From assembly GCA_947449895.1 (NCBI GenBank), contig CANFSO010000005.1, positions 1-44,275 of the forward strand: DNA of 44,275 nucleotides, written 5' to 3'. This DNA comes from Comamonadaceae bacterium. Lineage in GTDB: Bacteria; Pseudomonadota; Gammaproteobacteria; Burkholderiales; Burkholderiaceae_C. Shown in pieces: positions 1 through 44,275 of this stretch (position 1 is the stretch's first letter; each line of letters opens with the position of its first letter). Below the pieces are notes generated by a model. The model saw nothing but the letters and a program-made list of their open reading frames with translations. It was not told the origin of the DNA and searched no databases. The translations under genes and the position numbers were made by a program.

Positions 1-626
1 AAATTCATGTCATGCTCAATCACGATGACGGAGCGGTTTTTGCAGATGCGCTGCAACAATTCGGCGGTCAGTTCGCGCTCACGGGCACTCATGCCGGCAA
101 TCGGCTCGTCGAGCAGCAGCAGTTCCGGGTCTTGCATCAGCAGCATGCCGATTTCAAGCCACTGTTTTTGGCCGTGACTCAGCAGGCCAGCCTCGGTGTC
201 CAACTTGTCGGCCAAATGAATATCCTGCGCCACCATCTTGACGCGGTCCATCACGTCGTCGGTGCATTTGAAAGCCAGCGCCCCCATGACAGATCGTCCC
301 TTGGGATACGAGACTTCCAGGTTCTGAAAGACACTCAGGTTCTCGTAGATCGAAGGGGTCTGAAACTTGCGACCGATGCCCAGCCGAACGCGCTGGAATT
401 CCGCCATCTTGGTCAGCTCGGTGTTCTTGAATTTGATGCTGCCGGATGCCGCTTTAGTTTTGCCGCAGATCAAGTCCAACAGCGTGGTTTTGCCCGCACC
501 GTTGGGGCCGATGATGACCCGCAACTCGTTTTTGTCGATGTACAGCGTCAAGGCATCGATCGCCTTGAAGCCATCGAAGGAGACCGTCAGGTCTTCAATG
601 GCCAGCGCGAAGTCTGTGTTGCTCAT
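1..626 (-). CDS. urtD: Urea ABC transporter ATP-binding protein UrtD (partial, C-terminus outside window)
   Basis: This is one of the two ATPases that power the UrtABCDE urea importer at the inner membrane. The visible part shows the Walker A motif GPNGAGKTT, the ABC signature LSHGQ and the Walker B stretch LLLLDEP, followed by the switch histidine in EHDMN, where the window ends. The order matches branched-chain amino acid/urea (LivG-like) ATPases. The ATG at 624-626 overlaps the urtC stop as ATGA, so translation of the two is probably coupled. The assignment to UrtD rather than LivG rests mainly on the urtABC context. The final helices and urtE would lie beyond base 1. Confidence 0.95.
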   Translation of the reverse strand, partial: MSNTDFALAIEDLTVSFDGFKAIDALTLYIDKNELRVIIGPNGAGKTTLLDLICGKTKAASGSIKFKNTELTKMAEFQRVRLGIGRKFQTPSIYENLSVFQNLEVSYPKGRSVMGALAFKCTDDVMDRVKMVAQDIHLADKLDTEAGLLSHGQKQWLEIGMLLMQDPELLLLDEPIAGMSARERELTAELLQRICKNRSVIVIEHDMN

Positions 627-1756
627 GGCTTGGCTTTCTGGTTCAGGCTAGTTGTTCGCGGATGCCGGGTGGCCGCTTGACGACATTTGTTCCACCATGG
701 CACCACGTGATCGACCCACACACCCGCCAGCCCCATCGGGAAGGCCATGGTGACGCCAATGAACATGGCCGCCATCAAAAAGAGCCACAGGTCAGGAAAG
801 CTTTCTGAGAAAAAAGTCTTGCCGGCGTTCACCAGCAGCGTGCCGTAGACCGCACCCACCAGGCTCATGCGCCCGCCTACGGCGGCGTAGATGATCATTT
901 CGATCGACGGCACGATGCCGACGAAGCTGGGCGACATGAAGCCGACCTGCAAGGAAAACAGGGCGCCACCAATGCCGGACAGGGCAGCGGCGAGGCAGAA
1001 GGTGAAGATGCGAAAGTTAGCCACGTCGTAACCCGAGAAACGGACCCGGTCTTCTTTGTCGCGCATCGCCAGCAGCAAGGTGCCGGCTTTGCCGGTCTGG
1101 ATCCAGCGGCACAACACGATGCTGGCGATCAACAGCGCGACGCAGATGTAATACAAGATGTATTTGGCTGAATCGGTGCGCGTGTCCCAGCCGAGCACGG
1201 TCTTCAAGTCTGTCATGCCATTGACCCCGCCGGTGTAGCCCTGCTGGCCGATGATCAAGACCGTGACAATCAGCGCGACTGCCTGGGTGATGATGGCGAA
1301 ATACACACCGCCCACGCGGCGTTTGAACATGGCATAACTGACGATCCAGGCCAATAACGACGGCACCGCGACGACCGCGATCAGTGTCAGCGGCAGGCTC
1401 TTGAAGGGCAGCCAGAAAGCTGGCAACTCGGTCAATTGATTCCAATCCATAAAGTCAGGAATGCCAGGCGTCGACTGAATTTTGGTGCTGATCGGGTCGC
1501 TGGCTTCGAGCTTGAGAAACATGGCCATCGCGTAGCCACCGAGGCCAAAGAAAACGCCTTGACCAAGACTCAGCACGCCGCCGTAACCCCAGACCATCAC
1601 CAACCCGATGGCGACAAAAGCATAGGTCAGGTATTTGCCGACTAAATTCAGGCGAAAGATGTCCAGCGTGAGTGGGAAAACCACCGCCAGCAACACGGTG
1701 AGCAGCAGCAGGCTGGCCAACTGGTAGCGCTTGATCAGGGCTTTGATGTCATTCAT
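623..1756 (-). CDS. urtC: Urea ABC transporter permease UrtC
   Basis: This is an inner-membrane permease of the LivM/UrtC family (377 residues) with multiple hydrophobic segments; it would pair with UrtB to form the urea channel. I chose the ATG at 1754-1756, where the protein begins MNDIKALIKRYQ and runs straight into the first membrane segment. A longer reading from 1810 adds 18 polar residues and would overlap urtB. The chosen start leaves a 31-base gap after urtB. The stop overlaps the urtD start by four bases. The family match is clear and the urea specificity comes from context. Confidence 0.94.
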   Translation of the reverse strand: MNDIKALIKRYQLASLLLLTVLLAVVFPLTLDIFRLNLVGKYLTYAFVAIGLVMVWGYGGVLSLGQGVFFGLGGYAMAMFLKLEASDPISTKIQSTPGIPDFMDWNQLTELPAFWLPFKSLPLTLIAVVAVPSLLAWIVSYAMFKRRVGGVYFAIITQAVALIVTVLIIGQQGYTGGVNGMTDLKTVLGWDTRTDSAKYILYYICVALLIASIVLCRWIQTGKAGTLLLAMRDKEDRVRFSGYDVANFRIFTFCLAAALSGIGGALFSLQVGFMSPSFVGIVPSIEMIIYAAVGGRMSLVGAVYGTLLVNAGKTFFSESFPDLWLFLMAAMFIGVTMAFPMGLAGVWVDHVVPWWNKCRQAATRHPRTTSLNQKAKP

Positions 1757-1787
1757 GGCGTAGTGTTCCGTTGTGGAGTGATGGCAA

Positions 1788-2702
1788 TCAACGCCGTACC
1801 TTGCTGGCAAAAAGTCCTTGCGGCCGGATCATCAGGATCAGCACTACCAGAGACAGCGTGATCACTTTGGCCATGGAGCCCGAGAGGAAAAATTCGGTGA
1901 TCGATTGGGTTTGTGCAATCCCAAAAGCCGACACCACGGTGCCCAGCAAGCTGGCTGCGCCGCCAAAGGTGACGACCAAAAACGAATCGACGATGTAGAG
2001 CGAGCCCGAGGTCGGACCGGTCGAGCCGATCGTCGTGAAGGCCGCACCGGCCATGCCGGCAATGCCGCAGCCGATGGCAAATGTCAGTCGGTCGGTCTTT
2101 TGCGTGTTGATGCCGATGGCATTGGCCATCGTGCGGTTGCTCACCGTGGCGCGCACCCTCAAACCCCAGCGGCTTTTGGCCAGGGCAATCAGGACGCCGC
2201 AGGTCACAACGGTGGTCAGGCCCAGCACAAACATGCCGTTGATCGGGATGTCCAGTCCAGGCGCAGGCGCCCAGGAACCGAGTAGCCAGTCGGGCAGTGT
2301 CGGGCTGACTTCTTTGGGTCCGATGAAAGTCCTAAAGGACTGTTGCATGGCGAGGCTAACGCCCCAAGTTGCTAGCAAAGTGTCCAGAGGACGTTTATAG
2401 AGATGGCGAATCAAGCCCCACTCGACCAGCCAGCCTAGTCCAAAAGCAAAGGCGAAGGCTAGCAAGATTGAAATCGGGAAATAAATATTGTGCAATTGCG
2501 GCGCGTACTTTTCGGCCAGCGTCGAGCCCAGAAAGATCGTGTAAGCGCCAATGGTCATGAACTCGCCATGCGCCATGTTGATGACCCCCATCTGGCCAAA
2601 AATAATGGCCAAACCCAGACCCATTAATAGGAGCACTGCAAAAAGGCTCAAGCCTGCAAAGCCCTGCATCAGGCCGATGTTAAGTAGCTCGGAAAAGGTC
2701 AT
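1788..2702 (-). CDS. urtB: Urea ABC transporter permease UrtB
   Basis: This is a LivH/UrtB-type inner-membrane permease (304 residues) that would form a heterodimer with UrtC. The N-terminus reads MTFSELLNIGLMQG, followed by alternating hydrophobic helices and the conserved GQMGVINMAHGEF region typical of LivH-like proteins. Some UrtB proteins carry an extra N-terminal region of roughly 200 residues; this one is the short form. It follows urtA after 58 bases that hold a very stable hairpin, which may lower its expression relative to urtA. Confidence 0.94.
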   Translation of the reverse strand: MTFSELLNIGLMQGFAGLSLFAVLLLMGLGLAIIFGQMGVINMAHGEFMTIGAYTIFLGSTLAEKYAPQLHNIYFPISILLAFAFAFGLGWLVEWGLIRHLYKRPLDTLLATWGVSLAMQQSFRTFIGPKEVSPTLPDWLLGSWAPAPGLDIPINGMFVLGLTTVVTCGVLIALAKSRWGLRVRATVSNRTMANAIGINTQKTDRLTFAIGCGIAGMAGAAFTTIGSTGPTSGSLYIVDSFLVVTFGGAASLLGTVVSAFGIAQTQSITEFFLSGSMAKVITLSLVVLILMIRPQGLFASKVRR

Positions 2703-2732
2703 GTTCTGCTCGCTCAGTCAGGCTGCTAGGGG

Positions 2733-2754
2733 CGGACCCGGCGAACCGGGTCCG
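2733..2754 (-). promoter_or_regulatory. Stable intercistronic UUCG-type hairpin between urtA and urtB
   Basis: Read on the minus (mRNA) strand, a perfect nine-base stem CGGACCCGG/CCGGGTCCG encloses a TTCG tetraloop. UUCG loops closed by C-G or G-C pairs are unusually stable. No T-run follows on the minus strand, so it does not look like a simple intrinsic terminator. I infer that it stabilises the 3' end of urtA mRNA, or partly attenuates transcription, so that the binding protein is made in excess over the permeases. Confidence 0.75.
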
Positions 2755-2760
2755 ATGAGA

Positions 2761-4026
2761 TTACTGGTAGCCTTTTGGAAATGGATCTGGTTTGATCAGC
2801 TCAGGTGATTCAGCGACAACTTTGAAGGTGCCGTTGAGCTGCCCTTGCGCAATCCGCGATTTGCTCCACAGGTGATGGTTGGGGTCCAGCTTGACGTAGC
2901 CCTCAGGCGCCGTTTTGAGCTCGATGGTGCCGGTCTCAGAAGCGGCGACGACCTTGTTGACATCAAAGCTGCCGGCTTTCTCAACAGCCGCTTTCCACAA
3001 CCAAGGGCCGAGGTAACCGGCTTGCGTCACGTCGCCGATCACCGAATCTTTCCCGTACTTGGCCTTGAACGCAGCCACAAATTTCTTGTTGTTGTCGTTT
3101 TCGAGCGTCTGGAAATACTTCATCGACGAGTAGAAACCGGCAAAATTCTCGCCGCCCACGCCGGTCATTTCGTCTTCCGTCACGGCCAATGTGACCAGCA
3201 GTTGCTTGTCACCGGTGATGCCGGCTGCCTTCAGTGCCTTGTAGAACGCGACGTTGGAGCCACCCACCACGGCTGCATAGATACAGTCTGGCTTTTGCAG
3301 CTTGATCTTGTTCATCAAAGAGCCGAAGTTGGTGCTTCCCAGTGGGTAGTACTCCTCGCCGACGATCTTGCCTTTTTGGAAGTTTTCGACGTGCTTGCGC
3401 GCGATTTTCATCGACGTGCGCGGCCAGATGTAGTCGGAGCCGATCAAGAAGAAGGTCTTGGCTTTCTTCTCTTTTTGTGCCCAGTCCAGGCTGAAGAGAA
3501 TCTGCTGCGTGGCTTCTTGGCCTGTGTAAATCACGTTCTTGCTCTGCTCCAAGCCTTCATAGAAGGTCGGGTAGTACAGCAGACCGTTTTCCTTTTCGAA
3601 CACTGGCAGGACGGCTTTGCGTGAGGCAGACGTCCAGCAACCGAAGACGGCAGCCACGTGGTCGTTGACCAGCAACTTTTTGCTTTTCTCTGCAAATGTC
3701 GGCCAGTCGGAGGCGCCATCTTCTTTGATGACCTTGATCTTGCGACCCAAAATGCCGCCCATGGCATTGATCTGGTCGATGGCCAGTTGCTCGGCCTGAA
3801 TCGAACCGGTCTCCGAAATCGCCATCGTGCCGGTAGAAGAATGCAGCTGACCGACGATCACTTCAGTGTCTGTGACGGCCAGTTTGGTGGTGTTGACCTT
3901 GGCTGTTGGTAAGTTTTGTGCTTGCGCCCAGACTGGCAGACCAGCCAGGGGGACGGCGGCAGCCATGCCTTGCATCAGGCGGCGGCGGTTGATGTGTGAA
4001 GGGTGATCGCGATCGTCATTGGACAT
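2761..4026 (-). CDS. urtA: Urea ABC transporter substrate-binding protein UrtA
   Basis: This periplasmic receptor delivers urea to the UrtBC channel. The 421-residue protein starts with a twin-arginine-like leader (NRRRLMQG followed by a hydrophobic stretch and an A-Q-A cleavage region), so it may be exported folded by Tat. The mature part carries UrtA-typical stretches, including VGQLHSSTGTMAISE and FGCWTSASRKAVLPVF. An AGGAG ribosome site lies seven bases before the ATG. It is the first gene of urtABCD and faces the sensor kinase gene across 215 bases. Short-chain amides are an alternative ligand, because the FmdD family is close. Confidence 0.95.
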   Translation of the reverse strand: MSNDDRDHPSHINRRRLMQGMAAAVPLAGLPVWAQAQNLPTAKVNTTKLAVTDTEVIVGQLHSSTGTMAISETGSIQAEQLAIDQINAMGGILGRKIKVIKEDGASDWPTFAEKSKKLLVNDHVAAVFGCWTSASRKAVLPVFEKENGLLYYPTFYEGLEQSKNVIYTGQEATQQILFSLDWAQKEKKAKTFFLIGSDYIWPRTSMKIARKHVENFQKGKIVGEEYYPLGSTNFGSLMNKIKLQKPDCIYAAVVGGSNVAFYKALKAAGITGDKQLLVTLAVTEDEMTGVGGENFAGFYSSMKYFQTLENDNNKKFVAAFKAKYGKDSVIGDVTQAGYLGPWLWKAAVEKAGSFDVNKVVAASETGTIELKTAPEGYVKLDPNHHLWSKSRIAQGQLNGTFKVVAESPELIKPDPFPKGYQ

Positions 4027-4161
4027 GCTGGGGCTCCTGTGGTTGATAAAAAGTGAAGTGTTGAATAACTGTTTTGCTGAGATCGATCATCTGCACAAGA
4101 CTGTGTAGTCCCTATACGTCAATCAACGTAGTCACCTGACCTGCCGTCATGCACCAAATGC

Positions 4162-4177
4162 AGGCACACTTCTTGCG
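4162..4177 (+). promoter_or_regulatory. Sigma-54 (RpoN) promoter for the sensor kinase gene
   Basis: The sequence GGCACACTTCTTGC has the -24 GG at 4163-4164 and the -12 GC at 4175-4176, with exactly the spacing of the RpoN consensus TGGCACG-N4-TTGCA. The predicted start of transcription is near 4188. A perfect NtrC-like half site TGCACC lies just upstream at 4150-4155, and an imperfect dyad TGCACA-N4-TGTGTA at 4092-4107. Nitrogen control would fit a regulator of urea uptake. No transcript evidence is available. Confidence 0.6.
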
Positions 4178-4241
4178 CTGCATATTTGCAACTTATTGTT
4201 GGATTTGCGGCCGCTGTGCGACCGCCAGACGGAGAGCGTCC

Positions 4242-7200
4242 TTGACCATTGCCACACAAAAAATATTTCGCATACGCCGCGAATACAACGCGTGGGTCGC
4301 CGACGAATCGCTGGAAGATTACGCTTTGCGCTACACGCCACGCGGTTTTCGCAAGTGGTCTGAATGGCGCGTCGGCAACACCGCCTTTGGTGCGGTGTCC
4401 TTCCTTGCGTTGGAGGCCATTGGCGGCGCGATCGCGCTGAACTACGGCTTTACCAACGCGCTTTGGGCCATCATCTTGGTCGGGCTGGTCACCTTTCTGA
4501 CGGGTCTTCCCATCAGCTATTACGCCGCCCGTTATGGCGTCGACATGGACCTGCTGACCCGTGGTGCAGGTTTTGGCTATCTGGGTTCAACCATTACTTC
4601 GCTGATCTACGCGAGTTTTACCTTCATCTTTTTCGCGCTGGAGGCGGCCATCATGGCGTTGGCGCTGCAGATGTACCTCGACATCCCGATCGCCTGGTGT
4701 TACGTGATCAGCGCCCTGATGATCGTGCCTCTGGTGATTCGCGGTATCACCCTGATCTCGCGGCTGCAGATGTGGACACAGCCACTCTGGGGCGTGCTGC
4801 TGCTGCTGCCTTACCTTGCGGTACTCTGGAGAAATCCGCAGGCATTTTCAGATTTCACCGGGCTGGTGGGTCACACCTCTGGCAGCAGCGAGTTCGATCC
4901 GCTCATGTTCGGTGCGGCGACCACAGTGGCCTTTTCTCTGGTGGTGCAGATTGGCGAGCAAGTGGATTTTTTGCGTTTTTTACCCGAAAAGACGAACGCC
5001 AATCGCAAGCGCTGGTGGGCAGCGGTGCTGATGGCCGGGCCCGGCTGGATTGTGCTGGGCATGCTGAAAATGTTGGGTGGTGCATTTTTGGCTTTTTTAG
5101 TCTTGCAGCATGGGGCTTCGGCGTCCAAGGCCATGGAGCCGACGCAGATGTACCTGGCCGGCTTTGCCTATGTGTTCACCGACCCGGCTTGGGTGCTGGC
5201 AGCAACGGTGTTGTTCGTGGTCTTGTCACAGATGAAGATCAACCTCACCAACGCCTATGCCGGCTCGCTGGCGTGGTCTAACTTTTTTGCGCGTCTGACA
5301 CACAGCCACCCGGGTCGCGTGGTCTGGCTGGTGTTCAACGTGGCTATCGCTTTGCTGCTGATGTCGCTGGGGGTTTTTTCCGCGCTGGAAAAAGTCTTGG
5401 GGCTGTACAGCAATGTGGCTATCGCCTGGGTCGGCGCGTTGGTGGCTGACCTCGTCATCAACAAACCGTTGGGCCTGAGCCCACGCGGCATTGAGTTCAA
5501 ACGAGCGCATTTGTACGACATCAACCCAGTGGGTCTGGGCTCGATGCTGCTGGCTGCGACGCTGGCCGTGGTCGTCTACACCGGTGTCTTGGGGCCACTG
5601 GCGGCGGCTTTTTCGCCCTTCATTGCGCTCGCCACAGCCCTGGTGTTGTCGCCCTTGCTGGCCTGGCTCACGCAGGGGCGGTATTACATCGCCCGGCAAC
5701 CGAAAACGATGGGCACGCCCGGCCAAATGGTCAAGTGCCATGTGTGTGAAAACGCCTTCGAGGCAGAAGACATGGCGAGCTGCCCGGTTTACAGCGCGCC
5801 CATTTGCTCTTTGTGCTGTACCTTGGAGTCGCGCTGCCACGATCGTTGCAAAACCAATTCACGCGCGGCCGAGCAGGCCGAGCAGTTCCTCCGCACGCTG
5901 CTGCCTAGCGCTTTGTCAAGCCGAGTGAATTTTCGGGTCGGCCATTTCATCGTCGTTTCCTTGTCTTTGTGCGCAGTTCTCGCCACCGTGATGGGCATGA
6001 TTTACACCCAGGAAACGGCTCAATTCTTGATCGGCGATCCCTCGACTGTGCTGCGCTCGGCCTTCGTCAAGGTGTTCGCCATGCTGTTGCTGATCGTCGC
6101 GGTCTGCAGCTGGTGGGTGGTGCTGGGAAGCGAAAGCCGGCGCATGGCGCAAGATGACTCGAACCGGCAAAACCAGCTGCTGTCGCTCGAGATAGAAGCG
6201 CACCAGCGCACCGATGCAGCCCTGCAGTCGGCCAAAGAGTTGGCCGAGTCAGCCAACCAAGCCAAGACGCGCTATGTGACCGGCATGACGCATGAACTGC
6301 GCACGCCGCTCAACAGCATCCTTGGCTACTCGCAAATCTTGCTGAAGAACGAAGCGTTGCTCAACATGCCGCGCGAAGCGGTGCAAACCATCCAGCGCAG
6401 CGGCGAGCACTTGCTGCAACTGGTGGACGGACTGCTCGACTTGGCGCGCATCGAGGCTGGGCGCTTGCGTTTGGAGCCAACGCCCGTGCCGCTGCCGGAT
6501 TTCTTGGAGGGTCTGGTGAGTATGGTTCGACCGCAGGCCGAAGCCAAAGGCGTGGACTTTATCTATACCCACAGCGGCCGTATGCCGGCATGGGTACAAG
6601 CCGACGCCAAGCGGCTGCGCCAGATCATCATCAATCTGCTCAGCAATGCGGTGCGCTTCACGGACGCCGGCAGAGTGACGCTGCATGTCGACTGCCGGCG
6701 CGAAGTCATTCGCTTCGACGTGGTGGATACCGGCATCGGCATTGCGCCGCAGGACCAGCAGCGCATCTTTCTGCCTTTTGAGCGCGGCGCTGCCGGACGC
6801 CGGCGTGGCTACCCCGGCACCGGACTGGGCCTGACCATCACGGCCTTGTTGACCTCGTTGATGGGTGGTGACTTGTCCCTGCAGAGCGAGCCCAACAAGG
6901 GCAGTACCTTCAGCGTGCGCTTGTATCTGCGCCAGATTGATGACCCGGGACCGCTGGCCGACCCACCTAGCCAAATTGCCGGTTTCTTTGGCAAACGTCG
7001 GACGCTGCTGGTGGTCGACGACCAGCCGGTTCAGCGCCAGATGCTGGCGGGCATGCTGACGCCGCTGGGTTTTGAGATTCATGAAGCGGCCAGCGGCTTT
7101 GAGTGCTTGGACAGCCTGAAAGACGAGGTACCCGATGCCATCCTGCTCGACATCAGCATGGACGATATGGATGGATGGGAGACTGCAATGCAGATCCGCC

Positions 7201-7634
7201 GTCGGGGCTATGACGGCGTGCCCATCATCATGGTGTCAGCCAATGTGTTCGAGAACCAAGTCTCGCGGCTCAAGGCCGCAGGTTGTCAGGCCTTTGTGGC
7301 CAAGCCCGTGCTGGAGTCTGAACTGATGGATGCCCTGCAGCGCCACTTGGGGCTGGAGTGGGTGACGTCGCCGATGTCATCTACGCCCCTGCCACCCAGC
7401 CCGACCGAAGCGTTTGTCACGCTTGTTCAGCTTGACGATGACGCCCGCGCCGAATTGATACGGCTGGTCAGGATGGGCCATGTGCATGGCCTGCACCGGT
7501 TGCTGGACCGGTTCGTGGCGGAAGATCCCGCGTTGGCAGCGACTTGCCTCCAGCTGCGCGCTTTTGTCAACAGCTGCGAACTCGAGTCGCTGCTGGACTG
7601 CTTAACGGAGGACGTTGATGCCAGCGAATCTTGA
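4242..7634 (+). CDS. NCS1 permease-like hybrid sensor histidine kinase/response regulator
   Basis: This is a 1130-residue fusion. Residues about 40-485 are a multi-span region resembling NCS1 cytosine/purine/hydantoin permeases (motif YYAARYGVDMDLLTRGAGFG). A cysteine-rich stretch follows (C499 to C536), then two more membrane helices, a coiled segment, a HisKA domain with H684 in MTHELRTPLN, an HATPase domain (N-box NLLSNAVRF, G-boxes DTGIGI and GTGLGL) and a receiver with D970 in LLDIS. The C-terminal 100 residues are helical and unassigned. I chose TTG at 4242: GGAG sits seven bases upstream, and the sigma-54 promoter makes an ATG at 4149 untenable. The layout recalls CbrA, which fuses an SLC5-type transporter to a kinase. 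I infer that it senses a nitrogen compound and controls urt through the next gene. Confidence 0.9.
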   Translation: MTIATQKIFRIRREYNAWVADESLEDYALRYTPRGFRKWSEWRVGNTAFGAVSFLALEAIGGAIALNYGFTNALWAIILVGLVTFLTGLPISYYAARYGVDMDLLTRGAGFGYLGSTITSLIYASFTFIFFALEAAIMALALQMYLDIPIAWCYVISALMIVPLVIRGITLISRLQMWTQPLWGVLLLLPYLAVLWRNPQAFSDFTGLVGHTSGSSEFDPLMFGAATTVAFSLVVQIGEQVDFLRFLPEKTNANRKRWWAAVLMAGPGWIVLGMLKMLGGAFLAFLVLQHGASASKAMEPTQMYLAGFAYVFTDPAWVLAATVLFVVLSQMKINLTNAYAGSLAWSNFFARLTHSHPGRVVWLVFNVAIALLLMSLGVFSALEKVLGLYSNVAIAWVGALVADLVINKPLGLSPRGIEFKRAHLYDINPVGLGSMLLAATLAVVVYTGVLGPLAAAFSPFIALATALVLSPLLAWLTQGRYYIARQPKTMGTPGQMVKCHVCENAFEAEDMASCPVYSAPICSLCCTLESRCHDRCKTNSRAAEQAEQFLRTLLPSALSSRVNFRVGHFIVVSLSLCAVLATVMGMIYTQETAQFLIGDPSTVLRSAFVKVFAMLLLIVAVCSWWVVLGSESRRMAQDDSNRQNQLLSLEIEAHQRTDAALQSAKELAESANQAKTRYVTGMTHELRTPLNSILGYSQILLKNEALLNMPREAVQTIQRSGEHLLQLVDGLLDLARIEAGRLRLEPTPVPLPDFLEGLVSMVRPQAEAKGVDFIYTHSGRMPAWVQADAKRLRQIIINLLSNAVRFTDAGRVTLHVDCRREVIRFDVVDTGIGIAPQDQQRIFLPFERGAAGRRRGYPGTGLGLTITALLTSLMGGDLSLQSEPNKGSTFSVRLYLRQIDDPGPLADPPSQIAGFFGKRRTLLVVDDQPVQRQMLAGMLTPLGFEIHEAASGFECLDSLKDEVPDAILLDISMDDMDGWETAMQIRRRGYDGVPIIMVSANVFENQVSRLKAAGCQAFVAKPVLESELMDALQRHLGLEWVTSPMSSTPLPPSPTEAFVTLVQLDDDARAELIRLVRMGHVHGLHRLLDRFVAEDPALAATCLQLRAFVNSCELESLLDCLTEDVDASES

Positions 7635-8511
7635 CGCACAACGCCCGGTCGTATTGGTGGTTGACGATGCCCCGAGCAGCCTCGGCATGCTGTGCGATTC
7701 GCTGGAAGGCGAGGGCTATACCGTGTTGGTGGCGCGTGACGGGGACGCCGCCCTGCAGTTGTTGGAACTGGTCGTGCCCGACGCCATCCTGCTCGATGCC
7801 ATCATGCCCGGACTATCGGGTTTTGACACTTGTCGGCAGATCAAGGCCAACTCGGCGTTGGCACATATCCCGGTGATCTTCATGACAGGGCTGTCTGAAA
7901 CCCCGCATGTGCTGGAAGGCTTTGCTTGCGGCGGTGTCGACTATGTGGTCAAGCCCTTGCGCGTGCAGGAGGTGGTGGTGCGGCTACACACCCACACGCG
8001 CAATGCGCGCATGACCCGACTGGCGCGCGAGGCGGTTGATGTGGCTGGTTTCGGTGTGTTGCTGGTCGATGCGCGCGGTCGTGTTGCGTGGCGCTCGCCG
8101 CAGGCTGCGCTCTGGCTGAAAACCATGGATGAAGCCGCAGCGCCAGGATGTTTGCCGCAAGCCATGAATGCAGCCCTGCTGGACGACAGCTCTCCCTTAT
8201 TGCTCAGATCGGGCGGTGTGCAGCTGTCAGTCCGCAACATGGGCCGGGTCGGTATCGGTGAAACCATGCTGCTGCTTGAACAACTCAGCAACAATGCCAG
8301 CGCGCCTTCGCGCTTGACCAACGCTGCGCTGACGCCGCGCGAAACCGAAGTGCTGTCTTGGCTGGCCAAGGGTAAAACCAACCGTGACATTGGCGACATA
8401 CTCGGCATGAGCCACCGCACGGTGAACAAACATTTAGAGCATATTTTTGAAAAACTGGGCGTCGAGACGCGCGCCGCCGCAGCTGCGCTGGCCACCGGGC
8501 ACATGATGTGA
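7618..8511 (+). CDS. LuxR/NarL-type response regulator
   Basis: This 297-residue regulator has an N-terminal receiver domain (acidic pair D16-D17, phospho-acceptor D60 in LLDAIMPG, lysine in VVKPL), a middle region of about 90 residues with a weak PAS-like look, and a C-terminal LuxR helix-turn-helix (LTPRETEVLSWLAKGKTNRDI). The ATG at 7618 has GGAGGA five bases upstream and overlaps the kinase gene by 17 bases, so the pair is translationally coupled. Phosphotransfer from the hybrid kinase and control of the divergent urt operon are inferred from position only. Confidence 0.9.
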   Translation: MPANLDAQRPVVLVVDDAPSSLGMLCDSLEGEGYTVLVARDGDAALQLLELVVPDAILLDAIMPGLSGFDTCRQIKANSALAHIPVIFMTGLSETPHVLEGFACGGVDYVVKPLRVQEVVVRLHTHTRNARMTRLAREAVDVAGFGVLLVDARGRVAWRSPQAALWLKTMDEAAAPGCLPQAMNAALLDDSSPLLLRSGGVQLSVRNMGRVGIGETMLLLEQLSNNASAPSRLTNAALTPRETEVLSWLAKGKTNRDIGDILGMSHRTVNKHLEHIFEKLGVETRAAAAALATGHMM

Positions 8512-8577
8512 GGGCAGCGCAACGCCAGTGCCTTGTTGTGCTTGCCTACAATCATGCAAATTGAAGGAAATTTCCGA

Positions 8578-9153
8578 ATGAGCATCAAGAGCGACAAATG
8601 GATACGCCGTATGGCCGAATCAACCGGCATGATCGAGCCTTTTGAGCCTGGTCAAATTCGGCAGGCCGCCGACGGCCAGAAGATCATCAGCTACGGCACC
8701 AGCAGCTACGGCTACGACATTCGTTGTGCACCCGAGTTCAAGGTGTTCACCAACATCCACAGCACCGTGGTGGACCCGAAAAACTTCGATGAAAAAAGCT
8801 TTGTCGATTTTCATGGCGACAGTTGCATCATCCCGCCCAACAGTTTTGCGTTGGCGCGCACGCTGGAATACTTCCGCATTCCGCGCAATGTGCTGACCAT
8901 TTGCCTCGGTAAAAGCACCTACGCGCGTTGCGGCATCATCGTCAACGTGACGCCTTTCGAGCCCGAATGGGAAGGCTACGTGACGCTGGAGTTCTCCAAC
9001 ACCACGCCATTGCCAGCCCGCATTTATGCCGGTGAAGGCTGTGCGCAGGTCTTGTTCTTTGAAAGCGACCCGGACGACGTTTGCGAAGTTTCCTATAAAG
9101 ACCGCGGCGGCAAGTACCAAGGTCAGACCGGCGTCACGCTGCCAAAAGCCTAA
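8578..9153 (+). CDS. dcd: dCTP deaminase
   Basis: This 191-residue enzyme deaminates dCTP to dUTP in the cytosol and so feeds dTMP synthesis. It carries the family features SYGYDIRC near the N-terminus and the trimer/active-site core [18 protein letters not shown], with a glutamate and arginines in place. The end is the usual [11 protein letters not shown]. The start at 8578 has AGGA nine bases upstream and gives the expected length; 15 codons of in-frame extension upstream look non-coding. It appears to be a single-gene unit, with an inverted repeat after it. Confidence 0.96.
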
Positions 9154-9168
9154 GCCTAAGCGTCAGCT

Positions 9169-9198
9169 CCTACAGCACCGTGCGCCTGCAGCTGTAGG
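9169..9198. terminator. Inverted repeat downstream of dcd, possible terminator
   Basis: CCTACAGC at 9169-9176 and GCTGTAGG at 9191-9198 form a perfect eight-base stem around a 14-base loop. It begins 16 bases after the dcd stop. No T-run follows on the plus strand, so it would be a weak or Rho-assisted terminator, or an mRNA-protecting structure. Confidence 0.4.
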
Positions 9199-9229
9199 TG
9201 TTGGCAATCCTATCGCCTAGTATGGGTCA

Positions 9230-9463
9230 GTGGTGTATTTCTCTACCCTCGCCAAGGCGACGGCCCCCTCTCGGCAGTTGCATTACTGGCCCTGCGAATT
9301 GCTGCATGCTTTCACGCTTGAGTTGGCCGAATGTGGCATCTGTGTGAATGAAGCCATGATGTTGGGCGACGCAGTCTATGCTCACCAAACACTGTCACAA
9401 GCCAGCGCTTTGCAAGACTCAACCATTGATCACTTAGTGCTCAACATGTTGGATTATTTCTAG
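9230..9463 (+). CDS. Hypothetical small protein
   Basis: This is an open frame of 77 codons starting with tandem GTG codons; I do not recognise the product. It has no clear signal or membrane segment, contains two cysteines in the first half, and is mildly acidic towards the end. Base composition is close to that of the neighbouring genes, but no convincing ribosome site precedes the start. It lies in the gap between dcd and a small membrane protein gene. It may be a real small gene or a chance frame. Confidence 0.35.
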   Translation: MVYFSTLAKATAPSRQLHYWPCELLHAFTLELAECGICVNEAMMLGDAVYAHQTLSQASALQDSTIDHLVLNMLDYF

Positions 9464-9520
9464 TGGCATCGCCAAGCCGGTTAGCATGCGTCAATGAAGA
9501 ATCATGGGTAAGTCGAAAGT

Positions 9521-9766
9521 ATGAAATTAAGTCGGCTGTTTCAGCCCCGCAACCCGCTTTTCTGGATCATGTTGGCCTTGAATGGGCTGTCGACGGCGCT
9601 TGCATGGCTGGTGCATAACCGGCCATTGAACACTTTCGGCCTGTTGCTGATTGGCGGTTTTGCGTTGATCAACGCTGTACTTGGCACTTGGTTTGCTTGG
9701 CGGCTGGTGAAAGATGTGCCTCATGTGCTGGTGGCCAAGGCCGTGCCGGTCGCTGACGTCGACTAG
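9521..9766 (+). CDS. Small two-helix membrane protein, unknown function
   Basis: The 81-residue product starts MKLSRLFQPRNPLFW and has two hydrophobic segments, at about residues 13-31 and 38-61, with positively charged ends, so it is probably an inner-membrane protein. I see no catalytic motif. The ATG at 9521 lies in a plausible setting with a weak purine-rich region before it. The gene converges on the frameshifted lipoprotein gene, with only 13 bases between the ends. Confidence 0.7.
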   Translation: MKLSRLFQPRNPLFWIMLALNGLSTALAWLVHNRPLNTFGLLLIGGFALINAVLGTWFAWRLVKDVPHVLVAKAVPVADVD

Positions 9767-9779
9767 CGCGACGTGCTGC

Positions 9780-10503
9780 CTACTTGCGGATCACCTCGCC
9801 GGTGTCCGGCTTGAAGCGAACCACCTGAACGCGTCCATTGGCACCCGGAAATCCTTCAAAGACCGCTCGCACCAGATAAGGTACCACCGATTGCAACGGG
9901 TTTGGTCCGCCTTCGTGCGTGGCATTTGATTCAAAGACGGTGCGCGGTGAACTGCCAGCCGGGCCTTGCGTGTCGAGCAAGCGCAGACGCAAACTGCTGA
10001 CCTGAACCGTCTCCATCAACTGCTGGTTGCCAACATAGCGTGGACCAAAAGGATCCGGCATCCAGTAGCCGGGATAAATACGACCGGCGGCATCTCGAAA
10101 GCCCGGGCGGTAAACGTACTGGTCTTGGTAGACCGGCCTTGAATAACTTCGATTTTCAAGCTGGCTGATGACACTAATGTCCACCAAAATACGCGCTGGC
10201 TGGCCGCTGGCCGCTGGCTGCTGGTTGCAGACCTTGTTTAGCGAGCTCAGTGGCCACAACACTAGCGTAAGACGCCTGCTCCAACTCTCGGGTGTGGTCG
10301 GCCGGCGCCAGAAAGCCAAAACTGGCACCGACGGCATCAACAGGCCATTGTTGGAAGCTGCTGACCCGCGCGGTGATGGGGGAGGCGCAACCGCTCAGCA
10401 GCGCGACCAAGACCAACAAGCCACAGACAAGCCGGGCGCGACTGAGGCGAAACAATGAATGAGTGTGCAGTGCAATAACCATGATTCTTATGACATGCTG
10501 CAC
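9780..10503 (-). pseudogene. DUF4136-type lipoprotein gene split by a 7-base tandem duplication
   Basis: Two overlapping minus-strand frames together make one DUF4136-like lipoprotein. The first frame (start at 10503, or at 10482) has a signal peptide with lipobox LLSGC and the family stretch ARVSSFQQWP. It then runs out of frame and stops near 10174. The second frame continues with the conserved body and ends at 9780. Both frames read QPAASGQ where they cross, because a 7-base unit is repeated at 10201-10214. Removing one unit restores a single frame of about 240 codons. The normal role would be an outer-membrane-anchored protein of unknown function. The cause may be a real mutation, slippage-based switching, or an assembly error. 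Confidence 0.8.
10201..10221. repeat. Heptanucleotide tandem repeat causing the frameshift
   Basis: TGGCCGC occurs twice in tandem (10201-10207, 10208-10214), followed by a one-base variant, TGGCTGC (10215-10221). Seven is not a multiple of three, so each gain or loss shifts the frame of the lipoprotein gene. Loss of one unit, or gain of two, would restore it. Confidence 0.9.
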
Positions 10504-10592
10504 GCTCGGAAGGTTCCTGTCGCAGAGGCAAAATCAGGGCTTCTGGCCGGCCACAGGTCAGGGCACGCCAGAATGAGACAATAGAGGCAAAT

Positions 10593-12080
10593 ATGACGTC
10601 CTCTTTTTCTACTCTCAATCTGGCTGAACCACTGGCGCGTGCCGTGGCCGAAATGGGCTACGAGTCCATGACTCCGATCCAGGAACAAGCTATTCCTGTT
10701 GTTTTGCAAGGCAAAGATGTCATGGGCGCGGCCCAGACCGGCACCGGCAAAACAGCTGCTTTTTCATTGCCGCTGCTGCAGCGCATGATGGCGCACGAAA
10801 ACGCGTCGACCTCGCCCGCACGGCATCCGGTGCGCGCCTTGGTCTTGTTGCCAACCCGTGAACTAGCCGACCAAGTGGCGCAGCAGGTCAAGCTCTACGC
10901 CAAGTACACCAACCTGCGCAGCGCCGTGGTGTTTGGTGGCATGGACATGAAGCCCCAAACCGCCGAGCTCAAAAAAGGCGTTGAAGTGTTGGTGGCCACG
11001 CCGGGTCGTTTGCTGGACCACATCGAAGCCAAAAACGCAGTCCTGAATCAAGTTGAATACGTCGTCCTCGACGAAGCCGACCGCATGCTCGACATCGGCT
11101 TTTTGCCCGACCTGCAACGCATCCTGAGTTACCTGCCGAAAAAACGCATCACCTTGTTGTTCTCGGCGACGTTCTCGCCTGAGATCAAGCGGCTGGCTTC
11201 CAGCTACTTGCAAGATCCGGTCACCATCGAAGTGGCCCGCTCTAACGCCACGGCGTCGACTGTTGAGCAGCATTTCTACAGCGTCGGCGCTGACGACAAG
11301 CGTCGCGCCTTGCACCAGATTTTGAAATCACGCGGCATGAAGCAAGCCTTCGTGTTCGTTAACAGCAAGCTCGGTTGTGCGCGCTTGGCCCGCTCCTTAG
11401 AGCGCGAAGGTCTGAAGACCACCGCTCTGCATGGCGACAAGAGCCAAGATGAGCGCTTGAAGGCACTGGAAGCGTTCAAGAGTGGCGAAGTCGACTTGTT
11501 GGTGTGTACCGACGTCGCGGCCCGTGGTCTGGACATCAAAGACGTGCCGGCCGTGTTCAATTTCGACGTGCCTTTCAACGCGGAAGACTACGTGCACCGC
11601 ATCGGCCGTACCGGTCGTGCTGGCGCTTCAGGTTTGGCGGTGAGCTTTGTGGCACCGAGCGACACACGCTTGGTGACTGACATTGAAAAGCTCATCAAGA
11701 CCAAGATTGAATTGGAGCCGATGGAGTTTGAAGAAGACCGGCCGCGCATCAGCGAGCAGGGCCGTATCAACGATGGTCGCCGTATGTACCGCGAGGCAGA
11801 AGGCTCTGACCAACCGGATGAACCGGGTGTGAAGCAGCCCGTTTCGCGTGAACGCCGTGAAACACGCGAACCGCGTGAGCGCCGCGAATACACTCCGCGC
11901 CAGTCGAACGTAGCGCGTGATCCATTTTTTGACAAGCCGTATGAGTCGACCTTGTCGGCTGAGGCTTTGCCAGCTTGGGAAGCGGCTGCCAAATCGGCAG
12001 GCCCGCGCGGCGTGTCAGCCAACATCAAGCCGAAGAAAAAAATCGCGGCCTTGTTCAAGACGGCGGTCACAGAGAGCTAA
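10593..12080 (+). CDS. rhlE: DEAD-box ATP-dependent RNA helicase, RhlE type
   Basis: This 495-residue cytosolic helicase remodels RNA in ribosome assembly or decay. All core motifs are in order: Q motif (TPIQEQAIP), motif I AQTGTGKT, Ia PTRELA, II DEAD, III SAT, and motif VI HRIGRTGRAG. The core ends near residue 370. A charged tail rich in Arg and Glu follows, as is usual for RhlE-like proteins. The start MTSSFSTLNL matches the family's usual N-terminus, with AGAGG just upstream. The gene is monocistronic and ends in a clear terminator. Confidence 0.94.
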   Translation: MTSSFSTLNLAEPLARAVAEMGYESMTPIQEQAIPVVLQGKDVMGAAQTGTGKTAAFSLPLLQRMMAHENASTSPARHPVRALVLLPTRELADQVAQQVKLYAKYTNLRSAVVFGGMDMKPQTAELKKGVEVLVATPGRLLDHIEAKNAVLNQVEYVVLDEADRMLDIGFLPDLQRILSYLPKKRITLLFSATFSPEIKRLASSYLQDPVTIEVARSNATASTVEQHFYSVGADDKRRALHQILKSRGMKQAFVFVNSKLGCARLARSLEREGLKTTALHGDKSQDERLKALEAFKSGEVDLLVCTDVAARGLDIKDVPAVFNFDVPFNAEDYVHRIGRTGRAGASGLAVSFVAPSDTRLVTDIEKLIKTKIELEPMEFEEDRPRISEQGRINDGRRMYREAEGSDQPDEPGVKQPVSRERRETREPRERREYTPRQSNVARDPFFDKPYESTLSAEALPAWEAAAKSAGPRGVSANIKPKKKIAALFKTAVTES

Positions 12081-12094
12081 TCCAAGCTTGCTGC

Positions 12095-12126
12095 AAAACC
12101 CGGTCCCGCAAGGTGCCGGGTTTTTT
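12095..12126 (+). terminator. Rho-independent terminator of rhlE
   Basis: AAAACCCGG at 12095-12103 pairs with CCGGGTTTT at 12116-12124, and the strand ends in a run of six T from 12121. It starts 15 bases after the rhlE stop and ends just inside the convergent apaH gene's stop region. Read backwards it also offers an A-run/T-run, so it may serve both genes. Confidence 0.9.
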
Positions 12127-12994
12127 AATGCCCGTTGTGTTTTTGCATGGCTTCGCAAGCGACTGAAAAAAGCTCGAACGCGCCCGGTTCACTACCCGGC
12201 GCCTCACTCAGTTTTGCCGCCGTCAGGCAGTTGCCCCAGACGCAGCCAGTGTCCAGAGCCAAGGTATTTTGGCGTATGACGGGCTTGCCTTCTGGCGCAT
12301 CCAGACCGACCGTTGACCAATGACCGAAAGCGATCGGCGTGTCAGCCGTCAGCCGACCCGGCACATTGAACCAAGGCACGTAGCCAGGTGGTGTTGTATC
12401 GGCTGAGCCTTTGGCGCTGAATTCCATCTCGCCCTCCGGCGTGCAAAAGCGCAAGCGCGTGAGCGCGTTGACGATCACGCGCAGCCGGTCATGGCCTGCG
12501 AGTTTGTCATCCCAACGCTGCGGTGTGTTGCCGTACATGGTGCTTAAAAATTCAACAGCCTGCGCGCCTCGCAAGGCTTGTTCGACTTCTGCAGCCAAGG
12601 TCAGTGTTCGCTCTGTTGTCCATTGCGGCAGCACGCCAGCATGCACCATCAGCCATCCCTGAACGTGCAGAGCCATGCGCCGATGCCGCACCCAGTCGAG
12701 CAAGCCTTCACGATCGGGCGCCTGCAGAATAGCGTCGAGTGTGTCGCCCTTGTGCTGCTTGCGCAGGCCATAGCCCACGGTGAGCAAATGCAGGTCATGG
12801 TTGCCAAGTAAACACTGCGCCGAGTCGCCCAGTTGCATGACAGTTCGCAGGACGGCCAGTGAGTCGGGGCCACGGTTGACGAGGTCGCCAAGCAAGTAGA
12901 TGGTGTCGCGACTGGGTGAGAAATCGATGCGCTGTAAAAGACGCTGCAGCGGTTCGTGGCAGCCCTGAAGGTCGCCAATGAAGTAAAGTGCCAT
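12125..12994 (-). CDS. apaH: Bis(5'-nucleosyl)-tetraphosphatase, symmetrical
   Basis: This 289-residue cytosolic enzyme splits Ap4A into two ADP and may also remove nucleoside-tetraphosphate caps from RNA. It begins MALYFIGDLQGCHEPL, has GDLVNRGPDS and GNHD as metal-binding phosphoesterase motifs, and a late HWST-type histidine. The start at 12994 gives the canonical N-terminus; an upstream in-frame extension to 13234 is antisense to the neighbouring gene and not credible. The length is typical of the family. It diverges from the CorC-like gene with only 22 bases between the chosen starts. Confidence 0.95.
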   Translation of the reverse strand: MALYFIGDLQGCHEPLQRLLQRIDFSPSRDTIYLLGDLVNRGPDSLAVLRTVMQLGDSAQCLLGNHDLHLLTVGYGLRKQHKGDTLDAILQAPDREGLLDWVRHRRMALHVQGWLMVHAGVLPQWTTERTLTLAAEVEQALRGAQAVEFLSTMYGNTPQRWDDKLAGHDRLRVIVNALTRLRFCTPEGEMEFSAKGSADTTPPGYVPWFNVPGRLTADTPIAFGHWSTVGLDAPEGKPVIRQNTLALDTGCVWGNCLTAAKLSEAPGSEPGAFELFSVACEAMQKHNGH

Positions 12995-13016
12995 GTGTTT
13001 ATTTTCGTCTGGATTC

Positions 13017-14336
13017 ATGGATATTTTGCTGATTGCTCTTCTGACCCTGCTGAATGGGGTCTTTGCCATGTCGGAGCTGGCGCTTGCGTCGAGCCGGAAA
13101 GCGCGGCTGGTAGCTGCTGCTGAAGGCGGCGACAAAGGCTCTGAGGCGGCGCTGAGTTTGCTGGAGAACCCGACGCAGTTTTTGTCTTCCGTGCAGGTGG
13201 GCATCACTTCGATCGGCATGGTCAACGGCATCATCGGCGAGGCGGCTTTCAGTGGCGGCCTGTCGGCTTGGATTCAAACTTGGGGCATTACGCAGGGCGC
13301 CTCCGACATTTCTGCGACGGCAATCGTCGTGGTCATCATCACTTACGTCACTATCGTTTTTGGCGAGCTGGTGCCCAAGCGGATCGGGCAGCTTTACCCG
13401 GAAACCGTGGCGCGACTTGTTTCACGCCCGATGATGTGGATGGCCAGCGCAACGCGGCCGTTTGTGCGATTGCTGTCGTTCAGTACGCAAGCGGTTCTCA
13501 AGCTAATGCGCGTCGACAACTCAGCCAGTCGGGCGGTCACTGAGGAAGAGATCACTGCCAGCCTAGAGGAAGGCGTGAGTGCCGGGTTGATCGAGGAGCA
13601 TGAGCACCAGATGGTGCAAAACGTCTTTTTATTGGACGACCGTTTGCTGCCGTCGCTGATGCTGCCTCGCGCTGACATTGAATGGTTAGAAGCCACGGAC
13701 ACGGTGGCACAGGCGCTTGCAAAAGCCAGCATCAGCGGTCACTCATGGTATCCGGTGTGCCGCGGTGGACTCGATGATGTTGTCGGGGTGGTCAAGGTTG
13801 CTGTCTTACTGGTCGTTCGAGACTTGACACAGGGCACATCAGCGCCTGTGGTACCTGTTGATGACCGTGTCGGAGCGTACGCGGTGCCGGCGGTTTTTGT
13901 GCCTGAGTCGCTCAGCGGCATGGAGTTGTTGGAGCAGTTCCGTGCGCGCTCGACGCGCATCTTGCTGGTCGTCGACGAATACGGAGTGGTGCAGGGGCTG
14001 GTCACGCCAATGGACATGCTGGAGGCCATCACGGGTGAGTTGCCGCCGGGCGCGCAGTTTGACGCCTGGGCTACGCTGCGTCCAGACGGTAGCTGGTTGC
14101 TGGATGGCGTGATGCCCGTGTCGGAGCTCAAAGCACGGCTGGACATCAAACAACTTCCGGAGGAAGAACGCGGCCGCTACAACACCTTGGCGGGTTTGCT
14201 CCAAAGCGTCTCAGGCCGCCTGCCAGGTGTGGGCGAATGTCTCGATTGCGTCGGGTGGCGATTTGAAGTGCTGGACTTGGATGGCAAGCGCATCGACAAA
14301 GTGCTGGCGAGTCGGCAAGTGCCGGATAAGGTTTAA
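13017..14336 (+). CDS. Hemolysin-family (CNNM/CorC-type) membrane protein
   Basis: The 439-residue protein has an N-terminal DUF21/CNNM membrane domain with about four helices (starting MDILLIALLTLLNGVFAMSE and including FGELVPKRIG), then a CBS-pair region (about residues 190-330, with VVDEYGVVQGLVT) and a C-terminal CorC/HlyC domain. The family is linked to magnesium and cobalt efflux; the name hemolysin is historical. I chose the ATG at 13017, because an ATG at 12993 overlaps the apaH start and adds eight residues of weak quality. The gene converges closely on a small lipoprotein gene. Confidence 0.9.
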   Translation: MDILLIALLTLLNGVFAMSELALASSRKARLVAAAEGGDKGSEAALSLLENPTQFLSSVQVGITSIGMVNGIIGEAAFSGGLSAWIQTWGITQGASDISATAIVVVIITYVTIVFGELVPKRIGQLYPETVARLVSRPMMWMASATRPFVRLLSFSTQAVLKLMRVDNSASRAVTEEEITASLEEGVSAGLIEEHEHQMVQNVFLLDDRLLPSLMLPRADIEWLEATDTVAQALAKASISGHSWYPVCRGGLDDVVGVVKVAVLLVVRDLTQGTSAPVVPVDDRVGAYAVPAVFVPESLSGMELLEQFRARSTRILLVVDEYGVVQGLVTPMDMLEAITGELPPGAQFDAWATLRPDGSWLLDGVMPVSELKARLDIKQLPEEERGRYNTLAGLLQSVSGRLPGVGECLDCVGWRFEVLDLDGKRIDKVLASRQVPDKV

Positions 14337-14349
14337 CGGGCGCAAGGCC

Positions 14350-14793
14350 TCAGGGCATTGCGTTGCCTGGCTTGGTTGCTGGGGTCACCGTGATGGTCAC
14401 CTCATTGCCGCCGAAGCTGGCGGATTGGATTTGAACTGTTGCGACTCGTTCCGCCTTGTTGAAGGTCAGAAAACTCAGCTTGGAGTAAGAACTTGACGTC
14501 AAGACCCAGCCAGCGCTTGGCAGACCATCGCGGTAATAGGTGTAAACCGCTTGCGACTCGCCTGGAACGCTCAAACTGATGCGGCCCATCCAGCGGTTGC
14601 CGGATCCCATCACCAAGGTCTCTTGCGGGCGTATCGTGGCGCCTGGTGGAATCGGCATGTCACCCGCTAATTGAGTGGCCGATGGTTCGGGCGCGGAAGC
14701 ACCATCTTTGCTGACTGGACGGATGTCGACGCTGCTACAGGCAAAAAGTGCACATGCCGTGCACAGCAAAGTCAGGTATTTCAGGATGTTCAT
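14350..14793 (-). CDS. Small lipoprotein of unknown function
   Basis: This 147-residue protein starts MNILKYLTLLCTACALFAC, a type II signal peptide with lipobox LFAC, so it should be lipid-anchored. The mature part holds PIPPGATIRPQETLVMG, a mixed alpha/beta region with a YYRDGLPSAGW motif, and a C-terminal segment ending in beta-like repeats. I recognise no enzymatic motif. The start at 14793 places the signal peptide directly at the N-terminus; five extra codons upstream would spoil it. Its stop lies 13 bases from the stop of the convergent CorC-like gene. Confidence 0.75.
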   Translation of the reverse strand: MNILKYLTLLCTACALFACSSVDIRPVSKDGASAPEPSATQLAGDMPIPPGATIRPQETLVMGSGNRWMGRISLSVPGESQAVYTYYRDGLPSAGWVLTSSSYSKLSFLTFNKAERVATVQIQSASFGGNEVTITVTPATKPGNAMP

Positions 14794-14907
14794 GGTGGTG
14801 CCTGTCAAAGCTTCAGCGTCGCCGGGGCATCCGGCTGCACTTCTGGCTCCTCCTTCAGCGCGCGATTGTAGCCAGTTACATGTCAGGTACTGGGTTTTAT
14901 GACTCGC

Positions 14908-15549
14908 TTATGCGCGTGCCCTGTATTGGCGGTGAATCTGGACATGCGCGTCCAGAAAGCCACGCAGCCGTTCTAGGCTGATGGGCTTCGGCAAAAACAG
15001 AACTTCTGGCGGAAGGCCGCCGCGTTGTTGAATCTCACTTTCACTCAAGCCTGACATGACGATGGTTGAAATGGCCTGATATTCCGCACGGCTGAACACC
15101 ATGTTGAGCAGCCGGAAGCCATCAAAAGGTTCCATGTTCAGGTCGGTGATAAGAATGCGTGGACGTACGCGCTCAAGTTGTAAAACTGCATCGAGTCCGT
15201 CAACGGCGACTGTGCATTTGATATCTGGGTAGTGGGTTTCAAATAGAGCGACCAAGAGGCTGGCCGTGGGCTCATCGTCCTCGACTATCAGGACGTGAAT
15301 CTGTTCTTGATCCGTATGCAGGTCAGTCAAGTGGTGCAGGCTGCCCGGCTGTGCAGAAGCCAGGCGCAACATAGCTTTGTGTCCCATTTTCTGGTTCAGC
15401 GCTTCAATGGAGCTGCGCAAGATGCGCCTATGCCCACCATTGGTCTTGACTGCCGGGAGCTTGCCGGAATCAACCAGCTTCTGGATTGACGTGCGAGACA
15501 GTCCCAGAATTTTCGTGGCTTCACCAATACCAACAAAGTCCATAGTCAT
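14908..15549 (-). CDS. Response regulator with N-terminal excisionase-like HTH and C-terminal receiver
   Basis: The 213-residue protein has a MerR/excisionase-type winged helix at residues 5-50 (GEATKILGLSRTSIQKLVDSG, with a GGHRRI wing) followed by a receiver domain at about 84-205 with acidic residues E90-D91-D92, acceptor D136 in LITDLN and lysine in LPKP. DNA-binding before receiver is the reverse of the usual order. No kinase gene is adjacent, so it is an orphan regulator. Start choice between 15549 and 15543 is open (ATG ACT ATG). A hairpin lies in its leader. Confidence 0.85.
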   Translation of the reverse strand: MTMDFVGIGEATKILGLSRTSIQKLVDSGKLPAVKTNGGHRRILRSSIEALNQKMGHKAMLRLASAQPGSLHHLTDLHTDQEQIHVLIVEDDEPTASLLVALFETHYPDIKCTVAVDGLDAVLQLERVRPRILITDLNMEPFDGFRLLNMVFSRAEYQAISTIVMSGLSESEIQQRGGLPPEVLFLPKPISLERLRGFLDAHVQIHRQYRARA

Positions 15550-15587
15550 TATTTTCTTTCTTGACCAGGCGCAGGGGAATCGGCGGC

Positions 15588-15612
15588 GGGTTCCAGTTTT
15601 TGCTGGAAACCC
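15588..15612 (-). promoter_or_regulatory. Leader hairpin upstream of the HTH-receiver gene
   Basis: GGGTTCCAG pairs with CTGGAAACCC across a TTTTTG loop, with one bulged base. It sits 39 bases before the gene's start, inside the expected 5' leader on the minus strand. The stretch from about 15640 to 15727 is AT-rich and probably holds the promoter, but I could not pick a convincing -35/-10 pair. The hairpin could influence mRNA stability or translation. Confidence 0.4.
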
Positions 15613-15727
15613 ATGTGTGTTGTCTGTTGCTTGCGTGGTCGCTAAGCTGAATAGTATGGATGGCTATTCATTATTAAGCAATATATGTAACGGATAGATA
15701 CAAGTAAAAGAATCCAATTGTTTTAAA

Positions 15728-16576
15728 TTAGTCGAAAGACTGCAGCTTGTCGCCTTGCAGCATGACTCTGTACAAATAACGGTACTCTTCCGGGTCGTAG
15801 TCGGCGTTGGCTTGGTGCATCACGCTGCGGTTGTCCCAAATCACCATGTCGCCGACGCGCCACTGATGGCGGTACTCGTATCGGGGCTGGGTGGCGTGTT
15901 GGTAAAGCTCGTCAATCAGCGCAAAGCCTTCATTGGGGCTCATTCCTTCGATACCCTCCATCCGTCCGGTGTTCAGGTAAAGCGCCGGCCGGTTACTGAT
16001 CGGGTGTTGGATGACCAAGGGTTGTACGGTGTGCGGAATTTTCGCCATGTCTTCAGGGTTCAGCTTGGCAAAGCTGCGCGGGCTTCGACTGCTTTCATGC
16101 ACATGCTTTGATCGCAGGCGCTGGAGGGTTGTTTTTTGGGCCTCTGACAAATCGTCATAAGCACGCCGTACATCGACAAACTGCGTGTCGCCGCCGTAAG
16201 ACGGAATTTCGACAGCCATCAGGCTGGTGGCCTTGGGTGGCGCGATGTCGTTCGAGTGGTCGGTGTGGTAGTTCTCGCCGCGCACTTGCAGCTTGCCGTT
16301 TTTACGCGGTAAGTCCTTGGTCGAGTTACACCCCACCAAAGGGTAGTCAGGGAGAACAAATTTTTTAATTTGCTGCTCCATCAGGCTGCCAAAAATTTCG
16401 GCGGCTTGCATGAACTGCGGCGGCGTCAGCGCTTGGTCCCGAAAAACCAGCACTGCGTGCTCTGCAAACAGTGCATTGAGCTCGGCTCGTGTCGCGTCAG
16501 TTGGCGGCTGCGTTAGGTCGACCCCTGAAATTTCAGCGCCGAGAATCTCGTTGATCTTGCATTGGATGATGCTCAC
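15728..16576 (-). CDS. TauD/TfdA-family Fe(II)/2-oxoglutarate dioxygenase
   Basis: This 282-residue cytosolic enzyme hydroxylates a substrate using oxygen, Fe(II) and 2-oxoglutarate. The iron triad is H104 and D106 (in ENYHTDHS) plus H254 (SVMHQAN); R270 in YLYRVML would bind 2-oxoglutarate. Translation starts at GTG 16574-16576, preceded by AAGGA at nine bases. It is the last gene of a six-gene minus-strand operon with two Bug receptors, so its substrate is probably the imported compound or a derivative. Taurine is not implied: TauD relatives act on many acids. Confidence 0.9.
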   Translation of the reverse strand: MSIIQCKINEILGAEISGVDLTQPPTDATRAELNALFAEHAVLVFRDQALTPPQFMQAAEIFGSLMEQQIKKFVLPDYPLVGCNSTKDLPRKNGKLQVRGENYHTDHSNDIAPPKATSLMAVEIPSYGGDTQFVDVRRAYDDLSEAQKTTLQRLRSKHVHESSRSPRSFAKLNPEDMAKIPHTVQPLVIQHPISNRPALYLNTGRMEGIEGMSPNEGFALIDELYQHATQPRYEYRHQWRVGDMVIWDNRSVMHQANADYDPEEYRYLYRVMLQGDKLQSFD

Positions 16577-16592
16577 GGTGTCGCTTCCTTTA

Positions 16593-17570
16593 TTAGATTT
16601 TTATGCCAGTTTCTCGGGCAACTTTGGCCCATTTGGCAGTTTCTTCAGACATGAATTTTTCAAACTCTGCGCGCGACATCGGCATAGGGTCAGCCCCTTC
16701 GTTGGCGAAGCGTTTCCTCATGTCTGGCTCGGCCAGCGAGGCATTCGCTTCGCGGTTGAATCGGTCGACCACATTCGATGGCGTGCCCGCTGGTGCTAAA
16801 AGACCCCACCAGTTGCTCACTTCGACATCGACGCCGGTTTCTTTGAGCGTCTGTACATCCGGAATCAAATCGACGCGACGGTGGCCGGCGACGCCGAGTA
16901 TTTTGATTTTTCCCGCACGTAAAAATGTTTGCATTTGGATCAGGCTGCCCAAAGACACATGAACGTGTCCGGCGGCTAAGTCGATCAACGCTGGCCCACC
17001 ACCTTTGTAGTGAACGACGGTTAAATCAGCACCTGTGCGCAGCTTGAACAACTCAATAGCAAAGTGCTGGAAGCTGGCCACGCCCGCCGAGCCGAAGAAG
17101 ACTTTGCCTGGATTTTTTTTGGAATAGTCAATCAACTCTTTGATGGAGTTCACGGGCAGGCTGGCCGCCACCACAATCACGCTGGGGCCCATACCGAGCA
17201 TGGCCACGGGTGTGAACGACTTCACCGGGTCGTAGCTCAGCTTCATGACAGAGGCGTTCATCGTGAAGGTCGATGAAATCAGGAGCAAGGTGTTGCCGTC
17301 CGGTTCTGCACGAGCGACCGTAGAAGAGCCGATTGCGCCGCCAGCGCCCGGCATGTTGTCCACAATCACCGAACGCTTTAAGCGGGTGCCGAGTTGCTGC
17401 GCCATGCTCCGCCCGACGATGTCATTGCTGCCGCCGGGTGCAAAGGGCACGATGATGCGTATCGGTTTGCTTTCTTGGGCCAACACCTGACGGGCAGGCA
17501 GACTCAAGCCCGTGGCCAGCACGGCACCGAGCGTCTTGTTGAACTGTCTGCGGTTGCTGTTGATATTCAT
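16593..17570 (-). CDS. Bug-family tripartite tricarboxylate transporter receptor
   Basis: This periplasmic solute receptor (325 residues) has a twin-arginine-like leader (NRRQFNKTLG followed by a hydrophobic core and VLAQ) and the Bug signatures IRIIVPFAPGGSNDIVGR and DNMPGAGGAIGS. Bug proteins bind carboxylated solutes between two lobes. The start at 17570 puts the leader at the N-terminus; an upstream extension of 21 residues is not signal-like. It lies between the amidohydrolase and dioxygenase genes. No TctA/TctB membrane genes are present in the window. Confidence 0.92.
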   Translation of the reverse strand: MNINSNRRQFNKTLGAVLATGLSLPARQVLAQESKPIRIIVPFAPGGSNDIVGRSMAQQLGTRLKRSVIVDNMPGAGGAIGSSTVARAEPDGNTLLLISSTFTMNASVMKLSYDPVKSFTPVAMLGMGPSVIVVAASLPVNSIKELIDYSKKNPGKVFFGSAGVASFQHFAIELFKLRTGADLTVVHYKGGGPALIDLAAGHVHVSLGSLIQMQTFLRAGKIKILGVAGHRRVDLIPDVQTLKETGVDVEVSNWWGLLAPAGTPSNVVDRFNREANASLAEPDMRKRFANEGADPMPMSRAEFEKFMSEETAKWAKVARETGIKI

Positions 17571-17589
17571 GAATCTGACTCCGGGCGCT

Positions 17590-18519
17590 TTATAGGGTTT
17601 TGAAGTCGTACAGCTTGGCCGGGTTGTCGACAAGAATCTTTTTCAGAATGGTGGGGTCGTTGACCCATTCAACCAGGCGGTTCAGAGCGCGGCCATCATC
17701 GATAGGATTGAAGGGTTCGACCACTTCTCGCTGACGCGACTGGCCCGGTGCAGCACCTGGGTGCGGCCAATCGCTACCCCACAGCATGCGGTCAGGATTA
17801 GCGGCTATCAAGGCTTGTGCCATGGCTGCGACATCTGCGCAATCGGGCGCGTTTGAAATACGATGCGGTGCCGAAAGCTTGACCCAAACTTGGCCTTGGC
17901 GAACTCGCTGAAGTAAGACTCCAAAGTGCGCTTGGTCTGGCCCGAGTGCCGCCTGCGCGCGACAAAAGTGATCTAGCACGACTGGCACAGAGAGCTGATC
18001 CAAGACCGACACAAGGGACGCGAACACCGTGAGGTTGGTGTAAACCTGTACGTGCCAGCCTAGGACTTTGACACGGTCATGTGCCCACAACAACTGGCGC
18101 GTGGCCAGAGTTGGGTCATGAATACCATCGGTTTCGAGATTAATGCGGACACCGCGCACGCCGGCGTCATGCATTGTTTGCAGCTGTGCGTCGCTGGTTT
18201 TTTCGTCGATCACCGCCACACCGCGACCGCGTTCACCCAAGGCCAGCAGTGCGTCTACCGTGCACCGGTTGTCGCTGCCGTAAGGGCTGGGGTGGACGAT
18301 GACCACTCGTTCGATGCCGAGTTGGTCGTGCAGGCGGAGCATGTCTTCGAGTCGGGCTTGATCTGGCGTGTACTGCCGGTCTGCTGCCAGCGGGTAGCGG
18401 TCGGTTGGCCCGAAAACGTGGGTGTGACAGTCGCAACTGCCTGCAGGCAAAGCCGTATGGGGCGGCTGATGAAGCACGCCGTGGATAGCGTTCAAAAGTG
18501 CGGGGTAAGTCTGTGGCAT
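17590..18519 (-). CDS. Amidohydrolase-2 family TIM-barrel hydrolase (lactonase-like)
   Basis: The 309-residue protein belongs to the amidohydrolase family that includes 2-pyrone-4,6-dicarboxylate lactonase and galactarolactone isomerase. It shows the H32-x-H34 metal motif (DCHTHVFGP), GVRGVRIN after strand four, LDHF with a strand-six histidine, and WGSDWPH with the catalytic aspartate. The likely chemistry is opening or isomerising a lactone, or hydrolysing a related cyclic acid. It lies between a Bug gene and a D-2-hydroxyacid dehydrogenase gene of the same operon. The exact substrate is unknown. Confidence 0.88.
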   Translation of the reverse strand: MPQTYPALLNAIHGVLHQPPHTALPAGSCDCHTHVFGPTDRYPLAADRQYTPDQARLEDMLRLHDQLGIERVVIVHPSPYGSDNRCTVDALLALGERGRGVAVIDEKTSDAQLQTMHDAGVRGVRINLETDGIHDPTLATRQLLWAHDRVKVLGWHVQVYTNLTVFASLVSVLDQLSVPVVLDHFCRAQAALGPDQAHFGVLLQRVRQGQVWVKLSAPHRISNAPDCADVAAMAQALIAANPDRMLWGSDWPHPGAAPGQSRQREVVEPFNPIDDGRALNRLVEWVNDPTILKKILVDNPAKLYDFKTL

Positions 18520-18573
18520 AGCGGCTTATGTTTTTCTGAAAAGAGTGCAGGGTGTTGAGGCTGGGCGTGCCGA

Positions 18574-19548
18574 TCAGTTAACGCAGTTCGCCGGCGGACT
18601 TCCTTGCAGCACGTCAATGACTTGTTGTGCCACTTGCAAGGCGCTTCTAGCCTGAGTTTCGTGCGTACCGCCAGCAGCATGCGGAGTCGCCACCAAATTT
18701 TCCAGCTGCAACAGCGGGTAGTCGGGCGGCGGTGGTTCGATCTCAAAAACATCCAGACCTGCACCAAACAGATGGCCGGCAGACATTGACTCAAAAAGCG
18801 CTTTCTCGTCAATGATCCCGCCGCGCGAGACATTGATCAGGATGGCATTTTTTTTCATCAGTGCTAATTCAGGCCGGCCAATCATGTGATGGCTTTCGGC
18901 GCTCAGCGGCAGGTGCAAGGTCAACACATCAACCTGCGGCAGCATGTCGTGCAGCGAGGCGACGCGGGTGTGCGGCAGATCACTCCAGTGGTCTGCCGGG
19001 CTGCGTGGTGCGTAGGTCAGTAACTTGGCGTCAAAAGCGCCCAGCCATTTGCGGGCGACAGATTTTCCGATGTTGCCCATGCCGACGATACCGACGGTTT
19101 TGCCTTGCAGCTCTATGCCCAGATGCTGCGGCCTGATGATCTCGGCTCCCGCGCGCAGCATCCTGTCAAACCGTGACACGCGTCGCGCCACGCTGAGTGC
19201 CAGCGCAAACGCCATCTCGGACACGGCTTCGCTGTTCACGCCGGGTGTTCTGCACACCGGAATACCGTGCGTTCGGGCCGCTTCGATGGCGATCGTGTCA
19301 TAGCCGACCCCCTGTTTGCAGATCACCTTGACGTGTTTTGCGCGGGCGAGTTGCTCGGGCGTGATCGGCATCATGCGGACCATCACGCCATCGGCGTCTT
19401 CCGGCCAGTTTTGGATCGCTGGGTCGGGCCAGCAGACCACATCGGCATGTTGCCGGGCCAGCGCAATGCCGGCCTCATGGAAGGCGTCTAGGATGTAAAT
19501 TTTGGGGCGAGGTGAAGCGCTAGGCGGGGTGCTGAAGGCTTCGATCAT
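18574..19548 (-). CDS. D-isomer-specific 2-hydroxyacid dehydrogenase
   Basis: This 324-residue NAD-dependent dehydrogenase is of the phosphoglycerate dehydrogenase-like fold. It has the dinucleotide motif GMGNIG (156-161) and the catalytic trio R242 (NVSRGG), E271 (DVFEIEPP) and H290 (ATPHAAG). It would interconvert a 2-hydroxyacid and a 2-oxoacid in the cytosol. Its start overlaps the preceding Bug gene's stop by four bases (ATGA), showing tight coupling. Context suggests a role in breakdown of the imported acid rather than serine synthesis, but specificity cannot be read from sequence. Confidence 0.9.
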   Translation of the reverse strand: MIEAFSTPPSASPRPKIYILDAFHEAGIALARQHADVVCWPDPAIQNWPEDADGVMVRMMPITPEQLARAKHVKVICKQGVGYDTIAIEAARTHGIPVCRTPGVNSEAVSEMAFALALSVARRVSRFDRMLRAGAEIIRPQHLGIELQGKTVGIVGMGNIGKSVARKWLGAFDAKLLTYAPRSPADHWSDLPHTRVASLHDMLPQVDVLTLHLPLSAESHHMIGRPELALMKKNAILINVSRGGIIDEKALFESMSAGHLFGAGLDVFEIEPPPPDYPLLQLENLVATPHAAGGTHETQARSALQVAQQVIDVLQGSPPANCVN

Positions 19549-20552
19549 TGCTTGGCAATCTTGGCTTTTTCGATCACGTCACGCCACCAGGCGATGTCTT
19601 TTTTCAGCAGCGCCGTCATTTGCTCCGGGGTGTTGCCTCGGGCGATCACACCGAGGTCGAGAAACTTCTGACGGATATCGGGTTGCACGACGGCTGCATT
19701 GATTTCGGCGTTGAGTTTGTTGATCACATCGCGCGGCGTGCGGGCTGGCACGGCAATTCCGTTCCACCCGACGATCTCATAGTTGGGCAGGCCACTTTCG
19801 GCAATCGTTGGCACATTCGGCAGGCTCGGAAAACGCTGGGTTTCTGTCACACCCAACACGCGCATCGTGCCGGCTTTGACGTGCGGAATAACCGGTGCGA
19901 TGGTTTCAAAAATCGCTTGCACGTCACCGGTGCGTAGCGCACGAACGACGTCGGCTGAAGTTTTGTAAGGCACGATGGTGGCATCAATGCCCGCCATCGA
20001 CCGAAAGACTTCTGCAGCCAAATACTGCGCGCTGCCCACCGAAATAGTGCCAATGAAAATTTGGCCAGGGTTAGCCTTGGCTTGGGCAATTAACCCGCGT
20101 GTGTCAAGGATGTTCGACTTGCTGTCGACTGCCAAAGCAAAGCCGAAGGTGCCAATGAGCGAGACCATTTCGAAGTCTTTGAGCGGGTCAAAAGGCAGCG
20201 ACTTGAAAAGCGATGGCGTCATGGCGAAATTGCCTGCCGCGATGAAATTCAAGGTGTAGCCATCGGGTGTGGACTGCTGCGCTACTTGCGATGCCACAAT
20301 GCCGCCCGCGCTGGGCCGGTTGTCGATGACAAACGGCTGACCCGTTTTTTCAATGAGTTTTTGCGCGACCAGACGCACTGTCAAGTCGCCGGTGCCACCA
20401 GGGCCATAGCCGACCATGACCTTGACGGGCCGGTTGGGATATGTTTCGGCCGCGCTTTGGGCATGGCTCCAACTGTGTGCCATCAAACCCAGCGCGAGCG
20501 TCGCGACGCATGTCCACGCTTTTAGGTTTGTCTCGTTGATTATTTTTTTCAT
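19545..20552 (-). CDS. Bug-family tripartite tricarboxylate transporter receptor
   Basis: This 335-residue periplasmic receptor has a Sec-type leader (hydrophobic core about residues 14-27, ending SHAQSAAE) and the Bug stretches YPNRPVKVMVGYGPGG and DNRPSAGGIVA. The pocket signature VPYKTSADVVRAL is present. It is the second gene of the minus-strand operon, directly after the aldolase-family gene, and overlaps the dehydrogenase gene by four bases. It would capture a carboxylate for an importer encoded elsewhere. Confidence 0.92.
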   Translation of the reverse strand: MKKIINETNLKAWTCVATLALGLMAHSWSHAQSAAETYPNRPVKVMVGYGPGGTGDLTVRLVAQKLIEKTGQPFVIDNRPSAGGIVASQVAQQSTPDGYTLNFIAAGNFAMTPSLFKSLPFDPLKDFEMVSLIGTFGFALAVDSKSNILDTRGLIAQAKANPGQIFIGTISVGSAQYLAAEVFRSMAGIDATIVPYKTSADVVRALRTGDVQAIFETIAPVIPHVKAGTMRVLGVTETQRFPSLPNVPTIAESGLPNYEIVGWNGIAVPARTPRDVINKLNAEINAAVVQPDIRQKFLDLGVIARGNTPEQMTALLKKDIAWWRDVIEKAKIAKQ

Positions 20553-20600
20553 GAAGTTCAGGTCTCAGGCCAAGGATCACGTGGCGACAACAGTCAGGTG

Positions 20601-21392
20601 TCAAACATCGAAGGATGGGAAGCCGGACGAACCGGCCTCTGCCCGCAGCAGGCGGATCATCGCGTGCCATTCGAGCTCGCCATATGGACGGCGCGTTCCG
20701 GGTTGGTAAAGGTGCGCCGTGTGCTGCAACACTTCTTCAGTTGGAAGGGTCAGGCCGGTGCCGGCAGCCATGGCATCAACCTGAGCACGGCAAGACATTT
20801 CAAGCTGGTAAATCGTGTTGAAAGCCTGCGCCACGGTGGGGCCGCAGGTCAATAAACCGTGGTTTCGCAAGATCATGGCTGTGTGTGGCCCAAGGTCTTT
20901 CACCAGTCGCACGCGCTCCTCAAGGTTGATCGCGGGACCTTCAAAGTCGTGATACCCCAAGTGATTGTGAAAACGAATCGAAGTCTGTGTCATCGGCAAC
21001 AGCCCGCACGCCATGCTGGCCACCGCCATACCGGCCCGGCTGTGGGTGTGAATCACACAGTGCACATCAGGTCGCGCCTCATGAATAGCGCCGTGAATCA
21101 CGTAGCCCGATTTGTTGATGCCGTAGTCGGTGTCGGGCTTGGACAAAATGTTGCCCGCCAAGTCGATTTTGGCCAGGCTCGATGCTGTGATTTCTTTGTA
21201 AAGCAGACCGTACAAATTGATCAACAAATGATCGGTGCCAGGTATGCTGGCCGTGATGTGGTTGTAGATCAGGTCGGTCATGCCGAACTTGTCGACCAGT
21301 CGGTAGCAGGCCGCCAACTCGACCCGTGTAGCCCATTCTTCAGGGCTGACGTCGTCGCGAACACACTTGAAATCGGTGGCGTAATTGGGCAT
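20601..21392 (-). CDS. Class II aldolase/adducin family protein
   Basis: The 263-residue cytosolic protein has the zinc ligands H115 and H117 (CVIHTHSRAG) and H178 (LRNHGLLT) of the fuculose-phosphate aldolase/adducin fold. Substrate cleavage by retro-aldol or decarboxylation chemistry is typical. It is the first gene of the minus-strand operon. Its 186-base upstream region, before the LysR gene's stop, contains the palindrome TTTTTCGAAAAA (21466-21477), and this is where I would place the operon promoter. The substrate is unknown. Confidence 0.88.
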   Translation of the reverse strand: MPNYATDFKCVRDDVSPEEWATRVELAACYRLVDKFGMTDLIYNHITASIPGTDHLLINLYGLLYKEITASSLAKIDLAGNILSKPDTDYGINKSGYVIHGAIHEARPDVHCVIHTHSRAGMAVASMACGLLPMTQTSIRFHNHLGYHDFEGPAINLEERVRLVKDLGPHTAMILRNHGLLTCGPTVAQAFNTIYQLEMSCRAQVDAMAAGTGLTLPTEEVLQHTAHLYQPGTRRPYGELEWHAMIRLLRAEAGSSGFPSFDV

Positions 21393-21578
21393 GTGAGGGC
21401 TCTAAAAATGTGGGCCGTGGTGACGGCGGCCAGCGATTGAAATCGCCAGGTTGAAAGGTTTCTAATTTTTCGAAAAACCCGCGGATCTTACGGCGAAATG
21501 GATCAGCAGCCAATGCGGCTTACGCTTGTTGACATTCAAAAAATAACAGCAAACGTATTTTCCAGTTCACGATCAGTG

Positions 21579-22466
21579 TCACTTCATGGCCTGAATCAGC
21601 AGGTCATAAAAGTAGCGTGCGGCCGCTGTCAATTCACGGCCTCTGCGCTTGATCAGTCCTAGCGTGCGGGCCACATCTGGCTCGTGTAGCGGAATGCTGA
21701 CCAAGGTCGGATGTCCCTGCCTTGGCATCGCTAAGCGTGGCACCACGCCAACCCCCAAACCAGCCTCGATCAGGCTGACCATGGCGGGCACGTGGTGAAC
21801 TTCGCAGAACCAGCGCGGATGCGACTTGCTCTGGGCTAGCGCCAAGTCAATCAGCAGCCGGTTGCCGCTGCCTTGCGCCAGCGTGATGTAGCTGTGCTCA
21901 CCCAGTTCGTCCCAGCGTATTTTTTTCCTTTTGGCCAGCGGATGGTCTTTGGTGCAAGCGACCACAAACGGGTCTTGCAGCACCGGCTCGAACTCAATGT
22001 CGGCTTCTTGCGCACCGATGTAGGTGAGCCCGAAATCGGCTTCGCCGCGAACCACGTTGAGAAGAATATCGAAAGACGATTCGTCGATCACGCGGATTCG
22101 GATGCCGGGGTATTTGCGGTGATAAGCGCGCATCACGTCTGGTAAAAAATACGCCACTGCCGAGGGCACGCAGGCGATGGTGACTTCACCAGAGATGCGT
22201 TCGGCGACGTCACTGATGCCAAGCAGGGCGCTGTCAAGCTCGTTTAGAACGCTGCGCGCTTTGGGTACAAAACTGCGCCCGACCGTGGTCAATTCGACTT
22301 TCCGTGTGGTCCGTTCAAAGAGCAACACGCCAAGGGCTGTTTCGAGTTTGTCGATGCGCCGTGACAACGCCGATTGCGACAAATGAATGGCGGCGGAGGC
22401 GGCCTTGAAGCTGCCCAGATCGGCCACAGCGAGGAAAGCCCGGAGGTCTGCTAAGTCAAAATTCAT
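21579..22466 (-). CDS. LysR-family transcriptional regulator
   Basis: This 295-residue regulator has an N-terminal winged helix (SFKAASAAIHLSQSALSRRI) and a C-terminal two-lobe effector domain. The start at 22466 gives the canonical MNFDLADLRAFLAVAD; further upstream in-frame sequence is antisense to the divergent gene. It sits between the two wings of the hydroxy-acid island, 88 bases from the Ldh2-type gene it diverges from. I infer that it controls that promoter, and perhaps the minus-strand operon, in response to the imported acid. Confidence 0.92.
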   Translation of the reverse strand: MNFDLADLRAFLAVADLGSFKAASAAIHLSQSALSRRIDKLETALGVLLFERTTRKVELTTVGRSFVPKARSVLNELDSALLGISDVAERISGEVTIACVPSAVAYFLPDVMRAYHRKYPGIRIRVIDESSFDILLNVVRGEADFGLTYIGAQEADIEFEPVLQDPFVVACTKDHPLAKRKKIRWDELGEHSYITLAQGSGNRLLIDLALAQSKSHPRWFCEVHHVPAMVSLIEAGLGVGVVPRLAMPRQGHPTLVSIPLHEPDVARTLGLIKRRGRELTAAARYFYDLLIQAMK

Positions 22467-22485
22467 GCGTTTACAACAACAATAG

Positions 22486-22529
22486 ATGGAATATTTGCAC
22501 TTTACACGCACGAGCTGGCTTTCCATAAT
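22486..22529 (+). promoter_or_regulatory. Sigma-70 promoter and dyad upstream of the Ldh2-type gene
   Basis: TTTACA (22501-22506) and CATAAT (22524-22529) are separated by 17 bases and each match the consensus in five of six positions. An inverted pair ATGGAA (22486-22491) and TTCCAT (22521-22526) brackets the promoter and could be an operator for the divergent LysR protein. The start codon at 22554 follows about 18 bases after the expected transcription start. Confidence 0.6.
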
Positions 22530-22553
22530 CTCGGTTTTAAAGAAAGAACTGCT

Positions 22554-23606
22554 GTGAACGCTCGCGCCAATGACCCGATCCGGGTACCTGAATCTGAACT
22601 CACCCAACTCGGCGTCAAAGCCTTTCAGGGGCTGGGCTTGTCGCTGGCAGATGCCCAAGACGTTTGCCGCATTTTGGTCATGGCCGACTTGTTTGGCTTG
22701 TCGACTCACGGTCTGAGCCGGGTCGAGTCCTATGGCGAGCGCTTATTGATCAAAGGCATCAACCCCGACGCCAAGGTCAAGGTTGAGCGCTTGGCGCCTG
22801 CCATGATCAGGGTCGATGGTGACAACGGCGTTGGCCCCTTGGTCGGCCTGCGAGCTCTGGAAGCGGCCATGGAAGTCGCCGGCGAATGCGGCATCGGCAT
22901 CGCTTTTGCGCGCGGCAGCAATCACTTTGGACCGATCTCTCCGTATTCGTTGATGGCGGCCGAGGCGGGTTTTGCATCCATCATTGGCAGCAATGCGACC
23001 ACCACCATTGCACCTTGGGGCGGCACCGATGCACGTCTGGGCAACAGCCCCTTGGGTTTTGGCGTGCCCAACCCCGGCGGCGCCCCCTTCTTGTTGGACA
23101 TGGCCATGAGCGTAGTGGCCCGCGCCAAGATTCGCAATGCGTTCAAGCGCGGCGAGAGCATCCCTGCAACTTGGGCGACTGACAAGCAAGGTTTGCCGAC
23201 CAGCGACCCGGCGCAAGCACTCGACGGATTCTTGTTGCCGATTGGCGGCCACAAGGGCTACGGTTTGGCGCTGCTGGTCGATCTGTTCGCAGGTTTGCTG
23301 TCGAACGCCGCTTACCTCACGCACGTTAAGTCGTGGGTCGATGCGCCTGACGAGCCGCAGAACCTCGGTCACTTTTTCATCCTCATCAACACCCGCTTGC
23401 TCGGTTCGTACGCTTGGCTCACAGAGCGCATGAACGACTTCGCGGCCATCCTGCACGAGAGCCCGGCCGCTGAAGACGGCAAACCGGTGCTGGTGCCTGG
23501 CGAGATCGAGCTGGCCAAGATGAAAGACCAGCGTGAGAACGGCATCCACATGCCCGCTGACGTGATGGCCTTGCTGCACAAACATGCGGCCAACGCCCCA
23601 GCTTAA
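22554..23606 (+). CDS. Ldh2/malate-ureidoglycolate-type dehydrogenase
   Basis: This 350-residue protein of the type 2 malate/L-lactate dehydrogenase family oxidises a 2-hydroxyacid with NAD(P) in the cytosol. Family hallmarks are the catalytic-region histidines in LSTHGLSRVE and GSNHFG, the GNSPLGFGVPN stretch, and LPIGGHKGYGLALLVD. The start is GTG at 22554. It is the first gene of the plus-strand wing, followed at 27 bases by a Bug gene. Malate, lactate, ureidoglycolate and 2,3-diketogulonate relatives all occur in the family, so the substrate is open. Confidence 0.9.
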   Translation: MNARANDPIRVPESELTQLGVKAFQGLGLSLADAQDVCRILVMADLFGLSTHGLSRVESYGERLLIKGINPDAKVKVERLAPAMIRVDGDNGVGPLVGLRALEAAMEVAGECGIGIAFARGSNHFGPISPYSLMAAEAGFASIIGSNATTTIAPWGGTDARLGNSPLGFGVPNPGGAPFLLDMAMSVVARAKIRNAFKRGESIPATWATDKQGLPTSDPAQALDGFLLPIGGHKGYGLALLVDLFAGLLSNAAYLTHVKSWVDAPDEPQNLGHFFILINTRLLGSYAWLTERMNDFAAILHESPAAEDGKPVLVPGEIELAKMKDQRENGIHMPADVMALLHKHAANAPA

Positions 23607-23633
23607 GTGATGAAATAAAAAAGGAGACATTTC

Positions 23634-24623
23634 ATGCACCCTAGCTCATCCAAAACAACAAAATCATTGCTGCTTGCCGCCTTGGCCGCGCTGACAGCTT
23701 TGGGTCAGGCCCACGCGCAGACCTACCCGAACAAACCGATTCGCATGGTGGTGCCGTATGCGGCGGGCGGCAATGCCGACATCACGGCTCGCTTGATCGC
23801 CAAAAAAATGTCTGACAGCATGGGCGTGCCTATTTTGGTGGACAACAAGGGCGGCGCCAACGGCATGATCGGCACCGACATCGTGGCCAAGGCACCCGCC
23901 GACGGTTATACCTTGCTGATGGATGCCAGCGGGCCACTCGTCATCAACCCTGGGCTGTACGCCAAGGTGCCTTACGACACCTTGAAAGACTTCATCCCGA
24001 TCAGCCAGATCCTGACCTACCAGTACGTGCTGGTGGTGCCCACCAACTCGCCGATTGCGAGCCTGCCAGCGCTTGTGGCCAAGGCCAAAGCTGAGCCCGG
24101 CGCGCTGAGTTATGGCTCTACCGGTATTGGTGGCGGCGGCCATCTGGCCGGCGAGCTGCTGTCGTTGATGACTGGCACCACGCTGACGCACGTGCCCTAC
24201 AAAGGCAGCGCACCGGCGCTGGCTGATTTGCTCGGTGGCCATTTGACCTTCACCTACGACACGGTGATCACGTCCGTACCGCAAATTGAGGCCAAACAAC
24301 TGCGGGCTTTTGCTGTGTCGGGTCCAACCCGCGCCAAGTCCTTACCGCAAGTGCCGACGATGCAAGAGCTCGGCTACAAGGGTTTTGACATCACCCAGTT
24401 CGTCGGCCTGCTGGCGCCAGCCAAGACCGATCCGGCGATCATCAGCCGTTTGCATCAAGAAGCCGTCAAGGCCGTCAAGTCGGCCGACATCATTCAGCGC
24501 CTCGGCGTCGAGGGGGGCAATGAACTGGTAGGCAGTTCCCCGGCCGAGTTTTTAGCGCAAATTCAACGCGATTTGGTGCTTTACGGAAAACTCGTCAAAG
24601 ACGCCAACATCAAGCCGCAATAA
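23634..24623 (+). CDS. Bug-family tripartite tricarboxylate transporter receptor
   Basis: The 329-residue receptor has a Sec leader (LLAALAALTALGQAHAQ) and the Bug signatures YPNKPIRMVVPYAAGG, DNKGGANGMIG and THVPYKGSAPALADLLGG. An AAGGAGA ribosome site precedes the ATG. It lies between the Ldh2-type dehydrogenase and MBL hydrolase genes. It would bind a carboxylate in the periplasm; no membrane subunits are encoded nearby. Confidence 0.93.
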   Translation: MHPSSSKTTKSLLLAALAALTALGQAHAQTYPNKPIRMVVPYAAGGNADITARLIAKKMSDSMGVPILVDNKGGANGMIGTDIVAKAPADGYTLLMDASGPLVINPGLYAKVPYDTLKDFIPISQILTYQYVLVVPTNSPIASLPALVAKAKAEPGALSYGSTGIGGGGHLAGELLSLMTGTTLTHVPYKGSAPALADLLGGHLTFTYDTVITSVPQIEAKQLRAFAVSGPTRAKSLPQVPTMQELGYKGFDITQFVGLLAPAKTDPAIISRLHQEAVKAVKSADIIQRLGVEGGNELVGSSPAEFLAQIQRDLVLYGKLVKDANIKPQ

Positions 24624-24637
24624 AACCGTCACTACGC

Positions 24638-25423
24638 ATGTACCAACTCGATCTGCTGATTCAAGGCTTCCCGGGGCGCGCTGTTTGTCACGGTGGTCTC
24701 GGCTGGAGCACCGTCTCGCTGCTGCGCGGCCAAGACCGTGTGGCACTGGTGGATGTCGGCGCTTTTGGTGTTCGACGCGAACTGTCGCAGCAATTGCAAG
24801 CCCAAGGCGTCAAGCCGGAAGACGTGACCGACGTGATCCTCACGCACGCGCATTACGACCACGCGGTCAACTTCACTTTGTTTCCGAACGCGACTGTCTG
24901 GATTGGTGACGAGGAACTCACTTGGGCTGCGAGTCAGCCGCCCGGCTTCAACCCCTTGCCCGAGCTGTATGTGCGTGAACTGCTGACGCGCGAGCACGTG
25001 CGCCGCATGCTGCCGGGCGACGAACCCTTGCCCGGTTTGAAAGCCGTGGCGGCGCCGGGTCACACACCAGGCCATCTGATTTTTGTGCTGACCGCCAACA
25101 CGCCGCCCGTGATCTTCACTGGCGACTCGGCCAAGAACCGGGCTGAGTTGTTGTCCGGCGAAGTCGACGCCACCGCAGACGCCCAGCAAAGCCGTGAGAC
25201 CTTGGCGATGATCTGGGCGCACTGGCGGGCTGTGCCCGGCACCGTGCTCATCCCCGGTCACGACCTCAGCATGCGGCTAGGTGCCGACGGTCAACCCGAC
25301 TACATTGGTGAACGCAAGGCGGCGATTGCGGCCTGGTTTTCTGAATCCATCCACACCATGACGACCATCAACCTGTGCTGCGATGCAGGCTTTGGTGTCA
25401 ACTACAGAAACGACGAATCATGA
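24638..25423 (+). CDS. MBL-fold metallo-hydrolase
   Basis: This 261-residue metallo-beta-lactamase-fold enzyme has the two-metal motif H70-x-H72-x-D74-H75 (LTHAHYDH), H142 in PGHTPGH, D163 in FTGDS, and a late PGHD histidine. It has no signal peptide, so it acts in the cytosol. Relatives include lactonases and thioesterases; a lactone or thioester step in breakdown of the imported acid is plausible. Its stop overlaps the next start as ATGA. Confidence 0.9.
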   Translation: MYQLDLLIQGFPGRAVCHGGLGWSTVSLLRGQDRVALVDVGAFGVRRELSQQLQAQGVKPEDVTDVILTHAHYDHAVNFTLFPNATVWIGDEELTWAASQPPGFNPLPELYVRELLTREHVRRMLPGDEPLPGLKAVAAPGHTPGHLIFVLTANTPPVIFTGDSAKNRAELLSGEVDATADAQQSRETLAMIWAHWRAVPGTVLIPGHDLSMRLGADGQPDYIGERKAAIAAWFSESIHTMTTINLCCDAGFGVNYRNDES

Positions 25424-26157
25424 CATTCAGTGCAGCCGTGAAGAGCGCTTTAACACCCACCGGACGCTTGCGCGCGTCGATCAATTTGGGCAATCCCATC
25501 CTTGCCAACCGCGATGCTGCCGGTTTGCCTGTCGGCGTGTCGATTGATCTGGCGCGTGAATTAGCCCGCCGGCTCGGTGTTGAGTCCGAACTGGTGGTTT
25601 CGGATTCAGCTGGCAAGTCCGTCGACATCGTCAACGCCGATCAAGCTGACATTGGATTTTTTGCGATCGATCCGGTGCGTGGCCAGGGTATTTTGTTCAC
25701 TGCGGCGTATGTCTTGATCGAAGGCAGTTACTTGGTGCGCGAGGCTTCGCCCTTGCAGTACAACGAAGAAGTCGACGCCGCAGCGCACCGCGTCACCGTC
25801 GGCAAGGGCAGCGCCTACGACCTTTACTTGACGCGGGCTTTGAAAGCCGCGCAGATCGTCCGCGCGCTCACCTCGCCGACTGTGGTCGACACCTTTTTGG
25901 CGAATGGCGATGACGTTGCCGCCGGTGTCAAACAGCAGCTTGAAGCAGACGCCAAACGCTTGCCGGGTTTGCGCTTGTTGCCGGGCCGCTTCATGGTCAT
26001 CGAGCAAGCGATGGGTGTGCCTAAAACGCGCGGCGAGGCCGCTCAAGCGTACGTCGCTGCCTTCGTTGAAGAGATGAAAGCCAGTGGTTTCGTGGCGGAG
26101 TCTTTGGCTCGGCACGGCATTGAAGGTGCTGCCGTGGCACCTGCGGCGGGTCATTGA
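25420..26157 (+). CDS. Substrate-binding-protein-like fold without signal peptide
   Basis: The 245-residue protein resembles family 3 (amino-acid type) solute-binding proteins, with GVSIDLARELARRLG and DIGFFAIDPVRGQGILFTAAY. It begins MTFSAAVKSALTPTGRLR, which has no hydrophobic leader, so it should remain in the cytosol. It overlaps the MBL gene by four bases, and the next Bug gene starts one base after its stop. The role may be ligand sensing, sequestration or an enzyme built on this fold (as in arogenate dehydratase-like or decarboxylase relatives). An upstream in-frame extension gives no signal peptide either. Confidence 0.8.
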   Translation: MTFSAAVKSALTPTGRLRASINLGNPILANRDAAGLPVGVSIDLARELARRLGVESELVVSDSAGKSVDIVNADQADIGFFAIDPVRGQGILFTAAYVLIEGSYLVREASPLQYNEEVDAAAHRVTVGKGSAYDLYLTRALKAAQIVRALTSPTVVDTFLANGDDVAAGVKQQLEADAKRLPGLRLLPGRFMVIEQAMGVPKTRGEAAQAYVAAFVEEMKASGFVAESLARHGIEGAAVAPAAGH

Positions 26158-26158
26158 G

Positions 26159-27154
26159 ATGACGACCGTATTGCCTTTAACCAACCGCTACTTCAGCTTG
26201 GCGGCAACAGTCGTCAGCGCGCTGGCGGCCTTGTCAGCTGTACCCGCGCAGGCGCAGACCTACCCGCTTAAGGCCATCACCTTGATCGTGCCCTTCGCCC
26301 CCGGTGGCGGCACCGACAGCATTGCCCGCGATGTGGGAAAAGCGTTGGGCGAAAAGCTCGGTCAAGTGGTGATCATCGAGAACAAAGGCGGTGCGGGCGG
26401 CAGCATTGGCGCCAACGCCGTGGCCAAAGCGCCAGCGGACGGCTACACCTTGCTGTTCGCGACCTCGACCTTCGTCACCAATGCGGCGGCCGAAGCCACG
26501 CCGACCTACAACATCGAGAAAGATTTCGCGCCGATTGCGATGATCGGTCGCGGCCCGCTGTTGGTGGTCGCCAGCAAAGAGATGGGCGTCAAAACCATCG
26601 CGCAGTTGCGCACCGCCATGGCCGCCCGGCCTGATGGCACCAATTTTTGCTCGGCTGGCAACGGCAGCATCAACCATTTGTCGGGCGAGTTGTTTCGGCA
26701 AAAAACGCAGCTGGCCATGACGCACGTTCCCTACAAAGGCAGTGGCCCGGCTACCGTTGACTTACTGGCGGGTCGCATCCAACTGTTTTTTGCCACCGTG
26801 CCCACCATCCTGCCTTATGTGCAGGACAACCGTGTTGAGTTGCTGGCGGTGACCAGCGCCAAGCGTTCACCGCTGTTCCCCAACACGCCGACCATGGCTG
26901 AAGCGGGTATCAAGGGTTTTGATATTTCAACATGGTGGGGCGTGATGGCACCCGCTAAAACGCCGCAAGCGATCATCGATAAACTCAACATCGCCATCAA
27001 CGAAGCGGCCGCGCGTGATCCGTTGCGCAGCCGTCTCGCAAACGAAGGTGCTGATGCCGTCAGCGGGTCACCCGCCGACTTCCGCAAAGCCCTGTTGGCC
27101 GAGAGCGTACTTTGGCGCGAGGTGGCGAAGACAGCCGGACTCAAAGCTAATTAG
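26159..27154 (+). CDS. Bug-family tripartite tricarboxylate transporter receptor
   Basis: This 331-residue periplasmic receptor starts MTTVLPLTNRYFSLAATVV, with cleavage expected after VPAQAQ. It has the Bug hallmarks ITLIVPFAPGGGTDSIARD, ENKGGAGGSIGANAVAKA and THVPYKGSGPATVDLLAG. The start is one base after the preceding stop. A longer reading from 26084 would overlap that gene and bury the signal peptide. It is the fourth Bug receptor gene in the window. Confidence 0.93.
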   Translation: MTTVLPLTNRYFSLAATVVSALAALSAVPAQAQTYPLKAITLIVPFAPGGGTDSIARDVGKALGEKLGQVVIIENKGGAGGSIGANAVAKAPADGYTLLFATSTFVTNAAAEATPTYNIEKDFAPIAMIGRGPLLVVASKEMGVKTIAQLRTAMAARPDGTNFCSAGNGSINHLSGELFRQKTQLAMTHVPYKGSGPATVDLLAGRIQLFFATVPTILPYVQDNRVELLAVTSAKRSPLFPNTPTMAEAGIKGFDISTWWGVMAPAKTPQAIIDKLNIAINEAAARDPLRSRLANEGADAVSGSPADFRKALLAESVLWREVAKTAGLKAN

Positions 27155-27225
27155 GCCGATTGACGTATCCCTGAATCAGCGCTTTTTTTTTGGTTTTTAT
27201 TTCTTCCATTTTTGAATTGATCCCT

Positions 27226-28287
27226 ATGAAAATTGTTGTTCTGCCCGGCGACGGTATTGGCCCTGAAACCATGGCCGTCACGGTCGATGTTCTGGAAGCT
27301 GTTTCGAAAAAATTTCACCTTCAGCTCGAACTCCAGCATGACATCGCCGGCCATGACAGCCTGAAGCTTCACGGCGCGACCGTCACGCCGGCGCTGCTTG
27401 AAAAAGTGCGTGCCGCCGATGGTCTGATGCTCGGCCCCATGGCCACCTATGACTTCAAGGATGAAGCCAAGGGCGAGATCAATCCGTCGAAATTTTTCCG
27501 CAAGACGCTGGATCTGTACGCCAATATCCGGCCAGCACGGACCTTCAAAGGCATGACCGCGCGGCTTGGCGAGTTTGACCTGGTCGTGGTGCGTGAAAAC
27601 ACCGAAGGTTTTTATGCCGACCGCAACGTCGAATCCGGCGGAAGCGAGATGTTGATCACGCCAGACGTGGTGGTCTCGCTGCGCCGCATCACCCGCGTTT
27701 GCTGTGAGCGCATTGCGCGCTCAGCGTTTGAGCTGGCCATGACGCGGCGCAAAAAACTCACCTTCGTCCACAAAGCCAACGTGCTGAAAATCGGCGACGG
27801 CATGTTCATCGAAGAGTGCCTGCGCGTCGCTAAAGAGTTTCCGGAAGTAGCGGTTGACGACTTCATCGTCGACGCCATGATGGCCCACGTGGTGCGCGCG
27901 CCGCAGCGCTTTGACGTCATCGTCACGACCAATATGTTCGGCGACATCTTGTCCGACTTGACGGCAGAACTCTCTGGCAGCCTAGGCTTGGGCGCCTCGC
28001 TCAATGCCGGCGTTAACCACGCCATGGGACAAGCGGCGCACGGTTCTGCCCCCGACATCGCGGGGCAGAACATTGCCAATCCGTTCTCATTGATCTTGTC
28101 CGCCGGACAGCTGCTGCGCTGGCATGGGCTGCGGTCCGGCAAGCCGGCTTTCATCGAGGCCAGTGCCGCCATTGAAGCGGCGACGGCAGCGGCGATTGAG
28201 GCTCACGAAGCCACGCGCGACGTTGGTGGTCAGCTTGGCACGCGTGAAACCGGCGCCGCATTTGTAGCCCGCTTGATGGCAGCCTGA
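27226..28287 (+). CDS. Isocitrate/isopropylmalate/tartrate dehydrogenase-family protein
   Basis: The 353-residue beta-decarboxylating dehydrogenase has the N-terminal nucleotide motif PGDGIGPE, the substrate arginines in NIRPAR and VVVRENTEG, and the metal-binding signature TNMFGDILSDL. It would oxidise a 2-hydroxyacid such as a malate or tartrate derivative and release CO2. True leuB normally sits with leuCD; here it ends the plus-strand wing of a hydroxy-acid island, which favours a catabolic tartrate dehydrogenase-like role. The start at 27226 gives the standard MKIVVLPGDG N-terminus. Confidence 0.88.
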   Translation: MKIVVLPGDGIGPETMAVTVDVLEAVSKKFHLQLELQHDIAGHDSLKLHGATVTPALLEKVRAADGLMLGPMATYDFKDEAKGEINPSKFFRKTLDLYANIRPARTFKGMTARLGEFDLVVVRENTEGFYADRNVESGGSEMLITPDVVVSLRRITRVCCERIARSAFELAMTRRKKLTFVHKANVLKIGDGMFIEECLRVAKEFPEVAVDDFIVDAMMAHVVRAPQRFDVIVTTNMFGDILSDLTAELSGSLGLGASLNAGVNHAMGQAAHGSAPDIAGQNIANPFSLILSAGQLLRWHGLRSGKPAFIEASAAIEAATAAAIEAHEATRDVGGQLGTRETGAAFVARLMAA

Positions 28288-28319
28288 ACGGCCATCGAAG
28301 CTGCATAAGCGCAGATGCG

Positions 28320-29216
28320 TCAAGGCTGCCCGGTGAGGGCTGCTGCGTCCGCTTGCCTACCCAGCCAGTCCAGAAAAAGCCTGACTTCGGGCCGGTAACC
28401 GTGCCGTTCGGGATAGACCACGAAGTGGGGCTGTACCTGGACGGACCAAGTCGGATCAAAGACTGGTTTTAGCCGGCCCGCCGTCACGTGTCCATCGCCA
28501 ATGACTCGGCTTTCAAGTGCCACGCCCAAGCCTTGCACGGCTGCGTCGAGTGCCATCAGCGCGCGGTCAAAGCGCAGCGCAAAGCGGTCTGGTTTTTGCC
28601 CCGGGTGGTATTTGGCAAACCAGTCGCTCCACTGAACAACACTGACGGTGGATTGGATCAGCGGCACCTGCAGCAGGTCTGCTGGTGTGCGGATCTGGTG
28701 GCGCTCAATAAAGGCGGCGCTGGCCAGCGGCAAGATCTCCTCGACGAGTACTGGTTTGACCACTAAGTTGGGCCACATTGGAACGCCGTAGCGGATATCT
28801 ATGTCGACCTGACCGAGTTCAAAGTCCGAATGAAGATGGGACGCGGACAAGAACAGCGAGACCCCGGGGTGTTCCTGCGCAAACTGCCCGATGCGCGGCA
28901 TCAGCCAGAGGCTGGCAAAGCTCGGGCTGGCGTGTACATACAACGTGTTGCGTACACCTTGGCGCATGTCGTCGGTGGCAGCGCTGATGGCCCCCAGCGC
29001 ACCGCCCACACGTTGCAAATAGGCTTCACCTGCCAAGCTGAGTTTGACGCCGCGAGACGAGCGCTCAAAGAGCTTGACGCCCAAAAAATCTTCCAGTCGT
29101 GCCACTTGGTGGCTGACAGCAGACGGCGTCAGGTGCAGCTCTGCAGCGGCCAGTGCAAAGCTGCGACGGCGCGCAATGGTCTCAAAAGCCAGCAGTGAGG
29201 GGAGTGGGGGCAACAT
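28320..29216 (-). CDS. LysR-family transcriptional regulator (GcvA-like)
   Basis: The 298-residue protein begins MLPPLPSLLAFETIARRRSF, a GcvA-type N-terminus, with a helix-turn-helix (AAAELHLTPSAVSHQVARLE) and an effector domain. The start at 29216 avoids 37 upstream codons that lie in the divergent promoter region. It diverges from the SDR gene across 122 bases, so it is the natural candidate regulator of the tetrose-type operon. It converges on the decarboxylating dehydrogenase gene with 32 bases between stops. Confidence 0.92.
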   Translation of the reverse strand: MLPPLPSLLAFETIARRRSFALAAAELHLTPSAVSHQVARLEDFLGVKLFERSSRGVKLSLAGEAYLQRVGGALGAISAATDDMRQGVRNTLYVHASPSFASLWLMPRIGQFAQEHPGVSLFLSASHLHSDFELGQVDIDIRYGVPMWPNLVVKPVLVEEILPLASAAFIERHQIRTPADLLQVPLIQSTVSVVQWSDWFAKYHPGQKPDRFALRFDRALMALDAAVQGLGVALESRVIGDGHVTAGRLKPVFDPTWSVQVQPHFVVYPERHGYRPEVRLFLDWLGRQADAAALTGQP

Positions 29217-29338
29217 GATGGAGTAAGTGATTATTGCAGTGCAGCATGATGGATTTTCACTTGAGCTTGAGATTTTATCGTTTGTAGCCCTTGTTATTTC
29301 TTGCCAGAATCGCGGCAGTTTTAACAAGGAGACAGCGC

Positions 29339-30088
29339 ATGTTGCTAAAAGACAGGGTGGCCGTGGTCACTGGGGGCGCAGGCCCTAATGGGTTGGGTTT
29401 TGCCACGGCACGCATGATGGCGGCGCAGGGCGCAACCGTGATTATTTTAGATTTGGCGCAGGCCAATCCAGCCGCCGCAGCGGCCAAACTCGGTGCCCAG
29501 CACATGGGTCTGGTGGCCGACGTCACGAGCAAAGCCTCGTGTGATGCTGCGGTCGCCGAGGTGCTGAAAGCCAAGGGTCGGATCGACATCTTGGTCAACA
29601 ACGCTGGCATCACGCAGCCACGTAAAACACTCGACATTGCGCCGCAAGACTATGACGCGGTACTTGATGTCAGCTTGCGCGGCACCTTGGTCGCGTCACA
29701 GGCAGTTTTGCCCACCATGCGCTTGCAAAAGCGCGGATCCATCGTGTGTATTTCGTCGGTTTCGGCGCAACGTGGTGGCGGTATTCTGGGCGGCCCGCAT
29801 TACTCTGCGGCGAAGGCCGGCGTGCTCGGTCTGGCGCGTGCAATGGCACGCGAATTCGGCGGTGACGGCATCCGTATCAACTGCGTCACGCCAGGTCTGA
29901 TCGCCACTGACATCAACAAGGGTCTGATCCCTGATGACAAGCTGCAGTCGATTCTCGACGGTATCCCGCTCGGCTACATCGGCGCTCCAAACGACGTGGC
30001 GGGCTGCGTGGTGTTTCTGGCCAGCGACCTGTCGGGCTATTGCACCGGCATCACGCTGGATGTCAATGGCGGCATGTTGATCCACTGA
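29339..30088 (+). CDS. Short-chain dehydrogenase/reductase
   Basis: This 249-residue SDR has the NAD(P) motif TGGAGPNGLG (11-20), NNAG (87-90), the catalytic serine near 140, Y155 and K159 (HYSAAK), and a C-terminal DVNGGMLIH. It would oxidise a polyol or hydroxyl group to a ketone. AAGGAGA lies directly upstream of the ATG at 29339. It is the first gene of a nine-gene operon with TRAP, kinase, isomerase and transketolase genes, so I infer that it makes the ketose from an imported polyol. The FabG-like look alone does not define substrate. Confidence 0.9.
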   Translation: MLLKDRVAVVTGGAGPNGLGFATARMMAAQGATVIILDLAQANPAAAAAKLGAQHMGLVADVTSKASCDAAVAEVLKAKGRIDILVNNAGITQPRKTLDIAPQDYDAVLDVSLRGTLVASQAVLPTMRLQKRGSIVCISSVSAQRGGGILGGPHYSAAKAGVLGLARAMAREFGGDGIRINCVTPGLIATDINKGLIPDDKLQSILDGIPLGYIGAPNDVAGCVVFLASDLSGYCTGITLDVNGGMLIH

Positions 30089-30169
30089 ACCTATCAGCAG
30101 GCCCGCTTTTTAAATATCCGTTCGCAGCACGGCCCTCGCTGCATTTATTGATAAAAAACAGGAGACAAC

Positions 30170-31159
30170 ATGACACCACGATTCAATCTATTTCGCCGTG
30201 CCGCCCTGGTGGCTGCGCTGGCCTGTGCCGGCTCCATGAGCTTCGCCCAAGCCCCCGTCAAGCTGACGTTGGGGCACGGAGCTGCTCCGGGCAATCCGCG
30301 GCATGAGGCCGCTGTTAAATTTGCTGAGCTCGTCAAGGCCAACACCAAAGGCCGCATTGAGATCCAGGTGGCTCACTCCTCGCAGCTGGGTGACGATGCC
30401 GCCATGGTGACGGCGATTCGCTCTGGGACACTCGACATGTCGGCCAATAGCCAGGGGGCGGTCGCGGCCGTCGTGCCTGAGTACAGCGCGTTGGGCTTGC
30501 CTTTCCTGTTCTCGGATATCACCAAAGCTTGGAAAATGCTGGACGGTCCGATTGGGCAGGAACTGGCCAAGCGTTCAGAAGCCAAGGGCATGATCGTGCT
30601 CGGCTACTGGGACAACGGCATTCGCCATCTCTCGAACAGCAAGCGTCCCGTCAAAGCTCCCGCTGATGTCAAGGGTCTGAAGATCCGCACGCCGCCCGAT
30701 GCCATCACGGTAGACATCATGCAGGCCTTGGGCGCTGACCCGCAGCAGATCAAGTTCTCGGAGCTCTATGTGGCGCTTCAACAAGGTGTGGTGGACGGAC
30801 AAGAAAACCCGCTTGCCAACATTGAGTCGGCCAAGCTATACGAAGTTCAAAAGTACATCTCGCTGACCGGTCACAAGTACGAGGCAACTCCGTTTCTGAT
30901 GAGCAAGCGCTCATGGGACAAACTGAGCGCGGCCGACCAGAAGGTCTTCCTAGCTGCCGGGGCTGAGGCCACGCAACTGCAACGCAAGTTGTCCAAAGAT
31001 GCAGACCTCAAGCTGGTGAGTGAGCTCAAAGCCAAAGGTGTGCAGATTGACACCGTTGACAATGCGCCCTTTGTTCAGGCTACGCGCAGCGTTTACGACA
31101 AGTGGAGCGCAGGCCCTACGGGTGAGTTCGTGAAACGCGTTGTCCAAGCCGCGCGCTGA
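30170..31159 (+). CDS. TRAP transporter substrate-binding protein DctP
   Basis: The 329-residue periplasmic receptor has a Sec leader (ALVAALACAGSMSFAQ) and the DctP core: GYWDNGIRHLSN, the signature arginine in GLKIRTPP, and VDGQENPLANIES. The arginine usually binds a carboxylate, though sugar-acid and polyol-binding members exist. It is followed by dctQ and dctM genes, giving a complete TRAP system. An 81-base gap after the SDR gene holds a short GCAGC/GCTGC stem, which may separate expression levels. Confidence 0.94.
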   Translation: MTPRFNLFRRAALVAALACAGSMSFAQAPVKLTLGHGAAPGNPRHEAAVKFAELVKANTKGRIEIQVAHSSQLGDDAAMVTAIRSGTLDMSANSQGAVAAVVPEYSALGLPFLFSDITKAWKMLDGPIGQELAKRSEAKGMIVLGYWDNGIRHLSNSKRPVKAPADVKGLKIRTPPDAITVDIMQALGADPQQIKFSELYVALQQGVVDGQENPLANIESAKLYEVQKYISLTGHKYEATPFLMSKRSWDKLSAADQKVFLAAGAEATQLQRKLSKDADLKLVSELKAKGVQIDTVDNAPFVQATRSVYDKWSAGPTGEFVKRVVQAAR

Positions 31160-31172
31160 AGCTGAACGACTC

Positions 31173-31757
31173 ATGAGCACTCCTTTGTCACAAGACGCTC
31201 TGGCGACGCAAGGTCAGGTTGGATCGGCCGTCCTGCGCATCGCCAGTGCAGTCGACCACCTGATTGGCATGGCCTGCAGAGGGGTGCTTTATGTGACCCT
31301 CAGCGCTATGTTCATCATCCTGAGCGTCAACGTCGGCCTGCGATATATCGCGGGCAGCAGTTTGTCATCTGCCTCCGAGCTACCGGAGTTGATGTTTCCT
31401 TGGCTCATCATGGCGGGGGTGGTGCTGGCCGCGCAACATGGCTCGCACATTGCCATCGTCATCCTCACCCAGAAGCTCGGCAGACTGCGTCGCTGGGTGT
31501 TGGTGGCCGGATCGCTGGTGGTGGCGGGGCTTTACGCCTCGCTGTCAGTCGTGGCTTGGCCGCTGATGGAGATTGCCGCCGATGAGCGCACGCCCATCCT
31601 GCAAGTGCCTGGCTCGGTGAGTGTTTCCTGCCTGATGTTGGGCTTTGGGCTGTTGGCCATCGTGACCATTTGCAGGCTGCATCTGGTCTGGGTCAGCCAG
31701 CCTGACCTGATGCTTGACGAACCCACCAATTCCGACAACACGGGAGCACAGGCATGA
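31173..31757 (+). CDS. TRAP transporter small permease DctQ
   Basis: This 194-residue inner-membrane protein has four predicted helices with the DctQ pattern, including FIILSVNVGLRYIAG and ELPELMFPWLIMAG. The ATG at 31173 starts 13 bases after dctP stops, and its stop overlaps the dctM start as ATGA. An in-frame upstream start would overlap dctP and is unlikely. Confidence 0.92.
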   Translation: MSTPLSQDALATQGQVGSAVLRIASAVDHLIGMACRGVLYVTLSAMFIILSVNVGLRYIAGSSLSSASELPELMFPWLIMAGVVLAAQHGSHIAIVILTQKLGRLRRWVLVAGSLVVAGLYASLSVVAWPLMEIAADERTPILQVPGSVSVSCLMLGFGLLAIVTICRLHLVWVSQPDLMLDEPTNSDNTGAQA

Positions 31758-33013
31758 CCGGGCTCATTATTCTTTTGTTCGTGGTCGGTGCGCTGCTGTC
31801 GATCCCGATTGCACACGCTCTTGTGCTCGCCTCTGTCGGTGGGCTGCTCATCCTCGACCGGGTGCCGGTGCATCTGGCGATTGAACAAATGCTGTCGCAG
31901 ACGCAGAGCTTTCCGCTCATCGCGATTCCCTTTTTTATGATGACTGGCGCCTTAATGGTCAGCGGCAAGCTGGGTCAGAGTCTGGTCAAGTTGTTGTCCA
32001 TGATGATCGGCCGCGTCCACGGCGGTCCGGCGCAGGTGGGCGTTCTGTCATCGACGATCTTTGGGGGCGTCTCAGGCTCAGCTGTCGCGGATGCTTCTGC
32101 CATCGGCTCGATGCTGATCCCTTGGCTCAAGAAACTGGGTTACCCCGCACCGTTTGCCGCCGGTACGCTGGCCGCCGCTGCCACCATTGACATCCTGATT
32201 CCGCCTTCCATCCCGATGATCGTCTACGCGCTGGTCTCTGGCGCATCGATTGGCGCGCTGTTCGTCGCCGGCATTCTGCCCGGCCTGCTGATGTGTGCCG
32301 GCTTCATGGCTGTTTGTTATATACAAGGCCGTCGCCGCAACTTCCCCCGCGACACCACGCCATTCGAGTGGCCGGCATTTTGGCTCCAGCTCGTGCAGAC
32401 TGGTCCGGCGCTGGCCATGCCTGTGCTGATCATCGTCTTTCTGCGCTTTGGCATTGCCACGCCGACCGAGGTCAGCGTGATGTCCACGCTCTACGCCCTG
32501 CTGGTGGCGGGTCTGATCTACCGCGACCTGACGCTTGCCAAGATTCGGGCCGCAGCGATTGAAGCGGGCATTTCGACCGGTGTGGTGCTGCTCATCATCA
32601 TGGCCTCCAGCATCGTTGGATGGATCGTGACCTACGAGCAGTTGCCGGCTGAGTTCACACGTTACGCCAAGGAAACCTTGCAGTCCCCGTGGCTCATCAT
32701 TCTGGCGATGAATCTGATCATGCTGGCCACTGGCATGTTCATTGACCTGCCTGCGGCGGTACTCTTGCTCACACCCATGTTTGTGCCTCTGGCTGCGGCT
32801 GTCGGCATGGACACGATCCAGCTGGGCATCATGATGATCGTCAATCTCTCGATCGGGCTGTACCACCCGCCCATCGGGACCACGCTGTTCATCACCAGCA
32901 CCATCGCCCGCGTGCGCATTGGGGATGTTGTGAAAGAACTGATTCCGTTCTATTTCGTCGCCATCGGACTGTTGTTGGGTTTCGCCTACCTGCCTTGGTT
33001 GACTCTCCACTGA
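31754..33013 (+). CDS. TRAP transporter large permease DctM
   Basis: The 419-residue inner-membrane subunit carries the ion-coupled transport path. It has about 12 helices and family motifs such as FFMMTGALMVSGK, GGVSGSAVADASAIGS and PPSIPMIVYAL. It overlaps dctQ by four bases and is followed after 10 bases by the TIM-barrel isomerase gene, so transporter and enzymes form one transcription unit. Confidence 0.94.
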   Translation: MTGLIILLFVVGALLSIPIAHALVLASVGGLLILDRVPVHLAIEQMLSQTQSFPLIAIPFFMMTGALMVSGKLGQSLVKLLSMMIGRVHGGPAQVGVLSSTIFGGVSGSAVADASAIGSMLIPWLKKLGYPAPFAAGTLAAAATIDILIPPSIPMIVYALVSGASIGALFVAGILPGLLMCAGFMAVCYIQGRRRNFPRDTTPFEWPAFWLQLVQTGPALAMPVLIIVFLRFGIATPTEVSVMSTLYALLVAGLIYRDLTLAKIRAAAIEAGISTGVVLLIIMASSIVGWIVTYEQLPAEFTRYAKETLQSPWLIILAMNLIMLATGMFIDLPAAVLLLTPMFVPLAAAVGMDTIQLGIMMIVNLSIGLYHPPIGTTLFITSTIARVRIGDVVKELIPFYFVAIGLLLGFAYLPWLTLH

Positions 33014-33023
33014 AAACGACAGC

Positions 33024-33911
33024 ATGAGCAATTCATTAGTCACTGGTACAAGCGCATCCGACGTGCGCATCATCTCCATTTCGGGTGCTCCTTATGACGG
33101 CTATGAGCCACCGCGCATGCTCGAAAGTTTGGCGTCCATCGGTGCTGCGCACGTTGAGCCTGCCTTTATCGTCGGCTATACAGAGGCCTTTGACGAGTCT
33201 GCTTTCACGCCCGAGCAGGCCCAACAGTGGCAGCGCTGGTTGGCTGACAGCGGCATCGCCTGCCATGCCTTTTCTTCACACATCGACCTCGGGCGTGACG
33301 ACGCTGTTGATGTCTTTCGCGGCCGCATGGACTTTGCGCGAGCGCTGGGTGCTGAAGTCATCAACACCAATGCCGCTGCGCGCCGACTGAAAAAAAGTTT
33401 CTTCGCCAACATTGAGGTGCTGGCCCGGCATGCGGAGTGCATCGGTCTGAAGATCGGGCTGGAAAACCCTGGGGATGGCTCGGACAACCTGCTGAACACC
33501 GCCAGCGACGCCGCTGCGCTTTTAGGGGAGATAGGCCACGCCATGGTCGGTTTGAACTATGACGCAGGCAACACCATTTCGCACCGCCCGGGTGTAGCGC
33601 CTGTGGACGATGCCTTGGCCGCCATGCCCTTGTGTTTGCACACCCACATCAAGGATGTGCGGCGTGACGCCAGTGGCTACTTTTTCACGCCGCTAGGGCA
33701 GGGCAGCATTGACTGCGCGCACATCCTGCACGCTGTTACCGAAACGGCGTTGAACTTGTCCATCGAGATCCCGTTGCGACTGCACCGCTTGCCCAACGCA
33801 CAACCCAGTCGCTCGCCTTACCGCGTGCCGTTGGCCGACATTGAGGCGGTGCTGAAGCCTGCTTTGGCTTTTGTGCGGCAACACCTGAACCCGCTGATGG
33901 CGGCTCATTGA
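33024..33911 (+). CDS. Sugar phosphate isomerase/epimerase-like TIM-barrel protein
   Basis: The 295-residue protein belongs to the xylose-isomerase-like TIM-barrel (AP endonuclease 2) family. Likely metal ligands are in GLENPGDGSDN, NYDAGN, THIKDV and the late glutamate of SIEIPLRLH. Family members isomerise, epimerise or decarboxylate sugars and sugar acids. In this operon it could act on the ketose before or after phosphorylation, in a role like L-erythrulose phosphate isomerase, or like a 3-oxo-sugar-acid decarboxylase. Which one is not decided by the sequence. Confidence 0.82.
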   Translation: MSNSLVTGTSASDVRIISISGAPYDGYEPPRMLESLASIGAAHVEPAFIVGYTEAFDESAFTPEQAQQWQRWLADSGIACHAFSSHIDLGRDDAVDVFRGRMDFARALGAEVINTNAAARRLKKSFFANIEVLARHAECIGLKIGLENPGDGSDNLLNTASDAAALLGEIGHAMVGLNYDAGNTISHRPGVAPVDDALAAMPLCLHTHIKDVRRDASGYFFTPLGQGSIDCAHILHAVTETALNLSIEIPLRLHRLPNAQPSRSPYRVPLADIEAVLKPALAFVRQHLNPLMAAH

Positions 33912-33927
33912 AAGTGGAATGGCTGAC

Positions 33928-35706
33928 ATGAACCGCGTCATCAACAACCCCGACCAAGTGGTCGAGGACATGCTCAAAGGTTGGCTCCAAGCCCATGCCG
34001 ACACCCTCTGCATTTCAACTGCCAATGCACGTGTGGTGCAGCGCTTGCAAGCGCCGGAGCGCGGCAAGGTCGGTGTCATCACCGGCGGCGGTTCTGGCCA
34101 TGAGCCGGCATTTTTGGGCTATGTCGGCGACGGCTTGTTGGACGCAGTTGCTGTTGGCGAAATTTTTTCATCACCCACCGCGCGCAGTTTTTTCGATGCC
34201 ATGCAAGCTGCCGACGGCGGTGCCGGGGTGGCCTGTTTGTACGGCAACTACGCTGGCGACAACATGAACGTGAAGATGGCCATGCAGATGGCATCGGCTC
34301 AGGGCATGGCGGTTCAGACGGTGGTGGCCAATGACGACGTGGCCTCGGCCGCGAAGGGCGACGAGGCCAAGCGTCGCGGCGTGGCGGGCGAGATTTTCAT
34401 GTGGAAAGTCGGCGCGGCGGTGGCGGCGCGTGGCGGCTCGCTGGAACAAGTGATTGCGGCCGCACAAAAGGCCATCGACAACACCCGCAGCATTGGCATC
34501 GGCTTGTCGGCCTGTGTTATTCCGGCGGTTGGCAAGGCCAACTTCACGATTGAGCACGGCAACATGGAAGTGGGTATTGGCCACCATGGCGAGCCTGGGA
34601 TCGATGTGCGGCCGACAGCGACTGCCGCCGAGATGGCCGACTTGATGCTGGCGGCGGTGCTGCCCGACTTGCCGTTTGTGGCGGGTGACCGCGTGGCGCT
34701 TTTGGTGTCCGGCTTGGGCGCGACGCCGCTGATGGAGCAATACATTTTGTACGGCGAGCTGGCGCAGCACTTAGAGGCGCGCGGCATCCGTATTGCGTTC
34801 AAACAAGTGGGCAATTTGTTCTCGTCATTGGAGATGATGGGCGTCACCTTGACGCTCATGAAACTCGACGATGAGCTGGCATCGTGCTTGACAGAGCCTT
34901 GCCAATCAATCGGTCTGACGGTGGCCGGCAGTCTAGCCGCAGAGCGCCGTTACAACGGTCAGTTGGGTGGCCCTGTTGCGCAGAACAGCATCGTGGTTCC
35001 CGCTGTTTCTGCTAGCGCCCCGCGTCTTGTACGCCTTGTTATAGGCCCAGCGATACCGCTGGCGCTCAGTGGTGGTTTGGTGCGTGACTTGATCGCCAGC
35101 ATCGTCGCCAACCGTCAATACCTCAGCGAGATTGATGGCTTGATCGGTGACGGCGACCACGGCATCAACATGGCCAAGGGCTTCAACGGTTGCGCCGAAC
35201 GGCTAGACGCCTTGGCTGACAAGGCTTTGGAATTGCCCGCCGCTCTGACGCAACTCTCCAAGGCGTTGATGGACGACATCGGTGGTTCCATGGGCCCGTT
35301 GTATGGCGAATTTTTCAGAGGTCTGGCCGACACGCTGAGGCCTCACAGCCAGCTTGATGCGGCTTTGTTCGGTGATGCACTGGCCACGGCGGTGGCCAAT
35401 GTGCAGGCCATGGGCAACGCCAGGGTCGGTGACAAAACCCTGATGGACACGCTGTTGCCTGCGCTTGACGCTTACCGTGCATCGCAGACTTCTGCAGCCG
35501 GTTTTTCGGACGCCTTGCAGGCGATGTCGGAGGCCGCAGCCCGCGGCCGCGACTCGACGCAAGCTTTGCAGGCGCGTATCGGGCGTTCAGCCCGACTCGG
35601 CCCGCGCTCGATTGGTGTGCTGGATGCCGGCGCCACCTCTTGCTGTTTGATTTTGCAATCCATGGCGAGGTCGCTGCAGCACTTGCTGCAGACCGCGTCT
35701 GTTTGA
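33928..35706 (+). CDS. DhaK-DhaL ketose kinase (dihydroxyacetone/erythrulose kinase type)
   Basis: The 592-residue single-chain ATP-dependent kinase has an N-terminal DhaK domain with GGGSGHEPA and the histidine in GHHGEPG that covalently holds the ketose. The C-terminal DhaL domain begins near residue 365 and holds the nucleotide motif GDGDHG and DDIGGSMGPLYG. The start MNRVINNPDQVVEDML at 33928 matches the usual DhaK N-terminus and has GTGGA nine bases upstream; an ATG at 33919 adds three residues. The family phosphorylates dihydroxyacetone, and DAK-family members also phosphorylate D- or L-erythrulose. The adjacent RpiB-like gene favours erythrulose. Confidence 0.9.
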   Translation: MNRVINNPDQVVEDMLKGWLQAHADTLCISTANARVVQRLQAPERGKVGVITGGGSGHEPAFLGYVGDGLLDAVAVGEIFSSPTARSFFDAMQAADGGAGVACLYGNYAGDNMNVKMAMQMASAQGMAVQTVVANDDVASAAKGDEAKRRGVAGEIFMWKVGAAVAARGGSLEQVIAAAQKAIDNTRSIGIGLSACVIPAVGKANFTIEHGNMEVGIGHHGEPGIDVRPTATAAEMADLMLAAVLPDLPFVAGDRVALLVSGLGATPLMEQYILYGELAQHLEARGIRIAFKQVGNLFSSLEMMGVTLTLMKLDDELASCLTEPCQSIGLTVAGSLAAERRYNGQLGGPVAQNSIVVPAVSASAPRLVRLVIGPAIPLALSGGLVRDLIASIVANRQYLSEIDGLIGDGDHGINMAKGFNGCAERLDALADKALELPAALTQLSKALMDDIGGSMGPLYGEFFRGLADTLRPHSQLDAALFGDALATAVANVQAMGNARVGDKTLMDTLLPALDAYRASQTSAAGFSDALQAMSEAAARGRDSTQALQARIGRSARLGPRSIGVLDAGATSCCLILQSMARSLQHLLQTASV

Positions 35707-35724
35707 CCTTCACGAAAGAACCCC

Positions 35725-36174
35725 ATGAAATTGGCGATTGGCTGCGACGAGGCCGCGTATGACCTCAAACAAATTTTGAAAAAGCACATGGCCGACGCTG
35801 GTCATGAAGTGACTGATTTCGGCACGCATGACGCGCAACCGGTGCTCTATCCGGATGTAGCTTTCGCCGTGGCCGAGCGCGTCGCCAGCGGTGATTTTGA
35901 GCGGGCGCTGCTGCTTTGCGGTACAGGCATTGGCATGGCTATTTCGGCCAACAAGGTGCGCGGGATTCGGGCTGCGCAGTGCCATGACACCTATTCCGCT
36001 GAACGCGCCAGCCGCAGCAATGACGCGCAGATCATCACCATCGGGGCTCGGGTGGTCGGACCGGAACTGGCCAAAGCCATTGTTGATGCCTGGCTGAGCA
36101 ATGATTTTGATGGCGGTCGCTCGCAACCTAAAGTCGACATGATTCAGGCTTACGAAACCGGCCACAGCGCATGA
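35725..36174 (+). CDS. RpiB/LacAB-family isomerase lacking the ring-opening histidine
   Basis: The 149-residue protein aligns along its length with ribose-5-phosphate isomerase B. The catalytic cysteine is kept (C65 in LLCGTGIGM), as are the ANKVRGIRA loop and GGR near the C-terminus. Three canonical histidines are changed: GCDH is GCDE at residue 9, the RQHND histidine is serine (RSND, about residue 98), and GGRH is GGRS. In E. coli RpiB, H99 opens the furanose ring. Tetrose 4-phosphates cannot close such a ring, so I infer a D-erythrulose 4-phosphate/D-erythrose 4-phosphate isomerase (DerI-like). It overlaps the transketolase gene by four bases. Confidence 0.85.
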   Translation: MKLAIGCDEAAYDLKQILKKHMADAGHEVTDFGTHDAQPVLYPDVAFAVAERVASGDFERALLLCGTGIGMAISANKVRGIRAAQCHDTYSAERASRSNDAQIITIGARVVGPELAKAIVDAWLSNDFDGGRSQPKVDMIQAYETGHSA

Positions 36175-37010
36175 GCACGCTGGCTGATTTGAACGACTGT
36201 GCTTACCGGGTCCGGCGCTTTGCGCTGCGCATGGGTGAGGTCCAGGGCCAGGGTTACATTGGCCAAGCGCTGGGTTGGGCCGATGTGCTGGCAGTGGCTT
36301 ACGGTCACGCGCTCAAACTGCGTGCCGCAGAACCGCTGTGGGAAGAACGTGATCGCTTTTTGCTGTCACATGGCCACTACGCCATCGCCCACTACGCCGC
36401 CTTGATTGAAGCCGGTGTGCTGCCTGAAGACGAACTTGACAGCTATGGCAGCGATGACAGCCGTCTGCCCATGTCCGGCATGGCGACCTACACGCCGGGG
36501 ATGGAAATCTCGGGCGGCTCGTTGGGACAGGGTTTGATCATTGGCGTTGGCATGGCGCTTGGTTTAAGGCTCAAGAAAAATCCGGCCTTTGTCTACAACT
36601 CGATGTCCGACGGCGAGCTTGACGAAGGCTCGACCTGGGAGGCCGCTGCCTCAGCCGCGCACCATGGTTTGTCGAATCTGATTTGTTTGGTGGACCTGAA
36701 CAAGCAGCAAGCCGACGGCAGCACCAGTGAGGTCTTGCGCTTTGAACCCGTGGTCGACAAATGGGCTGCCTTCGGATGGCATGTGCAGCGTGTCGATGGC
36801 AATAACTTACCCGCTGTGCTGACTGCTTTTGACGCCGCGCGTGACTGCAGAGATGCCAAGCCGCGCGTGATTTTATTTGACACCTTGATGGGCAAGGGTG
36901 TGCCGTTTCTGGAGCAGCGCGAAAAGAACCACTTCATCCGGGTCGACCCGCCCGAGTGGCAGCAAGCCATCGCTTATCTGGACGCCGCACACGCGGGCAC
37001 CGCCGAATGA
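36171..37010 (+). CDS. Transketolase, N-terminal (TPP-binding) subunit
   Basis: The 279-residue subunit has the diphosphate-binding domain of a split transketolase, with LSHGHYAIAHYA, GGSLGQGL and the TPP motif, which here reads SDGELDEG followed by VDLNKQQ. The first glycine of the usual GDG is serine; the metal-binding aspartate and later asparagine are kept. It needs the next gene's product to form the active site. Split transketolases are often dedicated to peripheral sugar pathways (apulose 4-phosphate, sulfofructose) rather than the main pentose phosphate route. Confidence 0.9.
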   Translation: MSTLADLNDCAYRVRRFALRMGEVQGQGYIGQALGWADVLAVAYGHALKLRAAEPLWEERDRFLLSHGHYAIAHYAALIEAGVLPEDELDSYGSDDSRLPMSGMATYTPGMEISGGSLGQGLIIGVGMALGLRLKKNPAFVYNSMSDGELDEGSTWEAAASAAHHGLSNLICLVDLNKQQADGSTSEVLRFEPVVDKWAAFGWHVQRVDGNNLPAVLTAFDAARDCRDAKPRVILFDTLMGKGVPFLEQREKNHFIRVDPPEWQQAIAYLDAAHAGTAE

Positions 37011-38005
37011 ACACCATGACGAACAAGAAGCCCCGGCTGACCACTTCAGCCATGATCGCGTCGATCGCCAGCGAAGGCCAGCGCACGCGCGTCGCACCGT
37101 TTGGCAAGGCGCTGGTCGAATTGGGCGCGCAGCGCCCCGAGATCGTCGGCATGACGGCTGACTTGGCCAAATACACCGACCTGCATTTGTTTGCCCAAGC
37201 CTACCCGGAACGGTTTTTCCAGATGGGCATGGCCGAGCAGTTGTTGATGGGTGCTGCCGGCGGGTTGGCCAAGGAAGGCTTTGTGCCTTTTGCCACCACC
37301 TATGCGGTGTTTGCCACGCGCCGGGCCTACGACTTCATGCACCAGGTGATCGCTGAAGAAAATCTGAATGTGAAAATTGTTTGTGCCTTGCCCGGTTTGA
37401 CCACCGGCTATGGACCCAGCCATCAAGCCGCAGAAGACCTCGCCCTGATGCGCGCCATGCCCGGCATGATGGTGATTGACCCGTGCGACGCGCACGAAAT
37501 CGAGCAGGCCGTACCAGCCATCGCGGCACACCAGGGACCTGTCTACATGCGGCTGCTGCGCGGTCAAGTGCCATTGGTACTCGACGAATACGGCTACCAG
37601 TTTGAAATCGGCAAAGCCAAAGTTATCCGTGATGGCCGCGACGTGCTGTTCATCTCGACCGGGCTGATGACCATGCGTTCACTTGAAGCTGCACAAGCTT
37701 TGCAACGCGACCAGATTGACGCTGCCGTGCTGCACGTACCGACTCTCAAACCCCTCGACGCAGCCACCATCTTGCGCGAAGCGGCGCGACCTGGAAGGCT
37801 GGTGGTGGTAGCAGAAAATCACAGCGTGATTGGCGGCCTCGGAGAAGCTGTGGCCGGTGAGCTGATGCGTGCTGGTGTGCATCCGGCGTTTCGCCAGATT
37901 GGTTTGCCGGATGTATTTTTGGATGCGGGTGCGTTGCCGACCTTGCATGAGCGATACGGTATTTCGACCGACGCGGTGGTGGCGTCCGTTAAATCCTGGC
38001 TGTGA
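37007..38005 (+). CDS. Transketolase, C-terminal (pyrimidine-binding) subunit
   Basis: The 332-residue partner has the pyrimidine-binding domain, with the activating glutamate in FQMGMAEQLLMGAAGG and the histidine in GPSHQAAEDLALMRAMPGM, followed by the C-terminal transketolase domain (VVVAENHSVIGGLG). It overlaps the N-subunit gene as ATGA. The start at 37007 agrees with that coupling. Together the pair would move a two-carbon unit, with erythrose 4-phosphate or a related aldose phosphate as acceptor. It is the last gene of the operon. Confidence 0.9.
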   Translation: MNTMTNKKPRLTTSAMIASIASEGQRTRVAPFGKALVELGAQRPEIVGMTADLAKYTDLHLFAQAYPERFFQMGMAEQLLMGAAGGLAKEGFVPFATTYAVFATRRAYDFMHQVIAEENLNVKIVCALPGLTTGYGPSHQAAEDLALMRAMPGMMVIDPCDAHEIEQAVPAIAAHQGPVYMRLLRGQVPLVLDEYGYQFEIGKAKVIRDGRDVLFISTGLMTMRSLEAAQALQRDQIDAAVLHVPTLKPLDAATILREAARPGRLVVVAENHSVIGGLGEAVAGELMRAGVHPAFRQIGLPDVFLDAGALPTLHERYGISTDAVVASVKSWL

Positions 38006-38081
38006 GCTGGCGATGTGTCGTCTTGACTGACTTGAAATCATCCGCTGCATCTACGCTTGAAGCGTGAACTTGCTTTCAGCG

Positions 38082-38116
38082 AAAACCCCGGTTTGTTCAT
38101 ATCAGCCGGGTTTTTT
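38082..38116 (+). terminator. Rho-independent terminator of the SDR-TRAP-kinase-transketolase operon
   Basis: CCCGG at about 38087-38091 pairs with CCGGG at 38106-38110, extended by A-run/T-run pairing across one bulged C, and is followed by TTTTTT at 38111-38116. It lies 76 bases after the transketolase stop. Together with the next entry it accounts for much of the 305-base gap from 38006 to 38310. Confidence 0.85.
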
Positions 38117-38140
38117 CTTGCCCGGTTCTCCGGCGTCTCA

Positions 38141-38204
38141 TACCAAGTTGATATAGAGCTGTCCAAATTCAGCATTGGACAAGGGTATGCGACTTTTCTA
38201 TGCT
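38141..38204 (+). promoter_or_regulatory. LysR-type operator and promoter upstream of the VOC gene (motif copy A)
   Basis: TACCAAGTTGATA (38141-38153) is a T-N11-A dyad of LysR type. A -35-like TTGGAC lies at 38175-38180 and a -10-like TATGCT at 38199-38204, 18 bases apart. The dyad centre would be near -64. The 36 bases 38144-38179 share 25 positions with the copy before the TRAP operon: 13 identical, then a nine-base spacer with little identity, then 12 of 14. Confidence 0.6.
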
Positions 38205-38310
38205 CACTTCAACTTACATCTGTGGATGGTTTGCAGATCCGTGAAAACGTGCTTGACCGGTTCCATTTTTCTGGCCAATACTGATCAAATGAACAACAAG
38301 GGGTCGCGCG

Positions 38311-38832
38311 ATGGGGCTTAAATTTCTCGAACATGTTTTGATTCTGACTCATGATCCGGAGGGCACACGAGATTGGTTTTGCGATAACTTAGGCTTTCGC
38401 AATGGTTACCACCCAGAGTTTGGCTTTCCAGTTTATTGGCTTTACATCGGTGAGCAGGATGTGATTCACATCGGCAAGGCTAGGCACTCTGCGCATCAAG
38501 ACACCTACCTGAAAACGCCGAGCGATCAAGACGGGACAGATTATTCCGCAGCCGGTGCGCCAGGATCGGGCCGGATCGACCATCTTTGCCTGAACTCCGA
38601 GGGCATTGAAGAGTTCATTGAGCGCCTGACTAAAAACGGTGTTGAGTTCAGTGAACGTAAAGCCCACAACTCCGACCTTTACCAGCTCTTCATGCGTGAA
38701 CCCATCAACGGCATCAAAGTCGAGTTGAATTTCGCTTGGCATGAGGCGGCCCGCATCGGTCGCGTGCCTTCATGGACTGACGCTGGCGAAAATGCCCCCG
38801 ACAAAGTTGCCACATCAAAGGAAAGTCAATGA
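38311..38832 (+). CDS. VOC-family (glyoxalase/dioxygenase fold) protein
   Basis: The 173-residue protein has the paired beta-alpha modules of the vicinal-oxygen-chelate fold. Likely metal ligands are H8 (LEHVLIL), H53 (DVIHIGK), H91 (GRIDHLCL) and E138 (VELNF). The fold supports glyoxalases, epimerases and extradiol ring-cleaving dioxygenases. The next gene, overlapping by four bases, encodes a fumarylacetoacetase-family hydrolase, a common partner of ring cleavage, so a dioxygenase-like role is a fair guess. AAGGGG lies eight bases before the ATG. It is the first gene of its operon. Confidence 0.88.
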   Translation: MGLKFLEHVLILTHDPEGTRDWFCDNLGFRNGYHPEFGFPVYWLYIGEQDVIHIGKARHSAHQDTYLKTPSDQDGTDYSAAGAPGSGRIDHLCLNSEGIEEFIERLTKNGVEFSERKAHNSDLYQLFMREPINGIKVELNFAWHEAARIGRVPSWTDAGENAPDKVATSKESQ

Positions 38833-39548
38833 GTTTTTCGTCTTCTGCTTCAGCCACTCCCAGCCAGTTCGTCATTCCAGCGCCAGCCACCATCAGCCTG
38901 CCGGTGCAGGGTTCGAAGTCTCGCTTTCCCGTTAACCGTATTTACTGCGTCGGCCGGAATTATGCGGAGCACGCCCGCGAGATGGGACACGACCCAGAGC
39001 GTGAGCCTCCTTTTTTCTTCATGAAGCCAGCAACGACGATCGTGACAGATGGCGGCGCTTTTCCTTACCCGTCCTTGTCTACTGACGTGCATCACGAGAT
39101 CGAACTGGTGGTGGCGATTGGCACCGGTGGTAGCAACATTTCGATTGAGCAAGCGCTGACGCATGTGTACGGTTACGCCGTCGGTCTCGACATGACGCGT
39201 CGTGACTTGCAGGCTGGCGCCAAAAAAGCGGGTCGCCCTTGGGACACCGGCAAAGCTTTCGATTGCTCTGCACCCTGTGGTGAGGTTGTGCCCGTCAGCG
39301 TCATCGGACACCCCGCTTCTGGGCGTGTTAGCTTGAAAGTCAATGGTGAGTTTCGCCAGCAAGGTGACTTGGCCGACCTGATCTGGAACGTGCCCGAGAC
39401 GATTGCCTACCTCAGCACCTTGTTTGCCCTGCAACCCGGCGACTTGATCTATAGCGGTACGCCAGCGGGGGTTGGCCCTGTGGTTAAAAATGACGTCATG
39501 CTCGCTTTTGTTGAAGGTGTGGGCGAACTGCATGTTCAGGTCAATTGA
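38829..39548 (+). CDS. Fumarylacetoacetate hydrolase-family protein
   Basis: The 239-residue cytosolic hydrolase shows the metal site glutamates in DVHHEIELVVAIG, RNYAEHAREMG near the N-terminus, and GTPAGVGPV near the C-terminus. It resembles fumarylpyruvate hydrolases of gentisate-type pathways, which cut a C-C bond of a diketo acid. It is coupled to the VOC gene (ATGA overlap). An oxaloacetate decarboxylase or 2-hydroxyhepta-dienedioate isomerase activity cannot be excluded from the fold alone. Confidence 0.9.
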   Translation: MSFSSSASATPSQFVIPAPATISLPVQGSKSRFPVNRIYCVGRNYAEHAREMGHDPEREPPFFFMKPATTIVTDGGAFPYPSLSTDVHHEIELVVAIGTGGSNISIEQALTHVYGYAVGLDMTRRDLQAGAKKAGRPWDTGKAFDCSAPCGEVVPVSVIGHPASGRVSLKVNGEFRQQGDLADLIWNVPETIAYLSTLFALQPGDLIYSGTPAGVGPVVKNDVMLAFVEGVGELHVQVN

Positions 39549-39566
39549 ATATCAGCGGAACTTCCC

Positions 39567-40547
39567 ATGAATAGACGCGAACTACTGTCATCGGGTGTGG
39601 GTGTTTTTCTGGGGTCGGTGACTGCGGCTTCCGCCTGGGCTCAAAAATATCCCAACGGCTCTGTCACCATCGTGCTTCCACTGCAGGCAGGCAGCGCCTC
39701 TGATGTGGCTGTTCGGCACATGGCTGAGCGTCTTGGCGCCCGTCTTGGCAGCGGTTTCGTCATCGAAAACGTGGCGGCCGCAGCTGGCCTGGTGGGACTT
39801 GAGCGTTTGTCTAGGGCTAAAACCGATGGGCAGACCGTGGCCGCGCTGAACAACAGCATCATGACGATATTGCCGCACCTGCAGGGGAAAAACCTCAAGG
39901 TAGATACGCGTAAAGACTTTGTGCCAGTTGCTGGCATCGCCAACATACCGACCTTTTTTGCTGTGCCGGCGGCTTCGTCCATTCGCACGATACAAGACCT
40001 TGTCAAACTGGCAAAAAGTGAGCCCAACCGGATCACCTATTCGTCGGGCGGTGTTGGTAGCCCACAGCATATGGCGACGGAGATGTTCAAGTCTTACACC
40101 GGAACACAACTGGTGCACGTGCCTTATCGCGGCGCCAGCCAAGCGGCTTTGGCTGTGGCCTCAAGCGAAGTGCAGGTGATGTCGATGGCTCTCTCGCTGG
40201 CGCAGCCTTTTTTGCCTGACAACAAGGTGCGACTGATCGGCTATTGCGGCACCGAGCGGCATGCTCAGTTTCGCGACATCCCGACCTTGCAGGAGCAGGG
40301 CGTGAAGAATTACGACTATTCGTCATGGATTGGACTTTTTCTTCACAAAGATGTGCCGCAAGACGTCTTGGCTGTGCTGCGCCGCGAAGCCCAAGCCATC
40401 GCGAATGACCGTGATTTTCAGCTGCAGCTGATTCGCTCTGGCTTAGAGCCTTGGCCGCGCAACGCCGACCAATTAGTGAAGATTGTCGAAGGTGATTTTC
40501 AGCGTTGGAAAAAAATCATCCAAGACGCTAAGATCCAAAGCGCCTGA
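39567..40547 (+). CDS. Bug-family tripartite tricarboxylate transporter receptor
   Basis: This 326-residue periplasmic receptor has a leader starting MNRRELLSSGVGVFLGS, which could be Tat- or Sec-dependent, with cleavage near ASAWAQ. The pocket region is diverged: VTIVLPLQAGSASDVAVR replaces the usual VPFAPGG, while VHVPYRGASQAALA is conserved. That suggests a ligand different from that of the other four Bug proteins here. It follows the hydrolase gene by 18 bases. Confidence 0.9.
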   Translation: MNRRELLSSGVGVFLGSVTAASAWAQKYPNGSVTIVLPLQAGSASDVAVRHMAERLGARLGSGFVIENVAAAAGLVGLERLSRAKTDGQTVAALNNSIMTILPHLQGKNLKVDTRKDFVPVAGIANIPTFFAVPAASSIRTIQDLVKLAKSEPNRITYSSGGVGSPQHMATEMFKSYTGTQLVHVPYRGASQAALAVASSEVQVMSMALSLAQPFLPDNKVRLIGYCGTERHAQFRDIPTLQEQGVKNYDYSSWIGLFLHKDVPQDVLAVLRREAQAIANDRDFQLQLIRSGLEPWPRNADQLVKIVEGDFQRWKKIIQDAKIQSA

Positions 40548-40557
40548 GACCGCTGAC

Positions 40558-41487
40558 ATGGATCTGCCACTGGTTCGTCTGGCCGGGTATCAAGGCCAAG
40601 ACTCGATCCTCACGGAGGCCCTGCAGTTGCTCGCGCAACAGTTGCAGGAATCTTCTTGGGGCTTGCCCGTCGATTGCGAAGCAGATGTCACGGCCAGCCA
40701 AGAAAAAGCTGCGGCGTTGTTTGACTCGGTTGAGCAGGGCAAGCGGCATATTGGCTACATGGCCTCAGGCTACCTGTCGGCAAGGGTCAGTGAGCTCGCC
40801 GTCTTGGATTTGCCTTTTTCAGTCCTAGACCGCAAGGCGGCACTCACTGCACTCGATGGTCAGGCAGGCGTGTTGCTGAGTGCGGCTGTCGCTGAAAAAA
40901 GCGGCTTTCAGGTGCTGGCATTTTGGGACAACGGCTTTCGCCATATTTCCAACGCCGTGCATCCGATTCGACATCCGCGAGATTGCGCCGGTTTGATCAT
41001 TCGAACGCTGGACAGCGCGAATTACCGCACTGCACTGGGAGCGCTCGGCTTTGATCCCATCACCACCGATGTCAAGGATCTGGTCCGTGCGGTGGCCATG
41101 GGCGAAGTTCACGCGCAGGAAAACCCGCTCACCAACTTGTTGAATTTCGGTCTCTGGAAACACCACCCGCACGTCAGTTTGACGCAGCATTACTTCGGCG
41201 TTTTGCTGCTGGTGTGTTCGCGCAGTTGGTATGGCGCGCTGAGTGATGCCCAACGCGACACGCTGGCACAAGCTGTGGCGGTGGCCACGCGCGCGCAGAG
41301 ACACAAGGCGCAGGCGCAAGACGCTATCGCATTGGCACAACTTAAAAATCATGGTGTGCATATCGTGCCGTCTGAAGCCATCGATCTGGCCGCCATGCGG
41401 CTGGCCACTCAGGAGGTCGCGCAACGTCAGCGTGAGACTTTGTCTGCAGATCTTTTGTCAGCGTATTTTTCTGAATCCCCGCATTGA
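40558..41487 (+). CDS. DctP-like TRAP binding protein without signal peptide
   Basis: The 309-residue protein matches TRAP receptors: FWDNGFRHISN, the signature arginine in GLIIRTLDS, and EVHAQENPLTNL. It begins MDLPLVRLAGYQGQ, with no hydrophobic leader, and 25 in-frame residues upstream do not supply one. It should therefore stay in the cytosol. It sits between a Bug receptor and a quinone oxidoreductase gene, and no dctQM genes follow directly. It may have lost its export signal, or been reused as a cytosolic sensor or enzyme. Confidence 0.8.
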   Translation: MDLPLVRLAGYQGQDSILTEALQLLAQQLQESSWGLPVDCEADVTASQEKAAALFDSVEQGKRHIGYMASGYLSARVSELAVLDLPFSVLDRKAALTALDGQAGVLLSAAVAEKSGFQVLAFWDNGFRHISNAVHPIRHPRDCAGLIIRTLDSANYRTALGALGFDPITTDVKDLVRAVAMGEVHAQENPLTNLLNFGLWKHHPHVSLTQHYFGVLLLVCSRSWYGALSDAQRDTLAQAVAVATRAQRHKAQAQDAIALAQLKNHGVHIVPSEAIDLAAMRLATQEVAQRQRETLSADLLSAYFSESPH

Positions 41488-41524
41488 TTTTTTCTTCAAC
41501 CACTGCATCACTAGTGAGACAAAA

Positions 41525-42508
41525 ATGAAAGCTAAAACAGTCCGAATCCATTCCGCCGGCGGCCCCGAGGTTCTCAAGGTCGAGCAATTGGAGCTGCCCG
41601 AACCCGCGCAAGGTGAAGTGACGATTCGTCACACCGCCATCGGATTTAACTTTCAGGACATCTATACCCGCTCCGGCATGTACCCCGTGAGCATGCCTTC
41701 GGGTCTGGGTACCGAGGCTGCCGGCGTGGTCGAAAAAGTCGGCCCTGGCGTGACCGACTTCAAAGTAGGTGACCGTGTTTGTTATGCCAGTGGCCCGGCG
41801 CTGGGCGCTTGTGCCAGCCATCGCAACTATCCAGCTGCTCGTTTGTTGCATTCGCCAGAATTTATGAAGGACGAAGACATCGCCGCCAGCCTTCTCAAGG
41901 GCATGACGGTCGAGTACCTGATGCAGCGCTGCTACCCGGTGAAGGCCGGCCAGTACGTCTTGATGCACGCTGCTGCAGGTGGCGTTGGTTCATTGGCCGG
42001 GCAGTGGGGTCGCCACATCGGAGCGCACATGATCGGCGTGGCTGGCGGCGCAGACAAGGTTGCTCTGGCCAAAGCCAATGGCTACGAGTTTTGCATTGAC
42101 CGCAGAACTGAAGATATTCCGGCCCGCGTCAAAGACATCACGGGCGGCGCAGGTGTACCCGTGGTGTTTGACTCCGTCGGCAAGGATTCCTTCGACGCAT
42201 CCCTCAACAGCTTGTCGCCACGCGGCTACTTTGTGTCTTTCGGCACGACCACCGGCGCACCACCCCCTGTGGTGGCTGGCACCTTACAAAAAATGGGTTC
42301 ACTCTACTTCACCAGGCCGACCTTGGTGACCTACACCGCGTCGACCCAAGAACTCCGCGATTCAGCCGCAGCTGTGTTCGAGATGTTCAAGTGCGGTGCG
42401 CTCAAAGTGAGCATCAACCAGCGCTACAAGCTGGATGATGTAGCTCAAGCCCATGCCGATTTGGAAAGCGGCAAGACGACGGGTTCAAGCGTCATTCTGC
42501 CTACCTGA
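41525..42508 (+). CDS. Quinone oxidoreductase-type, zinc-free MDR family protein
   Basis: The 327-residue NADPH-dependent reductase of the medium-chain family starts MKAKTVRIHSAGGPEVLKVE and has the nucleotide motif HAAAGGVGSLAGQWG with no catalytic zinc cysteine set. It resembles QorA, which reduces quinones or enones in the cytosol. It is the last gene of the VOC operon, after a 37-base gap, and is followed by a short stem at 42510-42524. The start at 41525 is canonical; upstream in-frame codons lie within the preceding gene. Confidence 0.9.
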   Translation: MKAKTVRIHSAGGPEVLKVEQLELPEPAQGEVTIRHTAIGFNFQDIYTRSGMYPVSMPSGLGTEAAGVVEKVGPGVTDFKVGDRVCYASGPALGACASHRNYPAARLLHSPEFMKDEDIAASLLKGMTVEYLMQRCYPVKAGQYVLMHAAAGGVGSLAGQWGRHIGAHMIGVAGGADKVALAKANGYEFCIDRRTEDIPARVKDITGGAGVPVVFDSVGKDSFDASLNSLSPRGYFVSFGTTTGAPPPVVAGTLQKMGSLYFTRPTLVTYTASTQELRDSAAAVFEMFKCGALKVSINQRYKLDDVAQAHADLESGKTTGSSVILPT

Positions 42509-42509
42509 C

Positions 42510-42524
42510 TCGGGAATACCCCGA
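42510..42524 (+). terminator. Short stem-loop after the quinone oxidoreductase gene
   Basis: TCGGG pairs with CCCGA around an AATAC loop, immediately followed by TTTGAT. The stem is only five pairs and the T-run is short, so this is a weak terminator candidate. Confidence 0.35.
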
Positions 42525-42529
42525 TTTGA

Positions 42530-42593
42530 TATCAAGTTGATATAGCGATCATCGAATTAAGTATTGGATTCTTTCGCGTCCAGAACTTAAATT
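42530..42593 (+). promoter_or_regulatory. LysR-type operator and promoter upstream of the third TRAP operon (motif copy B)
   Basis: TATCAAGTTGATA (42530-42542) is a perfect dyad of T-N11-A form, preceded by another TTGATAT one 11-base helical turn upstream. TTGGAT (42564-42569) and TAAATT (42588-42593) form a -35/-10 pair with the same 18-base spacing as in copy A, again placing the dyad near -64. The shared block is 42533-42568. Confidence 0.6.
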
Positions 42594-42627
42594 TCCAGCT
42601 GCATTTCATAAAAATTAGGAGACATTC

Positions 42628-43695
42628 ATGATCAAACATTTCAAAGCTACTGTGTTGGTTGGTTTGCTGGGTCTGTTCGGTGCCGCAGGCGTGAGTGCGG
42701 AAAACATCAAGCTGCGCATCGCCTCGGGTCATCCCGCCGCCAACACCTATGTCAACTTGATGCAGAACTTTTTTGTACCTGAGGTCACCAAGCGTGTCGC
42801 CCAACGAACCACCCACAAAATTGAGTTTGTCGAAGGCTACGGCGGTTCAATGGTCAAGGTGGCCGACACCCTCGAAGGCGTTCAGTCCGGCTTGATTGAC
42901 ATTGGCGGCTACTGCTTCTGTTTCGAGGGCTCCAACCTGCCTCTGAATTCTTTCCAAGTGATGCTGCCTTTTGGCACCATGAGCCCGGAGAAAAGTGTCA
43001 AGCTGGCGCGCGCGGTTTATGACAAAGTGCCTTACCTGTCTAAAGTCTTTGAAGATAAGTTCAACCAGCAGTTGATTGCCCTGATTTCTGACAACGGCTA
43101 CAACATCGGTACGACCTTTGAGTGGAATAATTTCAGCGAGCTCAAGGGTCGCAAGATCGCCGGCGCGGGTCTCAATCTCAAGTGGCTCGAATACGCCGGG
43201 GCGGTGCCAGTTCAGTCATCGCTGCCGGAGGCTTACACCTCCATGCAAACGGGTGTTTACAACGGCTGGATCATGTTCCCTTCAGGCTGGGTCAACTTCA
43301 AGTTGAACGAAGTCGCCAAGCACTATTCGGAAGTTGGCTTTGGTGCCATCACATGGCACGGCATGACCATCAACAAGTCGCGCATGGCCAAGTTGCCGAA
43401 AGATGTTCAGGCCATCATCATTGAAGTGGCCAAAGAGTTTGAAGCCAAAACCGGCAGCGTCAACGAAGAGGGCTATCCCAAGCAGATTGCCCAGCTCAAG
43501 ACCTTGGGCGTGAATGTCAAGTCTGTGCCTGACAGCGTCCGCGTGGACTGGGCCAACTCACTGAAGGGCTGGCCACAGACCATGGCGACGGACCTTGATG
43601 CCAAAGGTTTGCCTGCGTCGCAGGTCTTGAAAATCACACTTGAAGAAGCTGAAAAGATGGGCCACAAATGGCCAGTCCGTTACGTGATCAAGTGA
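42628..43695 (+). CDS. TRAP transporter substrate-binding protein DctP (divergent type)
   Basis: The 355-residue receptor has a Sec leader (TVLVGLLGLFGAAGVSAE) and a TRAP fold with SLPEAYTSMQTGVYNG. At the place where most DctP proteins read LKxxKIRT it reads LKGRKIAGAG, so the usual carboxylate-binding arginine seems absent. That suggests a different mode of ligand binding, perhaps an aromatic or less charged acid. AGGAG precedes the ATG. It is followed by dctQ and dctM genes, and preceded by motif copy B. Confidence 0.9.
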   Translation: MIKHFKATVLVGLLGLFGAAGVSAENIKLRIASGHPAANTYVNLMQNFFVPEVTKRVAQRTTHKIEFVEGYGGSMVKVADTLEGVQSGLIDIGGYCFCFEGSNLPLNSFQVMLPFGTMSPEKSVKLARAVYDKVPYLSKVFEDKFNQQLIALISDNGYNIGTTFEWNNFSELKGRKIAGAGLNLKWLEYAGAVPVQSSLPEAYTSMQTGVYNGWIMFPSGWVNFKLNEVAKHYSEVGFGAITWHGMTINKSRMAKLPKDVQAIIIEVAKEFEAKTGSVNEEGYPKQIAQLKTLGVNVKSVPDSVRVDWANSLKGWPQTMATDLDAKGLPASQVLKITLEEAEKMGHKWPVRYVIK

Positions 43696-43709
43696 TTCAG
43701 GAGTAGTCA

Positions 43710-44228
43710 ATGCTGACACGTATCAACGACTGGGTTACCAAGGCCCTGATGGTTTTTGCCGCCATTTTGGCTTTCATGTTGTGTTTTTTAGTGGTTGCCG
43801 ATGTCGGCGGACGGGTGATTTTCAACAGTCCTGTGAAAGGGACGCCGGAGATTATTTCCCTGTCCATTGTCATCATCTGCTTCCTCCAGTCCGGATACGC
43901 CATCCGGTCTGGCGGAATGCTGAATGTAGATTCCCTGGCCAATAAATTTTCACCGCGGGTGCAAAGTTGGCTGGCGGTTTTTGGCGCCATGGCTGGCATA
44001 CTTTTCTTTGGTGTGGTTTTTTACGGCACCCTTGACGGTGCTGCGCACGCTTGGATTTCGGGCGAATTTGAAGGCGAAGGTGCGCTGCGCGTGCCAGTCT
44101 GGCCAGCCAAATTCGTGATCGTTCTGGGCTCGGGTTTGGCCGCATTCAGTTACCTGCTGCTGCTGCTCGAGAATTTTAGAAAAGCCCTGAATGGTGAGTT
44201 GCCGGTTCAGTCTTCCTCCCAACACTGA
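43710..44228 (+). CDS. TRAP transporter small permease DctQ
   Basis: This 172-residue inner-membrane protein has four helices and DctQ-like features (FLVVADVGGRVIF, TPEIISLSIVIICF). AGGAG lies seven bases before the ATG, 14 bases after the dctP stop. Its partner large permease begins 14 bases after its own stop. Confidence 0.9.
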   Translation: MLTRINDWVTKALMVFAAILAFMLCFLVVADVGGRVIFNSPVKGTPEIISLSIVIICFLQSGYAIRSGGMLNVDSLANKFSPRVQSWLAVFGAMAGILFFGVVFYGTLDGAAHAWISGEFEGEGALRVPVWPAKFVIVLGSGLAAFSYLLLLLENFRKALNGELPVQSSSQH

Positions 44229-44242
44229 ATCGGAAACGCTCT

Positions 44243-44275
44243 ATGTTTGATCCCACACACATGATCATTTTGGTC
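44243..44275 (+). CDS. TRAP transporter large permease DctM (partial, first 11 codons)
   Basis: An ATG at 44243 opens a frame reading MFDPTHMIILV to the window end. The hydrophobic start and the position directly after dctQ are what is expected of dctM. Too little is visible to confirm the family from the sequence itself. Confidence 0.6.
   Translation, partial: MFDPTHMIILV

Follow-up and report, generated by a model that had tools for sequence, protein, structure and literature searches.

Mycobacterium smegmatis uses D- and L-threitol and erythritol through DthD, LerK/DerK, LerI, and DerI. For small sugar acids, the L-threonate/D-erythronate pathway is given as LtnD-OtnI-OtnK-OtnC in the excerpted text of PMC12540250. 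In the sulfoglycolytic transketolase pathway, SqwGH uses an anionic ketose as the ketol donor (PMC12890257, excerpt). Moreover, a mutant transketolase in engineered Gluconobacter was described to cleave 5-keto-D-gluconate to tartaric semialdehyde (PMC12016104, excerpt). The locus compared with these systems here lies in a window (the whole stretch of DNA that was analysed) of 44,275 nucleotides from a Comamonadaceae bacterium. It is a genuine and conserved bacterial cluster, most likely for the import and degradation of a small sugar acid with an unusual split transketolase, its substrate and activities being predicted from sequence.

Operon Organization

The nine-gene operon described in the first-pass annotation (29339-38005) consists of intact ORFs, each with an ATG start and all on the + strand. 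The SDR gene is separated from dctP by 81 bases. From dctP onward the spacings are 13, -4, 10, 7, 18, -4, and -4 bases, in keeping with the claim made there that these genes overlap or lie 18 bases apart or less. The closing terminator proposed there is plausible: a hairpin followed by a T-run (38082-38117, + strand) has an MFE of -14.3 kcal/mol and a z of -1.9, with 8 of 200 shuffles equally good. It was absent from a terminator consensus scan, which takes only loops of 3-8 bases.

Upstream of the operon and divergent from it lies a GcvA-like LysR regulator gene (28320-29216, - strand, probable ATG start at 29216), overlooked in the first-pass annotation. A LysR gene was found near the unit in 14 of the 21 loci whose TIM barrel is at least 60% identical to that of the window.

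Transport and the Imported Compound

The solute-binding protein DctP (30170-31159), the small permease DctQ (31173-31757), and the large permease DctM (31754-33013) of a TRAP transporter all score above their Pfam cut-offs, and the predicted model of DctP has a pLDDT of 90.7. DctP carries D76, R152, R173, F196, and N213, of which the last four are invariant and D76 nearly so across 23 aligned DctP rows. These numbers equal those reported for 4P47 in the IseP paper, the match being made by published numbering, and the protein has the Arg/Arg/Asn carboxylate site of TRAP carboxylate binders. The same paper reports that, in a related set of TRAP binding proteins, the protein had closed around pantoate or erythronate. 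The top structural matches of the DctP model include 7bbr, a "sugar acid binding protein". For 4pdd, 4pdh, and 4p9k the ligands are presumed, in line with a general statement in the IseP paper that leaves these entries unnamed.

Other loci with the transketolase module encode either TRAP systems or MFS carriers. The three MFS carriers resemble the D-galactonate or metabolite/H+ symporter families, though each scores under the family cut-off. In L152 and L153, the most divergent relatives, every carrier among the labelled genes is of the ABC type. L-threonate-dehydrogenase-like genes and lactonases were also found near the relatives' units. L-threonate dehydrogenase is the best model for seven of these proteins (293-335 bits, none passing the cut-off of 350), with the runner-up family at 178-214 bits; an eighth, from K. 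aerogenes, scores 204 bits against 141. Identity to E. coli YgbJ is 36-47% and to GlxR 29-34% in 14 of 15 members. The window itself contains no threonate-dehydrogenase-like gene. The Burkholderiales loci that do (L020, L023, L024, L026, and L030) have DctP proteins 59-63% identical to that of the window, compared with 88-89% for L021 and L022; because their TRAP set is more distant, the acid that they import may differ from that of the window. Given the carboxylate residues of DctP, the aldonate-type carriers, and the nearby threonate-dehydrogenase-like genes and lactonases, the operon probably takes up an aldonate rather than a tetrose or tetritol.

A Divergent Split Transketolase

The transketolase is encoded as a ThDP-binding N subunit (36171-37010) and a C subunit with the pyrimidine and C-terminal domains (37007-38005), both identified by Pfam matches above cut-off and by residue comparison. 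In E. coli (TktA) numbering, the ThDP-binding or catalytic residues H66, D155, N185, H261, E411, and H473 are kept in the window and in all 59 relatives. All 59 relatives also share H100S, S385Y, and H461L and lack Asp at position 469, while Arg520 is retained and R358 sits in a poorly aligned linker. Nine of nine other split transketolases have His at 100 and Ser or Thr at 385, and eight of these nine have likewise lost H461. Judged by these residues, the split transketolase is not canonical, having lost the usual donor histidine and the phosphate-site serine. The enzyme may still bind phosphate, since it retains R520 and since loss of H461 is shared with most other split transketolases. The host genome also encodes a conventional transketolase, which is broken by the end of contig C79.

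Dehydrogenase, TIM Barrel, Kinase, and Isomerase

The SDR dehydrogenase (29339-30088; Pfam above cut-off, nearest solved chain 7krk) scores 168.8 bits against the cut-off of 286 for the GolD/DthD model NF005309. It probably oxidises the imported acid, its putative substrate.

The xylose-isomerase-like TIM barrel (33024-33911) belongs to Pfam family AP_endonuc_2, above cut-off. It was considered as a 2-oxo-tetronate isomerase of the OtnI/Hyi type, but its E values against E. coli YgbM (OtnI) and Hyi, 0.46 and 1.8, were too high to indicate a relationship and the idea was rejected; neither Hyi nor OtnI chains occur among the 50 matches listed for it. Its fold may be that of a ketose isomerase or 3-epimerase. 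The probable metal ligands are E147, D180, H208 (or H206), and E248, presumed from comparison with epimerases.

The next gene encodes a DhaK-DhaL fusion (33919-35706), an ATP-type kinase whose Dak1 and Dak2 domains both score above cut-off; this places it in the DAK family, within which the profile models used do not separate erythrulose (LerK/DerK) from dihydroxyacetone kinases. Over 96% of its length it is 55% identical to the DhaK and DhaL of a Salmonella plasmid cluster that also encodes a GolD/DthD-family dehydrogenase, an RpiB, and a transaldolase. The RpiB-family isomerase (35725-36174; Pfam above cut-off, residue comparison) scores 181 bits against the cut-off of 240 for the DerI model NF051858, which the R. 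etli DerI adjoining OiaX passes with 255 bits. All 43 related RpiBs, picked by similarity to that of the window, have lost His10, His99, and His134 and kept Cys66, a pattern that we presume to be linked to an acyclic substrate. The window enzyme has the same signature as the R. etli DerI, the sole above-cut-off DerI compared. Because it shares this signature of a true D-erythrulose-4-phosphate isomerase, conversion of erythrulose to erythrose-4-phosphate by the kinase and the RpiB-like isomerase is credible. The first-pass annotation had proposed this conversion, with erythrulose-4-phosphate as the intermediate, and the similarity of the kinase fits it as well.

Conservation and Modularity

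The co-occurrence of the enzyme families, for which the first-pass annotation had suggested a neighbourhood search, proved to be partial: the gene set recurs in Burkholderiales, though in modular form and not as one indivisible unit. The SDR, split transketolase, and an acid-type transporter are common without the remaining genes, and the TIM barrel and DhaK/DhaL kinase, often with the RpiB-like isomerase, are also found as a separate group. The window operon unites these two groups, often apart in relatives. In 24 of 27 sampled loci an SDR gene and the split transketolase are no more than 8 kb apart. Split transketolase loci sampled independently usually have no kinase or isomerase close by.

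When 300 genomes of the order were searched with the TIM barrel at E 1e-30, the window was the only match. Nine genomes have a TIM locus without an adjacent transketolase; six of them encode an ortholog elsewhere (71-80% identity) and three lack one. Set against a background of 24 in 398 phylum genomes, the window's own included, this coupling of the TIM barrel with the divergent split transketolase counts for the aldonate reading.

Plasmids carry the split transketolase as well: at E 1e-50 it was found on 220 of 72,556 records, and rhizobia and Pantoea are the source of many of these. Among 5426 E. coli genomes, 5 have it. In the annotated records examined it is named transketolase, and its partner SDR oxidoreductase or glucose 1-dehydrogenase. 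Separately, RL2718-19 of R. leguminosarum are described as two transketolases in the alfalfa rhizosphere (PMC3333776, excerpt); they were considered as the same module and set aside, as their neighbouring transporter genes resemble those of the other split-transketolase loci.

Proposed Pathway and Alternatives

The reading that we prefer, with about as much belief as doubt, is that of an aldonate-catabolic operon with a keto-aldonate-using transketolase and an erythrose-4-phosphate branch. The TRAP system would import a C4 or C5 sugar acid. The SDR would oxidise one of its hydroxyls, most simply that on the penultimate carbon, and the resulting keto-aldonate would end in HOCH2-CO-CHOH-. The split transketolase could then use this as ketol donor, transferring the C2 unit and leaving a short semialdehyde acid: glyoxylate if the imported acid is C4, tartronate semialdehyde if it is C5. 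The TIM-barrel isomerase or epimerase would belong to a second branch and may supply erythrulose, which the kinase and DerI-like RpiB would convert to D-erythrose-4-phosphate. The source of the erythrulose might be a 3-keto-pentonate that is decarboxylated, or else the transketolase reaction. Under each of the C4 and C5 readings one gene is less well explained. No protein of the host genome (78.5% complete) scored over the cut-off of the glyoxylate carboligase model (best 331 of 711 bits).

A wider proposal is put forward tentatively, with somewhat more doubt than belief: these enzymes may form a class of catabolic transketolase that is widespread but so far undescribed. Its ketol donors would be unphosphorylated keto-aldonates, in which a carboxylate takes the position of the phosphate or sulfonate, and it would have an SDR partner of its own, extended here by the TIM/kinase/isomerase branch that would feed the remaining carbon into erythrose-4-phosphate. 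If true, a common sugar-acid route currently stands under the wrong name, and it would bring acid carbon into the pentose phosphate pathway by the logic of the sulfo-transketolase, with a carboxylate instead of the sulfonate.

An unlikely alternative is restricted to C4 acids. Here a tetronate (threonate or erythronate) would be oxidised to 3-oxo-tetronate and decarboxylated to dihydroxyacetone for an ordinary dihydroxyacetone kinase, with the transketolase splitting 3-oxo-tetronate to glyoxylate and a C2 unit. The threonate-dehydrogenase-like neighbours and the closure of related binding proteins on pantoate or erythronate agree with this, as do rhizobial loci that pair a threonate-dehydrogenase-like gene with the TIM barrel and DhaK/DhaL in the absence of RpiB and split transketolase. 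However, it would leave the RpiB-like isomerase without a task, and this gene is present in 15 of the 21 closest TIM loci and is DerI-like in signature. Somewhat less probable still is a carboligase role, in which the split transketolase would build L-erythrulose from C2 units and the TIM barrel, as an erythrulose 3-epimerase, would provide D-erythrulose to the kinase and DerI-like isomerase.

The first-pass annotation had favoured import of a tetritol or tetrose through the TRAP system, oxidation to a ketose by the SDR, and passage through kinase and isomerase to erythrose-4-phosphate, consumed by an ordinary dedicated transketolase. Although the kinase and RpiB-like isomerase suit erythrulose, this now appears improbable. 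The DctP residues and the relatives' carriers are of the acid type, with threonate-dehydrogenase-like genes and lactonases close by, and the SDR falls below the GolD/DthD cut-off (169 against 286 bits). An ordinary enzyme dedicated to erythrose-4-phosphate is at odds with the altered pocket, with the frequency of the SDR and split transketolase where kinase and isomerase are lacking, and with the conventional transketolase that the host has besides. Carter et al. reportedly found in 2018 that split transketolases act on apulose-4-phosphate, and an apiose-type route (TIM barrel to apulose, kinase to apulose-4-phosphate, split transketolase acting on it) can be largely dismissed, as apiose is neutral and no role is left for the SDR or RpiB.

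Comparison with Known Systems

The combination with a TRAP importer was thought by the first-pass annotation to be undescribed, and searches of the open-licence PMC literature found no such pathway. Like the M. smegmatis threitol/erythritol route, the operon has a DhaK-type kinase and a DerI-like isomerase leading to erythrose-4-phosphate; it differs in an SDR outside the GolD/DthD family, in TRAP transport, and in the added split transketolase and TIM barrel. The split transketolase of Carboxydothermus hydrogenoformans (6yak/6yaj) has the same two-chain layout and is the best solved sequence match for both window subunits, but it keeps the equivalents of His100, Ser385, His461, and Asp469, whereas the window enzyme does not. 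The LtnD-Otn pathway also concerns small sugar acids, and related operons have an LtnD-like dehydrogenase together with an enzyme of the AP_endonuc_2 fold; in contrast, OtnK and OtnC are absent from the window operon and its TIM barrel is unlike YgbM. The 5-keto-D-gluconate case, as excerpted, shows that a transketolase can accept a keto-aldonate donor, although not in a natural operon. In the Sqw pathway (SqwGH, SqwI), as is predicted for the operon, the isomerase works on the C4 product (PMC12890257, excerpt). There the anion is sulfonate and the acceptor GAP, whereas in the window the anion is probably a carboxylate, and TRAP import, an SDR, a TIM barrel, and a DhaK-type kinase are added.

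Operon and genomic context

The nine-gene operon (29339-38005, + strand) encodes an SDR, the TRAP proteins DctP, DctQ and DctM, a xylose-isomerase-like TIM-barrel protein (TIM, 33024-33911), a DhaK-DhaL kinase, an RpiB-like isomerase, and the N and C subunits of a split transketolase. All nine open reading frames (ORFs) are intact with the spacing given in the first-pass annotation, and a hairpin with a T-run at the 3′ end makes the terminator it had placed behind them plausible. A GcvA-like LysR gene is divergent from the operon; among the 21 most similar loci (TIM identity of at least 60%), 14 likewise have LysR nearby. Just upstream of LysR lies an isopropylmalate/tartrate-dehydrogenase-like gene (27223-28287, + strand) whose top NCBIfam matches are under their cut-offs. 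The region 3′ of the operon contains a fumarylacetoacetate-hydrolase-family gene (38829-39548), a tricarboxylate-receptor-like ORF assigned by eye (39567-40547) and genes for two more DctP-like proteins (40483-41487 and 42628-43695). The genome (2.72 Mb, 209 contigs, 78.5% complete, the window being contig C5) also encodes a conventional transketolase, which is truncated by the end of contig C79 (378 bits, model positions 3-208); the split transketolase is therefore an extra enzyme. Three DUF1537-type kinases are encoded elsewhere in the genome.

Two loosely joined gene modules

To follow the operon from the TIM gene, a TIM-barrel alignment was scanned against genome contigs, giving 142 pattern matches, 89 of them confirmed; the best 80 of these 89 were analysed. 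At TIM identities of at least 60% (21 loci, several cut by contig ends), nearby genes included SDR (15), DctP (13), transketolase C (13), DhaK-type kinase (17) and RpiB (15). The first-pass annotation had taken the operon as a unit, and the neighbourhood check upheld this in part: all five families co-occur in 8 of these 21 loci, but modules are also found apart. At 40-60% identity (29 loci, ten of them closely similar Rhizobium loci), the counts were SDR 12, DctP 22, transketolase C 10, kinase 18 and RpiB 5, with all five in 2 loci and a threonate-dehydrogenase-like gene in 15. Below 40% (30 loci), split transketolase was found in none, and kinase (20), RpiB (19), PdxA (19) and a gene labelled TPI (19) were nearby. 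In Pasteurellaceae and enterics (L016 and other loci of this bin), the distant TIM is clustered with PdxA, DhaK/DhaL, DerI-like RpiB (DerI, D-erythrulose-4-phosphate isomerase), TPI, and transaldolase or transketolase. These clusters may represent a further tetrulose or tetronate pathway that is so far undescribed. The TIM family is rare in the order (1 of 300 genomes at E 1e-30, the window itself) and on plasmids (21 of 72,556 records at E 1e-8).

Transketolase C served as a second anchor (E 1e-90). Hits came from 8 genomes in a sample of 399 from the order and from 24 in a sample of 398 from the phylum; the genome of the window and four further ones occur in both sets of hits. Every place found except the window's own was fetched (27 loci). 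Within 8 kb of transketolase C, SDR is present in 24 loci (missing at L130, L133 and L143), transketolase N in 26, DctP in 11 and a threonate-dehydrogenase-like gene in 5, whereas DhaK-type kinase occurs in 2, and TIM and RpiB in 1 each. From this, the SDR and split transketolase form a separate core (module A). TIM and kinase without split transketolase are seen in R. tropici (L015, no RpiB) and a distant Pasteurella locus (L016, with RpiB).

The module boundary is loose rather than rigid. In Sphaerotilus, TIM lies inside the SDR-TRAP-transketolase operon with kinase and RpiB a few kilobases off; in Aureimonas (L040, L043, L044), TIM is immediately 5′ of the transketolase genes; and in Shinella the two gene groups are divergent neighbours. 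Moreover, 27 loci with TIM identity of at least 40% had no nearby transketolase C, and nine of their genomes, picked by hand, were tested for an ortholog. Six encode one elsewhere (71-80% identity); it is absent from Propionivibrio (40-44% relatives only), Asaia and Rhizobium, and from the R. tropici plasmid record, which was also tested. Against the phylum background of 24/398, six of nine gives a binomial value of ~3e-6, a rough figure given related genomes and hand-picking. The TIM group and split transketolase are thus linked even where apart.

Among complete E. coli genomes, 5 of 5426 have the split transketolase pair; in the one opened (99COLEC, L156), an MFS-SDR-transketolase module lies beside an adhE-type gene and a RraA-family gene. 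At L013, L018, L127, L129, L132 and L138, a second, full-length transketolase adjoins module A; in the two checked (L013 and L018), position 385 is Pro and Arg358 is missing (E. coli TktA numbering).

The imported compound

By sequence, the window DctP is closest to 4p9k, 4pdd and 4pdh (37-39% identity), which we take to be D-erythronate-bound structures. Its R152, R173, N213, F196 and D76 coincide in residue number with the set given for 4P47, a match by number rather than by alignment to 4P47, and R152, R173, F196 and N213 are invariant among 23 aligned proteins. Carboxylate specificity in TRAP binding proteins is attributed to a conserved arginine (PMC4646407). The IseP paper describes Arg152, Arg173 and Asn213 (4P47 numbering) as binding the carboxylate, with an aromatic residue at 196 and an acidic one at 76; in its related set, those ligand-bound structures that are not otherwise named held pantoate or erythronate, although co-purified ligands are not necessarily native (PMC11668362).

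Other module A carriers have a TRAP or MFS transporter. The D-galactonate-family MFS proteins of Pantoea (347 bits) and Klebsiella (250 bits) are under the cut-off of 395, as is the metabolite/H+ symporter-family MFS of K. aerogenes (368 bits, cut-off 443). Among the 101 ORFs scanned, of 132 listed on the same strand within 5 kb of module A, there were 10 DctP, 8 MFS_1 and 3 ABC ATPases, and 4 matched the D-galactonate carrier model; at L152 and L153, the carriers among genes that could be labelled are ABC-type only. Lactonase-type genes adjoin the unit in Aminobacter and Bradyrhizobium (two Aminobacter proteins at 104 and 60 bits, under the cut-off), and a threonate-dehydrogenase-like gene lies between dctM and TIM in one Rhodoferax, one Polaromonas and another Comamonadaceae MAG (L020, L024, L023). 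Together, the DctP residues, carriers, lactonases and threonate-dehydrogenase-like neighbours point to import of an aldonate. In L020, L023, L024, L026 and L030 the TRAP set is more distant (DctP 59-63%, vs 88-89% in L021 and L022), so these loci may take up an acid other than the window's.

Kinase and isomerase

DhaK and DhaL are fused in the window's kinase, which is of the ATP type. Its closest plasmid relative, in Sphaerotilus (71%), adjoins an RpiB gene; a 55% relative, on a Salmonella plasmid, is clustered with genes for a GolD/DthD-family dehydrogenase, an RpiB and a transaldolase. The window RpiB scores 181 bits against the DerI model, under the cut-off of 240, and is therefore named DerI-like. 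These clusters yielded 43 related RpiBs, selected for their similarity to that of the window; in all 43, His is absent at 10, 99 and 134 and Cys66 is present (E. coli numbering). An R. etli RpiB beside 3-oxo-isoapionate-4-phosphate decarboxylase passes the model (255) with the same His losses, and an S. meliloti RpiB retains His10 and His99. His99 is presumably the ring-opening residue, and its loss would fit a tetrose phosphate unable to close its ring. On R. etli CIAT 652 plasmid pC (L164, 1-12378), an apionate-type cluster comprises TPI, DerI and an OiaX that passes its model cut-off.

Proposed route and transketolase pocket

The simplest scheme using every gene starts from a C5 acid, which the SDR would oxidize to a 4-keto-pentonate. 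The transketolase would cleave this to tartronate semialdehyde and a C2 unit; TIM would move the keto group to C3, the resulting beta-keto acid losing CO2 to give erythrulose, which the kinase and then the DerI-like isomerase would convert to erythrose-4-phosphate (E4P). A C4 acid as substrate would fit the DctP relatives and the nearby threonate-dehydrogenase-like genes better, but leaves RpiB idle.

The first-pass annotation had assigned the transketolase to E4P; a dedicated E4P/xylulose-5-phosphate enzyme is unlikely given its altered pocket. In an alignment with E. coli TktA, the window enzyme and 59 relatives retain H66, D155, N185, H261, D381, E411, H473 and R520 and have Ser100, Tyr385, Leu461 and Tyr434; the Asp469 equivalent is missing, its place taken by a gap or by Tyr according to the alignment used. 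Nine other split transketolases (L176-L184, from Rhizobium, Agrobacterium, Cedecea, Conservatibacter and Necropsobacter genomes) all have His100 and Ser or Thr385. Only one has His461, so loss at 461 alone means little, and Arg520 is absent in three. An ABC transporter and/or SorC gene is near in 8 of these 9 loci (Rhizobiaceae, Cedecea, Pasteurellaceae), and L176 also has TPI.

The altered pocket of the window enzyme makes plausible a donor with a carboxylate in place of the phosphate; phosphate might still be bound by R520, and a HOCH2-CO- donor gives no explanation for the loss of His100. For the C. hydrogenoformans transketolase, H66, H100, G114 and H473 are reported as donor residues, changes at R358, S385, D469 and R520 improve aromatic-aldehyde use, DXS has Phe at the H100 position, and H100F and H100L raise pyruvate activity (PMC7661550). 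A literature search of open-licence PMC papers found no description of an SDR with split transketolase in aldonate use. A keto-aldonate can be used by a transketolase, as a mutant enzyme is reported to convert 5-keto-gluconate to tartaric semialdehyde (PMC12016104). The closest described logic to the proposed aldonate scheme is that of sulfo-TK (PMC12890257).
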